Below are positions 1 through 64,000 of a DNA stretch of 64,000 bases, piece by piece. Under the pieces are notes generated by a model. The model did no database searches. It had not been told where the DNA came from and saw only the letters and a program-made list of their open reading frames with translations. How positions within the stretch are numbered: position 1 is the first letter of the stretch; each line of letters opens with the position of its first letter. The translations under genes were made by a program, and so were the position numbers. Location: positions 606,501 to 670,500 of the forward strand of contig JAVXUO010001037.1 of NCBI GenBank assembly GCA_033065855.1, given 5' to 3'. This DNA is from Escallonia rubra (lineage: Eukaryota > Streptophyta > Magnoliopsida > Escalloniales > Escalloniaceae).

Positions 1-760
1 TTATTAGCAAAACAGGCGTGAAAATTTTGGTCTTTGCCTCAAAGCTTTATTGCCCAAGTTCTAAAAGGTCGCTACTTCCAACATCAAGCTTTTATACAGG
101 CTAAAAATACCAACAATAGTTCATGAATTGGAAAAGCCTCTTAGTTGGACAAAGAGTCTTAAAGCAAGGGCTTCAATGGAAAATAGAGGATGGCATATCC
201 ATTTCTGTTTGGATGAATTGGTGGCTGCCTATGTCGCCACCAACTAAGCTTGTTCAGTTTCGAACTCATGCCAATAGCCATTGGCGTGTTTTCGACTTAA
301 TCTCTCAGGACTCTCAGAATTGGAACGTGGAATGAGTCCTTTCAGTCTTCCATATTGCCCTGGCTACTTCTATTTTTCGCATCAACCTTGCGTCTCTCAA
401 TTTTGTTGACAAGATCTTTATACCCTTTTCCTTTAATAGTTTCTTCTCTGTGTCTTCTGCCTATAATTTTCTTATATGTCATCCCACTCATTCCCATAGA
501 TCTGGGCCTATTATCTCATATAAATTGCGGTGTCGTATGTGGAAATTACCTATACCGGAAAAACCCAAGTTCTTTTTATGGAAATTTCTTCATAATCGAC
601 TACCACTCTATTCTGAACTCCTTAAAAGAATTGCCCCCTTCTCGACTCATGTCCTCTCTGTCTTAATGCCTCTGAAACCCATGAACATTTATTTTTCAAC
701 TGTTCTTCAGTTCAAAAAGTATGGAAATCTGCTATGTTTGCTCCTGGGTGCTCTAACTTG
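1..760 (+). pseudogene. LINE ORF2: RT C-terminus and zinc-binding segment (zf-RVT)
   Basis: From the first bases the frame matches the post-RT region of plant LINEs (alanine/glutamine/lysine-rich 'LLAKQA', then a TGA at 19-21 where the family has Trp). At 123-335 the protein reads 'QGLQWKIEDGISISVW', the typical segment before zf-RVT. At 450-767 the pattern W-x-P-x-K-x-FLWK-x-LHNRLP is present. In a third frame, 650-703 gives a CPLC...HEH...C cluster, the zinc ligand set of zf-RVT. At least two frameshifts separate these pieces, so no intact protein can be made. The assignment rests on motif order. Confidence 0.8.
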
Positions 761-796
761 GTTTTAGGTTCTTCGAGAGCCTGGCTCTGATCTTGG

Positions 797-1645
797 TTGT
801 CTAAACCTATCTTTAGGAAGCCGCTTGATCTCATGTTCATCCTTCGTATTTTCTTTTTACTTTGGAATATCTGGCTTGGTCGAAATGATTTAGTATTTCA
901 TCATAAACCTTTTATTCCTTATCTGATTCTAAGGAAATTTAATTTGTCTCTTCAAGATCTTCGGTGCTCCAAAAAATTTCAGCTTAGGCTTAGCAACTCG
1001 TTTAAGCCTCACCCTCAGGGCAAACTGAAAGCTCATCCGCTCCTTTTGTTTAAACATTTCTACCCCCCTCTTTATCCTTTATTCTTCTCCCATCAATGCT
1101 CATGTCCATCGAGCCAAGGTCCAATTACTTGTGTGGTGACAGTTGCGGAAAGTCAGGAAGATAACAAATTGGGTTTCGGATTAGCACTCTTTAACATTCG
1201 CCGGAATCCCATTGGGTTCATATGTGTCATCCTTTATACTGCCTGCCATGAGTAGGATTGATTCATATGTTCTTTCTTTGGCCTTACAATGATTATCTTC
1301 TCTGCCTTGCTCACACGTTATCTTATTGCTTGCTCCTTCACTTGTGATTGGATAGTTTCCAGGCCGAGAACATCGCCTTAATGGTTTGTTTGCACAGCGT
1401 GTACAGTGTTTAGCTTCGCAGTTTGACTTGGCAATTAACTACAGATTTTTGCATTCAGTGCACATCGGGAGGAGTATAGATCGAGATCTGACTTGGCTTC
1501 AGCTCTGGCTTCTTTTGTTTTGCGTTTCAGGGTTGGTTTTCAGCAACACTAGTTTGATCGTGTACATGTCGATGTCCCTTTTGCCTTATCTGATAGTTTG
1601 GTCCCCGGAGCTCTCCTTCCTGATTTGTGTCTCATTTAGTTAGCT
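797..1645 (+). pseudogene. LINE ORF2: linker and decayed RNase H region
   Basis: The frame at 797-1255 contains 'FFLLWNIWLGRNDLVF', the W-x-IW-x-RN-x-x-F signature that follows zf-RVT in plant LINEs, then a Pro-rich linker and a degraded RNase H start near 1135-1250. After a stop at 1253-1255 the reading continues in other frames to about 1640 without clear catalytic residues. Position after zf-RVT supports RNase H, but the domain is too decayed to list its active site. Confidence 0.65.
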
Positions 1646-1790
1646 GTCTTTGCTTTGGTTGGGTTTGTCAACCATTTGTCTCTCTTTTGGTAGTCCTGTA
1701 ATAGTTATACTCTACTCTTGCAATCTTTTGTACTTTGTACTTGGTTTTTAGAATGATATATATATATATAGTTCTCAATATTCCCCAAAA

Positions 1791-4300
1791 AAAACCACCT
1801 TGAGGGGACCTGGTAGCCAGCCAGAATTACATGTGGTTGGTTGAACGGGCATGTATAAGGAACGCTTGTGGGCTTTAGCCGAGTAAGATGGTAGCTACTA
1901 GCTAGGGTAATCTCTCAGGACAGAGTGACAGGAGAGGAGCGGAAACAAGGAGTGGAGTGATCCAGTGCAATTGTGTTAGTGTAGAAGTTTCCGTTCGACA
2001 AAAAAATAAACAAACAGTTGAGTCATCGGTTTCCGCGCAGCTCGTAGAAAACATGATACTTTTCCTTTCTTGGCCCTTGGAGATATCAAACTGACAAGTA
2101 CAATCGTAAAACCAGTGGCGACAATCATGATGATGGATGCTCAATTAATAGAGGGAGGGAACCCCTAAATCAGGGGTAGCCAAAAGGCAACTCCTAGAAG
2201 ATATCAAGGGAATGCCTGAAGCCTGCTGAAGTGCTATCAAGTGCAATGTTATCTGGAAGGCATTGCTAGTGAGTCAACTAAAACACCTTCGCGCTTTGCA
2301 ACCCAACTTTCCGACCGCTTCACTTGCTTTTCTCCAAGATACTCGTGGGAAGGAGAAGATAGCATTAATGCAGACCAATAGAAGCAGTAATTGTACGCAA
2401 GGGTACAAATTCCCTAAATCTAATGTTTCGCAAATGCAGAAAATGAGCATTCCCTAGTTATTTGGATCTAGCGAAAGTAGCAAATTCGAAACTTTTGTCC
2501 TGAAGTGTGTTTATATAGATGCAGTGCGAATAATTTAGATAACCAATGGTTAAACTTGCTAATTCCCTTTCTCTTACTTCCTGTATTACAAAATAATCAT
2601 TCCACGCAAACCGCAACCCCAAAAGCAAACCCACAAGTTTCACATATACCCTGGATTGCCACACCACGTACGGGTACCAAAACCAACAATGGACCAGGTA
2701 AAACTGCTGTAACTACAGACGTGTAATAAGTGTGTGTGCTTAGCGCATCGGAAGTGTCGCTCATATCTTGCTCCTATAAGAAAAAACCCAGTAAGAAAAG
2801 GAAAAGGAAAGTAAAACGACATTATCCTGGAAGAAGAAACCTTCTGGTGCCTATTTTAGGCCGACGCGAAATGGACTGCAATTGTGCATTAAAGTGTTGG
2901 CACGGAGATAATATAGAAATATATGCAGGGTGACTCGACTTCAAAGATGTTCCGAATTTGGAAAACCCAAATGCACAAATAATAATATGCCCAAACCAGA
3001 ACCAAATCTGTGAACTCCTCGGCTAATTTAAAGCTCTTCTGTTTCTGAAGTTTCCAGTAGATCTGGCTGCTGATTTTCTGCAGCAAATTCAGCTCCGCAG
3101 AACGATGAAACGTCTGCAAAACTTCAGCTGTGCAGACGGGTGAAGATCTGCAATTGATCCCCATAATATCAGCCTTTAATATTGCTAATGCTAATATGGC
3201 CCAAGTCATTTACTAGCTTTTCTTTTGGGGCGATGAGTCGTAACAAGAAGTTTCTCAGCTGTTCATCTAATGCGTGATGCAACTTTCTTTAGGCATAGAT
3301 GCTGGAATATCATAGGTGTCCTTGCCTGGGTTCTCTCTCTACATTCTTACTTTCTTCCCTTTACTTTCTGCACTTGAGCCTCCAACAAAACCAAATCAGG
3401 CCAGGCAACTAAACAGCCTAAATGAGCCTCCAAAACTAACCATTCCTAGCCCCTCATATTCAAAGACTTAAATCAATTACGAAACCTAATTTCAACAATC
3501 CTACATCCATAGGCACCTAAGATTGGTTGTGAGTAACATTTTTTCCTAAGTTCGCAGAGGAGGAGCGGGAATGGATCGGGTGCGGCGTAGTACCTAAAAG
3601 AACCCAAATTGGGAGCGGCTAGAATAAGCAAATGATATTTATAGTTTGTGCTATTATATTTGGTAATAGATATATATACTTACAAATATAATGTAAAATT
3701 TTCGTTTATTAATGTTAATATTTCCAAAAGGATGGTTATTTATGCTTTTAGCCTACAAAAAAAGTCAATCTTATCAGTGCTGACTGATAGACCAGCCTTA
3801 CGTATCGACCAATGCTAAAGGAGCTTGATATGGCCACATTGAAACCATTTAAACGTTCACATCCTTTGGTCCGCTCCCACGTGCTCTACCTCTTAGCAAA
3901 GTGACAGTACATCATTTCCTAGTAATTATCGGAACCAAAGAAAAGACAACTTTCTCTTGGCCCAGGCTTGATTTGCTTCATCGTACTCTTTCTCTTAAAA
4001 AATTTAGCCTTCATTAATGATATAATTATATCCATTAACGGTGGATAAGTTAATGCCAGCAAGAGAAAATAATCTACAGCTGCTTGGATTCGTGATCCGA
4101 ACCTACCTGAAATCGTGCTCCCAACAAGCTCCCAAGCTGGGAGCGCAGATTCACGAATCTCAGGGAAATTCATGGGCTTCTCGCATGAATCCTGCAACTG
4201 AAATTTTTTTCCTTAAAATTCATCTACGGTGTGGGTTTATATCTAATCAAGAGATTTAACTAATTACTAAAGAGATCCCTAAGCTTTATGCCTAACACAA
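1791..4300. other. Intergenic DNA, no gene recognised
   Basis: Both strands were read. Only short frames without family features occur (for example 1902-2144 minus and 2889-3209 minus). There is no clear transposon end, tRNA or tandem repeat. The stretch 3610-3760 is notably AT-rich. This lies between the LINE and the 3' end of the BPC gene. Confidence 0.5.
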
Positions 4301-4891
4301 TATCTCATAATTCTTAATAAAATCAAAATTATTGCTCATAGATGCCCAGAGCACCTCAGTCATATTGGGTGCCACTTTGACAACACTATATTAGTAACAA
4401 TCAGCACAACATCAATAGACTCAAAAGACATGTACACATATATAGGGGGAAAAATCACGTAAAAGAGTGGAAACATTGACACATTAGACCAGATAAACAC
4501 TGCCAGAAAAACAACAGCAGGGGAGGATAAGGAAGACAGCGTGTAGCAAAGGGAGGACACTGAAATAAAAAAACATTCAATTGCTGATCTTTGACAAGAA
4601 CAAATAGAAGATGGAAAGATAGTATCTCAATATAATCCAACAAATGAAAAAACCTCATCCAGAATCCTACCTTCGGATGGTCAGCGGAAACATTGGTAGC
4701 CTTAAAACAGAAATGAAAAGGGAAATTAAACAAAGTCTCGGGATCCCCAGATGTCTGAAGTTCCAACAACATGTGTCATGAGAAAAATCATGGACTACAA
4801 GGAGTGAATCTCTGCAAAGGCCACATAGATATATACAGGTAAAACAGACCAGATGCAAGGGCATCCCGCTAATGGTAGCCATGATGAAAGT
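4300..4891 (-). other. Probable 3' untranslated region of the BPC gene
   Basis: The region directly after the BPC stop codon (TAG, 4892-4894 on the minus strand) holds only short minus-strand frames (4360-4560, 4455-4772, 4667-4882) that overlap in different registers and have no recognisable domain. Position and lack of coding character suggest 3' UTR plus flank. The poly(A) site was not determined. Confidence 0.35.
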
Positions 4892-5761
4892 CTACCTGAT
4901 TGTGACAAACTTGTTGGTGCCATGTTTTGCCCAATGAGTCCTTAGATCGATTGCGTTAGCAAAGTTATACCCTTCGGCTGCAAGTTTCTCCAACACCTTC
5001 TTGAATGCACCCTGACTCATCTTCCGTCCAGCTATCCTTGCTCCACGTCTTTTGGTGCTCATAGGCAAAGGATACATTGATATGGTCGTTGTGCAGCAAG
5101 CCGATTGCCAACCGCCACAGCCCCATCGATAACACTGCTGCGGACTACCAGTGCATGAGCAAACTGGTATTGGAATACCAGAAATATCCATATCGATCCC
5201 ATTTATTACAACATCCATATTCTTCTTCGCTGGTTTAGAGCGCTGAATAGACGAATTGCCGTTTTCCTTCGGAACAGAAGGGCCCTTCTTTGGCTTCTTT
5301 GCTTTCGGGGCTTTTGGGGTAGCACCAGCTGACCTTCTCTTCATTGGGCCACCTCCTTCCTTCCTAACACCTGGATCTTCCAGACTCACCCTTGGATCCT
5401 TTAATGGCTCAGGTGGCGGTAATATCTGCATGGAATGCGTCCCAGAAGGTTCAGGTAGTACTCCAAAGCTAGTGTTTCCCGGCAACATGTGAAGGAACTC
5501 TTTTCTAGAATTTACCCAAGTGTCCCTCATATAATCCATGTGAACAGGCGCTTCAGAGACCACACAATCTCGAGGGTGAGGGTGAGGGTGAGGGTGGGGA
5601 TGATAATTCCCATTGGCATTCACCATAACAGTGTGATCACGTCCAGAGAGGAAAGGTTTCGTGTCTCGGTCTTGCATTGTCATAAGCTGCAGACCGAGAT
5701 GCCCCTTGAGAGAAGGTTCGTAATAACCCCAATTGCGCATGTTCAATCCGTCGTCATCCAT
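4892..5761 (-). CDS. BPC: BASIC PENTACYSTEINE transcription factor, class I (GAGA-binding)
   Basis: A single coding exon gives 289 residues, close to the length of class I BPC proteins. These nuclear proteins bind GA/CT repeats in promoters and recruit repressive chromatin complexes. The N-terminus begins MDDDGLNMRNWGYYEP, the class I signature, followed by a GHLGLQLM segment. The middle has a His-Pro repeat, then a Lys/Pro-rich basic stretch (nuclear localisation). The last about 90 residues are the conserved DNA-binding domain: the Cys cluster VCSCTG, QQCYRWGC, SACCTTT (about residues 201-223), then MSTKRRGARIAGRKMSQ and the C-terminal HGTNKFVTIR. I chose the ATG at 5761, not the upstream in-frame one at 5827, because family homology starts here and a splice acceptor (TGTAG at 5767-5771) lies five bases upstream. 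No lesion is visible, so this is probably functional. Confidence 0.96.
   Translation of the reverse strand: MDDDGLNMRNWGYYEPSLKGHLGLQLMTMQDRDTKPFLSGRDHTVMVNANGNYHPHPHPHPHPRDCVVSEAPVHMDYMRDTWVNSRKEFLHMLPGNTSFGVLPEPSGTHSMQILPPPEPLKDPRVSLEDPGVRKEGGGPMKRRSAGATPKAPKAKKPKKGPSVPKENGNSSIQRSKPAKKNMDVVINGIDMDISGIPIPVCSCTGSPQQCYRWGCGGWQSACCTTTISMYPLPMSTKRRGARIAGRKMSQGAFKKVLEKLAAEGYNFANAIDLRTHWAKHGTNKFVTIR
5573..5599 (-). repeat. Hexamer repeat encoding a His-Pro run
   Basis: Four to five tandem copies of a GGGTGA/TCACCC-type hexamer lie in the BPC coding sequence and encode (His-Pro)4-5 after NGNY. Because the unit is a multiple of three, slippage would change length without breaking the frame. Confidence 0.85.
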
Positions 5762-5766
5762 CACAA

Positions 5767-6606
5767 CTACAGATCCAGGCAAACAACAAGGAAAATTAAA
5801 TCTTTTTCTGCGTTCCTGTTTACACAATTGAAGGCATTATAGCCCTCATAACTGCGGCTATAAAAACCAACAGCAGAGGAAGGCATCAAAGTATTAGTAA
5901 CAGACTATTGAACCGTCAGATAAACGGAACAGATTTCTAGGGGGGGAATCTGAACATATGGAAAGGCAGATCCGAATAGTCACACAGTGCAATGTAAATA
6001 ACAGTGTCATATGAATCTTGTAGTTTAGACAGGCACATCATATGCATTGGAATCCTAATAACAAATGCTGTAGGACAGGCAACGGCCATAAAACCACTAT
6101 TACCCGGAAATGGTAAAGCCAATGACAACAATTACATCAAGCCCACAGGACCCAAATTTAACACGCGGAAAACCACAACAAACAAATGCAGTTCCAGTGA
6201 AGCAAATTAAAATTCCAGGGTTTTGAACATAGAATCTCGTAGAAATTAAAAACCAAATTCAGATCCATTTGCGTATCATAAAAGGAAAACATCACAGATC
6301 TGTCAGAACTATTGAATCATCAACATAAATAACGGCATGCAGTAAAATTAACAACAAAAGGGTTGAAACTTGGGGGCTTTAAACATAGATCTCACTAGAC
6401 AGAAGAAAAGGGATCAGATCCGTTATAAAGATCTACAATCAGAGACAACCAATTCACATGGTAGACATTAAAATGTAGATGAAATGCCAAAAAAGAATAG
6501 AAATGGGCATATATATTCAAGACTTCAAACAGCGAAATAGGAAAGCTGAGATTTTTACAGAGAGAGGGAGAGAGAGAAAGAGAGAGAGAAGGAGGGGGGG
6601 ACTTAC
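5767..6606 (-). other. Probable 5' UTR intron of the BPC gene
   Basis: On the minus strand a consensus donor GTAAGT starts at 6606, and a pyrimidine-rich acceptor ending TGTAG lies at 5771-5767, five bases before the chosen ATG. The 840-bp stretch between is AT-rich and without coding character, as expected for a leader intron. An intron in the 5' UTR is known for plant BPC genes. The exact sites are inferred from sequence and have no transcript support here. Confidence 0.65.
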
Positions 6607-6720
6607 TTGTGTGGGTAAACAGCTCTTTTAGGGTTTTTTTGCCCAGGAGAGAGGAGAGAGAAACCAGAGAGAGGAGAGAGGAGAGAGAATTCTGAGAGCG
6701 AGAGAAAGAGAGAGAAAGAG
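6555..6720. repeat. GA/CT-rich blocks spanning exon 1 and intron start
   Basis: Two clusters of GAGAGA on the plus strand (about 6558-6597 in the proposed intron, 6646-6720 in the proposed exon 1) are separated by the splice donor. Blocks of this kind are the known binding target of BPC proteins, so the gene carries sites for its own product family. Autoregulation is inference. Confidence 0.8.
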
Positions 6721-6760
6721 TTACATGTGTTGTGTGTATTCTTGAAATTGTTTGTGTTAT
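6607..6760 (-). other. Probable BPC 5' leader exon 1 (CT-rich)
   Basis: Read on the minus strand this is a run of CTCTCT and TTTCTC blocks followed by CCCTAAAAGAGC and the donor ACAA|GTAAGT. CT-rich leaders with an AAACCCTA-like box are common in plant housekeeping transcripts. The transcription start was not located. The upper bound is where the CT-rich sequence gives way to AT-rich DNA. Confidence 0.55.
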
Positions 6761-6769
6761 CAAAACATT

Positions 6770-8954
6770 TCCACATTTAATAAAACAAATCTAACCGATA
6801 TCTATCTCCTATGTTTACATGCGTGGTGGATATGTGACAGGTGACCACCGAAAACTCTCACTCCCAAGTCTTATCCTTCTGTTCGACCTCACCTACGCTT
6901 TATTCTTATTCTATTCTATACAAATATATTTATTATATACACTAGATGAAAGCAGTACATCTTTATGAAAAATGATATTAAATTACATTTATATAAAATT
7001 ATATATATCCGTAAGAGAAAACAAATATAGCTATTACATTATTTTTAGGATTTTACACTTTTTGTTAGAGTTTATCTCATGATATTAAGCCCCAAAGGAT
7101 CTAAAATATATGTAATATTGCTCCATGAAGAGAAAGTACATCATAAAAAAAATGTATTTTACTTTTGGATATAGTTCATTCAGACTTAGAGTTTAAAACT
7201 CAAGTTTGACAACATATTCAGATGACAAGTATAAACCTTCAAGTCCTCAAGCAATCTTCACTTATTCATACAATTTAAGTCTAGTGAACTATACACATTC
7301 TATTTATTGTCACCATGTTAAGCATTCTGCTTATATAAAACACGCTAACATCAAATATACATACCATTACTCTCGGATTTTCATTATATTAAATGCTACT
7401 AAGTGCTAGACAAAAAAATTATTGATTTTACTTATTTCGTCACAACGAAAAAACTGTTTTAATCTCACCAAAACTCTTTTTAGGTTGTAATTGGCTCAAA
7501 TTTCCTTTCATTGCATCATCTTCAGGAAATTTGCATACTCAAATACGTGGACTGGATGCACATCTTACCAGTTATGTCAGTGCGATACTTTGTTATTATA
7601 TTTTCATTTGCAAATCGAATAATTTCCTAATCAAAGTATTAATGTAACATACTTTTTATGCTAGGAATAGGTTAATCGAGAAGTATCAAGTAAGGAATAA
7701 AGCTATAAATAGATTAACAATGAGATTCGTTAAATAGAAATTACGGTGCTCGCTTTTAGACGACATCGTGAAAATCATATACGCGTATACTAATATTAAA
7801 AAGAATTTATGTCTTCATTATGTGAGATACCAATTTTGCTCGTTCAAACTAACAATCTCAAAGCCAGGGTGTGCGACATACAAAATTCTTACCTTGAAAT
7901 TAAGTTTGGTGCTTCTACTATAACAATAAAATTATGAAAATACAATACGTTGCATATTCAGTACGTATTTTCTCTTTATTGTCTTTACAACGGATAAAAT
8001 GTTTCAACCCACTTATGTAATCTAGGGTAAATTTGGTATACTTTTTGTCGCCTTTAATTGCTTTTGACATCAGGACTAAGACCTAGTTTAAGGATGGTCT
8101 CACTTTGGTTACTTGGAACATACTGAGTCAACATTTTTCTATCAAAATTAACGCTGATATAATGTTGCTAATTCTGTACAATTCATAAGTGTTCTGCTCC
8201 AAACTTTTAAAGTTGAATTAATTATGACCAAGATGTTTGTTAACCCCATTTTACTTATAGAGATTGTCCAAATAAAGATGATAATCTTTCTATTAATGAA
8301 TTTTTCAAATTCAAATTAAGATGTATTTGTCTTGTTTATTGGTAAATGAGTGCCATCTATTCCCTCACAACAATTAGGTAAAGTTCACAAGTTCAAAATC
8401 TTGATAATTTCTATAGTTGTTGAGCTAAGATGGTTTTGATCATAAGAACATTAATGTACATTTAAGAGGATGTTACTATTTTCATTAGATTATGGAATGA
8501 GAAACTTTTTAAAGCTTCATAGCCTTTTTCTAAAGGTAAAAGAAAGCAAGTAGTTATATATATTTTTGATCAAGTCTACTTTTGGAGGTGTGAGATACAT
8601 AGAAGATGTTGAATTTAGGTGTAATTCATATTTACAATTGAATGGCAAATCAAATAAATTAAATCCAGCTATGGAGAGTATATATGTGATACATGTTTGC
8701 TGCTAAAGAAGTTAAATAGTTGGCTAAAAGTTGAAGAGTTTCAATTAATTTAGGGAGAAGACCCATGCATCTAGAATTTGACAATTAGCTTTGAAAGAGG
8801 AACCATGCATCTAGCATGGAGAGCTGAAGAGTTTTTCGGAACATGACATTAGTTAATGAATGTTTACAACCAAGGTCAATCATGGTATTAAAAAAATATA
8901 TAGGGATAGTTTTGTCCAAAAAATAATTTACGCATTTCCACACTTTTATAAGTA

Positions 8955-8955
<1 letters not shown>
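6770..8955. other. AT-rich intergenic DNA upstream of BPC
   Basis: This holds the presumed BPC promoter side (about 6770-7000) and then 2 kb of very AT-rich sequence with only chance short frames. No transposon termini or RNA gene were recognised. Confidence 0.5.
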
Positions 8956-9004
<49 letters not shown>

Positions 9005-9166
9005 TTATTCATGCTACCTCTTTTCTTTGCTCCGATTCTCTCCTGTTTCTTTCTTAATGGTTTTATCCAGTTCTGTTCATTATTGAATCGTCTTAAATGT
9101 CTAGTACAATGTTAGATTTTTCATTTTCATAAGGTAATATCATTAGGATATAAGAATAACTTTAAT

Positions 9167-9210
<44 letters not shown>

Positions 9211-9375
9211 TCATTGATGCTACCTCTTTTCTTTGCTCCGATTCTATCATGTTTCTTTCTTACTGGTTTTATCCAGTTCTGTTCATTATTGAATCGTCTT
9301 TAATGTCTAGTACAATGTTAGATTTTTCATTTTCATAAGGTAATATCATTAGGATATAAGAATAACTTTAATCAA
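8956..9375. repeat. Two (TA)n arrays within a 206-bp tandem duplication
   Basis: (TA)n arrays lie at 8956-9002 and 9169-9208. Each is followed by the same sequence (9003-9168 and 9209-9375), starting with 'TGCTACCTCTTTTCTTTGCT' a few bases in and ending 'AATAACTTTAATCAA'. Matching points are 206 bp apart. A few substitutions separate the copies, so the duplication is not very recent. It probably arose by unequal exchange between the TA arrays. Confidence 0.9.
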
Positions 9376-9889
9376 CGTTATTTTACCATCCCGGCAATAA
9401 GGTGTTTAGCATGATAACCAATTAATAATAGTAAGGTGTCTGACGTGGTCACCAATTTAAGAACTTCAACTACTTTTAACTTGGACATACTTTTTTCTTC
9501 TCTATGTTTTTCTCTTCAATTTGTTTTCTCTTTTTAATGTTAATTAATAATGGCCTAAGATGTAAACCTTACTGCATTCTTGCGTAAAGCATAAACATTT
9601 TTATTTATCTTCACATTTGCATCATAATTCTTTATCATTACCAATGTAATTATTATTGCAATCTCTTTTCTTTAATGTGCACTTTCACTTGTACTCCGTA
9701 TTAGATATTCTATGTTACTTTAGTTTCATAACCAAACTTTAAATTAATACTAATTAGCGATAACAATATATACATGTGTATATGTATGTATTTACATATG
9801 TGTATGTATTTACATATATACATACATATATTAAAAATATGTGTGTATACATAATTTCTCCGTCATCCTCCCCATTATATGGCTAACGT
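9376..9889. other. Intergenic DNA, nothing recognised
   Basis: AT-rich sequence with short ATGTGTATGTAT-type runs near 9760-9850 leading into the repeat below. No gene or element end is visible. Confidence 0.45.
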
Positions 9890-10029
9890 TCGCATGGATG
9901 GTAAAATAACCGTCTGTTCCATAATGGGACTGACGTCCGACCCATAATGTGGCGGACGAAGCTCACTTAAAAAAACAGATCTAGGCCGCCCACATCGATA
10001 ACGTGGACGGCCAGACTGCGCTCTCATTA
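9890..10029 (-). repeat. Dispersed repeat unit linked to a CA/TA microsatellite
   Basis: This 140-bp unit includes CCATAATGGGAC, CCGACCCATAATGTGG, GCTCACTTAAAAAA and CGATAACGTGGACGG. Its reverse complement recurs twice in tandem at 17577-17845, also ending in a dinucleotide array. The fixed association of unit and microsatellite suggests a small mobile or satellite-like family that carries its own simple-repeat end. It has no coding capacity. Confidence 0.8.

Positions 10030-10030
<1 letters not shown>

Positions 10031-10120
<90 letters not shown>
10031..10120. repeat. Compound microsatellite (CA)25 (TA)20
   Basis: Fifty bases of CA repeat pass directly into forty bases of TA repeat, then ACACATGTAC. 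It forms the end of the dispersed repeat unit at 9890-10029. Confidence 0.95.
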
Positions 10121-10126
<6 letters not shown>

Positions 10127-10779
10127 GTACAGACGCGATCCCCTGCCCGCGCAGGCAATTCAGTTTACTTGCCAACGCATCTGGCTGTCTATTAATGATT
10201 TATGGGCGGTCCAGATTAAATCTTCTCCTTCAATAATGTTAAATAACCCTAATACTTCTATGCAGCCTAATACTTTGTAACATACAAAATAAAATAAAAA
10301 GGTTGTTTTAGGATATAACGTTACTTACAGATCGAGACGTTGTTCTTGGTCTTTGAATGTACGCCAGCCATGCTTCTCATGTTGCTTTCCGATATCCAAG
10401 CTTTCACCAAGTGGACACACAGCTCGCCGTCTTTCGTTCCTTAGAATTGGCTAATTCTATAATCAAACACACAGCTCACAGTAGAAAAATGTCGTACTAA
10501 AACCAATACTTCTTTTATTTATACTGGAAAGGAAATATTACATAGGAGCAATAGAAAGGAACGGTTCCTTCTATTGTTGCACACACTAATTTTTAGCACA
10601 CTTCACACTCTTAGTACACTTCACATTCTCTCAAATTTCTTCTGCCTTCTAACTCTCACTTCGATGAAAGGATCAGGCACATAGGATTCTTCAACAATAA
10701 AAATCCTCTATTATTTTTTGTAGGGTCATCTTTCTCTTCTATTATGGCCGACATCTTTATTTTTCTCCCACTTGGCTTT
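10121..10779. other. Spacer before the first pararetroviral segment
   Basis: No gene is recognised. The boundary with viral sequence is gradual: minus-strand coding character is clear above about 10780 and doubtful between 10620 and 10780. Confidence 0.45.
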
Positions 10780-10789
10780 GTCATTTTTC

Positions 10790-11982
10790 GCTGGCCATTA
10801 TGCCCATTTCAATCATGCTTATCCTGTGATCCCAAATCCTCTTGTACAGTTCAAAAGTTTGGCTAGGTAGATCTGGTTCTTCTTGTCCTTGGTTGTTGAA
10901 CTGTTCATAGAGTTTGATTACCTGATCTTGACCCTGTTTTGAGGGCTCTGTGAATGCTCTACATCTCCTTAGGATTACTATCCTTCGTCCATCGTAGAAA
11001 CATGCTTCTTGAGGATCGGCTCGTATGTCTTCAATGATTTCATGGACAAATTGATTACATCAAGCTTTTCTTTCTCTGCATTATATGCGTCCCATAGTTC
11101 ATTCTTGCGTGGTCTGCAAGGTTTCATTAACCCTTTATTAGCTAATCGATAAATGAACCAAATCTGGTATGGTTGATAGAACTTAGTTTCGCTTCTTTCT
11201 GCCAAGGTTGAATATATCTGGACTATGATGATCTGTTGACTGAATCCCATAACTACAAGAACATATCAAATTATAGCTGGGAGACTACTGATGAGTTGCC
11301 AATCATTTCTATCTATTTCGATTGTGTCTATGAGTCCATGTTCAATCCATATAAGATTAATTTTGCTTGATGGTAGTGTGAGCCTTGGCCATCCATAATC
11401 CCAATTCAGGAATTCTTTTAATTCTGGGTTACGAAGGATCTCTTCGTGTTCATTTTTTTTCCTGACTAGTTCTTTTATTTTAGTAGTAATATCATATGGG
11501 AGAAGTGATTCTAGTTTTTCTAGCAATCAGATTCTTTCTTCTTTCTCTTGTAGGACTATCATTCCTTCTTCATCATTTATATTAAGCCTTTTTTTTAAGT
11601 GCTTAACATAATCAATTAATTGACTGAGGGTTCTTTGTAACTCTTTTCGATAATTTTTCCTTAGATAGTGCCAGACATTTCCAAAGAGATTTTTGCTCTC
11701 TTCACATAACCCTGGATCATAAAACGATTTTGTTTTATTATCATTGATTTGTGTTATGGTAACATTTGGCTTTAAAGATTTTTCATCTTCGTCAGTTGTC
11801 ACTTTTCTTTTTAGATCCTTGTTGTTAGGATAATAATTTTTTATTTTCTTGCCCACTTGTTTAGCGCCTTGTTGTCGACGTTTCAGCCTTACTTTCTTTA
11901 TTCCAAAACTTGTGCATTGGGCTTGAACGCTTAGTTTTGTATCGTCCTGTTTTAGGGCCTTCGGATTGGTAGTTCCAACCAT
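10790..11982 (-). pseudogene. Caulimovirid 1: ORF downstream of pol, function unassigned
   Basis: Three minus-strand frames (11982-11527, 11526-11266, 11250-10978, with coding character down to about 10790) follow pol. The first is basic, with RLKRRQQGAKQVGKK near its start. The second has Glu/Lys-rich helical character, then NWDYGWPRLTLP. The third has QPYQIWFIYRLANKG and CRPRKNELWDAY. Position after pol suggests the viroplasmin/translational transactivator slot, but I do not see the viroplasmin signature that is clear in the copies at 29098-31068. It may be a divergent form or a different protein. Confidence 0.5.
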
Positions 11983-12019
11983 CTTCTTCCGCTACTGAGG
12001 GAGGATTTGTGAGTAACAA

Positions 12020-12630
12020 AAAACTGTCCTATTTCTTTTTAGGGTAAATGACATAATAGTCGAATTTTCCTGATGGTTCTCCCAGTAGATCGACTTCAGG
12101 ATCCCTTGCTTCAAACCTTTCTTTTAAGACTTTTTGAGTAGTCTTTTTTGGGATAATAACTCCCTACATCATAAAGCATAATTCCCTAGTTAGGCTATAT
12201 GCAAGTGCATTTTTAGCTGATGAGATATATTCTACATCAAAAGTATAATAGTTGTACCATTGTTGCATCGATAAAGTCTTGTTTGACTGATATCTCTTAG
12301 GTCACTTTTTAGGAAAGCTTTAAAACACCTATTATCTGTTTTGATAAGAAAGTGTTCAGAAACTAGAAATATGTAAAAATATTTTATGCCACGTTTTATA
12401 GCTAAAAATTCTTTTTCGTTTATGCCCCGTTTTATAGCTAAAAAGATTTCCACTCCAGTATCCACACAGTTGTTCTTCAGCTTGATCAGGAGGTATTGCT
12501 TTTAATGTTGCACACCAACAATTTTCAGAAGCGTTAGTTTTTAGAACTAGCTTGTCTCCTTGTTTAGGCAAGCTTAGTTTTGACAGGGTCCCTGACCTTT
12601 TATCCAAAGAACATTTTGGGTATCTTCACC
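12020..12630 (-). pseudogene. Caulimovirid 1: RNase H domain
   Basis: Minus-strand frames at 12607-12356 and 12465-12232 give a badna-like RNase H: NCWCATLKA, EEQLCGYWSG, NEKEFLAIKRGI and LIKTDNRCFKAFL with its catalytic-type Asp. The segment FSYKT-x-HK/FLAIKRGI appears twice in different frames because of a 30-40 bp internal duplication near 12400-12450. The domain runs to about 12020, where a short C-terminal tail overlaps the start of the next ORF. Broken by a frameshift. Confidence 0.75.
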
Positions 12631-12633
12631 TTC

Positions 12634-12962
12634 CTATATCCATTTTCTTTTTCTAAGTTTTTTACTTAAGGCTTCTATTAGGTTTGATAAATGCGAGATG
12701 AATTTCCTCGCGTAATTTAATAACCCGATAAATCTTTGAAGTTGCCTTACATCATTGATTTGTTTTGGACATAACTTTATTTTTTCAGCTATATGATCTT
12801 GAAGGACAATTTTTCTACTGTCTTCTATTCTCAATCCTAGAAAGTTAATGGTGGTTTGTTCTCATTCACATTTCTTTTGGGGTAGTACTAATCCATGGTC
12901 AATGAATTCTTGTGCTATCTTTTTTAGATAATTTTTATGTTCTTCTCTGGTTTTTGAAAATA
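12634..12962 (-). pseudogene. Caulimovirid 1: RT thumb/connection after the LTR
   Basis: The minus-strand frame continues the palm just beyond the solo LTR and then reads ENDSRKI-like, KINDVRQLQRFIGLLNYARKF and SKKLRKRKWI (ORF 12834-12634). 'LQ-x-FIGLLNYARKFI' is the standard thumb motif of caulimovirid RT. It joins on to the RT half at 15081-15600 once the LTR is ignored. Confidence 0.8.
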
Positions 12963-13205
12963 CTAATTGTTCCCGACCTATTCTGGTCGTACCCAAAGGC
13001 CCACTGTGGTCCCATTTTGCATGACACGTCCGCACAAGCAACAGACATTTTCAACGCTCACAACCGGTCAAAGCGTGCACGCTCAAGTCACGTGCACTTC
13101 TTACTTCTTCTACGCAACTTCGTCGCCAAGAAACTCATCATCGTGCGACGCCGCATCACGCTTCGACATTCGCACTTCGCACGTCGTCCGTCGATGCGCC
13201 ATGGC

Positions 13206-13395
13206 ACTTGCCCAAGGAGGTTGGCCTTGGCCTCCCCCTTGGGGTCGGCCTCGGCCTTGGCCTTCCCCTTGGGGTCAGCCTCGGCCTCCCCGTTGGGGTC
13301 GGCCTCGGCCTTCCCTTGGGGTTGGCCTTGGCCTCCCCCTATGGATTGGCCTTGGCCTTCCCCCAAGGGTTGGCCTTTGGCCTCCAACCTTAGCA
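13206..13395. repeat. GGCC-rich minisatellite in the solo LTR
   Basis: Tandem units of about 25-35 bp built from GGCCTTGGCC and CCCTTGGGGTCGGCC fill this stretch. They give long chance open frames on both strands, which are not genes. A shorter version occurs in the LTR at 53014-53690. Confidence 0.85.
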
Positions 13396-13836
13396 CCTTC
13401 ACTTCTCTTCAAGCAGCCTTGCATCCTCTGCGACCTCGTCGCCCGCGTGCCAACTCCACGACGCTCATCGTCCGTCGCCCGGACGTCGTCTCCGTGACCC
13501 CCGTCGCCCGGACGTCGTCTCCGTGACCCCCGTCACCGACGTTCGGGCGTCACACTCCAACACTCCACCGCGCCCATGCGCCGCGCCGCTGATACAGCCA
13601 TGCTCCCAGGCACTCTGTCACACTACCGTGCCCCCGGCACCATACGTACTCTGTCGCGCCCATGTGCCACCATTGACACAAATGTGCCCCTGGCACCTTA
13701 CTTACTTCATCGCGCCCATGCGCCACAATCATGTCATCATGCCCCCGGGCACCACACTCATTCATCACACCATGCGCACCTTGCCTTGGTCATGGAACAT
13801 GCTTCAACCCCCTCTCCGGAGTGTACATCATCCTGC

Positions 13837-14340
13837 GGGGATAGGCGACTCCTCCGGGACACTATCTCTGCCAGGGAGCTCTTCAACTCCCCTTCCGCCA
13901 GGTAGACGGCTCCTCCGGGATGCTACCTCGGCCAGTCGGGTAGACGGCTCCTCCGGGATGCTACCTTGACTCGCTCCGAGTGCTCCGGCACAAGGACTCA
14001 CCCGCGGGGATAGGCGACTCCTCCGGGACACTATCTCTGCTAGGGAGCTCTTCAACTCCCCTTCCGCCACGTAGACGACTCCTCCGGGATGCTACATTGG
14101 CCAGTCGGGTAGACGGCTCCTCCGGGATGCTACCTTGACTCGCTCCGAGTGCTCCGGCACAAGGACTCACCCGCGGGGATAGGCGACTCCTCCGGGACAC
14201 TATCTCTGCCAGGGAGCTCTTCAACTCCCCTTCCGCCAGGTAGACGGCTCCTCCAGGATGCTACCTTGGCCGGCCGGGTAGACGGCTCCTCCGGGATGCT
14301 ACCTTGCCCTGCGGAATAGACGACTCCTCCGGGACACTAT
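13837..14340. repeat. 169-bp tandem repeat in the solo LTR, about three copies
   Basis: Units start at 13837, 14006 and 14175 with GGGGATAGGCGACTCC, exactly 169 bp apart, and each carries two copies of GTAGACGGCTCCTCCGGGAT. A partial fourth follows near 14310. This array is absent from the sister LTR at 52722-54280 and explains much of the length difference. Confidence 0.92.
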
Positions 14341-14745
14341 CTCCGTTAGGGTGCCTGCGTGACTGGCCTACGTGCTCCGGCACTGGGGGCTTGCGTTGGC
14401 ACCCCTAGGGACTATGACCCCCGGGTCACTCCGAGACGGGAGCAGGTCTTCGGAGGGCATTGCGCCTAGTTCACCTGGCAGTTGGGCATCGGGTCTTCCC
14501 CACCGCTGCCAGGCCTGTGGGACTCCGTAAGGGCTTGGATTGGAGGCTAGATCAAGGGGGTTCTCTGGCCACACCGATGCGGTGGGAGCCAGTCTTTCCA
14601 GACAGACAGAGCGACACTGTGCGGGGCATGCCGGATGAATATGCGATTCGATAGTCCGTGGAACACCGGCACCCGTGGACCCCCTGGTGACGTGTCACTC
14701 CCAGGGAGCGCCACGTGTTGATTAATGACATCATCATCTCAATCT

Positions 14746-14755
14746 CTATAAATAG
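14746..14755 (+). promoter_or_regulatory. TATA box of the solo LTR
   Basis: CTATAAATAG lies about 30 bp upstream of the probable LTR transcription start. A G-box core CACGTG (14712-14717) and a TGACATCA element (14727-14734) sit just upstream. The same TATA sequence is present in the sister LTR at 53913-53922. Confidence 0.7.
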
Positions 14756-15080
14756 AGGTCTTGAGAATTCATTTGACAGAGGACATAGAGGTTGGACATT
14801 TTCAGAACATATTTCACTTTCTCACTCTAGAATTCTAGAGAGAGAAACATACAGTACCCTGACTCTGGACCTAAGCATCGGACTGTGACTGTCATCGTGT
14901 ATTCATCTCGCGCTATCGCCCTCGCAGCACTGCCACCCTCGAGTTCTGTCTGGGAAGACCCTTGGTCTCTGCCCTTGTTCCACCCTTGCTGTGTCTCACA
15001 TCAACATACTTGGAAGCTGACTCGGACTGCAGCCTTTGTGGCACCTCCACGTAAGTACGAACTCACTTTCCTTGGCATCA

Positions 15081-15600
15081 CTAATATATCATCTATGTAT
15101 ATACTACACAGTAGTCTCCCGTGATTTTTAAAAATGTTATCCATCTTTCTCTGGAATAGAGGTGGAGCATTTGAATGGTAACGCCGTCCATTCATAAGCC
15201 CTTGTAGTGCACTAAAGGCAGCTAATGGAATTGATGATTCTTCCATTTTGATTTGCCAATATCCGCTTTTTAAATCAAACTTTGAGAACAAGTTGGCTAG
15301 CTGAATTTTGTTTATCAGCATATCCTTGTTTGGAATTTTATAGTCATCTTTGACAGTTTTGTGTTTAAAGCTCTATAGTCTATGACTAATCTGGTTTTTC
15401 CTCTAGCCTGTTCGGTGTGATTTTTTACCATGAAAGCCGGACTTGAATGAGGACTCTCGCTAAGTCTTATTAACCCTTGTTTTAGTATTTCAGGAATTTG
15501 TCGTTCAAATTTCTGGACCATCTCAAGACTATGTTGCATTGGTTTTATGTTAACCACATAATCTTTATCTTTGAGGGTCAATGTTGCCCAAGCTTTATCC
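15081..15600 (-). pseudogene. Caulimovirid 1: RT fingers and palm
   Basis: On the minus strand, 15581-15315 reads the RT start, with KTRLVIDYRALN. After a frameshift at about 15315, 15321-15086 reads KFDLKSGYWQIKM, PLFQRKMDNIF and YIDDILV. Both the Asp of FDLKSGY and the YIDD pair are kept. Coding breaks at the LTR junction 15080/15081, directly after the YIDD box, and resumes at 12962. Confidence 0.88.
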
Positions 15601-15889
15601 TTTTCTCATAATTTTAGCGGGTCATTACTAAAATTATTTTCTAACATCCTTTTTATGCTATCAAGACTAGGAATTTATTTTCCTTGTTTGCATTGATCAT
15701 GTTGGTTTATTTCTTTAACCCAACTGTCATTTTCATTGGTTATTTCTTCGTTAAGTAACTCTTCCTTGGTTACTTCTCCTTCAAGTAACCTTTTCCATGA
15801 TGCTGTTTTGTTCTCTTGACCACGTTGGGATGCATAAAGAGACTCATTCTTGATATGTTTTTGGATTTCTTCTAGTTTTTCTAAATGAA

Positions 15890-16445
15890 ACCCAAATTTA
15901 CATTTTTGACCAGCATATTTTAACAACGGAATTTTTTGACGTTGTATTTCAATATGAAACTATTCCTGAATAAATGGTCAATTTTCAGTTTGTTTTAGGA
16001 AAGTATTTTCTATTAGAAAATCACCGTCCAAGGAGTCGAATTGGATTAATCGTTCTATAGTGAACTGTTTTCCATTTATTATGACCGAAATATGATATGC
16101 TTCATACTTTGGCTCAAACTCATCTTCTGGATGAAAACCAAATTTATATTTTTGACCAGCATATTTTAACAACAGAATTTTTTGACGTTGTATTTCAATA
16201 TGAAACTCTTCTTGAATAAATGGTCGATTTTCAGTTTGTTTTAGGAAACCATTTTATATTAGAAAATCACCGTCTAAGGAGTCGATTGGATTAATCGCTA
16301 TAGTGAACTGTTTTCCATTTATTATGACCGAAATATGATATGCTTCATACTCTGGCTCAAACTCATCGCCATTTGTCATTCGCATGCTCATGAGACGATT
16401 GCTTTGATCCATTTTTATAAGGGTGATAACCTTTGAAGTCAAAAC
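15890..16445 (-). pseudogene. Caulimovirid 1: protease C-terminal region, tandemly duplicated
   Basis: The minus strand carries the segment with YHISVIINGKQFTI, SLDGDFLI and LLKYAGQKYKFGFH twice, at about 16445-16145 and 16130-15895, roughly 244 bp apart. This resembles the C-terminal half of the caulimovirid aspartic protease, placed as expected just before RT. The duplication must postdate integration or reflect a defective template, since it wrecks the frame. The catalytic D-[ST]-G box is not visible. A Glu-rich linker (15926-15675) follows toward RT. Confidence 0.65.
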
Positions 16446-16474
16446 TTAATTCTATATAAGAATTATTTGGACTC

Positions 16475-17060
16475 TCCGCCATCCGTTTAGTATTCATTTT
16501 TTTAGAGTTTCTTTTACCTTTGATAATACTCATAATGTCTTAAATACCCTTTTCAAGCTCATCTCCTGTCAAGCCCTTTTCTTTAAGCCTCTTCTTGACA
16601 GTGTCATTTATTGATATTGTGGTCATTACATGTATTGTTTCTACATGTGATGACGTACTTCGTCTGATGGGAGTGGTAACTATTTTGCACCCTATGATGT
16701 CCTGATCTGAACTTTCTTCTTCTTTGGTAGATTCTTCTACCATTTTTTCCTTTCCTTTGCCTTTTGGATTTTTAGACGTGGAAGGTATAGAAGAGACAGA
16801 ATGTCTTCTTGGTTCTTCGAGGATTACAACACATTTACTTTCTCTAATCTGCATGTGTTCTACTTGTTTATTAGCTAATCCTTCTCCTGTCACCCATTTT
16901 TTAGGCCATGATAGTTGCTTTGGATTTATCTTTCGTGCTTTTATGGCTCGGACATTATTACTTGTTTGTTCAAATAGTTCTACTTCGCTGTTTAGCTTTT
17001 TACTTAACAGAATCTGTGGTATTTACCACTCTGTAGACTAGGCGATATTGTACTACAATA
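16475..17060 (-). pseudogene. Caulimovirid 1: polyprotein part upstream of protease
   Basis: The minus-strand frame 16893-16540, extended upstream in other frames to about 17060, reads NSEVELFEQTSNN, NPKQLSWPKKW, KGKGKEKMVEEST and ends KKRLKEKGLTGDELEKGI. It lies where caulimovirid polyproteins have the end of the movement protein or the spacer before the protease. No catalytic motif is visible, so the assignment is positional. From 17061 to 17389 I recognise nothing. Confidence 0.5.
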
Positions 17061-17389
17061 TTTTTTGCAGACTTCTCGTGATTCGTCATGCCTTGAGTCT
17101 AAATCCTCAGTCCTAAACTTGAGATTTGGGCCAATTACGCAGTAGTTCACCGATACTACTTGTCTTTTGAATTTTAATATTTTAAACAGTACCCAAATAA
17201 GATGATTAAGGGATAGGATTATGATCTTCTTGTGAATAGATCTAACAGCTAGTGGCTATAGATTGTGCTATGATTGAGAGATATAAGTGATGTGGTAGAT
17301 TAGAGACTTAAACTTTGGTGGATGCGTGATATATGTGTGTAACTATATTTTGGGTACTTTTAAGGTAATACTTTTCTCTGTGTTGGATT

Positions 17390-17548
17390 TTGGCAACAGT
17401 ATGAACTGGTTGTTTTAAATTACTTAGTTATAGATTATTGTGTACAGGTTGTAGTAAGGCCTGGCAGAGCCCTGGTGGATGTTCGGATGGGCCTGCGGCC
17501 GGTCACGGGCCTAGCTCACGGGCTCACCCGTGGGTTCGGGTCGTGACA
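17390..17548 (-). repeat. LTR-end fragment (TGTCACGACCCG family)
   Basis: Read on the minus strand it starts TGTCACGACCCGAACCCACG, a typical plant gypsy LTR start, and continues with GGCCCATCCGAACATCCACC and CTATAACTAAGTAATTTAAA. The same stretch occurs at 23284-23375. No partner LTR or target duplication is seen, so this is a truncated LTR end. Confidence 0.7.
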
Positions 17549-17576
17549 ATATATGTGTGCACACGCGCGCGCGTGT

Positions 17577-17860
17577 GTTTCTAATTACAGCGCGATCTGG
17601 CCTTCCACGTTATCGAGGTGGGCAGCCTAAATCTATTTTTTTAAGTGAGCTTCGTCTGCCACATTATGGGTCGGACGTCGGTCCCATTATGGAACTGAGA
17701 TACACATGTGTGTGTGTGTGTGTCTAATGACAGCGCGGTCTGGCAGACCACGTTATCGAGGTGGGTAGCCTATATCTATTTTTTAAAGTGAGCTTCGTCC
17801 CCCACATTATGGGTCGGACGCCTGTCCCATTATGGAACTGAGATACACACACACACACAT
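17577..17860 (+). repeat. Tandem pair of the microsatellite-linked dispersed repeat
   Basis: Two head-to-tail copies (17577-17704 and 17723-17846) share TCTAAT-ACAGCGCG, CACGTTATCGAGGTGGG, AAGTGAGCTTCGTC and CATTATGGGTCGGACG. Each ends in a TG or CA array (17707-17722; 17846-17860). They are the reverse complement of the unit at 9890-10029. Confidence 0.88.
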
Positions 17861-18024
17861 GTATGTGTGTGTTGGAGATGATCTGTTGCTAGCGCTGGCA
17901 ACTTAACTTAAGTTGCCAGATGTCTGGTTAATTTTATTTTCAGCCCCTTAACTTGTAAACAGTTCACTTAAAACACACAACATACTTCTTAAAAGACTAA
18001 AATTGACTTTTTCAAGATTAGAAC

Positions 18025-19135
18025 ATGTCTTTCCCGACCAAAGGAGAATTTGGCCATACAAAATTCGTTTTAGAGCCTAATCAAAGGCGAGATTCAACCG
18101 AAAAAGTCATGAAAATTCCTTATTTATTAAATCATATGACATGAATTATACACTTAGACAATGGAACCAAATAATGGATGTATCTCATGAAACTTTAAAT
18201 ATCTGTAGAACTCTAAACAAGATAACATCTCAGATATTAACTGAGTTACATAATTCAGATAAAAGCGTAAGAAGTGAAAATCACGTCCTAAACTCAGATA
18301 ACTATTTATCAAACTTTGGAAGTTATGGCACTACCAATAAATATTATAGAAACGAAACTTCATATGTATTTAAGGAGGTTATAGCCTACAGTGGTAGCGA
18401 AAGCAAAAGAAAACCCTCTTCGAGTGGCTCAAAAGACAACAAAGGTTCCGTAAAGGGAATGAGTGTAGAAGAAATAGAAAAAATAAAAACTGACTACTTA
18501 GATAAAGTAGAAAAAGAAAAATCATTGGAAAACAAATGATTGATGAAATAGATTCAGCTATCCTAAAAGAACATCAATATAAACAAAAAGAAAAAAGAGT
18601 CATATCAGAAGTAAATAAGGCATTTGCTGATATGAATTTATGGAGCGGAGAAACCAATCCAAACTATGTAGGAGCGTGGAATCCAGAATTAAATTTAGAA
18701 AGAAATTCTAAATTTATTAACATCCTTGTAAGGACAAATTTAAAACAAGAATTTGTCCCCAAAAAATGGAAGAAATAAGCCCGTAAATCAATACGGCATA
18801 TATCTTGATATCGATTGTATTTCAAATACTGAAGAAACAATCGATAATTGTGCACAAGCCTTAAGAATTGCCATGATAGGTGGTAATTTAACAGAAAGGC
18901 ATGCTATGAAACATTTTATTCGAGCAACCCTGTGAGGAATCACAGCTAGGTTCTGGAATAGCATAGCATATAACGAAATAATATTTGAAGCTCATAACAA
19001 GCTTAATATTTCTAAAGAATGGATAATGTTTTATGCAGATAACCTCAAACGAGAGTTCTGCAGAATATCTATAAATAATATAAGTATTCAAGAAAAAAGT
19101 GCTTTCACAAATTTGTATAACTAGGGTTTTAATTT
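18025..19135 (+). pseudogene. Caulimovirid coat-protein region, N-terminal and middle parts
   Basis: A start ATG at 18025 opens a frame (MSFPTKGEFGHTKF) that shifts at about 18140 into 18141-18539, then 18536-18778, then 18753-18935, and onward past a stop to about 19125. The middle part is acidic/Lys-rich (KGSVKGMSVEEIEKIK). The later part reads IYLDIDCISNTEE, ALRIAMIGGNL and FADNLK/REFCRISI, which fits the conserved core of plant pararetrovirus coat proteins. A CCHC zinc knuckle completing it lies at 20608-20655. Four frame breaks make it a pseudogene. It is in opposite orientation to the pol region at 10780-17060, so it may come from a different insertion. Confidence 0.7.
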
Positions 19136-19197
19136 TAAGTATGAATATATAATAATCTGTCTGGCAACCGTCCAAAGCTCTCAGTCGTCACAACCAT

Positions 19198-19200
19198 TAA

Positions 19201-19239
<39 letters not shown>
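19198..19239. repeat. (GA)n microsatellite
   Basis: An almost pure GAGAGA run abuts the left end of the DNA transposon at 19241. Confidence 0.95.
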
Positions 19240-19240
19240 T

Positions 19241-20222
19241 GGGTTAATTTTACGCTACACCCCATACTTAGGGGTCAGTTGCATCCAGCACCCCATGGTT
19301 CTAAAATTGGCACCCAGCACCAAAAATTTAAAATTTTTGGTATCAAGCACCAATTGACGGTCAAAATGTCATTTGACCAGACGTCTGTTAAATTTTTTAA
19401 GGGCAAATTGGTCTTTTCATCCGTGATATCCTAGTCAGCTACAACCCTAAGCCCTTTACGTCATCTCTCTCTCTCTGCCCCTAACCACCGAGCGCTACCA
19501 TCAGCACCAAGAACCCATCTCTAGCGCCGCCGCCGTCTCTGGCGTCCGGGGTGCGCCTCTTCACCTTACGTAACATGTCCCATGCCATTCCCACCCTCGA
19601 TTTGGACCACTAATTATGTCGTGATGATGTTGTGCGGTGGCTAATCAGTTCGATGGCGACTGATTGGGAGATCGTGTGACGGGTTGATTGGGTATGTTAT
19701 GACTGAGGAGATGGGCAAGGGGTGTGTCTGGAGGTCGTTTGATTGGAGGCAGTACTGGCTTATCAAACAATCGATGTTGGTCGAATGGCCAAGGTTGGTT
19801 GTCTTCATTCAATTGGAGGCGGTGCCTTGGGTTAGGGATCGGTGGTTGTGGGTGAGAAATTTTCGGCTGAGGCAGCAATCATCCAAGGTCGGCGTTGTGT
19901 GCAATTATATTGGAGGGTGTGTCGGTCGGTGTTGGTGGCCGCGATTCAATTGGAGGGGTTACCGTGGCTTTTGGGATTGAAGGTTATGGGTGGTCATGGG
20001 TGGTCGACGGTGATGGGGTTGGGAAGATGATAGTCAACGAGAGAAAAATGGGTGAGAAAATGACGTGGAGGGCCTGATGTTAATTATTGGTGCCATTTGG
20101 AGCTGATGTGGAAGAAATGTGGATATAACCGGTAAAAAGACGATTTTGCCCTTAAACAAAGACCATTTTGACCGTCAATTGGTGTTTGATACCAAGATTT
20201 TTAAATTTTTGGTGCTGGGTAA
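19241..20222. mobile_element. Non-autonomous DNA transposon with long inverted ends
   Basis: The left arm (about 19310-19420: ACCCAGCACCAAAAATTTAA, ACCAATTGACGGTCAAAATG, GGGCAAATTGGTCTTTTC) and the right arm (about 20130-20220: AAAGACGATTTTGCCCTTAA, TTTGACCGTCAATTGGTG, TTTTTGGTGCTGGGT) are inverted copies. The left end extends a further 70 bp (GGGTTAATTTTACGCTACAC), so the right end looks truncated. There is no transposase. The interior (19490-20080) is much more GC-rich than its surroundings. Long inverted ends suggest a Mutator-like family; I found no clear 9-bp target duplication. It splits the coat-protein pseudogene. Confidence 0.75.
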
Positions 20223-20239
20223 ACTCCTAAATGACGGAA

Positions 20240-20730
20240 TGCTTTGCGATTCCTTAGGAGGAAGGATAACAGTTGTAGAAGAAGTTCTAAAGAAATATGT
20301 ACTGAAGAACATGCAATAAAAGATATGAAAAAAGCTCATATGAGTTACGAATGTTGTTCTAAAGTCGATAACATGGTAAACAACTATGGATGTGAAAAGA
20401 AGCCAAACTTCACGAAGAAAAAATTCGAGAAGAAAAGGTTTGGAAACGAAAAAAGATATGTGAAGAAATGGAAAAAATTTCAGAAAAGAAAATTTAATCC
20501 ATCAAGAGAAAAACCAAAACCATAGGGAAAATATATTAGAAAGAAATCAAATATTTCGTATAAAAAACCTTCATGTCCAAAAGAAAAATTACCATAAGAG
20601 TGTGATTTGTTGCTAGTTATGTGGCGAAAAAGGACATTATGCAAATAAATGTCCAACTAATAAAAGAAAACAAAATACAAGATCTTTCTAATTCGTTGAA
20701 GAAAGATATGAGCCAGCATGGGGATACGAA
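20240..20730 (+). pseudogene. Caulimovirid coat-protein C-terminus with zinc knuckle
   Basis: The frame at 20244-20525 gives a Cys-containing start (HMSYECCSKVDNM) followed by a Lys/Arg-rich stretch (KKKFEKKRFGNEKRYVKKW), the basic tail typical of these coat proteins. At 20608-20655 a CCHC zinc knuckle follows (C-x2-C-G-x3-H-x4-C, LCGEKGHYANKC) with an in-frame TAG between its first two Cys. Together they are the nucleic-acid-binding end of the coat protein begun at 18025. The element at 19241-20222 lies between. Confidence 0.75.
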
Positions 20731-20773
20731 TGAGGCTCTGAAGACGAAGCATAAGAGTTTGTTTCAGAATACG

Positions 20774-21517
20774 TGTAACATCCCGGAATTTTTTCGGAAC
20801 GTTAACATTCGCTCGATCATTCACGCTAAGACAATAACATCCTTAAAACTTAACCAAATAATGCCATCAATCTGTCAGAGCAACTAACCATCAATTAATG
20901 TATTATCCTTAGTGCACAATCATGGTTGATAAACTAAAATTAAATCTGATAATGAACTATAGAGATTCAACCACGCAGGGGTTCTAAAGATAAACACTAC
21001 TTAAGTTCACAAGCTCGCTTGCCTCTAGTCCAATTTCAAGTACTCTAACGCTGGTTACTACCTGCAGAAAGGAAGTCAAAGGGGAGTGAGCTTTTGAGAG
21101 CTCAGTAAGGTCACTCAAACGACCCTAGCACTTACACATTAAGATTCCTCTAAAACACACCCAAGATTACAATTTAAAACACCCAAACAAATAGCTAAAA
21201 TTAGAGAGAAGAGACTATGTATTTACCTTGAAAATTCTTGCCCTAGGTGCTTCCTTCTCTCTCCTTTTCTCTCTCTAGTTTCACGTAAAAAAGGATGACC
21301 AATGTTTTTCTGTGACGGCTGGGAATTAAGCTAGTCTTTATATATTAACCCTAAAAAGGAGGATTTGCTTAAAAACCCCTTGAATTTTAAATATTTTTCT
21401 TTTCCAAGTTTACGCATAAATTTTAATATTATTAGAAGGCTCCAAACTAATCGGATTAATAGTCGAAATTATGCATTCTGATAAACTAAAAAGAAAACAT
21501 GAAGTTGGGGTGTTACA
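20774..21517 (-). mobile_element. 3' LTR of a minus-strand gypsy element
   Basis: This 744-bp segment has perfect LTR ends: TGTAACATCCCGG on the plus strand and TGTAACACCCCAACTTC on the minus strand. A purine-rich tract lies just outside at 21518-21530, on the side expected for a minus-strand element's 3' LTR. I do not find the matching 5' LTR between here and the TA array at 23821. Confidence 0.8.
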
Positions 21518-21545
21518 TTCTCTCCACCTTAAAAAAATTCCGTCA
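21518..21545 (-). promoter_or_regulatory. Polypurine tract of the minus-strand gypsy element
   Basis: The minus strand reads AATTTTTTTAAGGTGGAGAG then AA directly before the LTR start TGTAACACCCC. This is the usual plus-strand priming site of chromovirus-type gypsy elements. Confidence 0.75.
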
Positions 21546-22789
21546 TCGGAATTGAATGTTCTTGAATCATAAAAATAAAAATAAAAAAATAACTCCTTCC
21601 CTTCCAACACGAGTCCATCACTTGCTCCCACTATGAACGAAATTTCAATCTCGAAGTGTTTATGACTTATCTAGCACGCGAGACATAGTGAACTAAATTA
21701 CTCTACTCAAATTCAACGCATATGAATCAACCGAAATTAATCTCCAATCCATCACGCTTCCGCTATACTACTCTGATAACACACCAAACTATGTCCTTGC
21801 ACAATCCTCCCAATAGTAACGTGTTTAACTTTAAGCCTAAGCAATTTCCAGTCACATATGACATGTTCTACGAGATCCGAACTTTAGTTTTAACTTCCAT
21901 TGTCATCACCACCCCAACACTATACTATCATATAGGTGATTGAGGTCTACACCTATACAAGCCGCGAATAGTGTCATCTCAATATTCTCTAAATGATATT
22001 TTGCTGATAGTTCAGGCTAACTAGTAACTAAAATTGCTAACTCGCTTTCTGCCCATTGCATCACTCATGCTATTAGCCTTTAAAATGTAATAATACTTAA
22101 TCAAATTGCTAACATCAAATTCTATAATTCTATACCCAAAATCATCTTAGTACTTTAAAAACACAGTTCCTCAGTACAACACCAAACTCTATCTTACTAT
22201 CAGTATTCCATCAAGTACCAAGACCACACGCTCAATATCTAAGGCCCAATTTAAAATGTGAGGACGCAATTCCTATCAAGTTTACTCAACCTCGAAATAG
22301 TTATGGCTCAGTTAGTACGAAGCTCACTGACTATATTTACTCCACTCCAACTCAACCAGTTATTTAAATTCCTAATCATCATGCTTCTGCTACGCTTTTC
22401 AAATAACATACCGCAATATCTTCTTTCGCGCAGCCTACTTAATAGTAGCAAGCTTAACTGCAACCCTATGGTATACTGAAGTACAAAGAAATTCTCGCAT
22501 ATGACTTTCATTCTAAAGGATCCAATCTTGAGTTCTACCCTCCACTTTCGTCAGCCTAGTTACAAGTCTACATAATCATATAATCTAACCAGCGAGATCA
22601 TCACTTAAGCTCTAATATCCCAAAATCGTAATGCTCTGAACTTATGTCTGACTTAAACCATGGCCAAACTAAAATAACATACTCAATCATTTTCGTTCAT
22701 TAGAACCAAGTTTATATGCCTACAATACTAAATCAGAAAATACCTTTGCAAGGATGGATGGAATAGAAAGCGCACCCGTAACCACTGAA
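21546..22789 (-). other. Internal non-coding part of the minus-strand element
   Basis: No RT, RNase H or integrase motif can be read in any frame. The stretch is AT-rich with short chance frames. Since gag (22790-23283) is followed directly by this and then by the polypurine tract, pol is missing, either deleted or never present. Confidence 0.5.
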
Positions 22790-23283
22790 TCGGATGCCTA
22801 CGAGTCTTGCTGGATTTTTGTAAGAACCTTTGTCGTTGCCCGGGGTCCTATTGCATCCTCATTTGGTTGACTCTGTGGTCCAATTCTAGGGCAATCCCTA
22901 ACGAAATGACCCTCTTGTCCACATGAGAAACGTTCCCTCGTTTTCCACCTACAGAGTCGACCATGATGAAAGTGACTACACATGCGGCATGTCATCGATC
23001 TAGCTTTTCTACTCTCCCAAGGTGCTGAGTTCCTTTGGAAGTTCTTCCCTTGGCCATTCCAAGTTTTATGCAGGCGTCATCTTCCTGAAGTTTATTTCTC
23101 GCTGCTGCTCTAATTCTAGCACGCCTATTCCCTTCTCTGCCAGACGTAGGTGCCCATATGGCCCTAGAATGTGGATTCGTCAATGTCCTTCGATTAGACC
23201 CTTAAGGTTGCTCGGTCGACAATGTCTTCTGGGATAACGAGGAGTTTCCCTTGTCCATAGAAGGTTCGATAGGGGCTTCTGTG
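22790..23283 (-). pseudogene. gypsy gag C-terminus with CCHC knuckle
   Basis: The minus-strand frame 22995-22798 contains CFSCGQEGHFVRDCP, a perfect C-x2-C-x4-H-x4-C nucleocapsid knuckle, followed by a Gln/Pro-rich tail. Upstream frames (23183-22992 and 23282-23202) are short and shifted but read like gag linker. The N-terminal capsid part is missing: at 23284 the frame runs into an LTR-like fragment. A truncated gag. Confidence 0.75.
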
Positions 23284-23814
23284 ACCGGCCGTAGGCCCAT
23301 CCGAACATCCACCAGGGCTTTGTCAGGCCTTACTACAACCTGTACCCAAGAATCTATAACTAAGTAATTTAAAACTATCTCCTTGATAAGATTTCTAAAA
23401 TCACACTTATAATTTCTCACTTAAGTCTCCAATGGCATTTTTGTATTTAACAACTAATATAGATCACTTAAATCCGGTGGAGATCTAAGCTCCGAAAAAT
23501 ATCAAATTACAAATTTAGTACTAGCATATCACCCAATGGTTTATTAAATAATCTAAGAGGATTACAAGTCTTCTAACAGTCGTCTACCGCATCTTCATCC
23601 TCGTGGCCCTCATCAGTGCCGGTTCCATTTAGATAATTGCCTGAAAAATATATTTAAAAGAGTGAGCTTGAGGCCCAGTAAATACACATACCATATCCCT
23701 AAAACAAGTTTTGAGATTCATAAAAATATGCCATGGTTTCTCTTCAATTAAACTGGTAAACATTTTTACAGGAGATACTATACATAATATGTATTGCTAG
23801 TAATTCATAATCTG

Positions 23815-23820
<6 letters not shown>
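23284..23820 (-). repeat. LTR-like fragment joined to gag
   Basis: 23284-23375 matches 17425-17510 in inverted orientation (GGCCCATCCGAACATCCACC, CTATAACTAAGTAATTTAAA). The rest, to the TA array, includes GAGTGAGCTTGAGGCCCAGTAA, resembling a motif in the LTR at 20774-21517 (about 21090). It looks like a truncated gypsy LTR. The gag frame reads into it, so the junction is a rearrangement. Confidence 0.5.

Positions 23821-23885
<65 letters not shown>
23821..23885. repeat. (AT)32 microsatellite
   Basis: A pure 65-bp AT array ends where the second caulimovirid cluster begins. Confidence 0.97.
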
Positions 23886-23886
<1 letters not shown>

Positions 23887-24147
23887 CAAAAGTGGGAGCG
23901 AGTCGCTTCAGGTTGTTTGCCGAGTGATGTCGTTTGAAAACCTGTAGACTAACGCATGCCCTGAGTTTTTTCAAAAAGCCCCTAGTATATTTCAAAAAAA
24001 AATGGACGATAAGGTTGTTTCGTACGTTTCATGTTCTATAGCTTCTATGCTACAAGTTGTCTAGCTATTTGTATGTTAGTACATTTTGCTACCATTCTTG
24101 GCCTGAATTTTCTAAAGGATCTACTTGGTAGGGGGGGTTAGAAAATA

Positions 24148-24260
24148 TCATAATAGTAGAATTTATAAGAACAAGATAACCTGTTTTTCCTGTGGAGAAC
24201 CAGATCATCTGAGTTCAAGTTGCCCTAGAAAACACAATAGTAGAAACTATCCTACTTGAC
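24148..24260 (+). pseudogene. Caulimovirid 2: coat-protein zinc-knuckle fragment
   Basis: One frame reads a perfect CCHC knuckle (CFSCGEPDHLSSSC) flanked by basic residues (KNKI before, PRKHNSRN after). A second copy of the same 90 bp lies at 25845-25935. The rest of the coat protein is absent. Confidence 0.75.
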
Positions 24261-24297
24261 TACTTTGTGTTAAAAGTAGTACAGACTAAAATGTTTT

Positions 24298-24560
24298 TTC
24301 CTTGTTGAAAATTCTCATATCCTCTAGTCATAATTTTAATTTTAATGTTTTTAGCAAAGTCTCTAGTATTTATACAAAAATCTGGTGCACAATAAAATAT
24401 GCCACCATTGTTGTTCATATCTACTTCTATAGCTCCTAGTATTGTTTGTTCACTAGAGAATCTATCGTCTGTAATAGCTAGGAATACTTTAGCTCCTGTA
24501 TCTCTTCTAGTTAATTCTTTTATGCCTATTACGATTAAACCAATATGAGTTAAGTTAATC
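24298..24560 (-). pseudogene. Caulimovirid 2: movement-protein fragment, copy 1
   Basis: It is nearly identical to 26097-26334 in the same orientation and covers the end of the movement-protein core, including the VDMNNN-GG-FYCAPDF-like box. The match stops abruptly at about 24553, where sequence changes to RT-derived pieces (for example 24620-24660 repeats part of the YIDD region). One of three movement-protein pieces in the cluster. Confidence 0.8.
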
Positions 24561-24689
24561 CACGCTCACCGCACCAACCACCTTTAGCAAATCTTAATAT
24601 AGAAGACAGTTGTACCCATGAATGGGAAATAGGAAGTTTAAATAGATGATATTCTGATATGTAGTAAAAATGATACTATTTAAAGTCAG

Positions 24690-25700
24690 GTTTTTATCAG
24701 ATTAAAATGTGGCTAGAAGACACCAGATGGACCGCATTTATTACTCCAGAAGGATTATATGAGTGGCTAGTTATGCCCTTTGGCCTTAAGACAGCCCCTA
24801 GTATATTCCAAAGAAAAATGGACGATATTTTTAGACCATACAATGATTTTATTCTAGTTTACATAGATGATATTCTGATATGTAGTAAAAATGATACTGA
24901 ACATATAGCACATTTAGATCTAGCCTTTAAGCTTTTTAAAAAACATGGTTTAATTTTAAGTAAAAAGAAAATAGAATTTTTTAAAACTAATGTCAAGTTT
25001 TTAGGAATGGAAATAGGAAACGGTAAAATTAAGCTACAATAACATATAACTAAAAAGATTCTAGACTTTCCAGATAAATTAGAAGGACTTAAACAAATAC
25101 AAGCCTTTTTAGGACTAGTAAATCAAGCTATAATATATTTTAAAGACCTTAGCAAATTATTAGGACCTTTGTATAACAAAACTTGTAAAACAGGTCAAAG
25201 ACATTTTAATGCAGAAGACATTAAATTAATTAAAGATATAAAAAATAGAGTAAGACAACTTCCTGATTTACACTTACCGTTAGCTACAGATTATTTAATC
25301 ATCCAAACCGATGGTTGTAAAGAAGGATGGAGAGCAATCTTTGTACTGCAAACCCAATAAGTACAGTCATAAGAAAGATGAACGAGTTTGTAGATACGCC
25401 AGTGGTAAGTATAAAGAAAGTAATCAATATTTAACCAGTTTAGATTATGAATTACTAGCAATAGTTTATGCCTTAGAACATTTCAAAGCTCTTTTAATTT
25501 CAAAGCATGAATTCTGTATTAGAACAGACTGTGAAGCCATAGTTAGATATAACAAAAACAAAGACTCTAGATATACAAATAGATGGCTAAAGTTTATGAC
25601 ATTTTTAAGTAATTATAGAATAGATAAAATAGAATGGCAGCATGTCAAACAAGTAGATAATTCTATTGCTGATTTATTATCTAGAAAGATTTTATCTTAA
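24690..25700 (+). pseudogene. Caulimovirid 2: reverse transcriptase and RNase H
   Basis: The frame 24707-25042 reads FITPEGLYEWLVMPFGLKTA, SIFQRKMDDIF and YIDDILICS, then the RT thumb continues past a stop at 25040-25042 (QIQAFLGLVNQAI). RNase H follows at 25280-25700: a TDG near 25309, then after a frameshift near 25330 KPNKYSHKKDERVCRYASG, LTSLDYELLAIVYALEHF, IRTDCEAIV and a final IADLLSRK. The YIDD and the RNase H acidic residues are kept. The fingers are truncated at the left end. One stop and one frameshift make this a pseudogene, but it is the best preserved pararetroviral pol here. Confidence 0.9.
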
Positions 25701-26096
25701 GATAATCCCATACAATTAGCAATAGAATCAGACAAGTTTCTTGTTTTATTACAGATGGCATCATGTTCTCAGAACAGGTTCACTCAAACCACTAGTTTCA
25801 GACCTCAACTAAACCAAACAAGCCCGGCATTTCCTTCTCTTTATAGAATTTATAAGAACAAGATAACCTATTTTTCCTGTGGAGAACCAGATCATATGAG
25901 TTAAAGTTGCCCTAGAAAACACAATAGTAGAAACTTTAAAGCTTTAAAGTCTTCCGCATCTAAACTACTTGCTTCTACTACTCCAGAAGGATTATATGAG
26001 TGGCTTGTTATGCCCTTTGGCCTTAAGACAACCCCTAGTTCCGCCACCTTTAGCAAATCTTAATATAGAAAACAGTTGTACCCATGAAAAATAGAT
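25701..26096 (+). other. Mosaic of short caulimovirid pieces
   Basis: After the RNase H stop this contains MASCSQNRFTQTTSFRPQ-like coding, a second zinc knuckle (about 25860-25915, with one in-frame stop just after it), then a direct jump into EGLYEWLVMPFGLKT of RT (25986-26035) and a short piece shared with 24585-24625. These joins between non-adjacent viral regions indicate recombination or end-joining of fragments. Confidence 0.7.
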
Positions 26097-26713
26097 CCTC
26101 TAGTCATAATTTTAATTTTAATGTTTTTAGCAAAGTCTCTAGTATTTATACAAAAATCTGGTGCACAATAAAATATGCCACCATTGTTGTTCATATCTAC
26201 TTCTATAGCTCATAGTATTGCTTGTTCACTAGAGAATCTATCGTCTATAATAGCTAGGAATACTTTAGCTCCTGTATCTCTTCTAGTTAATCCTTTTATG
26301 CCTATTACGATTAAACCAATATGAGTTAAGTTAAAATCTCCTCTAACTAATTCTTGTTCAGAATCTGGATGGATTAAATTTACGCTTACTACATCTTCTC
26401 CAATACATCTATTTTGTGTTTCTCTATAATGCATAAATAATCTTGTTTGGCTTAAAGTGGAATTACGTTGATATAACACTTGTGGAGAAGTTAAATCTAG
26501 TATATTTTGTCTAAATTGTTCAATTTTTCTATCTATATCTATTATTTGTTCTAGTGAGGCTATAGGTGCAGGTGAATTTCTAAATATCCTAAGAACTCTA
26601 TTTCCTATTGTATTTTCATTTCTTCTTCTTGTCTCAGTAGCTAATACTTCTGTTCTATTTATATCTTCTATGTTTCCTCTTCCTAAAATGTGCCTACTGT
26701 TGTTTCTTATCAT
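26097..26713 (-). pseudogene. Caulimovirid 2: movement protein, copy 2
   Basis: The minus-strand frame starts MIRNNSRHILGRGNIED, runs through LSQTRLFMHYRE, LTHIGLIVIGIKGLTRRDT and KVFLAIIDDRF, and after a TGA at 26210-26212 continues with EVDMNNNGGIFYCAPDF. This is the 30K-type movement protein (plasmodesmal transport) of Caulimoviridae. An inverted copy lies at 28136-28726. The start overlaps the end of the upstream ORF by about 17 bp in both copies. Confidence 0.85.
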
Positions 26714-27107
26714 AGACTACAAACTTCCAATTGTTTGGGGTCTTACTAGTTTTGGATTTGTCTATTGTAATGTTATCTAATCTTTTGCATAAATTTTCTA
26801 TATCTAAGCCACCATTGTTTTCTTGATATATCAGAACTATATGGTGTCTTAATAGTTTTTCTAAATATTCGTTCATTCTTCGAGTAAAATAGTCTAAATT
26901 TACAAAATATCTAAGATAAGTAGCAAGAGGATTTCTAACAAGTCTAAATTTTCCAGAGTCTAAATTAGCTATAATTCTATCATTGGTATAATTTATGAAA
27001 TTTAAAGCAGAATAAAATTCATTAAATGCTACAATATCTACTTCATATTCTTCATTATCTTCAGTATAACAACTGTAAAAGGTAGGATTTGCAGGACGTC
27101 TGTTCAT
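26697..27107 (-). pseudogene. Caulimovirid 2: ORF upstream of the movement protein
   Basis: An open frame of 137 residues begins MNRRPANPTFYSCYTEDNEE, about 95 bases downstream of the primer site, and ends KFVVYDKKQQ, overlapping the movement-protein start in another frame. It has no stop in its length. I recognise no domain. In some caulimovirids the movement protein is one longer ORF, so it could be the N-terminal part separated by a -1 shift; but the same overlap occurs in both inverted copies, which favours a genuine two-ORF arrangement in the parent virus. Confidence 0.6.
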
Positions 27108-27200
27108 GAATTTTTTTTTGATAAAAATGGGCTACTTGCTCAGGGTTACTTCGACATTCTCCTTTACTTGAAAATATCTCTTCAGAAGCCAAGGAACATA

Positions 27201-27214
27201 TGGCTCTGATACCA
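27201..27214 (-). promoter_or_regulatory. tRNA-Met primer binding site of caulimovirid 2
   Basis: The minus strand reads TGGTATCAGAGCCA, the initiator tRNA-Met complement that marks the start of minus-strand DNA synthesis in Caulimoviridae. It lies about 95 bases upstream of ORF 27107 in the correct orientation. The inverted copy to the right lacks this part. Confidence 0.85.
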
Positions 27215-27424
27215 AAATGGAGGGGGGTTGAGCCGGAAAACAAAAGTCCCCAGTTAGACCTTTACCATAGTGGATGATAGCATAGCACAGATGCAGACAC
27301 AACGGAATAGAGAGAAGATTTCAGAGAAAATATGGCAAAAACTAAGATCAAAGAGAGAGTCTGTTTTTGAGTTTTAAAATTTCAAGATGTCGGTTTTGAA
27401 CTATCAGAGTATATCTTTCTAGAA

Positions 27425-27510
27425 AAACTCAGGGCATGCGTTAGTCTACAGGTTTTCAAATGCCATCACTCGGCAAACAACCTTAAGCGACTCGCTCCCA
27501 CTTTTGTTAA
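27425..27510. repeat. 86-bp inverted copy of 23886-23975
   Basis: GGGCATGCGTTAGTCTACAG and CTCGGCAAACAACCTTAAGC here match the reverse complement of 23886-23975. The two lie near the two outer sides of the RT/movement-protein block, about 3.5 kb apart, and belong to the viral leader region. Confidence 0.85.
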
Positions 27511-27616
27511 ATCCTTAGGATAGCCATGATAGTTCGTTGAAAAAGCATAATCATTTTAAAAAATCGACAGAGTCTTTCTGGAGCCAAGTAAATGCCATAT
27601 GATCTCTAAATCTTGA

Positions 27617-27626
27617 CTATATAAAG
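27617..27626 (+). promoter_or_regulatory. TATA box in the left arm, facing right
   Basis: CTATATAAAG on the plus strand. Transcription starting about 30 bp downstream would cross the palindrome and continue into the plus-strand movement-protein copy at 28136. Called from sequence only. Confidence 0.55.
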
Positions 27627-28073
27627 TTGTTTCTTGTCATGCTAGACCTGAGATAATTTCTTTCAATTCATAGAATGCTTTTCACCGCTAGAGCGTTTTC
27701 ACCCCAGAATAATTAAGAGCTGAGTAGAGAAAATGAACTTACTTGAAAGCTAAAGAAAAGAGAGATTGCTGAGAACTTGAGGAATTTTAAGATAGAACGT
27801 TGAGAAACATTCACAGAGAGAGACTGTCTCTCAATTAAATCTAAGAGACTTTCTCTCAAACTCTCTCTCTGTGTGTGTGTGTGTGTGTGAATGTTTCTCA
27901 ACGTTCTATCTTAAATTCCTCAAGTTCTCAGCAATCTCTCTTTTCTTTAGCTTTCAAGTAAGTTCATTTTCTCTACTCAGCTCTTAATTATTCTGGGGTG
28001 AAAACGCTCTAGCGGTAAAAAGCATTCTAGGAATTGAAAGAAATTATCTGAGGTCTAGCATGACAAGAAACAA

Positions 28074-28083
28074 CTTTATATAG
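28074..28083 (-). promoter_or_regulatory. TATA box in the right arm, facing left
   Basis: This is the mirror copy of the box at 27617. On the minus strand it would drive a transcript across the palindrome, past the primer site at 27214 and into the minus-strand ORFs. A TATA-to-primer-site distance of about 860 bp suits a long caulimovirid leader. Confidence 0.55.
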
Positions 28084-28135
28084 TCAAGATTTAGAGATCA
28101 TATGGCATTTACTTGGCTCCAGAAAGACTCTATCT

Positions 28136-28726
28136 ATATAGAAAATTTATGCAAAAGATTAGATAACATTACAATAGACAAAACCAAAACTAGTAAGACC
28201 CCAAACAATTGGAAGTTTTTAGTCTATGATAAGAAACAACAGTAGGCACATTTTAGGAAGAGGAAACATAGAAGATAGAAATAGAACAGAAGTATTAGCT
28301 ACTGAGACAAGAAGAAGAAATGAAAATACAGTAGGAAATAGAGTTCTTAGGAAATTTAGAAATCCACCTGCACCTATAGCCTCACTAGAACAAATAATAG
28401 ATATAGATAGACAAATTGAACAATTTAGACAAAATAGACTAGATTTAATTTCTCCACAAGTGTTATATCAACGTAATTCCGCTTTAAGCCAAACAAGATT
28501 ATTTATGCATTATAGAGAAACACAAAATAGATGTATAGGAGAAGACGTAGTAAGCGTAAATTTAATCCATCCAGATTCTGAACAAGAATTAGTTAGAGGA
28601 GATTTTAACTTAACTCATATTGGTTTAATCGTAATAGGCATAAAAGGATTAACTAGAAGAGATACAAGAGCTAAAGTATTCCTAGCTATTATAGACGATA
28701 GATTCTCTAGTGAACAAGCAATACTA
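28136..28726 (+). pseudogene. Caulimovirid 2: movement protein, copy 3 (inverted)
   Basis: This is a plus-strand copy of 26216-26806 with few substitutions. The frame from 28226 reads MIRNNSRHILGRGNIEDRNR to the FLAIIDDRF box and then, at 28727, runs out of viral homology into the 64-bp repeat. The left edge joins directly to the palindrome arm, skipping the primer site and most of the upstream ORF that copy 2 still has. Confidence 0.88.
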
Positions 28727-28876
28727 GAAAAACTTGTCCTTTGCTTTATCAAAGCTTGTCTACTTTTGCCGAGAAGTCTTCTTTCTTCTAGAAAAACTTG
28801 TCCTTTGCTTTATCAAAGCTTGTCTACTTTTGCCGAGAAGTCTTCTTTCTTCTAGAAAAAACTTGTCCTTCGCTTT
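28724..28876. repeat. 64-bp tandem repeat, 2.4 copies
   Basis: Units start at 28724, 28788 and 28852 with CTAGAAAAACTTGTCC and contain TTGCCGAGAAGTCTTC. It links the movement-protein copy to the viroplasmin palindrome. Confidence 0.93.
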
Positions 28877-29097
28877 ATTAGATGTAATCCGTCTTTTTGT
28901 CTATATGTCTCTTAGTCTTCTGTCTTCAAGTCTTCTGAAGAACTGCTTGAAGATTCCTCTATGCTGACAAGGCTATTGCTAGGTCCTTGTAAGTCTTGGA
29001 ACAAACTATCTGTTGTAGCCGATCCTTCTGGCTCTAGAGTTTTGAATGTTTTGCTGACTAATTCAGCAAAGGCTTCTGCTAATTTCTTCTGAATAAC

Positions 29098-30030
29098 CTA
29101 GGCTTGCCTCTTTGCCTTTTTCTTCATTTGTCTTCTAAGTTCCGTTTTACCCAAACGGACAGGGGTCTCAGGATTTGAAGTATCTTTACCAGCTACCTGT
29201 AGGGCTGGACTAGGATTACTATCTCCTGTAATCAAAGGATTTTTAGTGTTTTTAAGTAAAACACCAACTGTAAAAGGACTTGATAAGTCTTTACCGGTAG
29301 CCTGTGAAACCGGACTAGGAGTTTTTTCTCCTGAAGTCTCAGATTTTTCAAAAATTTTAAGCAAATTTTCAGCTTTAACAGGACCTGTTTTGTCTTTACT
29401 GGCTGCCTATGATGCTGGACTAGCTATTCCTTTAACCTAGGAGATAGAGAGTTGTGACGACTGGTGTTTAGAAAGAAGATTGGTGTATCTATTTTTCCAG
29501 TCGTTGGCCTATAATTCTAACACTTGTGTATGGGTTCTAAGTTGGGCAATTTGCTGGTCAAAATTTTCCTTTTCTAAAGCTAAATGGTATGTCCTACTTT
29601 TTAAAATGTTAGAATGCCTAATAAGTGTATTGCAGTTTTGACAATCTGCATTACTGTCTGAAGAAGAAGAATGTTCTTGGCATTCAGGACTAATATAGTA
29701 GTTTGCTCCATAATGTGTTTGCATAAGAGTATTGGCCTCAGAAAAAGTAAGGGTTCCTTTGTACCATGGTTGAAGATGATTTCCTACACCACCAACCATT
29801 GCCTCTGGGAAATGTTTATGAATGCCTGGAATGGCACCCTTAACAACACAATAAAAATTATACCTTTTTGTTTCTCTAAGTTTATGAAAATAATGAGCTA
29901 AAGCATTAAGGGTGTTTACAAACCACCCGTTGTCTTTCTTTAAAAAAGATTGCCATAAATTATCTAAAAGGGCATTTTGATCATCAGGAAAAGGTCCGAT
30001 TTTAGATAATTTATCTAAAAACCCTAAAAT
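29098..30030 (-). pseudogene. Caulimovirid 2: viroplasmin/transactivator, left copy
   Basis: The minus-strand frame reads DNGWFVNTLNALAHYFHKLR, YNFYCVVKGAIPGIHKHFPE, VGNHLQPWYKGTLTF and ANTLMQTHYGANYYISPE. The pattern Y-x-V-x-x-G-x-x-PGI...W/F-PEA...KG-x-x-F-x-x-x-EA is the viroplasmin fold of caulimovirid transactivator (inclusion-body) proteins, which permit reinitiation of translation. A stop at 29509-29511 precedes a Ser/Pro/Lys-rich tail (29364-29098) ending in a basic KTELRRQMKKKAKRQ. Confidence 0.82.
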
Positions 30031-30039
30031 CGGAAAAGA

Positions 30040-31068
30040 TTGCCATAAATTATCTAAAAACCCTAAAATCAGACTTTTTCCTGATGACCAAAAGGCCCTT
30101 TTAGATAATTTATGGCAATCTTTTTTAAAGAAAGACAACGGGTGGTTTGTAAACACCCTTAATGCTTTAGCTCATTATTTTCATAAACTTAGAAAAACAA
30201 AAAAGGTATAATTTTTATTGTGTTTTTAAGGGTGCCATTCCAGGCATTTATAAACATTTCCCAGAGGCAATGGTTGGTGGTGTAGGAAATCATCCTCAAC
30301 CATGGTACAAAGGAACCCTTACTTTTTCTGAGGCCAATACCCTTATGCAAACACATTATGGAGCAAACTACTATATTAGTCCTGAATGCCAAGAACATTC
30401 TTCTTCTTCAGACAGTAATACAGATTGTCAAAACTGCAATACACTTATTAGGCATTTTAACATTTTAAAAAGTAGGACATACCATTTAGCTTTAGAAAAG
30501 GCAAATTTTGACCAGCAAATTGCCCAACTTAGAACCCATACAAACTGTTAGAATTAGAGGCCAACGACTGGAAAAATAGATACACCAATCTTCTTTCTAA
30601 ACACCAGTCGTCACAACCCTCTATCTCCGGGGTTAAAGGAATAGCTAGTCTGGCATCACAGGCACCCGGTAAAGACAAAACAGGTCCTGTTAAAGTTGGA
30701 AATTTGCTTAAAATTTCTGAAAAACCTGAGAGTTCAGGAGAAAAAACTCCTAGTCCGATTTCACAGACTACCGGTAAAGGCTTATCAAGTCCTGTTACAG
30801 TTGGTGTTTTACTTAAAAACACTGAAAATACTTTGATTACCGGAGATAGTAATCCTAGTCCAGCCCTACAGGTAGCTGGTAAAGACACTTCAAATCCTGA
30901 GACCCCTATTCGTTTAGGTAAAACGGAACTTAGAAGACAAAAGAAGAAAAAGGCAAAGAGGCAAGCCCAGGTTATTCAGAAGAAAGTAGCAGAAGCCTTT
31001 GCTGAATTAGTCAGCAAAACATTCAAAACTCTAGAGCCAGAAGGATCGGCTACAACATATAGTTTGTA
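30040..31068 (+). pseudogene. Caulimovirid 2: viroplasmin/transactivator, right copy
   Basis: The plus-strand mirror of the left copy. The core frame at 30270-30551 keeps VGNHPQPWYKGTLTF and the ECQEHSSSSDSN linker, and is shifted from the segment before it by a small indel near 30210. The C-terminal frame 30704-31075 is open and ends in the basic tail, then AEAFAELVSKTFKTLEPEG. The break points differ from those of the left copy, so the two arms decayed independently after the duplication. Confidence 0.82.
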
Positions 31069-31424
31069 TCTGTGAATTATTTCGTAATTTCTGTGTATTG
31101 GAGGATTTGGTGTGTATTGATGTGGGCAGAAATGATTGGAAAGTATATTTGAATGATTTGTGCTTGTGTTGAAATCCCTCAAGAAATGATTGCATCTGTA
31201 CTGTCGATTCATTCATCTGGACTCTAGTTATTGAGAACCTAGGTTTTAATAGTTAAGTTTGAGCAGTTATTGTAATCTTGTATTTTAAGAAATTTGGATT
31301 AGTGTTGGATCAGATGCTTTAAAGTATGCGGTAGAGAACATGATCTGACAGGTTTGATGTGATCCAGTAGGTTAACGACCCAGGAGTTCGGGGCGGTGGA
31401 GTTCTGGATTTCTGGGCCGTTACA
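31069..31424 (-). mobile_element. LTR start of a gypsy element (TGTAACGGCCC family), truncated
   Basis: The minus strand starts TGTAACGGCCCAGAAATCC at 31424, a typical plant gypsy LTR start, and continues to the viroplasmin palindrome. No partner LTR or internal region is visible. Confidence 0.55.
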
Positions 31425-33040
31425 TTATAACACAGCTTACAGTACGATATTATAACTTAATACAGACTCACACATATGTCCAAAATGAACCTCCTTCTTC
31501 ACGTATGTAAAATTACCAAAATGCCCTTAGGTATACAATTACCAAAATACCCCTTTCGGACTTAAATTACCAAAATGGCCTTTCCATAAATAGAATCACT
31601 AAAATAACCTTCCTGTAAGTGAATTTATGCAAAAATACCTTTTACAGGTAGAATTACCAAAATACCCCATGTCACACTTAAATCATCAAAATGGCCTTTC
31701 CGTTAGCAAAATCACTAAAATATCCTTACCATATGCAAATCACTCAAAAATACCCTTTATGGGTAGACTTACCAATATACCCCCTTGGGGTGGTAAATTA
31801 CCAAAATACACCTGGGAGTTTTCGACACCGAAAAAATTCCAAAATATCTTAAAATACTATTTTAAGCATCCTGAAGTCATCTTTGGCCTAAAAAGTATTT
31901 TAGAAAAGTTTCGTCCGAAAATCCAGAATTGGTATCCAGACCGAGCTCTCAAGAGCCAGTTTCGCGAAAAATACTTATCGGCCTCAGAATGACCCGAAAT
32001 TTTAGAATATGGATCATATCAGTAAAATAAGAGTTGTCTATAATTTTCAGATTAAAATAAATTTATTTATTATGTTAAATAAATCCAGAATTTCTCCTAT
32101 TGATACCTTAATTTAGCATCCTTTGCGAACACAAAAAATTCCCTAAAAACTTCCAGAGCGTACGTCTCATAAAAATATCAGTGGTTGTTGTTTTGGACTT
32201 TGTCTAATTTTGGCCCTAACTATTTATAAAAATTTGTGGAAAAACTGCCTAATTAATTCCTACCTTTAGTGACAATTACAGTCACTGTTCAAATCATGGC
32301 ACCTACTATTTCACCTTCAAACACACACTCATCTTCAAGCTTCTTCCTGTCGAGACCCATTACACACACACAACTCCCAAACGCACACTTTACCATTTTT
32401 CTAACAACTAAACCTAACCTAAATCTATTCTAACACCAATCTAACATACATAAATTTCACATACATGTTCCATTACCCATAAGCATCCATACCCGAAGCT
32501 CACACACAGTAAACACGCACCAAAGGCACACTATGCACGTAGGAAGCACACAAACACACACTAAATTTCAAGACAGTAACGTGAAGTTATACCCTTCGGA
32601 AATTTGCACCAATTCCTCTCTTTCCTTCCTCCGATTTCCCCTGTATTTTCTTTCTTCTTCTCTGCTTCTCTGTTCTATCTTCTTTCTTGATCTTCTTTCC
32701 CTTTTTTCTTATTTGCACTTTTGCCCCCCGAATCTTCTTCCATTTATTTTATGCTTCATTATCTAATCCATATCCATTAGTTTATAATAAACTCATTAGT
32801 CATCACATAACAAAGTAGAGGTGGCTCCCAGTTAAGACCATTTCTCCAAAATTTGACACATATGCATAGTTTTCAAAATTTGCAAGATAGCCCTCTAATT
32901 TTCCAAAATTACAAAATAACCCTAAAATTTTGAAAATTACAATTTTGCCCCAAAATTATTTTAAGCTTCCATTCTCTACTAAAATCCGAGCATTGCTCAA
33001 AATTATCCCCCATTCTTTTGGAGCACATATGTTTATTTTA
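31425..33040 (-). mobile_element. LTR fragment related to element A, opposite orientation
   Basis: The reverse complement contains repeated GGGTATTTTGGTAATTT motifs (about 31500-31820 here), the spaced motif that also marks the LTRs at 37650-37950 on the plus strand. Other shared points are GCTCTTGAGAGC/GAGCTCGG near 31945 against AGCGCTCGGTCTGGACACC at 37513. The interior is AT-rich with a T/C-rich run (32620-32740). It is a partial LTR abutting plus-strand pol sequence. Confidence 0.6.
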
Positions 33041-34153
33041 AACAGCTCCCAATGTTCGAGATATTACATTTTAGGACATATAGTGTCAAGTGAGGGCATA
33101 CTGGTAGATCCAGGAAAGGTGGAAACGATTTTAAATTGGGAACGTCCGCCTTTGGTGTACGAAATTCGGAGTTCCCTAGGGTTAGCTGAATATTATCAAA
33201 TATTTATCAAAGATCTCTAAAATAGCCTCCCCATTGACGAATCTAACAAAAAAGAATATGAAGTTTACATGGACAGTGAAGTGTGAAAATAGTTTCCAAG
33301 AACTAAAACAGGTTGGTGACAGCGCCTGTTCTTACATTACCGTCAGGATTGGAAGGATCTGTCATTTATTGTGATGCATCCCGGGAAGGACTAGGTTGTG
33401 TACTTATTCAATGTGGTAAAGTAATTGTGTATGCCTCCAGACAGTAGAGAAACATGATTTGGAGTTGGCAGCAGTGGTGTTTGTTATGAAAATATGGCGA
33501 CATTACTTGTATGGGGTTACATGTGAGATATATACCGACCATAAGAGTTTGAAGTATATCTTTACCCAGAAGGAACTTAATATGAGACGAAGGAGATGGT
33601 TATAACTCTTTAAGGACTATGATTGTACTATAAAATATCACCCAGGAAAACTAATATGGTGGCAGGTGCGCTGAGCAGGAAGCAAATAGGAAACCTAACT
33701 GCAATGATTACCAAAGAAAAGGCCGTTATCAAAGATTTGGACAAACTCGAAATTGAAGTTTGAGTTAGGGGAGAATAGGGTAGTAACCTATTTCAGTTAG
33801 AAGTCAGACCGACACTTTCAATCGGATAAAGGAAGATCAAGTTCAAGATGAAAGAATACATGAAATCTGGCAAGGTTTTGAAAGGAATAAGAAAGATAAA
33901 TTTGATTGTGAAAAGGAGAGCGTTTACAAGTATGAGGGTCGGGTATATGTGCCGCCTGGCGGAGAGTTGCGAAAAGAGATTATGACAAACGTGCATAACT
34001 TTAAATATTCGATCCACCGGGGGGAAACAAAAATGTATCGTGATCGACGACATTATTTTTGGTGGCTGGGCATGAAAAAAGATATATCAGGGTTTGTATC
34101 CTGGTGTTTGACCTGCCAACAGGTGAAAGTGGACCATAAGAAGATTGACGTAC
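33041..34153 (+). pseudogene. Chromovirus element A: RT end, RNase H, integrase zinc finger
   Basis: Broken frames give LGHIVSSEGILVDPGKVE and LGLAEYYQIFIKDL (RT C-terminus), then [26 protein letters not shown] and NMRRRRW (gypsy RNase H), then the integrase HHCC finger (HNFKYSIHRGETKMY with YFWWLGMKKDISGFVSWCLTCQQVK). The RT palm is missing on the left. The frame is cut at 34153 by the solo LTR; integrase resumes at 39864. Confidence 0.85.
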
Positions 34154-34688
34154 TGTAATACCCTGATTTAATCTAACTAAAAATTAGATTAATCGAGGGC
34201 ATCATTTTTTATCGATATTATTATTTTTATCGATAATCGACTAATTAGAAAAAAATGAGGAGTTAATGTGGTCTTGGGGTCAAAGTGTAATTTTCCTAAA
34301 GTTGTGGGGCCAAAGTGTAATTACATAAAGTTTGGGGGCTAAATTGCAAAATTGCCCTAAGTGTCAAATTGTTGCAAAACGTATCCCAAGGAGATGCCAC
34401 CTCCTACTATAATTTCTGATGACTAATGGAATTTAAAAATAAACTAATGGATGGAGTAAATAAAATAAAGGATAAGGAAAAGGAAGTTCGTGGGAGGAAA
34501 GTTGAAATTGGGGGAAAGATGAGAAAAAGAAGGAGGCAGAACAGTAGCAGGAAACAAAAGAAAACATAAGGAAGCAACCGAGCTTCGGGTGAGGGAAGAT
34601 CATGGAGAAAAAAAATATCGTGAGAATGCCAAGGTAATTCCTCCTTAATTGTGTGTACGATTTAATGTGTGATATGTGTGTGTCGCTG

Positions 34689-36611
34689 CAGTGGCGGAGC
34701 CAGGATTTCACCCCAGGGGGTGCTAAAAATATATCAAAATCAATAAAATTTTTTATAAGTAAAATAGCACAAAAAAGTCACTTTTCGATAATACACAAAA
34801 AAATACGAAAAAGCATCCAAAAGGTCTTATTAAGTTTCATGAGAGTCACTAAAAACTCTTTACAGTACAAAAGAAGTGAATACAACATATATATTTAAGA
34901 ATTTACAAATGAAAGTACTAAATAATTACTCGATGAGGCGCCGAAGATAGTGTTTTATTTTTTAAGGTCAGCTACCCTTTGGTCCCTTTCCGCCATTTGG
35001 GGATATTATGTTTACGTTTTAGGCTTCTAGGGTTTATCTTCATTTAACCAGGCTTCCTTTTCCATAATTTTGTTGACTCTCCATGTCCTATTGTTGTACC
35101 CAATCTTTAAAGCAGTAAAAAGCCCTCCCATGCAGAATGCCTTTCCAGGCCCATGAAGCCCTTGCCTTAGGTTTAACCTCATTCAATGTCTTTATTTGGG
35201 GAGGAAGTCTTTGGCTAGCAGACACTAGGGTTTAGACAGATTCCTCAAAGCATTTTTGGCCAACAGAGCTTGGATTACAAGCTTTAGATTTAGGGAAATT
35301 AAGACAAGACAAGCTGATAGAGCAAACTATGATTAAATCCTGAACATACACCAACTTCGATAGCTAACCAAATATTTTTTCAGGCAATAGGCAACGTCGT
35401 ACATAGCAACTTACAAGAGCTAAAGCTCAACAGACCATGACCTAAGGGAATGTAAGCTTTCAGAAAGCTCCCCACCAAGGCAGAGAGACCAGTTATCAAA
35501 AGTTCAAGGAAACTTGGTCCAAAAGTTCAAGGAAACTTGGTCCATTGGCAAGCCTTGGACTCGAGAAGAATCGAATTCCAGCAAGGACAATAGCAGAGTA
35601 GAAGCCAATTGCTAAAAAATACCCTCATAGCGCTTTCATCACAGCAATAGACAACATCAGCTAGACAAAGTTGTCTCGGCCTCAGTTGATTCAATAAATA
35701 ATTCCTTGGTTGTAAATAATTATGCTAATTCAATTCAAACACCATTCATAATATGATTCAGTGATTTCAGTCCCCCTCCCCCACGCAGATTCAAGAAATA
35801 CATCATGATTCATCATTCATGCAAGGTCACTCATAACATCTCATGAATCAACAGTTCCTCGGACTTTAAGGGGGATTTGGGAACATACAACAATTTCATT
35901 AAGTTACTTAATTCTGAACTTGTAGATCCAACCGAACGTACAACAAACAACAAACTTAATTCTGATTTCCAATGGCATAACAATTGGGCTATATACCAAA
36001 ACTCTCAACTGCATGCAAAGTCAATCACAACAATTAGTTGAAAAACAGTATCTTCCTCTCAACCAGTAATATAAGGATGTTGTTAAGTTCCAAGGAGAAC
36101 AGACAAACCAAACCCACCGCCGTACACACTCAGACACTCAGAAAGCAAGTGGCATTGGTTGACAGAAACAAAATACCATCAAAACCAAAACTATCCAGAA
36201 ACCCAGATAATATCCATCTAGTAATTTGGATAAAAAAGGTTACTTAAGACCTATACTATGATAAATCCAAACACACTAGCAGAGTACTAGTCCTCAATAT
36301 AACCGGAAACCCAAAGAATCAAAGTAAATCCAGACACATGTTACGTCAAAACAGGTTGGCTGGAGCCTGGAGGAGTCCTCGCCTCGCCCAGCTCACTGTT
36401 GCCATTCGCAGTTCTGCGCTGTCACCACTCGCAGTCGCCGGTCACTGCTGCTTCTTCAGTTGGTGGTTCCAGATCTGAAGATGTCCTCCTCGACAGTCGG
36501 TGCCTCAACTCGTTCCAGATCTAAGTTGGCTTCCACTTGCTATCGGTCGGTGTCGCCGGTGAATGAGTGTTTACGGTCTACCTGTCTGAGAGTGGGTGAG
36601 AGACTTGGCAT

Positions 36612-36659
<48 letters not shown>

Positions 36660-36755
36660 CAGAGCAGGTGATGAGATGAAATGATGAAAAAAAAATCTTT
36701 CAGAAGTTGAGGGGGTACATTAGCCCCCCCTTGTTCTAACATAGCTCCGCCCCTG
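34689..36755. mobile_element. Non-autonomous hAT-like element
   Basis: The left end CAGTGGCGGAGCCAGGATTT and right end TAGCTCCGCCCCTG are inverted copies (CAG-G/T-GGCGGAGC), the common terminus of plant hAT elements. The 2.07-kb interior has no transposase. It includes a (GA)n array at 36619-36653 and a CG-richer block at 36355-36610. I see no clean 8-bp target duplication. It interrupts the solo LTR. Confidence 0.75.
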
Positions 36756-38379
36756 TCTGTGTTGGGGTGTGTTCAAGTGTCCTGTGTGTGTATGGGAGTG
36801 AAGGGGGAAAAAGGAAGGGAAGTAGTCATGGGGAAGGGCTGCTAAGGGCGTGGGGAGTGGTTGTTGCCCGTGGGGGTGCAAAAAGTGGGAAAGGGGAGAG
36901 GAAGAAGAAGTGGGCAGCAGCTGGTGCTGCTGCCGTGCGGGTCCTATGCGTGGGTGCAGGGGAAAAATGGTGGAGGAAGGGAATATGAGGGAGGGGGGCT
37001 AGGTGAATGGTGAGGGAGAATGGAAATGTGGTAGAGGTGTATGTGGGTTCATAAATTGAATTGGGGGCTGAAGGGAGAATAAAATCCATGGCCAGAGTAG
37101 ATGAGACGTGACTGTGAGGAGGAAGAAGATAAACAAGATGAATAGTGTACGTTTTAATCCAAAATTAGGTGAATAGTGACCGTAAGTGTCACTAAAAGTG
37201 GAAATTAGTTGAGCAGGTTGAACACGAATTTTTAAAAGAAGTTAGGGCCATATTTAGCCAAAGTGTGAAAAATAGACCCCAGTTATTGTTAGGATACCTA
37301 TATCATGGAAAAGTTTTAGATTTTTCCAAGGTTGGGAAGAGGGTGAACGGACGCAGAAAGTTTGAAACTTTGCATTGAAATTTAAAATATCAAACGAGCA
37401 CGATTTCGCGTGAACATTTTATGAGAACCTTAGGATGTTGGGAAGTTCCATTTCCCAGGATTTTGGGTCATTCTGAAGTCGTTAGCTATTTTTGGCCGAA
37501 CGGGCTTTTAAGCGCTCGGTCTGGACACCGGTTCGGAATTTTTGGGCGAAAATTTTGTAAAATAGTTTTTAACTCAAGAATGAATTCAGGAGGCTTAAAA
37601 TAACATTTAAAGCACTTTTGAGATTTTTCTGATGTCGGGATCCCTCAGGGGATATTTTGGTAATTAGCCACCCGGAAGGGGTATTTTGGGTAATTTTCCT
37701 ATAAAATTTTGTGAATGACTTTTAGTTCTGGAAGGGGTGTAAGACACCCAAAAAGTTGTTTTAAAGTTATTTTGAGATGTTTGTTGGGGCGATGGCTACC
37801 AGGGGTATTTTGGTAATTTTCTCCTTTAAAATTTTCTGAGGGACTATTTGGTATATAATTGATGTAGTACATCTAAAAATTAGTTTTAAAGCGGTTTTGA
37901 GGTGTTGGTGGTGTAGCGGCCATCATGGGGTATTTTGGTAAATTGCCACGTTGGCGCTAAATTTTTTGGAAACTCGCGTTATTAAACGTCTAGAATGGCG
38001 GGAAGTGAGGAATGATGTTAATACGTTGAAAATAAGATGGTTGTTATCGCTAATGCGTCGATAAGGCTAGGTTAAAGATCCAATTATTGGATCGGGTTAA
38101 CTAGCTATCATAGAACGCTATGAGCGGTTAAATGGGAAGGGGTAGAATAATGAGTGCGTATATGTGGAATGATTCCTAACGAGCAGAATATTATTTGACT
38201 AGATGATGCAGTTCGTTGCGATCAGAGATTGCGAGTTGCTTCGGCTATAAGCCAATCAGGTAAGGACAATGCGGTTCTGATATGCTAATTCATTGTCTCG
38301 ATTAACATGCCATGTTGATGACGTGTTGTTGAATTCTTGTTGTTGTGATTGGATGCCGGTAGTCATTGCGACCAGTACA

Positions 38380-38930
38380 TGTATAATTGAATTGTGTTGT
38401 TGAGGACTTAGGGTAGAATAAATTTCCTTAGTCTGCCCTGTTGATAGAATTTAATGAGGATGATGCGTGTCCTAGTATGCTATGATTCGATTCGATTAGC
38501 ATACCTGAAGTTGATGATGATATTGTGTAGGGGTTGTTGTGTGGTGGTTGTGAGATGCCGGTAATTATTGATAGCCGATCTCTTCTCTTTGAGAACACCA
38601 TTGAGGACTTGTGGCAACTTATCCCGAGTCCGCCCTATCATTGATGATGATGCTGTAGAGATCGTTGCGTTGTTGGTGTGAAATGTCGGCACTTATTGAT
38701 AATCGACATTTCTCTTATGTAAGGATGTTGTTGAGGGCTTGCGGCAATCTTCTCCCAAGTCCGCCCTGTTGATGATGTCACATTGAACTCTTGTTGTTAT
38801 GTCTGAACACCGGTTGATATGTTGATCCGGTATTCCTTGTTGAGCTGTGTTGTTGAGGACATAAGGTGAAATAAATTTTTCCTTAGTCCGCCCCGTTGAA
38901 GAAGTCTCGCTGCTTGGTTATAAGGCGGTT
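38380..38930. repeat. Degenerate tandem repeats in the solo LTR
   Basis: The motif GAGGACTT...TCCGCCCTGTTGATGATG-like recurs near 38402, 38603, 38732 and 38854, spaced about 120-200 bp, each preceded by a CCGG-TATT-type segment. This is an old, diverged subrepeat array in the LTR. Confidence 0.7.
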
Positions 38931-39863
38931 AGGGAAAGCACTCTAGATGAGTTTCCTTCTTGTTGACAATGTCTCTTCTGTTTATTTGAGACTGAGATGA
39001 ACATCCCGTAAAATGGGAGATCAATATGAGGAGGATGGCCTATGAAATATGATCACTGGCCAAAGAGGATGAATGTCGCTCGAGCAGAGTTTGTCGTGTC
39101 TGGTCGAGTCATGTCTGTCATGTCCACATACATTGTATTTGATTTTCTTTTGATGTTGATGATTTGTATTTCAATGATGTTTATCTTTACGACCTTGGCC
39201 CCAGGTTCACTTGCATAGTCGGTCAGTCAGTCAGTCCAGTCCATGAGGAGGTGGCAGTAATGCTGTTCTGTTGGGCCTTAAAGCCGTTCAGTCTAACGAA
39301 ATAAAAATTATCGTTTGACAATTATGCTGATGTCAAAAATTTATTGGAACTCCTGATTCATTTTTATCGTTGAGATGATTATTATTCCTCCGAGTCTTTT
39401 GAATCATTTGTACACGATACTCCTTGTGTTGTCTTTACTGGGTGATTTGCGCTCATTCCTTTTGTGGTATTGTGCAGGCTATAAGGTTGATCAAGGAGAA
39501 CCTTCTAGAAAGGAAAAAAAACAAGCTAGAAAAGTTGAGCAAGGGGATCAGTTGTGGGAGGTAAGACCAGCTAGGAATGGTGGAATAAAGTTTGAGTTGC
39601 GAGATAGGTTGATAAGAGTCCTACGACTACAGTCGTATATTAGGTTGTAAACATTCATGTTGTTTAAAGACCTAAAAGTCTTTCGCTGCAGTATGATGTA
39701 TGTTTGTAAGAATTTTTTTTGTAAGGATGTATTTTGGAGCGTCTATTAAGAATGTATGAGTATGAGGATGTAGTTGCTCTGTATTCAGCACATGGTTTTG
39801 AATGCGATTATGATCGGTAACTCAGCCTGGTGATGTCACCAGGGTTGAGGGTGTCGCACGTAC

Positions 39864-40945
39864 AGTTGCAACCACTCCCTGTCCTGAGTGGAAATGGGAT
39901 CACATTACAATGGATTATGTGTCAGGATTACCACTTAAATCTATTAAATACACGTCTATTTGGGTAGTAGTGGATAGGTTGACCAAGACAACTCGATTTA
40001 TTCCCATATGAGAAGGGTACTTTATTGAACGACTTGCTCGAATTTACATTAAGAAGGTGGTTAGCCGTTATGGGGTGCCAGTAACCATTGTGTCCAATAG
40101 AGATGCAAGGTTCATATCCAGATTTTGGAAAAGTTTCCAAGAAGAAATGGAAACAAAGTTAACTTTGAGTACAACTTTTCATCCTCAGACAGATGGCCAA
40201 TCTGAACATACAATACAGATATTGGAGGATATGTTGAGAGTGTACATTAGTGATTCTGGCAGAGCATGGGATGAACATTTGCCCTTAGTAAAATTCTCTT
40301 ACAACAATAGTTATCAAGCGAGCATTGAAATGGCTCCCTATGAAGCGTTATATGGCCAAAGATGTTACACGCCTATTTATTGGGATGTGGTGGGGGAATG
40401 AAGGCTGTCACGCACAGAACCGTGAAAGGAAACAAGGGACAAAGTGAAGGTGGATCGAGAAAGAATTTGTACTGCACAAAGTCAACAGAAATGCTATGCA
40501 GATAAAAGGCGTATAATGCTAGAATTTGAAGTGGGGGACTTAGTGTTTTTAAAGGTGTCATCGTGGAAAGGGATCATGCAATTTGAGAAGCAAGGAAAGT
40601 AAAGTTTGAGTTTCATCAAGCCGTTTAAAATTCTATCTAGGATTGAAACGGTGGCGTACAGGCTCTATCTACCACCAAAATTGAGCCAGTTGCATAATGT
40701 GTTTCACGTTACAATGCTCAGGAAGTATGTTCCTAACCCCATGCATGTAATCTAATTAGAACCAGTGAAAATTTGAGATAATCTTTCATATTAGGAGATA
40801 CTGATAGAAGTGGTTGATAGAAAAGAACAGGTATTATCGGTGGCCAAAATCATCTGGAGAAATCACGCAGTAGAGGAAGTCACTTGGGAACTCGAAGCAT
40901 TAATGTGGTAGAGATACCCGTATCTGTTTAGCGGGGCGGGGGGGG
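39864..40945 (+). pseudogene. Chromovirus element A: integrase core and chromodomain
   Basis: The frame reads PEWKWDHITMDYVSGLPL, IWVVVDRLTKTTRFIPI (then a stop), [40 protein letters not shown] and APYEALYGQRC. The first catalytic Asp (MDYVSG) and the Glu (QSEHT) are present, but the second Asp is Asn (AAT, 40096-40098). After a TGA at 40399-40401, the C-terminal domain (HNVFHVTMLRKY) and a chromodomain (IIWRNHAVEEVTWELE) follow to about 40930. This is the right half of the gene cut at 34153. Confidence 0.88.
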
Positions 40946-40953
40946 GGGGGGGT

Positions 40954-42289
40954 TGTAATACCCTGAAAATGTCTAAAATTAATCTAACTGTGAATTTGAT
41001 TAATTAGGTGGAGGGGTTATTTTTATTAGTAGCACTATTCTGGTGATAATTAAGTATTAGGAAGTTAAATGAGGGGTTAGTTTGGCCTTGGGGTCAAAAT
41101 AAAATTATTGAAAGTTAGGGGGCAAAAATTGTAATTTTAAAAAATTGTGATGAGTGGCATGAAAGGTGTCATGAGCGAGAGAAGATTTAAAGGATGTTGG
41201 CCACATCCTACTTATAAAAGGTGACTAAGCATTTTTGTAAAAACAAAAATAAGAAAAATAGAGCCTCAGCAGAAGAGAAGAAAAACAGGGGAAGAGAAGA
41301 GAAAAAAAAAAGGAGGGAAAGGAAGAAGAAGGAAAGAGAAGGAAATCAAACTCAAAAAAAGAGAAGTGTAATCTCTTTCTCTTGATAATTTGTTAATTTG
41401 GTGTAAATCATGTGTGTATTTATGGTTTGGGCAGCCTGCTATGTGTGCGTGAGTGTATGATGGTGCATGGGGAAGGGGGAAGCAGCCATGGAGGCTGCTG
41501 TGGGTGCCTTGTATATGCGTGAAGGGGGGGGGGGGGGAGAGGGATAAAGGGAGCAGCAGTGGGTGCTTCTGCTGTGTGTGCGCAAAGTGCATGAGTGAAG
41601 GGGAGGGGGAAAGCAATACAACAACCAGTGTGCTATTGTGTGCATATGTGTGAGGCTGTGTGCGTGGGAATGATGGGGGCGGGTGTAAACTGTGTTGGTG
41701 TCTGTGTAGATGAAATTAGGTGGGTATGGGGGGGGGGGGGTTGAATTCCATGACTGTGAAGGGTGATGGGCTCGACAATGGGGGGGAAAAAGGAAGTTCA
41801 AGTGTGTGACAGTGTGTAATCGTGTGTGTTTGATCCAAACATGCATGAACAGTGACTGTAAATCGTCACTAAAAATGGTCGAATTTAATGCAGTATTGAT
41901 AGAACTTTTAAAAATAGCTCGAGACAAATTTAGACAAAGTACAATTTTCACGAGATTTATACTGTGAAACAATTTCAGATTTTTCCAAGGTCGGGAATGT
42001 GGTTGACAAATGCGGTTATTGTGAAACTTTGTGGTGAATTTAAAATTAGCAAACTCACGTGGTTTCACGCGAAAATTTTATGAGGACTTTAAAATGCTGA
42101 GATGTTCCATTTCCTAAAATTCCGTGTTATTATGAAGTCAATAGCTAACTGACTTCTAAGCGCTCGGTCCAGACACTGGTTCGGAATTTTAGGGCAAAAA
42201 TTCTCTAAAATACTTTTTAGCTCAAAAATAACTTCGGGATGCTAAAAATAGTGCTTCAAAGTGTTTTTGAGATTTTTTTGGTGCCGGAA
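40954..42289 (+). mobile_element. 3' LTR of element A, truncated by element B
   Basis: It starts TGTAATACCCTGAAAATG after a G-run and matches the solo LTR at 34154-39858. Homology ends at 42289, where element B begins. The rest of this LTR should lie beyond the window. Long G-runs at 41526-41537 and 41729-41740 lie inside. Confidence 0.8.
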
Positions 42290-44507
42290 TGTGAGACCCT
42301 GATCTTAATTATCTTCTAATCATTTTATTAAATTTAAAACATTCTTAAATTTGATCGAAATAATATAGTTGTGTTATATTATTTGTCTACACTAAATAAT
42401 TATTGAAATTAAGTAATGGGCCAAAATATAATTATTTAAAACTTTGGGACTAATATGCAAATATCAAATGTTGGTATTAGTGGCACTCCATGTGTTGTCT
42501 TTGAATTAATTGTTGGAGGACTTGCCACCTCCTATTATTGGTGGTGAATAATCAAAGGAAAAGAATAAAAAAAAATAGAAAGAAACCTAAGTGGATAAAT
42601 TAGAAACAAGATAAACATGTGAAAGACTCATCTTAACCATTCGGCCACAAGCATAAAGGAAAGAGTAAAAAGAGAGAGAAAGGGATGAAAGAGAAGAAAA
42701 TGGAGAAAGGGAGGAAGAGAAGAAGAGAAGAAAGAACAAACAAGAGCATCAAAGTTTCTTGAATTCACTTGAGCTTGATTTGCTTGGAGGTAGGTTATCT
42801 TGTGCTTTTAGTTTTTTAAAGCATGTATGAGAAGTATTACGAGTAGTGAAATACTTATAAACTTGCTTGTAATAATCTTAAGTGAGATATGTTAATTTTG
42901 TTTAGAAAACCTGCAGAACAATCATGAAATTGAAGTAACTTTAGTGCCTAGAAATGTATAGTTTTAGCTAAGATATTGGTTTGGTTATTTTATATGTTTT
43001 ACTAATACATGTGTAGAGTATACACACCAAAATTCAGATTATTTCAAGTATTATTACTGTGGTTTACAATTCGTGGCTTGAAACCTGTACTGTGAAACTG
43101 TTGTTGGACAGATTCTGAAGTCTGTATTTGGAAGGTCTTAACATGACTTTCAAATGATATTTTCCAGTCAACTAAAATACGGGGATGTAGCTCTTTAAGT
43201 ATAGTTTTTAGAAAGGTATAGTTTTACTGTAGAGACCTTGTAATTAAATTGTTATGATTTTCGGAGTACAGACTACTCCTGCTGCCAATTGAAATACTGG
43301 GCAGATTATGTAACCTAAAATAGTAGTTCCTTGTGTTGGGCTTAATGGTGAATAACTAGGTACATTTCAAGTATTAAATTGACACTCAAATATCTAGTTA
43401 ATAATATAAGTATACGTATGGGTAGGGTACTTAAGGAAGAACATCAAATTATTTCTTGTTTGATTACCGAATTAGTTTGCACATTGGAGAATAGTTTACA
43501 TGTTTGGCATGTGTTGTTGATAATACGGCAAATATGACTTGACAGGGGATTAAATCTCTTTGAGGTACTCGATGAAATTTTTGTTGACATGTGTACATGA
43601 TTATGCATGTCACGCGACGGAGGAGGAAAAAGTGAGTTGAGGGTGGTATTTGCTAGGGTTGGAAGTTATCCTGCTAGGGTTCTTGTTCTCGTTCACGTCT
43701 CGATAGTACGTACTAGCTATGCATACTACTTCCCGAAAGGAATTATTGGTGTGCCTGTGATGACGTTGGACTTCTTCTATCGAACCCGCAATATCAGTTG
43801 GTTGCGACACGAAAAGTCTCTCGCACTCAGGGAAGGTTGGCCTATGCATGAAAGGCATATTTGCATATTGATACTCTTGGACTTGGCTCATATTTGTCTT
43901 GAACTTGTATATACTGTTTCGCTATACTTATTGAGTTCAAGTCAGTATTTAGGTCTTGGTTGCCATTCTCGTATATGTTTTACAAGATTTCAGATCTTGC
44001 TCGATATGCTATTCCTATTTCTTTTGAAGGCAAGTGTTATCAAATGTTTGTAAGTGATACTTGATATGATAAAAATTATTCTTAAGTACATATGTATCAT
44101 CTGTTCAAGCGACTTGCATGTTTGTACTAACCATTCATAGTATAATCAATTCATGTTTGGACTTAGAATCACCAGATACCCTACTGAGCCATCAGGTTGA
44201 CCTTTTCCCGGTACCATTTTTTTTTGGGTTTTGGGTAGGAATATTTGCCAGGGGACGAAGAGAATTACCTTGGGGAGAATCAGGAGTAATATGCTGGGTG
44301 AGCAATGTTTTAGTTGTTCTTCTTTTGTTTTGGAGTGTAGCACTTGTATAGGAGAGAGGTGGTATGTAATATGATGTTATGTTCAGTCGTTTCATTTATG
44401 GACAATTATAACGTTTAAGCCATACTTCTGCTGTTTCGTTTGAGGTTTGTAATGAAGCTCTATTTATCCTTGAGGTATATATGTTAACCAAGTGGTTAAG
44501 CGTTACA
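42290..44507 (+). mobile_element. Element B 5' LTR
   Basis: It starts TGTGAGACCCTGATC and ends near GCGTTACA. 42290-42531 matches 49268-49507, and 44035-44452 matches 52300-52721, with scattered substitutions. The middle part (42532-44034) is missing from the 3' LTR. A G-run (44518-44533) lies between its end and the primer site. Confidence 0.82.
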
Positions 44508-44541
44508 CCCCTTCTGAGGGGGGGGGGGGGGGGATATTTAG

Positions 44542-44555
44542 TGGTATTAGAGCTA
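44542..44555 (+). promoter_or_regulatory. Element B primer binding site (tRNA-Met)
   Basis: TGGTATTAGAGCTA differs from the usual initiator tRNA-Met complement TGGTATCAGAGCCA at two positions. It lies about 35 bases after the LTR end, between the LTR and gag. Confidence 0.75.
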
Positions 44556-44687
44556 TAGTTACTTAAAAGTCAGGCTAAGATCTTCAGAATTGATTAGTTT
44601 ATTTGATTTTGAAATTTGGTGTGGCCTAAACATATTTTTTCGCCTGTTCAGGTGTGATATATGGCGGGATAAAGAGAGGAAAGTACT

Positions 44688-45660
44688 GTGGGGCAGGATA
44701 CACAAGAAACTGATCCTAATTTACGGGAGATCATTGGGTTAGTTGGACGTATAGCCAATGCCCTAGAATATTGGCAAAATAATCAGCAGCACAGTCAGGT
44801 TGGTGAGAGTTCTCAGGTCAGATCCATTATAGCTACTAATGATCTGATCTTGCTTGAAAGATTTGTTAAGATTAAGCCTATTGTATTCGCGGGTAGCGCT
44901 AATTCAGATGAGGCAGAGGAATGCATAAGCAATAAGGAGAAATTACTTGAGAGAATGCATTTAACTCCTGTACAGAAAATTTCTTTGGCTACTTTTTATT
45001 TAAGTGAGGATGCGGGGTTTTGGTGGAAGACAATTGATTCAAAGTGGACATCCAGTAATGCTATAAGAACTTGGGAATTGTTTACTACTGAGTTTAATAA
45101 CAAGTATATTTTGGCAAGTGGTAGAAGAGATAGCGAATTGGCTTTCCTGCAACTTGAACAGAAAAACAAGACTGTACAAGAATATGAAAAAGAATTTACT
45201 GCTTTAGCTCGACATGCATCTTATTTGGTTGAACGTGGTGATAGAAAAGCTAAAAAGTTTGAGACTGGCTTGAATCCTGACATACAGGAAGCTATAGCAC
45301 CTCTTAATATCTTTGATTATCACGAGATTGTAGATCGGGCACTGAATATTGAGAGGACTATGAGGTTGATAAAGGGCAAAGAGGGCGCAGATAAGTTTAT
45401 CTAGTCCTCCGGTGCCACAGTGACAGGTAGGAAGATTTTCTTCTACGTCTAGTGGTAGAAAATTTTTGAGAATAGATATGAGGAGTATGCGTATGCACCA
45501 AGACCCTAGACACATGGATTTATGCCACGACCATTTATAACTGGACCGCGACCCTTACTTAGTATATACCACCTCAATAGCAGCCTGCACATGCAATTAG
45601 TCTATATTGCACTTTTTGTGGTATGACTGGGCATACCAAAGAGGTTTGTCGGAAGTGAAA
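44688..45660 (+). pseudogene. Element B gag (capsid and nucleocapsid)
   Basis: The open frame 44688-45404 contains the gypsy capsid core: KIKPIVFAGSANSDEAEE, ATFYLSEDAGFWWKTI, TTEFNNKYILASGRRDSELA and VQEYEKEFTALARHASYL. Downstream, after a stop and shifts, a zinc knuckle is seen at 45608-45649 (YCTFCGMTGHTKEVC), followed by a second damaged knuckle (CFACG, stop, GHQMRDY with Tyr for the last Cys). It forms the virus-like particle in living elements; here it cannot be made whole. Confidence 0.85.
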
Positions 45661-45697
45661 GGGGGCATGTTTTGCGTGTGGCTCATAGGGGCATCAG

Positions 45698-46417
45698 ATG
45701 AGGGATTATCCTAAGAATAGAGGATCTGTGGCTATTATTACTGGGGACGCATCTGGTACTGGTTTTAGAACAGGTGGGAGAGTGAATAAACAGACGATAA
45801 ATGTTAGAGCATTTACACTGGGACATGATAAGGTACAGGGATCGCCTGTAGTTGTTGGAGGTACTGTTCTAATTTCTGGTACTTTGGCTATAGTATTCAT
45901 TGATCCTAGCTCTACACATTTATATGTCGCATCACATTTCTTACATCATTTGCCTATGCAGTCAGAGTCTTTACCTTTTATGGTCAAAGTCAGTACCCAT
46001 GTGGGTGATTCTTTATATACAGATAGATTGTACAAAGCCTGTGAGATTAATATGAATAACCATGTGCTACATGCTAATTTGATTGCACTACCTATGCAAG
46101 AGTTGGATGTTATTTTGGGTATGAATTGGTTATCCCACAATCATGCTAGTGTTGACTGTTTTTCTAAGACTGTTACGTTTACTTTACCTGATCAATCAGT
46201 ATTTATGTATGTGGGGGATAAAAGTCCAACTGATATCCCTATTATTTCTGCCTTACGTGCTCAAAAGATACTTGATAAGGGTCGTGTGGGGTATATTGTG
46301 TATGATATTGACTGTTCGAAGGCAGTGGCTAGGCTGGAGGACATCCCTATTGTTCGGGAATATTCGGATGTATTTTCGCAACACTTAATTACTCTACCAC
46401 CGGATAGGGAGATATAA
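45698..46417 (+). pseudogene. Element B aspartic protease region
   Basis: The frame includes VFIDPSSTHLYVASHFLHHL, where the family has D-P/S-G-[SA]-T/S-H at the active site; the Gly is replaced by Ser. Further on MQELDVILGMNWLSHNHASV is the flap/second-half landmark of chromovirus proteases, and REYSDVFSQHL-x-LPPDREI leads into RT. The frame is open for 239 codons but ends in TAA before RT. Confidence 0.85.
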
Positions 46418-46429
46418 TTCGTTATTGAA

Positions 46430-47070
46430 CTTGTTTCGGGCATTGCACCTATATCCAAAGCTCCCTGCAGAATGACTCATGTTGAATTGAAAGAGTTAAA
46501 GGTACAATTACAAGATTTACTTGATAAAGGTTTTATTAGACCAAATACTTCACCTTGGGGTTCACCTGTATTATTTGTCAAGAAAAAGGATGGTACCTTA
46601 TGTCTCTGTATTGACTGCAGACAGTTAAATCAGGTAACCATAAAGAATAAATACCCATTAACCCATATCGAGGATTTGTTTGATCAGTTGCAAGGAGCTA
46701 TGATATTTTTTAAATTGGATTTGAGGTCTGGTTATCATTAGTTAAAGGTAAGGGAGGAGGGTACCCCTAAGACTGCTTTCAGGACTAAGTATGGTCATTA
46801 CGAAATTTCTAGTTATGACATTTGGGGTTACTAATGCACCCGCGGCATTTATGGATTTAATGAATCACATATTCAAACCATACTTGGATAGTTTTGTGGT
46901 AGTCTTTATTGATGATATTTTGGTTTATTTTCGGGATACTTAACAATATGCTCAGCATCTCAGACTTGTTTTGCAAATCTTACATGATAAAAAGTTGTAT
47001 GCCAAATTTTGAAAAGTGTATGTTTTGATTGGAACAATTTACTTTTCTGGAGCATATAATATCGGGTGCA
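46430..47070 (+). pseudogene. Element B reverse transcriptase
   Basis: The frame at 46472-46741 reads [37 protein letters not shown] and [11 protein letters not shown], then TAG where Gln follows in the family. Other frames continue with [12 protein letters not shown] and, near 46905-46923, FIDDILV, the catalytic box. At least three stops or shifts lie between 46739 and 47070. Confidence 0.85.
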
Positions 47071-47079
47071 TGAATATCA

Positions 47080-47769
47080 ATGGATCCGGCTAAGATTGAG
47101 GCTATACAATGTTGGAAAACGCCTTCAACAGTATCAGAGGTACGTAGTTTTTTGGGGTTAGCTAGATATTACCGTAGATTTGTTGAGGGCTTTTTTAAAA
47201 TTTCTGGTCCATTATCTCGTTTGACTAAAAAAAAAGTAACTTTTATTTGGGATGATAAATGTGAGAACAGTTTTCACGAGTTGAAACATAGATTGGTTAG
47301 TGCACCTATTTTGGTTCTGCCTAACGGGAATGATGATTTTGTAATACACAGTAATGTATCTCACAAAGGTTTGGGTTTTGTGGTTATGCAAAGAGGTAAG
47401 GTAATTGCTTATGCATCACATAAATTGAAGTCATATGAAGAGAATTATCATACCCATGATCTGGAATTAGCAGCTATTGTTTTTGCCTTGCATAAATGGA
47501 GACATTATTTGTATGAAGCAGTATTTGAGGTCTATACTGATCACCAGAGTTTAAAATATTTATTTTTGCAAAAGGAATTGAATATGAGGCAGTGTAGATG
47601 GATGAAATTATTAAGTGATTACAATTGTTCTATTTCATATCACCCGGGTAAGGCTAATGTGGTTTCTGATGCCTCAAGGCGAAAGAATGTGATTGCTAGT
47701 TTAATGCTTAAGGAATGGGATATGTTGATTGATGTGTGTGATTGGAGGTCACGTGCAACTAGAACATGA
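47080..47769 (+). pseudogene. Element B RT end and RNase H
   Basis: A 229-codon open frame reads [20 protein letters not shown], then RNase [64 protein letters not shown] and [13 protein letters not shown]. The first catalytic Asp (usually in SDAS) is Asn (AAT, 47353-47355), so the enzyme would be inactive even where the frame is open. Confidence 0.88.
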
Positions 47770-47929
47770 TTTTTACTTGCTAATATTAAAGTTTGGCCTG
47801 CATTAATGCAATTGATACGGGAAGCTCACAGAAAGGACCCATAGTTACAGAAAGTTAAAACATAGGTGGAGTAAGGCTGCAACCTGAATTTTCATTATCT
47901 TCTGAATGTATATTGAGATTTAGAGATCG

Positions 47930-49223
47930 TTTGTGTACCAAATGGTGCTGGGGTTAAACATGAGATTTTGAAAGAATCACATAAGAGTAAGTACAATATT
48001 CATTCCGGTAGCGCTAAAATGTACAGAGATTCAAAATCACATTATTGGTGGAACAATATGAAATGTGATATAGCTAAATTTGTCTCCAAGTTCCTAACAT
48101 GTCAGCTGGTAAAGGTAAAACATCAAAAGCCGGGTGGTTATTTACATCCTATATCTATTCCTGAGTGGAAATGAGAGCACATAACCATGAATTTTGTGAC
48201 AGGTTTACCACAGACCCGAGATGGAAATGATGCGATTTGGGTAATAGTAGACCATCTTACTAAGTCTGCATATTTTCTTATTCTGAATATGAAATATTCC
48301 ATGGAAAAACTAGCTAAGTTGTATATCGATGAGATAGTTCGTTTGCATGGAGTTCCTATTAATATAGTTTGCGACGGGGACCCACATTTTACTTCTTGAT
48401 TTTGGCAAGCTTTTCAGAAGACTATGGGTACACAGTTGGCCGTGAGTATCCTTTCACCCTCAGACAGATGGTCAAAGTGAGCGTACTATACAAACCTTGG
48501 AGGATGTGTTACGAGCTTGTGTGATAGACTTGAAAGGTAGTTAGGATTCACCTTTACCATTGGTTGAATTCTCTTATAATAACAGCTACCATTCTATTAT
48601 TGATATGGCTCCTTATGAGGCGTTATATGGAAGAAAATCCAGGCCTCCAGTTTGTTGGTCAGAGGTTGGGGAAAGCAAGCTTATTAAATCTGATTTTATT
48701 CGTGAAACCACTGATAAGATACAATTAATTCAACAACGTATCCATACAGCACAAAGTAGACAAAAAAGCTACGCTGACACTTACGACGTGGTTTGGAATT
48801 TACGGTGGGCGACTTGGTTTTCATTAAAACTTTTCCAACGAAAGGAGTCATGAGATTTGGTAAGAAAGGTAAGTTGTCTCCAAGGTTTGTTGGGCCTTAT
48901 GAGATTTTGGAACGGGTTGGTGATCTGTGTATCTGGTTGCTTTACCGCCTTCATTATCTGGGGTACATAATTTCTTCCATGTATCTATGTTATGTAAATA
49001 TCAGTCAGATCCATCACATGTGTTGCATGATCAACCAGTTCACATAAAAACAAATACGACTTATATTGAGAAGCCGATGGAGATTTTGGATCGTCGGGAC
49101 CAGGTATTGAGAAATAAGGTGATTCCATTGGTTAAGGTCAAGTGGCAATATCATGACATTGAAGAGGCTACCTGGGAGCGTGAAGATGAAATTAGGTCTA
49201 AGTACCCGCACTTGCTCACGTGA
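47930..49223 (+). pseudogene. Element B integrase with chromodomain
   Basis: The HHCC finger ([32 protein letters not shown], then C) is followed by the core: [12 protein letters not shown] has Asn (AAT, 48190-48192) for the first catalytic Asp; [12 protein letters not shown] keeps the second; [11 protein letters not shown] keeps the Glu after a frameshift. The C-terminal part gives GKLSPRFVGPYEILERV (GPY/F module), HNFFHVSMLCKY and a chromodomain (LVKVKWQYHDIEEATWERED), placing the element among chromoviruses. It has a stop at 48397-48399 and several shifts. Confidence 0.9.
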
Positions 49224-49254
49224 TCATGTATGCATTTAGTGACAAAATTCTTTT

Positions 49255-49267
49255 AAGGAGGGGAGAG
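49255..49267 (+). promoter_or_regulatory. Element B polypurine tract
   Basis: AAGGAGGGGAGAG directly precedes the 3' LTR start TGTGAGACCC. Confidence 0.9.
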
Positions 49268-49507
49268 TGTGAGACCCTGATCTTAATTAGCTTCTAATCA
49301 TTTTATTAAGTTTAAACATTTTTAAATTTGATTGAAATAATATAGTTGTGTTATATAATTTGTCTACATAAAATAGATATTGAAATTAAGTTATCGACCA
49401 AAATATAATTATGTAAAACTTTGGGACTAATATGCAAATATCAAATGTTGGTATTACTGGGACTCCATGTGTTGTCTTTGGATGAATTGTTGGAGGACTT
49501 GCCACCT
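49268..49507 (+). mobile_element. Element B 3' LTR, first part
   Basis: Matches 42290-42531. Homology ends after GGACTTGCCACCT, where copia sequence begins. Confidence 0.9.
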
Positions 49508-49534
49508 TCTAATCCAATTTTAAAATCATTTTCA

Positions 49535-49700
49535 TTTGAAGCAAAACCTTTTCATTCGAAGCAAAACATTCCATTCGAAGCTAAAGTTTTCATTCGAAGC
49601 AAAACATTTCCAGTCGAAGCAAAACTTTCATTCGAAGCAAACATTTTTAGTCGAAGCAAAATTTTTCATTCGAAGCAAACACTTTTGATTCAAAACAAAA
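49535..49700. repeat. About 20-bp tandem repeat with TTCGAA core in the copia LTR
   Basis: Eight or more imperfect units of TTTTCATTCGAAGCAAAAC follow each other, with an irregular spacing of 18-22 bp. The core TTCGAA is palindromic and well kept, while flanks vary. Further diverged ATTCGA/ATTCGAATGA forms continue to about 49850. Confidence 0.88.
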
Positions 49701-50457
49701 GGAGTTTCCATTCGACTCAATCCTTCAGTAGCTATAAACTATCACATCCCTATCATTTGATTCGAATGAATCTAGGATTCATTCGACCGAATTCTTCAGA
49801 GATGTTTTGTAACTATTTCATTCAAATGATTTTGTTCTTTCATTCGAATAAATCTTTGTGCCATCCCTTTATCTACTTCTCAACGGTCATATTCTCTTCA
49901 AGTATAAAAAGGGACTCTTAGAGAATTTATTACCAACTGATCTTATTTCTGAAAAATCTCTCCTACACTTCTCAAAAAGACTTTCTCATCTTATTCATAC
50001 TTTCATACACTATTCCTTGAGCGAGTTTGTCTTTGAGATATTGAATATCAAGCTTCTTGGTTCAGTTCTTGAAAGGTTTCAGATCTTCCCACCTTAGAAA
50101 GCTTAGCTTTGTTGTACTCATTGTAATATTTACTCATAAAGGAGTGTGCACTGTATTTCAATTGTAAAACTTCTTTTCACTTGCAATCGTTGGAAACCTT
50201 GAAGGGTTTCGGATCTGTACTGTTGTTTGAGTTAGCACCCAAAACTAGCTGTTTAGTGAAAGGCTCGAGTATGTCTCCCTTGTATGGAGTGCTCGGGGAC
50301 TGGACGTAGGCAGGTGAGGCCGAACTAGTATTAATCCTTGTGTCGATTTATATTTATTGTTTGTGTTACTACATTGTAAGTTAAGTTTTTAATTTTTTGC
50401 TTAAAGTTGAAAACACATATTCACCCCCCACCCTAGGTGTGTTTAGGGACCTACAAG

Positions 50458-50471
50458 TGGTATCAGAATCG
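50458..50471 (+). promoter_or_regulatory. Copia primer binding site (tRNA-Met)
   Basis: TGGTATCAGAATCG, two bases after the LTR end CTACA, matches the start of the initiator tRNA-Met complement. Confidence 0.82.
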
Positions 50472-50524
50472 TGTGCTCTGTTACTTTCTTTTTGACCTAA
50501 CAGTCAGGAGCTAAAGATCTTAAT

Positions 50525-51827
50525 ATGGAAGAAGGTTCAGAAACTACTCGACCACCCATGTTGAAGAACGACAATTACAGCTACTGGAAAAATTGGATGA
50601 GGAATTTCTTGAGGCAGGATACTTATGTATGGTACATTGTAGAGAATGGCCCGATTATTCCCATGAAGGATCGCTCAGATAAAACCAAGGTTCCCAAGGG
50701 AATTCTCGAAATGGACGCTCATGAGGCACACCTCTTCTCCATGGACGTTAGACCAAAGAATATTATCAGCTGTGGCCTCGACATAAATGAGTATAATCGA
50801 GTCTCAACATGTGAAACAACTAGAGAGATGTGGAGACTACTGGAGGTTACTCATGAAGGTACCAATCAGGTAAAAGAGACTAAGATTAACATGCTAGTCC
50901 AGTAGTATGAGGCCTTCAAGATGAAGGAAAATGAGTCCATAAATGAGATGTATTCTAGGTTTACTCTCATTATAAATGGACTCAAGCTCTTGGAAAAAAT
51001 ATACCCAAAAAAAGGAGATCGTCAGAAAAGTCCTTAGATCTCTTCCCAAGAGATGGGAAGCTAAAGTCACAGTTATTCAAGAAGCTAAAGACTTGAATGT
51101 GTTGAAGTTGGAAGAATTGGTGGGATATCTAATGACTCATGAAATCATGATGAAGATTCATGATGCGGAAGAAACCACTTCGAAGAAAAAGAATATAGCT
51201 CTTAAAGCTGAAGCCTATCGCGAACTTGTAGAGAACAGCGATGATTCTGATCCAGGCATGGTGTTGAACACTCGTAAGTTCAAAAAGTTTCTAACAAACC
51301 GGCGAGATGGAAAGATCAGGAGGAGTCAGTCAACCCAATCACAACAACAAAGAAATAACGGTGACTGGAGTTCAAGAGAAAATCCTGACGCTTGCTATGA
51401 ATGCAGCAGAACTGAACACATCAAGAAGTATTGTCCGCAACTCAAGAATAAATCCGCAAGCAGCAGCATCCGAGACACAAAAGAAAAGAAATTCAAACCA
51501 AGAAAAGCTCTGCTAACTTGGGATGATTCTGACGAGAATGATAAAGAGATGAGCGAAAACGATGATATAGCTCAGCTATGCTTTATGGCCAAGGATGATC
51601 ACTTAGATGAGGTAATCGCTTCTGAAAATTTTGATTATGATAAGCTTGAGTTAGCTTTCCTTGAACTTAGTGAAAATCATGAGAAGTTAAAACTTAAAAA
51701 TGTTGCCCTGAAAAAGAAGGCGCTTTCTTTGCTAAACAATGTTGAAGAGTTGGAAGGTGAAAAGGAAGAGCTAGATGAAAGGATTGAGTTTTATATCACT
51801 GAAAATGCTTCTTTAAAAATGATATGA
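50525..51827 (+). pseudogene. Copia gag with zinc knuckle and coiled coil
   Basis: The start MEEGSETTRPPMLKNDNYSY with YWKNWMRNFL is the usual copia gag opening, followed by MWRLLEVTHEGTNQVKETKI. A TAG (50903-50905) and a frameshift near 51005 interrupt it. The second frame (50976-51827) gives VLRSLPKRWEAKVTVIQEA and KLEELVGYLMTHE, then a CCHC knuckle CYECSRTEHIKKYC, then an acidic stretch (DDSDENDKEMSEND) and a C-terminal coiled coil (ENHEKLKLKNVALKKKAL). A long gag with this tail points to the SIRE/Maximus lineage. Confidence 0.85.
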
Positions 51828-52299
51828 TTGCTTCTAAAAAGGAAAATTTTGATTTGTTTTCAGAAATCCAGTCTCTCAAAAGTGTAAAAACCCTATAGAA
51901 AATGAGCTTTTAAAATCTCAATTGAAAAAAATTTCTACACAAAAGGGGAAATTAGAAAAAGAGATCGAAGATCTAAATCTTACGTTTTGAAAATTTACAC
52001 AAGGAAGAGAGAACCTCGATATGCTTTTGGGAAAACAAAGATGTGTTTGGATCTGTACTGTGGTTTGAGCTAGCACCCGAAGCTAGCTGTTCAGTGAAAG
52101 GCTTGAGTAGGTCTACCTTGTGTGGAGTGCTCGGGGACTAGACGTAGGCAGGTAGGGCCGAACCAGTGTAAATCCTTATGTCGATTTTATATTTACTATT
52201 TCTGTTACAACATTGTAAGTTAAGTTTTTAATTTTCTGCTTAAAGCTATAAACATCTATTCACCCCCCCCCCCCCCCCAGGTGTGTTTAGGAACCTACA

Positions 52300-52721
52300 G
52301 TGTTATCAAATGTTTGTAAGTGATACTCGATATGATAAAAATTATTCTTAAGTACATATGTATCATCAGTTCAAGTGACTTACATGTTTGTACTAACCAT
52401 TCATAATATAATCAATTCATGTTTGGACTTAGAATCACCGGATACCCTACTGAGCCATCAGGCTGACCTATTCCCGATACCAATTTTTTTCTAGGTTCGG
52501 AGTAGGAATATTTGCCAGGGGACGAAGAGAATTACCTTGGGGAGAATCAAGAGTATTACGTTGGGTGAGCAAAGTTTTAGTTGTTCTTCTTTTGTTTTGG
52601 AGTGTAGCACTTGTATAGGAGATAGGTCGTCTGTAATATAATGTTATGTTTTGTCCTTTCATTTATGGACGATTGTATCGTTTAAGCCATACTTCCACTG
52701 TTTCTTTTGAGGTTTGTAGTG
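52300..52721 (+). mobile_element. Element B 3' LTR, second part
   Basis: Matches 44035-44452 of the 5' LTR (GTGTTATCAAATGTTTGTAA onward). It stops at GAGGTTTGTAGTG, where the Tat LTR begins. The last five bases TAGTG are the presumed target duplication of the Tat insertion. Confidence 0.9.
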
Positions 52722-53013
52722 TGTTCCCAACCTATTCCGGTCAGACCCATGGGCCCAATAGGGGTCCCATTTCACGCGAACACGTCGACATTGTCAACGG
52801 TCAATTTTCCAACGCATTAAACCGGTTAGCGCCCGCGCGCCCAAGACACGTGTTTTTTCTCGCTTCGCGTGCTTCGTGCGCAACTTAGACATTTTATTTT
52901 CGCGTCGACATCACTAACGCTAGCACGTTCGTAACGCCAAGACCATCTGAACACCTTTTCATCAACAACATCGGCCGACGGCACATTTGGAGAAACGGGG
53001 TCAAGGGGCAAAT

Positions 53014-53700
53014 GGCCTTGGCCAACCCCAGGGGGTCGGCCTCGGCCTTCCCCAGGCCATAAGGGTCGGCCTCGGCCTCCTGGGGGCCTTGGCCTTGGCC
53101 ACTTTTCCCCGGTGGTTCACCCCTTTCCCGCATACCCTTTTTCGTACTTCTTTCCCCTTGTATGCTTTGTACGTAACATTGACACCTTGATCGCAACATG
53201 GGTACGATTCTTGACAACGCGCTCGTCATAACGCAACTTCCGGATTCGTCATTGCTTGTCAAAATATCTATCGACAGAGCACCCGAAGTTCGCAACAGGA
53301 TAAGTGACCTTGGGCTCCGAAAATGGAAGATGGTCAGTTGGCCTTGGCCAACCCCAGGGGGTGGGCCTCGGCTTTCCCCATGCCATGGGGGTCGGCCTCG
53401 GCCTTCTGGAGGGGTTAGCCTCGGCCATTTTCCCTTGGTGGTTCACCCCTCCGCTCAAACCTCTTTTCACACTTTCTTCGCTTCGTACATGACTTTGACA
53501 TCTCATTCGTCATGTAGGAATGATTCACGTCGACACACTCGTCATGATGCAACTTTTGGATTTGTATTTGCCCATCAAAACACCTACCGTCGGTGCGTCC
53601 AAAGTTCGCCAAGAGAGGGGAGTGGCCTTGGGCTCCTTTATGGAGTTGGCCATTTGGCCTTGGCCAACCCCAGGGGGTCGGCCTCGGCCTCCTGAAGGTC
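53014..53700. repeat. 316-326 bp tandem repeat in the Tat LTR
   Basis: GGCCTTGGCCAACCCCAGGG starts units at 53014, 53340 and 53656. Each carries a GGCC-rich block, a TGGTTCACCCCT segment (first two) and a gene-free spacer. The third is cut short. Copies are diverged. Confidence 0.88.
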
Positions 53701-53912
53701 TTGGATTGGTGGCTGGGGCAACGGGTTTACTCTGATCATGCCGTCTTGGTATGGTCAGTCTTCTCAGAAAGGTAGAGCGACGCTGTGCGAGGCAGGCAAC
53801 GCAAATTTGGGAACCGGCAGTCCAACAGAGAACCAGTATTTTGGGACCCCTTGCTGACGTGTCACTCCCAGGGGACGACATGTGGCATTTTGTGACATAA
53901 GCACACTATTTC

Positions 53913-53922
53913 CTATAAATAG
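53913..53922 (+). promoter_or_regulatory. TATA box of the Tat LTR
   Basis: CTATAAATAG, the same sequence and relative position as in the solo LTR (14746-14755), about 360 bp before the LTR end. Confidence 0.75.
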
Positions 53923-54283
53923 TGAACTTTACAACTCAAAAAAGGACTTCTTCTTCATTCTCACAAAAATCACTTTCTCACACTAGAATTGGAGAGCTCT
54001 TGGATTCTAGAGAGAGAAACACAAAATTGGACATAACTTAAGATCGTAACATTGGACCCTGACTTGGACCTCGACTCGGACCCTGACTTGGATTATCGAG
54101 TGCCGGCCTTGTTCGTCTTAGCTTTACCTTCGCAGCACTACCATTCCTCACGGCCTGTCTGGGAAGCCTTGCTCTCAGCCCTTACTCCGTCCTTGTTGTC
54201 TCTCACTTTGCAGAAGCTGACACGAACTGCAGCCTTTGTGGCACCTCCGTGTAAGCACAAACCCACTTTCCTTGGCATCATTT

Positions 54284-54301
54284 TGGCGACTCCGCTGGGG
54301 A
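54284..54301 (+). promoter_or_regulatory. Tat element primer binding site
   Basis: TGGCGACTCCGCTGGGGA begins three bases after the LTR end. It starts with TGG, as complements of tRNA 3' ends do, and is not the tRNA-Met type. The tRNA identity needs a database match. Confidence 0.8.
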
Positions 54302-54401
54302 GGTGAGCATCGTACTGCAGTCTGTCTATCTTCCGCACTCAGTCTCCATGCCTAGACAATGAAAAGTTACGAGGGCTGCCAGCCAGGGCCTTATCCATGC
54401 C

Positions 54402-56164
54402 GTGCAAGAAGAGAACCACTCGGGTGAACAAGAGGGGACCAGTGCTGTGTGTCCCCAAGACCAGCCACAAACTACCGCACCTGACATACAAGTTGCAGTC
54501 AACGCTGCCATCCATCAGTTTTTGCCCACTATAACCACTCTTATGACAGCTGTGATGGAAATGCAAAAGTCCATACAGGCAATGGCCTCCCAACAAACCA
54601 TTGCACCAGTCCAACCCTATGGACCTGAGTTGGCTCTTGACGTCGCTCAGGCCCCAGTGTCGCGACCACCGCCGCCTCGATCATATAGACCCTTGGCGGT
54701 AGGACTTGCGACATCTTCACCTCATGTAGCTGATGCACTGCACCCCGTGATGCCATCACACCAACCTCAAGTAGACCTTGGACCCGTGCTGCAACAGATT
54801 CACCATGTCCCCGCACCTCAGCGCATGCCGGCACGAAGCTCGTCTGAAACCCATGACTCCATTGAGATGAAACCTAACCCTTACCCAACCGAACAACATC
54901 AAACCACTGGCCAGGTAGTGGACATGTCTCGCCCAACCACCCATGCCCATATACAACTCCCACCACAAGCCCCTGTCATATATCAACCCTCCGTTGCACC
55001 TGTCCACCAAGTCGCTCCTTCTAGGAGCTCGGGAGCTCGCGGCGTCCCAACCAGCCACCACCCGTTAACTGTCCATGACAACCCATCTCCCAACTATGTC
55101 ACTCGTTCAGACTTCGAGACACTCATCCATCGCTTGTCACAAAACTCTATGCCTTATCCCTCTGCCCACCTGACAGGCCATGCCCCATATGCCAATGATA
55201 TTGCCTCCATACCCTATCCCCCAAAGTACAAACAACCAACCTTTGTGTTCTTCAACGGACGCGAGGGCAACGCCCGTGAGCACTTGATGAGATTTGCAGG
55301 CTCATTGGAGCAGTATGGCCCGGGAGATAGCTTGAAGTTGAGGGAATTCCACAAGTCCCTTATAGGCTTGGCCTACACTTGGTACCACCAGATCCCTGCG
55401 GGGACTGTCCACGCATAGAACGACATGGTCCAGTTGTTCTTAGACAAGTTCCATTACGAGGCCAAACGTGTGACTATTGTTGATATTGCTGGCATCCACC
55501 AGAACCAAGGGGAAGACTTGAATAAGTACGTGCACCGTTTCCATCTCAAATGCCTTGAGTGCACGGACTTCAGCAAGGACGAGACGTTGGTCCCCATATG
55601 CATAACCGTGTGCATATCGAGAACCTACAGTTGAGGTCATGGGGACACCTAAAGGAAACAGCCCGCCGTACTTACGAGACAGTCGGTCATGTCAAGCCAT
55701 GGAGGCCTCGCCCGCAGAATGCGCTGCTGGCCTCAGCGGACACATCCAGCACCAAGCATAATAGCAACAGCAACAGCACCAACAACAACAACATCAATAA
55801 TTAAACTGGTTTTAAGCGTCAGTTCCCAGATGGGGACCAACACTCTGACAAACGGCGATAACAGGAGACCCTGCCTGCCTTTCCATGTGATTTGAATACG
55901 GTGAAAGGGCTCTTGACAGAATGGGTTGCCAATGATAACAACTTCAAATTGCCACCTATGCGGATCCCCATCACAGACGAAGAAAGAACCATGCCCAACT
56001 ACTGCCCCTACCACCAAGCCCTTGGCCATCCCCTCAAGAACTGCAATGCATTGCGAGCTATCTTTGCAAGGAAGATCGCGTCAGGCGACCTACAGTTGCG
56101 AAAGAACCACGATGTGCGGAAGAACCCGTACCCAAATCATGGCAACAACGACCGCGAGCATTAG
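54402..56164 (+). pseudogene. Tat gag
   Basis: The first frame (54402-55418) begins MQEENHSGEQEGTSAVC, continues with a Pro/Gln/His-rich disordered region and reaches the capsid core: YPPKYKQPTFVFFNGREGNA, SLKLREFHKSLIGLAYTWYH. A TAG at 55416-55418 replaces Trp; the frame then goes on with FLDKFHYEAKRVTI and NKYVHRFHLKCLEC. A frameshift near 55600 leads to a frame with TEWVANDNNFKLPP and YCPYHQALGHPLKNC, the modified zinc-binding motif of Tat gags. The frame ends in TAG at 56162. Confidence 0.85.
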
Positions 56165-57178
56165 GTGCTCATGGTTGCTATCGAACACGTCGAGTCACTC
56201 GTCCCCGAAGCTTCTGCGGAAGTCTCGCCTATGGTCACAACTTGTGTACCTTCTGCCCCCCAACCAGTGTCCTCTGCTGGCCAAATGACGAAGATCAAAG
56301 GCTTCTTTGATGAAATGGGGTTTTCACCCGCAGCACGGACTTATCTCTCGGACTGTTTGATCGAGGTCATCACTGGCCTCGGGCCCGAATGCTTCGCCGT
56401 CCAGGCCGAGCTCAAACATATCCCTTCCACCGCATTCATGTTTTCGGACGAGGACTCACCACCAATTGAGCACCATAACCGGCTGCTGTACCTTGCGTGC
56501 ACTGTTAACAGCACCGGCTTCCGCCGCGCCTTGGTAGACGATGGCGCCTCGATCAACATCATCCCTCTCATCACTTTGCAGTAGGCCGGTGTACCACCAA
56601 GGAGGATCATCCGTGACCCCGTCAAAATTACTGGCTTTGGGCAAGGCCACCAGTCCACCCTTGGCCACATCACTGTCGACCTCATGGTCGGAACTGTCCG
56701 TCGTGACACTACTTTTCACGTGATAGACAGTGAGTCTTCCTTCCACCTCCTGCTTGGGCGACTCTGGATTCATATCAACAAGGCTGTTCCCTCGACCTAC
56801 CACCAATGTGTGAAACTGGTGGCCGGTCCTACGGGACATGAGGTAGCAGTAACCATCCTCGCGACCAAGGCCCCTTTTGAATGTGCCGAGTCTTACTTCG
56901 CCGAGGCCTCCTTCTTCACTGAGCTTGCTGCTGATGGTGAGAATGCTACTCACATTCATTCCACCAAACTAACAGATTGGGACGAGCTGTGTGGGAACAA
57001 GCCCCCCAAGTCCAAGTCCAAGTCCAAGAAAAGCAACGAAAACAAAGCATCAACCTCGACCGCGCCATCTGCTGTCCCGACCAATTCCTCGCCTTCATCC
57101 CCCAAGTCCAAGAAACATAAGTTTGAAGCCGCTTTCCAACGCATCATCAAATATGTGAGAGTGATCTACCAGTTATGA
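56165..57178 (+). pseudogene. Tat aspartic protease region
   Basis: One frame runs from 56165 through a TAG at 56582-56584 to 57178. It reads RLLYLACTVNSTGFRRALVD, then DGASINIIPL (active-site region; the family usually has D-x-G-S/A), VKITGFGQG, GHITVDLMVG and FHVIDSESSFHLLLGRLWIH (second landmark). A Lys/Ser-rich tail (KSKSKSKKSNENK) and a Pro-rich stretch end it before RT. The protease would cut the element's polyprotein. Confidence 0.85.
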
Positions 57179-57259
57179 CGGTGTCCGGGGGCTCCGGGGG
57201 GTTCGCTGCCTAACCCCCCCGACCCCGACCTACCCATGGAGACATAGTGGTGTTGTACG

Positions 57260-58429
57260 GTCGAGCATTGCCCGCCAGACCCTGAGCTTACCCCAGGTGC
57301 TGCCCCGCCCTACTATGAAGACGGACCTCGACCGCAGGCCGAAGATCTTGAAGAAATTAACCTGGCTGACCCGGGCGAGGAACCTCGACTAACCTATATC
57401 GGCACGAAACTCGCCCCGGGCCGAAGAGAAGGACTGATTACTCTCCTCCGCGAATATCGTGACGTATTGGCATGGAGTTACAACGAAATGCCCGGATTAG
57501 ATCCTGCCTTGGTGACACACCATCTCAACATTGCTAATGGGTTCAGCCCTGTTCGACAGCATCCGCGAACCTTCCTCCCCGAACTCGAACTGAAGATCAA
57601 GCAAGAGATCGAACGACTTTTACAAGCTGGCTTCATTGAACCCATCACTCATCCTATCTGGTTGGCTAATGTTGTTCCTGTCCAAAAGAAGAACGGCCAA
57701 GTCCGCATTTGTATTGACTTTCGGGACTTAAACAAGGCATGCCCCAAAGACGAGTTCCCACTGCCCAACATCGACATGCTCACCAAGGCAGCTGTCAGAC
57801 ACGAAACCTTATCTTTCATGGATGGTTTCGCGGGCTACAACCAAATCCGGATGAACCCCGACGATTGTGCCAAGACAGCCTTCCACACCCCTATGGGTAA
57901 CTTTTGTTGGAAAGTCATGCCCTTCGGCCTTAAGAACGCGGGTGCAACATATCAAAGAGCAATGACAGCAATCTTCCATGACATGATACACCACACAGTG
58001 GAGGACTACGTCGACGATCTTATCATCAAATCTAAAAAGGAAAGTGAACACCTCACGGACCTTCGGGCAGTCTTTGATCGTTGTCGACAATACAACATGC
58101 AGATGAATCCGTTGAAATGTGCCTTTGGAATCTCCTCCGGCAAATTCCTCGGCTTTTTGGTCAGTCGACAGGGCATTGACATTGGCCCTTCTAAGGCCGC
58201 CTCCATCCAAGAGATGTCCCCTCCCAAGAGCACCAAACAGTTAAAGAGCTTCCTCGGCAAGGTCTCTTACCTCCGTCGATTCATCCCTGCCTTGGCCGAA
58301 CTCATCACACCCTTCCAGCACTTGACGCGCAAGAGCGCACCGTGGAGTTGGGGTGCACCCCAACAACAAGCATTCGAACAGATCAAGGTGGTTCTCATGT
58401 CACCGCAGACCATGGTCGTGCCGCAATGA
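57260..58429 (+). pseudogene. Tat reverse transcriptase
   Basis: A long frame begins before the ATG at 57467 (upstream coding reads LITLLREYRDVLAWSYNEMP). It contains EIERLLQAGFIEPI, VRICIDFRDLNKACPKDEFP, MDGFAGYNQIRM, MPFGLKNAGATYQR and YVDDLIIKSKK, all RT boxes intact, then FLGFLVSRQGIDI, FLGKVSYLRRFIPAL and WSWGAPQQQAFEQIK. It ends at a TGA (58427-58429) in frame with the RNase H. This is the best preserved gypsy RT in the window. Confidence 0.93.
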
Positions 58430-58760
58430 GGTATCCCGCTCTTGCTTTATTTGACCTCCACGCCTAGGTCCATAGGGGCATTGCTTGCTCAAGAGGTGGA
58501 TGGAGTCGAGCGCCCGATTTATTACCTCAGCCGATCAATCAGGAGCCCCGAAGCCAATTACTCTGAGCTCGAGAAGCACTGTTTAGCCTTGGTCTACGCC
58601 TCACAGAAATTCAGACATTACTTCTTGTCGTACCAGATCACACTTGTCACCAAGGCCGATCCACTACGATACATGCTCACGCGCCCTGCCCTGTCTGGCC
58701 GGCTTACTCGCTGGTTGCTGCTATTGGCCGAGTTCGGCCATGTAGCCAAGCACTCGCGGA
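58430..58760 (+). pseudogene. Tat gypsy-type RNase H (first)
   Basis: In frame after the TGA: GIPLLLYLTSTPRSIGALLA (the catalytic Asp position reads Thr-Ser-Thr), RPIYYLSRSIRSPEANYSEL, EKHCLALVYASQKFRHYFL and RLTRWLLLLAEF. In the Tat clade this domain is degenerate and the second RNase H is thought to take over. The frame is lost by a small deletion near 58745-58765, where ALADLLAFF is read in another register. Confidence 0.85.
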
Positions 58761-58764
58761 CCTC

Positions 58765-59379
58765 TTGGCCTTCTTCCCATGCCAACAGTATGAACCGACC
58801 TCAGATCAATTGCCTGGGGAAGAGACGGCCTTGACCTCTGACATTGATGAATTATGGACGTTTGAGTTCGACGGCTCAGCCATTAGCAAAGGTCCCCATG
58901 GAGCTCCACTCCGGCAAGGGGGTACCGGCATTGTACTTCAAAATTCAGAGGGTGTTACCACATCCCTATCCTTTAAGCTTGCATTCCCGGTGTCTAACAA
59001 TGAAGCTGAGTATGAGGCACTTGTCATTGGCCTCATGCTGGCTACCAGTATAGGGGCTAAGGCATTGTGCGTGAAAGGAGACTCGAACTTAATCATGAAG
59101 CAGGCCGATGGGGAGTTCGTAGTCAAGGAGCCAGCCTTGGCACCTTATCGTGCCTTGGTGCAATACTTGGAAGGAAGATTTGGCCATATCCAGTACGAAC
59201 ATCATAACAGGTGCCACAACCGACATGCGGACAGCTTGGCCACGATCGCGTCAAAGATGGAGGTTGATGGTAAGCAGCGAATGCTAACCATCATCAAGAG
59301 GACGGAACCATGCACATCATTGAACCTAGTCCCGAAAGACATTACTACAGACGATTGCAGGCATCCGATCGTCGACTAA
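58765..59379 (+). pseudogene. Tat plant-type RNase H (second)
   Basis: The frame reads WTFEFDGSAISKGPHG, GGTGIVLQNSEGV, NNEAEYEALVIGLMLATSIG, CVKGDSNLIMKQADGEF and HHNRCHNRHADSLATIASK. The acidic set D (FDGS), E (NEAEYEAL), D (KGDSNL) and D (RHADSLA) of a plant/archaeal-type RNase H is complete. It ends in TAA (59377-59379) in frame with the integrase. Two RNase H domains in a row define the Tat clade. Confidence 0.92.
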
Positions 59380-60927
59380 CTTAAGGCGCCATCTCTTGCT
59401 ACCGCATCTACCCTTACAGATTTCTTGATGTTGGGAGACGTCTTGTACAGACGATGCCCCGGAGGCACTCTGGCCAGGTGCTTGGCCCCAGAAGAAGCAA
59501 AGCACAAATTACAGCTCGGCCATCAGAAGTGTTGCGGCCTTGACGGTCCCCCTCTATACCATCGCCTTCAGCGTATGGGCCTCTATTGGCCATCCATGGC
59601 CAAGGACGCCTCAGACATACAAGGGGATTGTCTCGAGTGTTCGTACGCCCCAGACAATGCGGAAGCTCTTGTCATTAACATCAAAGGTGACTGGCGCCAA
59701 CCTTTCATCCGGTACTTATCCCATGGGGTTCTACCCCCTGACCGCGGCTCGGCACGATCTATCAAGCGCAAGTCGGTCAAGTATTTCGTGACAGAAGGAG
59801 AGTTGTTTCGCAAGGGATTTTCGGGACGCACCCTGCGATGCCTGCAGGGTGCCCAAGCAGTCGAGGTGATTAACGAAGTGCACAATGGTGATTGTGGTGA
59901 GCATCAAGGTTCTCAGAAGTTGTATGCAGAGTTGCTAAGGATGGGATACTACTGGCCAACTATGGAATCTGACGCGATCTCTCATGTCCGACACTGCCAA
60001 CCCTGTCAGAGACACGCTGACAGAATGCACACGCCAGCGTCCGACCTTCGCATGATCTTGGCTCCTTGGCCGTTTCACTCCTGGGCTCTCGAACTCATAG
60101 GCCCCATCCATCCAACATCACGGGGTCACACCTGGATCATGGTCACAACAGAATGTTTCACAAAGTGGGTCGAAGCCATACTTCTACGACGAGCCACGGG
60201 AGGCGTCATCGCCAACTTCTTACGAGACCACATCGTCTGTCGCTTTGGTATCCCCCGGTGTATCATATCTAACAACGGCACGCCATTCATGAACAGGGAT
60301 GTCCAAGCTTTCATGGAAGGATACAACATCAACCACGCTACATCCACTCCTTACTACCCACAAGGAAATGGTCAAGCCGAAGCTTCCAACAAGACTCTAT
60401 TACGGGTGTTATCACGAATGGTCCATGATGTAAGTGGTTCATGGTCCGAGAAGCTAAGTCTCGCACTTTGGGCTTATAGAACCTCCAAGCATACATCAAC
60501 AAAGACCACACCCTTTTCCCTTGTCTACGGGGACGAGTGTGTCGTACCAGCTGAGATTGCGGTCCCATCAGCCAGACTCTCCCTAAGCAGTGGGCTTGGG
60601 GAGGAAGAAACCAGAATGACCGCCCTCGAAAGACTTGATGAAAGGAGATCCAATGCCTTACGTCGTATGAAGAAATACCACACACAACTCACCAAGGCAT
60701 ATGGAAAGACTGTGAAGCAACGAACATTCGTCGAGGGCGACCTTGTTCTCTAAGCTGCCAAACATGTACGCGCCAACATGTCAGCCCCCAAGTTCACACC
60801 GAATTGGGAAGGACCACTTCAAGTACATGAAGCCAGAGACAATGGCTCCTACCTCCTGCTCAACACGGAAGATGGACAAATCGCGGCACCCGTCAACGGA
60901 CGCTATTTGAAGAAGTATTATGCATGA
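59380..60927 (+). pseudogene. Tat integrase
   Basis: The frame from 59380 has two zinc-finger-like modules: a damaged one (HQKCCGLDGPPLYHRLQRMG, YWPSMAKDASDIQGDCLEC) and a good HHCC (VHNGDCGEHQGSQKLYAELL, YWPTMESDAISHVRHCQPC). In the core, the first catalytic Asp is Glu (WALELIG, GAA 60091-60093), the second is Asn (ISNNGTPF, AAC 60271-60273) and the Glu is kept (GQAEASNK, 60379-60381), so catalysis is predicted lost. A TAA at 60751-60753 interrupts the C-terminal domain, which continues HVRANMSAPKFTPNWEGP to YLKKYYA and TGA at 60925-60927. No chromodomain. Confidence 0.93.
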
Positions 60928-61375
60928 CCAGCAGCGGAGTGTTCCCCCAGTCGTACCCGCCCACAGCTTAGAACATTTACACAATATCTTTTTTGTATAT
61001 GCACATATGTTCATGACTTGTAACTTTTGTTGTTTATTACAAGTTCTTGCTTTATTCATGTAATGGCATTTTGGCCCAAATACTATCAATGCAAAGATCA
61101 TTCACTCGCCTCAACAACTGTATGTAACGCACTTTTTCATTTACACATCATTCACTAAGTCGCTTGCTATGGGCAGGGAAAGGGGGAACCACAATGGGAG
61201 GACACCACATACAAGATATACAAGCACATCAAAAGCTAAGCATCACCTCACAACAAACACATCTACAAAATAACCACATGACTGCTATATCAATATCAAC
61301 AAAATGTATACAGGTCACAGGTTTGCAGGCCACTACGGACCAATGACTACTAGCGCAATGAAAAGTACATGACAT
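60928..61375. other. Spacer between Tat pol and the antisense gene
   Basis: No coding character on either strand. A purine-rich run GGCAGGGAAAGGGGGAA (61173-61189) resembles a polypurine tract, but no LTR start follows it. Confidence 0.5.
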
Positions 61376-62509
61376 CTAATGTAAAGGAGCAAATAATGAA
61401 CCGATAGGATCAAAGGTATACGTCTCCAATGTCAACCGCTGTGCCTGAAGATCAGACCACCTGCCACCCCAATAAGCTCGTCGACCCTCCGTCTCGGCCA
61501 ACCGCCTCTCTGCCTCCCTAAATTGGGCGCGCAGCCCTGTCACCTCCTGGGTCATCACTGTCACCTCGGCATCAAGCACACGTCTCTGACCCTACAATGC
61601 GACCTCTTGAGCTCCGATCAGAGTCAGTCCCGCCGCCGCCTCAGCACTCTGGCCTCTCGATCTGATGTAGTCCGCCAGCCAGTCCAACTGAAAGCCAAGG
61701 ACCGCGAAGGGCGTAAGCTCCGAGAGGTACTGTGATATGATTGTCGAAGTCCAACACGGGACCGGCACTACACCAAGGGTGACCAACCACTCCACAAAGG
61801 CCGTATACATCGCCTTCGAGAACACTGCACCACGAATCAGGGCAGAGTCAGTAAATGTCTGTGGGTGCCGCACTCTAACCATCTCCAGACGACATGCTAC
61901 CGCATCCGACAACTCCACACCGTCCCACGGGATCATGTCTGGCTGTATGACCGGGAATCTACCACAGGCGTCACCAACCCCTGCGACACCGTCACCTACC
62001 GACTGTGCATCCACTGCACCAGAATGCATGGCTAGCAGAGTATCACCAGCATCCGCTACCGAACCTGACAATGCCTCCGGAACCTACCGGTGGAACATGT
62101 GCCTCAGGCTGCGGGGACGGATCTGCAGTTGCATATATGTAGCAGCGAAAACATGATGAACGCCGGACGGAGCGTCCGGCTCCCTCACTGCCCACCAATC
62201 AGACCCCTCGAACAAGTGGGAGCCACCCATCTGGCCACCGAATGGAGACTCAACTGTTTCGACCGGGACATGCGACGGACTACAATGACCAATCGGTTCC
62301 ACGAGGTAGGCCGCCGCCCTCTCCGCTACCCCCACCCCCTCAACTGCCCCCCTATCCATGGAACCAACCGCGCTGGCAATCTCGACATCCATCTGCTCTA
62401 CCTCGTTGACTGCCTCGACCACTACCTCCTCTACCTCAGCGACAACCTGGGTATCCACAGCCCCAGCATCCACAATGGTCTCCGCATCTGTCTCCCTAGG
62501 AACATCGGC

Positions 62510-62655
62510 AACCTCCATGCCCTCGCCGGCGCCAAAGCCAGCCTCGGCATCCATGTCCTCGCCAGCATCAAAGCCAGCCTTGGCATCCATGTCCTCACCA
62601 CCATCAAAGCCAACCTCGGCATCCATATCCTCCCCGTTATCAAAGGCAACCTCGG
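62510..62655 (-). repeat. 36-bp tandem repeat encoding an acidic 12-residue unit
   Basis: About four units of GEDMDAEVGFDG-type sequence (GEDMDAE-V/A-GF-D/G-x) lie in the antisense PMD gene, with 36-bp spacing. Substitutions between units change few residues. Confidence 0.88.
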
Positions 62656-62704
62656 CATCCTCCGTTGTCTCAGACGACTCTGCATCTATGTCATCTCCGA
62701 GCTC

Positions 62705-62789
62705 CTGACAAAAAAAAATAGAGAGACTTAGCACATGAGTAACACAATGATCGGAAACTATGAAACAAAAAAAAAATGGTAACACTAAC
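62705..62789 (-). other. Probable intron in the antisense PMD gene
   Basis: On the minus strand a donor GAC|GTTAGT at 62789 and an acceptor after a T-rich run (TTTTTGTCAG, ending 62705) enclose 85 bp. Removing it joins two acidic coding parts (VAFEYSDSD and ELGDDIDAE) in a sensible way. An intron shows the gene is meant to be transcribed on this strand, opposite to the retrotransposon genome. Confidence 0.65.
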
Positions 62790-64000
62790 GTCAGAATCAG
62801 AATACTCAAATGCCACATGCGGCCTCTTCGGCCTATGGCTGCCGCCTGCTGAAGGACCGCCGCCACCACGCTACGCGCTCTCCATCATCCCCACTCTCAC
62901 TGACGAAAGGGGACCCTTACCGGCACCCGGTACTCTCGGCACGTAGGCTGGCGCTGGCTCGCGCACGACAACACCTCTCCCACCACCACCTCGGGGTCTC
63001 GTGTCTCCATGACGGTCTCTCCCCGCACCATACTCTGAAACACCGGTGACCAATGCATTCATGCCGGACTGCTTCGCCACCTGTAGTGCCACCAGTCCCA
63101 ACCCCCTGTCACCAATAAAGACATCAACCTGCAGCCTATCGGATGGCCCCTGTGCTAACCACTCAGACCACGTAGTCCGCACTCTCTCCAACCAACGGGC
63201 ATACCCAACTGTGACCACTCCGGTGGACAACAAACCAGGCCTCCTCCATTCGTCCCTCGGTGCCGGTCACAAACACGCCTTCCCTAGCATGGTATACCAG
63301 AAGGCCATGCCAACGCTCCAGGGTCAGGCATAACCACAAGGGGGCTCCAGATCATAACCAAAGGAAAAGGCTAAACGGTCTGGGCTATAGCTTGCAACAT
63401 AACACCGGCAGACGGCCGGCTTCCCGCCATCATCGGTCAACACCGGAAGCCACCCGGGGAAGAAGGCCACGAGCAAGGATATCTCAAGCTCTGTCAAGTC
63501 TGCTCTGTTTTGCACCGTGAACTGATATCCCGCAAATGCATCCAGGGAGGAGTCCCGTATGAAGAGTCCATATTGACGTACAGACGACTAAGGCACGCGT
63601 CTCGCACATCGAACACCTGTGATAACTCACATGCAGGCTTCTTAACGCCAACCCAAGCATAAACTCGTCCTCCCGCGTACCACATCGATACTACCATGGA
63701 CTTCCCTGGACGCGTCATTGTTCCCTTCTTCGGTGAGGGATGTACTTTTGGGCATCCCGCAGACCTGTAGTCTACGTAGCACTCGAACAGATACCTCTGC
63801 AAGAACATTCAGTCGACGTAGGTCGACACCTGATACCGCCCATACGATCTCTGCATGTCATTCGAAAATTGGTCTAGACGAGAATACAAAGTGCCTAAGT
63901 ATATCGGTGCCAAACCAATGCGGTTGCCTGCGGCCATCCGCACCGCCAACGGGAAGACCTTCTGAGAAACACCATCCTCGAGTGTCCCTTCAAACACAAA

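What the first reader, a model, noticed from the sequence alone, without database searches (positions are those of the whole stretch)
27570..28726. Two viral promoters facing each other across a 0.56-kb palindrome
The caulimovirid promoter/leader is duplicated as a near-perfect inverted repeat (arms 27570-27813 and 27887-28130), with one CTATATAAAG box in each arm pointing inward. Each predicted transcript crosses the palindrome and then enters one of two inverted movement-protein copies. Transcription from either side would give RNA with a long hairpin leader, and from both would give perfectly paired sense/antisense RNA. This could be a natural silencing locus against the related virus. The TATA call and the function are inference.
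Basis: partly seen in the sequence, partly recalled or inferred. Interest (0 to 1): 0.88.

Follow-up and report, generated by a model that had tools for sequence, protein, structure and literature searches.

The report
Inverted viral promoters in plant genome
A scrambled fossil of a plant DNA virus in a plant chromosome carries its promoter twice, as mirror images facing each other, and could make self-pairing RNA that feeds gene silencing, but this is a known type of locus and nothing shows yet that this copy is active.

Summary
A 575-nt palindrome (arms 27563-27813 and 27887-28137, 98.0% identical, 73-nt spacer) holds one CTATATAAAG per arm, the only two copies of that 10-mer in the window, both pointing inward. 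An exact tRNA-Met primer site at 27214 (-), a small ORF and a movement-protein (MP) ORF lie downstream of the right-arm TATA, which supports the promoter/leader reading. Inverted MP copies flank it. The finding omits a larger palindrome next door, 29001-31067 (1.02-kb arms, 31-nt spacer), which the left-arm promoter would transcribe as a long hairpin.

The locus is a rearranged endogenous caulimovirid of mixed-orientation fragments beside (TA)33. Where testable, inverted copies differ without coding constraint, and mismatches show no clear wobble-pair bias, so nothing shows selection for pairing. Both promoters share only about 54 nt upstream of TATA.

Rearranged inverted-repeat caulimovirids giving 22-nt siRNAs are reported for tomato and soybean (seen here only through reviews and passages). 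I call this a new member of a known kind. Hairpin potential is computed; transcription, siRNAs and antiviral function are untested. Assembly artefact is unlikely, since the pairs differ by 2-5%.

The parts
23820..23885 (.). (TA)33 simple repeat at the left edge of the viral insertion, a frequent flank of endogenous caulimovirids
   Evidence: preference reported in PMC10377300 and PMC4241990 (passages)
23881..23978 (+). leader-region fragment, inverted copy of 27415-27512 (92.9% identical)
24116..24256 (+). zinc-knuckle piece (zf-CCHC, E 5.8e-6); its part 24157-24248 is repeated at 25844-25935
24263..24565 (-). third movement-protein fragment (PF01107, E 4.2e-6)
24674..25700 (+). reverse transcriptase and RNase H pieces, broken into several frames
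   Evidence: RVT_1 E 7.2e-31, RT_RNaseH E 4.9e-14; best PDB match 8r0s_A 'Enzymatic polyprotein'
26213..26716 (-). left movement-protein copy
   Evidence: PF01107 E 0.013, below cut-off; 97.8% identical to the right copy; homologue P0001
26694..27107 (-). small open ORF downstream of the primer site, overlapping the MP start; no Pfam match
27203..27214 (-). tRNA-Met primer binding site TGGTATCAGAGC, exact (motif recalled)
27215..27562 (-). leader segment between palindrome and primer site
27563..27813 (+). left palindrome arm: core promoter and leader start, pointing right
27617..27626 (+). TATA box CTATATAAAG of the left arm
27814..27886 (.). spacer with short GA/TC palindromes and a (TG)n run
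27887..28137 (-). right palindrome arm: core promoter and leader start, pointing left
28074..28083 (-). TATA box CTATATAAAG of the right arm
28136..28726 (+). right, inverted movement-protein copy, truncated at its 5' side
   Evidence: PF01107 E 0.0074, below cut-off
28724..28878 (-). 2.4 copies of a 64-nt tandem repeat after the ORF2 stop; possible viral enhancer (inference)
29001..30018 (-). left arm of palindrome B: viral ORF2 copy (weak RNase H1 N-terminal / Cauli_VI hints only in the sister copy)
   Evidence: hints
30050..31067 (+). right arm of palindrome B: inverted ORF2 copy, 95.3% identical; recognisable viral sequence ends about 31067
   Evidence: MFE of 29001-31067 -1691.5 kcal/mol

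Best explanation
This is a rearranged endogenous caulimovirid (EPRV) captured beside a (TA)n repeat in a eudicot chromosome. Fragments of at least two genome copies, in both orientations, were joined during integration or later recombination. On the minus strand the order is ORF2, tandem repeats, core promoter, leader, primer site, small ORF, MP. On the plus strand, interleaved with it, the order is core promoter, MP, ORF2. The two promoters therefore face each other as a by-product of shuffling (structure shown; event order inferred). If either promoter fires, its RNA folds back: about 250 bp of dsRNA at the leader palindrome, and for the plus transcript reading on, about 1 kb of dsRNA at palindrome B. 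Such RNA would be a DCL2/DCL3/DCL4 substrate giving 22/24/21-nt siRNAs against the virus family (inferred from tomato and soybean). My estimates: siRNAs from the hairpins in some tissue 0.4; measurable protection against a related virus 0.1.
For: Caulimovirid-type domains: MP E 4.2e-6, RT 7.2e-31, RNase H 4.9e-14, zinc knuckle 5.8e-6; the RT piece matches PDB 8r0s_A 'Enzymatic polyprotein' at 122.8 bits, then 4ol8_A at 98 and a Ty3 entry at 95.7. Exact primer site. (TA)33 flank. Copies in both orientations. Stable folds: -444.0 kcal/mol for 575 nt against a mean of -123.7 in 20 mononucleotide shuffles, and -1691.5 for 2067 nt against -470.5 in 5. No AATAAA on the plus strand between 27650 and 29001. 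Divergence without coding constraint: pN/pS 1.23 in MP, 1.95 and 1.50 in two ORF2 segments; small counts. Precedent: PMC10377300 and PMC6256188 (passages).
Against: No RNA or small-RNA data. Shared promoter sequence reaches only about 54 nt upstream of TATA, so activity may be weak or absent. Palindrome B is more diverged than palindrome A plus MP (48 of 1015 against 18 of 841 substitutions, P 0.0035), which argues against one single event. No relative beyond one short protein was found, so the native viral order is inferred, and the leader's complementarity to the right arm is no better than shuffles (20 of 200 as good). The ORF2 assignment is weak.
Confidence: 0.72

Rival explanations
1. Inert fossil: the same rearranged EPRV (this rival differs only in the RNA part), transcriptionally silent under RNA-directed DNA methylation, giving at most low-level 24-nt siRNAs from Pol IV/RDR2, with the palindromes playing no special part.
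For: The MP, RT/RNase H and ORF2 frames are broken or truncated; only the small ORF is open from ATG to stop. Copies drift without coding constraint. Promoters share little upstream sequence. EPRVs named in PMC6256188 passages are methylated and give mainly 24-nt siRNAs. CpG observed/expected is 0.37 against 0.62-0.76 in three compared stretches of the window, though viral DNA may be CpG-poor to begin with. In palindrome B 29 of 48 differences are transitions.
Against: Inverted-repeat EPRVs are the subset reported with abundant 22-nt siRNAs in tomato (PMC10377300). Transitions do not dominate the differences in palindrome A or MP (2 of 5 and 6 of 13).
Confidence: 0.5
2. Natural silencing locus kept by selection: convergent viral promoters and hairpins are maintained because their siRNAs protect the plant from the cognate virus.
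For: Anatomy: promoter followed by long inverted repeats; arms still 98% and 95% alike, with perfect runs of about 100 nt. The idea is published for tomato (title of Valli et al. 2023; summary).
Against: The arms of palindrome A (2.0%) diverge like the MP copies (2.2%). No clear excess of G-U pairs for either strand (15 on plus RNA, 22 on minus RNA, summed over three pairs). Palindrome B, the best hairpin, is the most diverged of the three. Geering et al. 2014 argue that EPRV copy number is far above what silencing needs (passage).
Confidence: 0.1
3. Native viral leader: the long hairpin was present in the virus itself, as pregenomic leaders of caulimovirids form large stem-loops, and only the MP fragment was inserted.
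For: Needs one rearrangement fewer. Leader stem-loops were found in nearly all examined genera (PMC5902531 passages).
Against: The palindrome includes the TATA box and about 54 nt upstream of it, which lie outside the transcript. Arms are 98% paired. TATA to primer site is 869 nt, longer than the 0.6-kb leader quoted for CaMV and RTBV. Arm divergence equals that of the MP copies, as if duplicated together.
Confidence: 0.1
4. Assembly artefact: a false palindrome from chimeric or misassembled reads.
For: Palindromes are error-prone in assemblies (recalled); no reads were available here.
Against: Artefact palindromes should be near-identical. Here the pairs differ by 2.0%, 2.2% and 4.7%, two of the three with indels, and are flanked asymmetrically. 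Of 8 inverted pairs of 100 nt or more within 10 kb in the window, 6 lie in the viral locus.
Confidence: 0.04

Closest known systems
Tomato TSAs: rearranged endogenous pararetroviruses with inverted repeats (Valli, Gonzalo-Magro and Sanchez 2023; paper not held, known here through section 3.5 of the review PMC10377300)
   Same: Rearranged caulimovirid fragments in inverted-repeat conformation with potential for hairpin RNA
   Different: There, 22-nt siRNAs and silencing of matching transcripts are reported. Here neither is tested. Whether TSAs carry facing promoters was not seen.
Caulimovirid- and TE-derived inverted repeats of soybean feeding DCL2 (cited in PMC10377300; I take this to be Jia et al. 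2020, not held)
   Same: Viral inverted repeats as hairpin siRNA source
   Different: No small-RNA data here; the host is another, asterid-like eudicot
Inverted repeat of cucumber mosaic virus RNA1 in soybean (da Fonseca et al. 2016, described in passages of PMC6256188)
   Same: Endogenous viral inverted repeat downstream of a promoter
   Different: RNA virus source; there a copia retrotransposon promoter, here the virus's own core promoter
Pregenomic-RNA leader hairpin and 8S RNA decoy of CaMV and RTBV (passages of PMC5902531)
   Same: Leader with short upstream ORFs ahead of a tRNA-Met primer site
   Different: That stem-loop is native and lies downstream of the promoter; here the promoter itself is duplicated and inverted
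Endogenous florendoviruses (passages of PMC4241990)
   Same: Fragmented insertions next to (TA)n repeats; a second large ORF
   Different: Genus not established; a separate small ORF precedes MP here, and one ORF2 copy has a weak Cauli_VI hint

Membership tests
Endogenous caulimovirid (EPRV) | Caulimovirid MP plus RT-RNase H domains | tested here: met
   PF01107 E 4.2e-6, RVT_1 7.2e-31, RT_RNaseH 4.9e-14; PDB 8r0s_A best match
Endogenous caulimovirid (EPRV) | tRNA-Met primer binding site before the first ORF | tested here: met
   Exact TGGTATCAGAGC at 27214 (-), ATG at 27107
Endogenous caulimovirid (EPRV) | Chromosomal location, often beside (TA)n, without an integrase of its own | tested here: met
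   (TA)33 at 23820-23885; host BPC gene at 4895-5836 in the same window; no integrase match in the 14 viral pieces scanned with Pfam
TSA-type inverted-repeat EPRV | Rearranged EPRV in inverted-repeat conformation | tested here: met
   Two palindromes and inverted MP copies
TSA-type inverted-repeat EPRV | Transcription of the inverted repeat | not testable with these tools
   No RNA data; TATA boxes only
TSA-type inverted-repeat EPRV | High density of 22-nt siRNAs (DCL2) that silence matching transcripts | not testable with these tools
   No small-RNA data
Florendovirus | ORF1 polyprotein with MP, CP zinc finger, AP, RT, RNase H1 | tested here: inconclusive
   MP, zinc knuckle, RT and RNase H found; no AP among the 14 pieces scanned; locus scrambled; a small ORF precedes MP
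Florendovirus | ORF2 product without homologues | tested here: inconclusive
   One ORF2 piece has Cauli_VI E 0.0092 (below cut-off) and a weak RNase H hit E 0.025; the other copy none
Native caulimovirid leader hairpin | Stem-loop lies within the transcribed leader, downstream of TATA | tested here: not met
   Arms begin about 54 nt upstream of TATA

The most novel reading that the evidence does not exclude
A self-contained RNA-interference gene built by chance from one virus: its own core promoter, duplicated head-on, drives both sense/antisense leader RNA and a 1-kb ORF2 hairpin, so that infection or stress that activates the viral promoter would switch on siRNAs against that same virus. Known inverted-repeat EPRVs would then include a self-triggered, promoter-matched form.
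Probability: 0.1. Interest if true: 0.7.

Novelty: new member of a known kind. Interest (0 to 1): 0.36.

Why it matters
If the locus is transcribed, it would extend inverted-repeat EPRV silencing beyond tomato and soybean to another eudicot host, and would give a case where the viral promoter itself, duplicated face to face, feeds the hairpin. It would also make the question whether EPRVs act as heritable antiviral memory testable at one defined place. If silent, it is one more scrambled viral fossil.

Tried and rejected
Relatives: scans of IMG/VR with two MP pieces, one ORF2 piece, one RT piece and an MP alignment found none; these reach mostly close relatives. An 18-base TATA-region pattern hit two viral contigs; my follow-up read one file, L001.fa, and showed only a 25-nt match at the pattern itself (listed once per arm) and no MP, so I treat it as chance. 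Protein search with MP gave 1 hit of 25 candidates, a 96-aa piece on a 408-bp contig labelled Vibrio europaeus, probably contamination; ORF2 gave 0 of 88.

Native leader hairpin: complementarity between the right arm and the leader is no better than chance (-72.4 kcal/mol; 20 of 200 shuffles as good or better), so no native shunt stem could be placed and the test does not tell which arm is original. ORF2 structure prediction was too poor to use (mean pLDDT 40.5), so no fold search was run. Rfam and tRNA scans of the window found nothing. The bacterial promoter scan does not apply to plants. The ORF2 piece had no convincing PDB match. In the coding test the last ORF2 segment was dropped because each of its frames had stops in at least one copy.

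Literature: 9 full-text searches listed no title or abstract on facing EPRV promoters. I read sections 3.1 and 3.5 of PMC10377300 whole and otherwise passages only. The papers of Jia, Schmidt and Valli are not held.

Full report
What was checked. The palindrome is real. Arms 27563-27813 and 27887-28137 are 98.0% identical after reverse complementing (5 substitutions, 2 one-base gaps in 252 columns), with a 73-nt spacer carrying short GA/TC palindromes and a TG run. The longest exact inverted match is 104 nt around this palindrome and 120 nt in the locus, against at most 20 nt in 100 mononucleotide shuffles. CTATATAAAG occurs twice in 64 kb, once per arm, pointing inward.

Identity. Pieces of the locus match caulimovirid-type domains: MP (E 4.2e-6 for the piece at 24263-24565; the two larger copies score below the curated cut-off, E 0.0074 and 0.013), RVT_1 (7.2e-31), RT_RNaseH (4.9e-14), zinc knuckle (5.8e-6). 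The RT piece matches PDB 8r0s_A 'Enzymatic polyprotein' at 122.8 bits, then 4ol8_A at 98 and a Ty3 entry, 7q5b_A, at 95.7; that the first name denotes the caulimovirus pol protein is recalled. An exact TGGTATCAGAGC lies at 27214-27203 (-). It is followed by a small ORF from ATG 27107 and then MP, whose start codon overlaps the small ORF's end; the homologue P0001 begins at the same Met. The insertion abuts (TA)33 on the left, a known preference of endogenous caulimovirids (PMC10377300 section 3.1; PMC4241990 passages). The genus is not settled: no relative was found in IMG/VR, and only one of the two ORF2 copies gives weak hints of an RNase H1 N-terminal domain.

Architecture. Reading the minus strand: ORF2 (from about 30171 to 28915, with breaks), 64-nt tandem repeats (28878-28724), core promoter (28137-27887), leader, primer site, small ORF, MP. 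Reading the plus strand: core promoter (27563-27813), MP (28136-28726), ORF2 (30050-31067). So two antiparallel viral orders interleave. A third MP fragment, a zinc-knuckle piece and its repeat, and RT repeats lie to the left. At 28724-28727 the third MP fragment and the tandem-repeat unit share CTAG (the left MP copy has CTAT there), compatible with microhomology joining (inference). Of 8 inverted pairs of at least 100 nt within 10 kb in the whole window, 6 lie in this locus, three of them parts of palindrome B.

The larger palindrome. 29001-31067 has arms of about 1.02 kb, 95.3% identical, and a 31-nt spacer. It folds at -1691.5 kcal/mol against a mean of -470.5 for 5 mononucleotide shuffles; the reported palindrome folds at -444.0 against -123.7 for 20. 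The left-arm promoter points at it from 1.4 kb away, and no AATAAA lies between on that strand, though plant poly(A) signals are loose (recalled). By anatomy this, more than the promoter palindrome, is the likely hairpin source.

Are the arms maintained? Between MP copies 9 of 11 coding differences by Nei-Gojobori counting are nonsynonymous (pN/pS 1.23, 168 codons); two ORF2 segments give 1.95 (49 codons) and 1.50 (114 codons); the last ORF2 segment was dropped because of stops. Numbers are small, but there is no sign of coding constraint, so the copies seem to have drifted after duplication in the chromosome. Palindrome A (2.0%) and MP (2.2%) diverge alike; palindrome B (4.7%) more so (48 of 1015 against 18 of 841, Fisher P 0.0035), which suggests more than one event. 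Mismatches give G-U pairs in plus RNA 15 times and in minus RNA 22 times over the three pairs, no clear bias. Nothing here shows selection to keep the hairpins. At a plant neutral rate near 7e-9 per site per year (recalled), 2% and 4.7% would mean roughly 1.5 and 3.4 million years.

Promoter strength. Shared sequence extends only about 54 nt upstream of TATA on each side. Beyond it the left promoter has antisense leader and the right promoter has antisense MP upstream. Each therefore keeps a core promoter at best. The tandem repeats about 640 nt upstream of the right TATA might act as an enhancer (inference).

Known kind. The review PMC10377300 (section 3.5 read in full) reports that Valli et al. 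found rearranged tomato caulimovirids in inverted-repeat form with dense 22-nt siRNAs able to trigger degradation of matching transcripts, and that soybean caulimovirid- and TE-derived inverted repeats feed DCL2-dependent 22-nt RNAs. PMC9124383 (passages) links tomato EPRVs to DCL2-dependent 22-nt RNAs. In my 9 full-text searches I saw no title or abstract on facing EPRV promoters, but the main papers are not held, so this is weak evidence of absence.

Verdict. Structure and viral origin are well supported; hairpin siRNAs from this copy I put at 0.4 and protective function at 0.1.

Noticed in passing
29001-31067: A palindrome with about 1.02-kb arms made of two inverted ORF2 copies, larger than the reported one.
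   Followed up: yes
28724-28878: 2.4 copies of a 64-nt tandem repeat just after the ORF2 stop, possibly the viral enhancer.
   Followed up: partly
26694-27107: Small ORF between primer site and MP, overlapping the MP start codon; no Pfam match, perhaps a lineage marker.
   Followed up: partly
P0001 (protein): A 96-aa MP homologue (77-78% identical) on a 408-bp contig labelled Vibrio europaeus, probably plant or viral contamination of a bacterial assembly.
   Followed up: partly
4895-5836: BASIC PENTACYSTEINE (GAGA-binding) gene. Best named relatives by score are a Tanacetum protein (62% identical) and proteins of Davidia, Camellia, Nyssa and Diospyros (76-80%), so the host looks like an asterid-like eudicot (inference).
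   Followed up: partly
44542-47766: LTR retrotransposon pieces (gag, protease, RNase H) preceded by a one-mismatch tRNA-Met primer site.
   Followed up: no
57248-60750: Reverse transcriptase and integrase of another retrotransposon in a GC-rich stretch.
   Followed up: no
9913-10057, 17554-17698, 17707-17841: Inverted repeat copies, 85-90% alike, outside the viral locus.
   Followed up: no
31537-31783: 115-bp tandem repeats right of the viral insertion; 31756-32291 has an inverted copy at 37170-37705 (69%).
   Followed up: no
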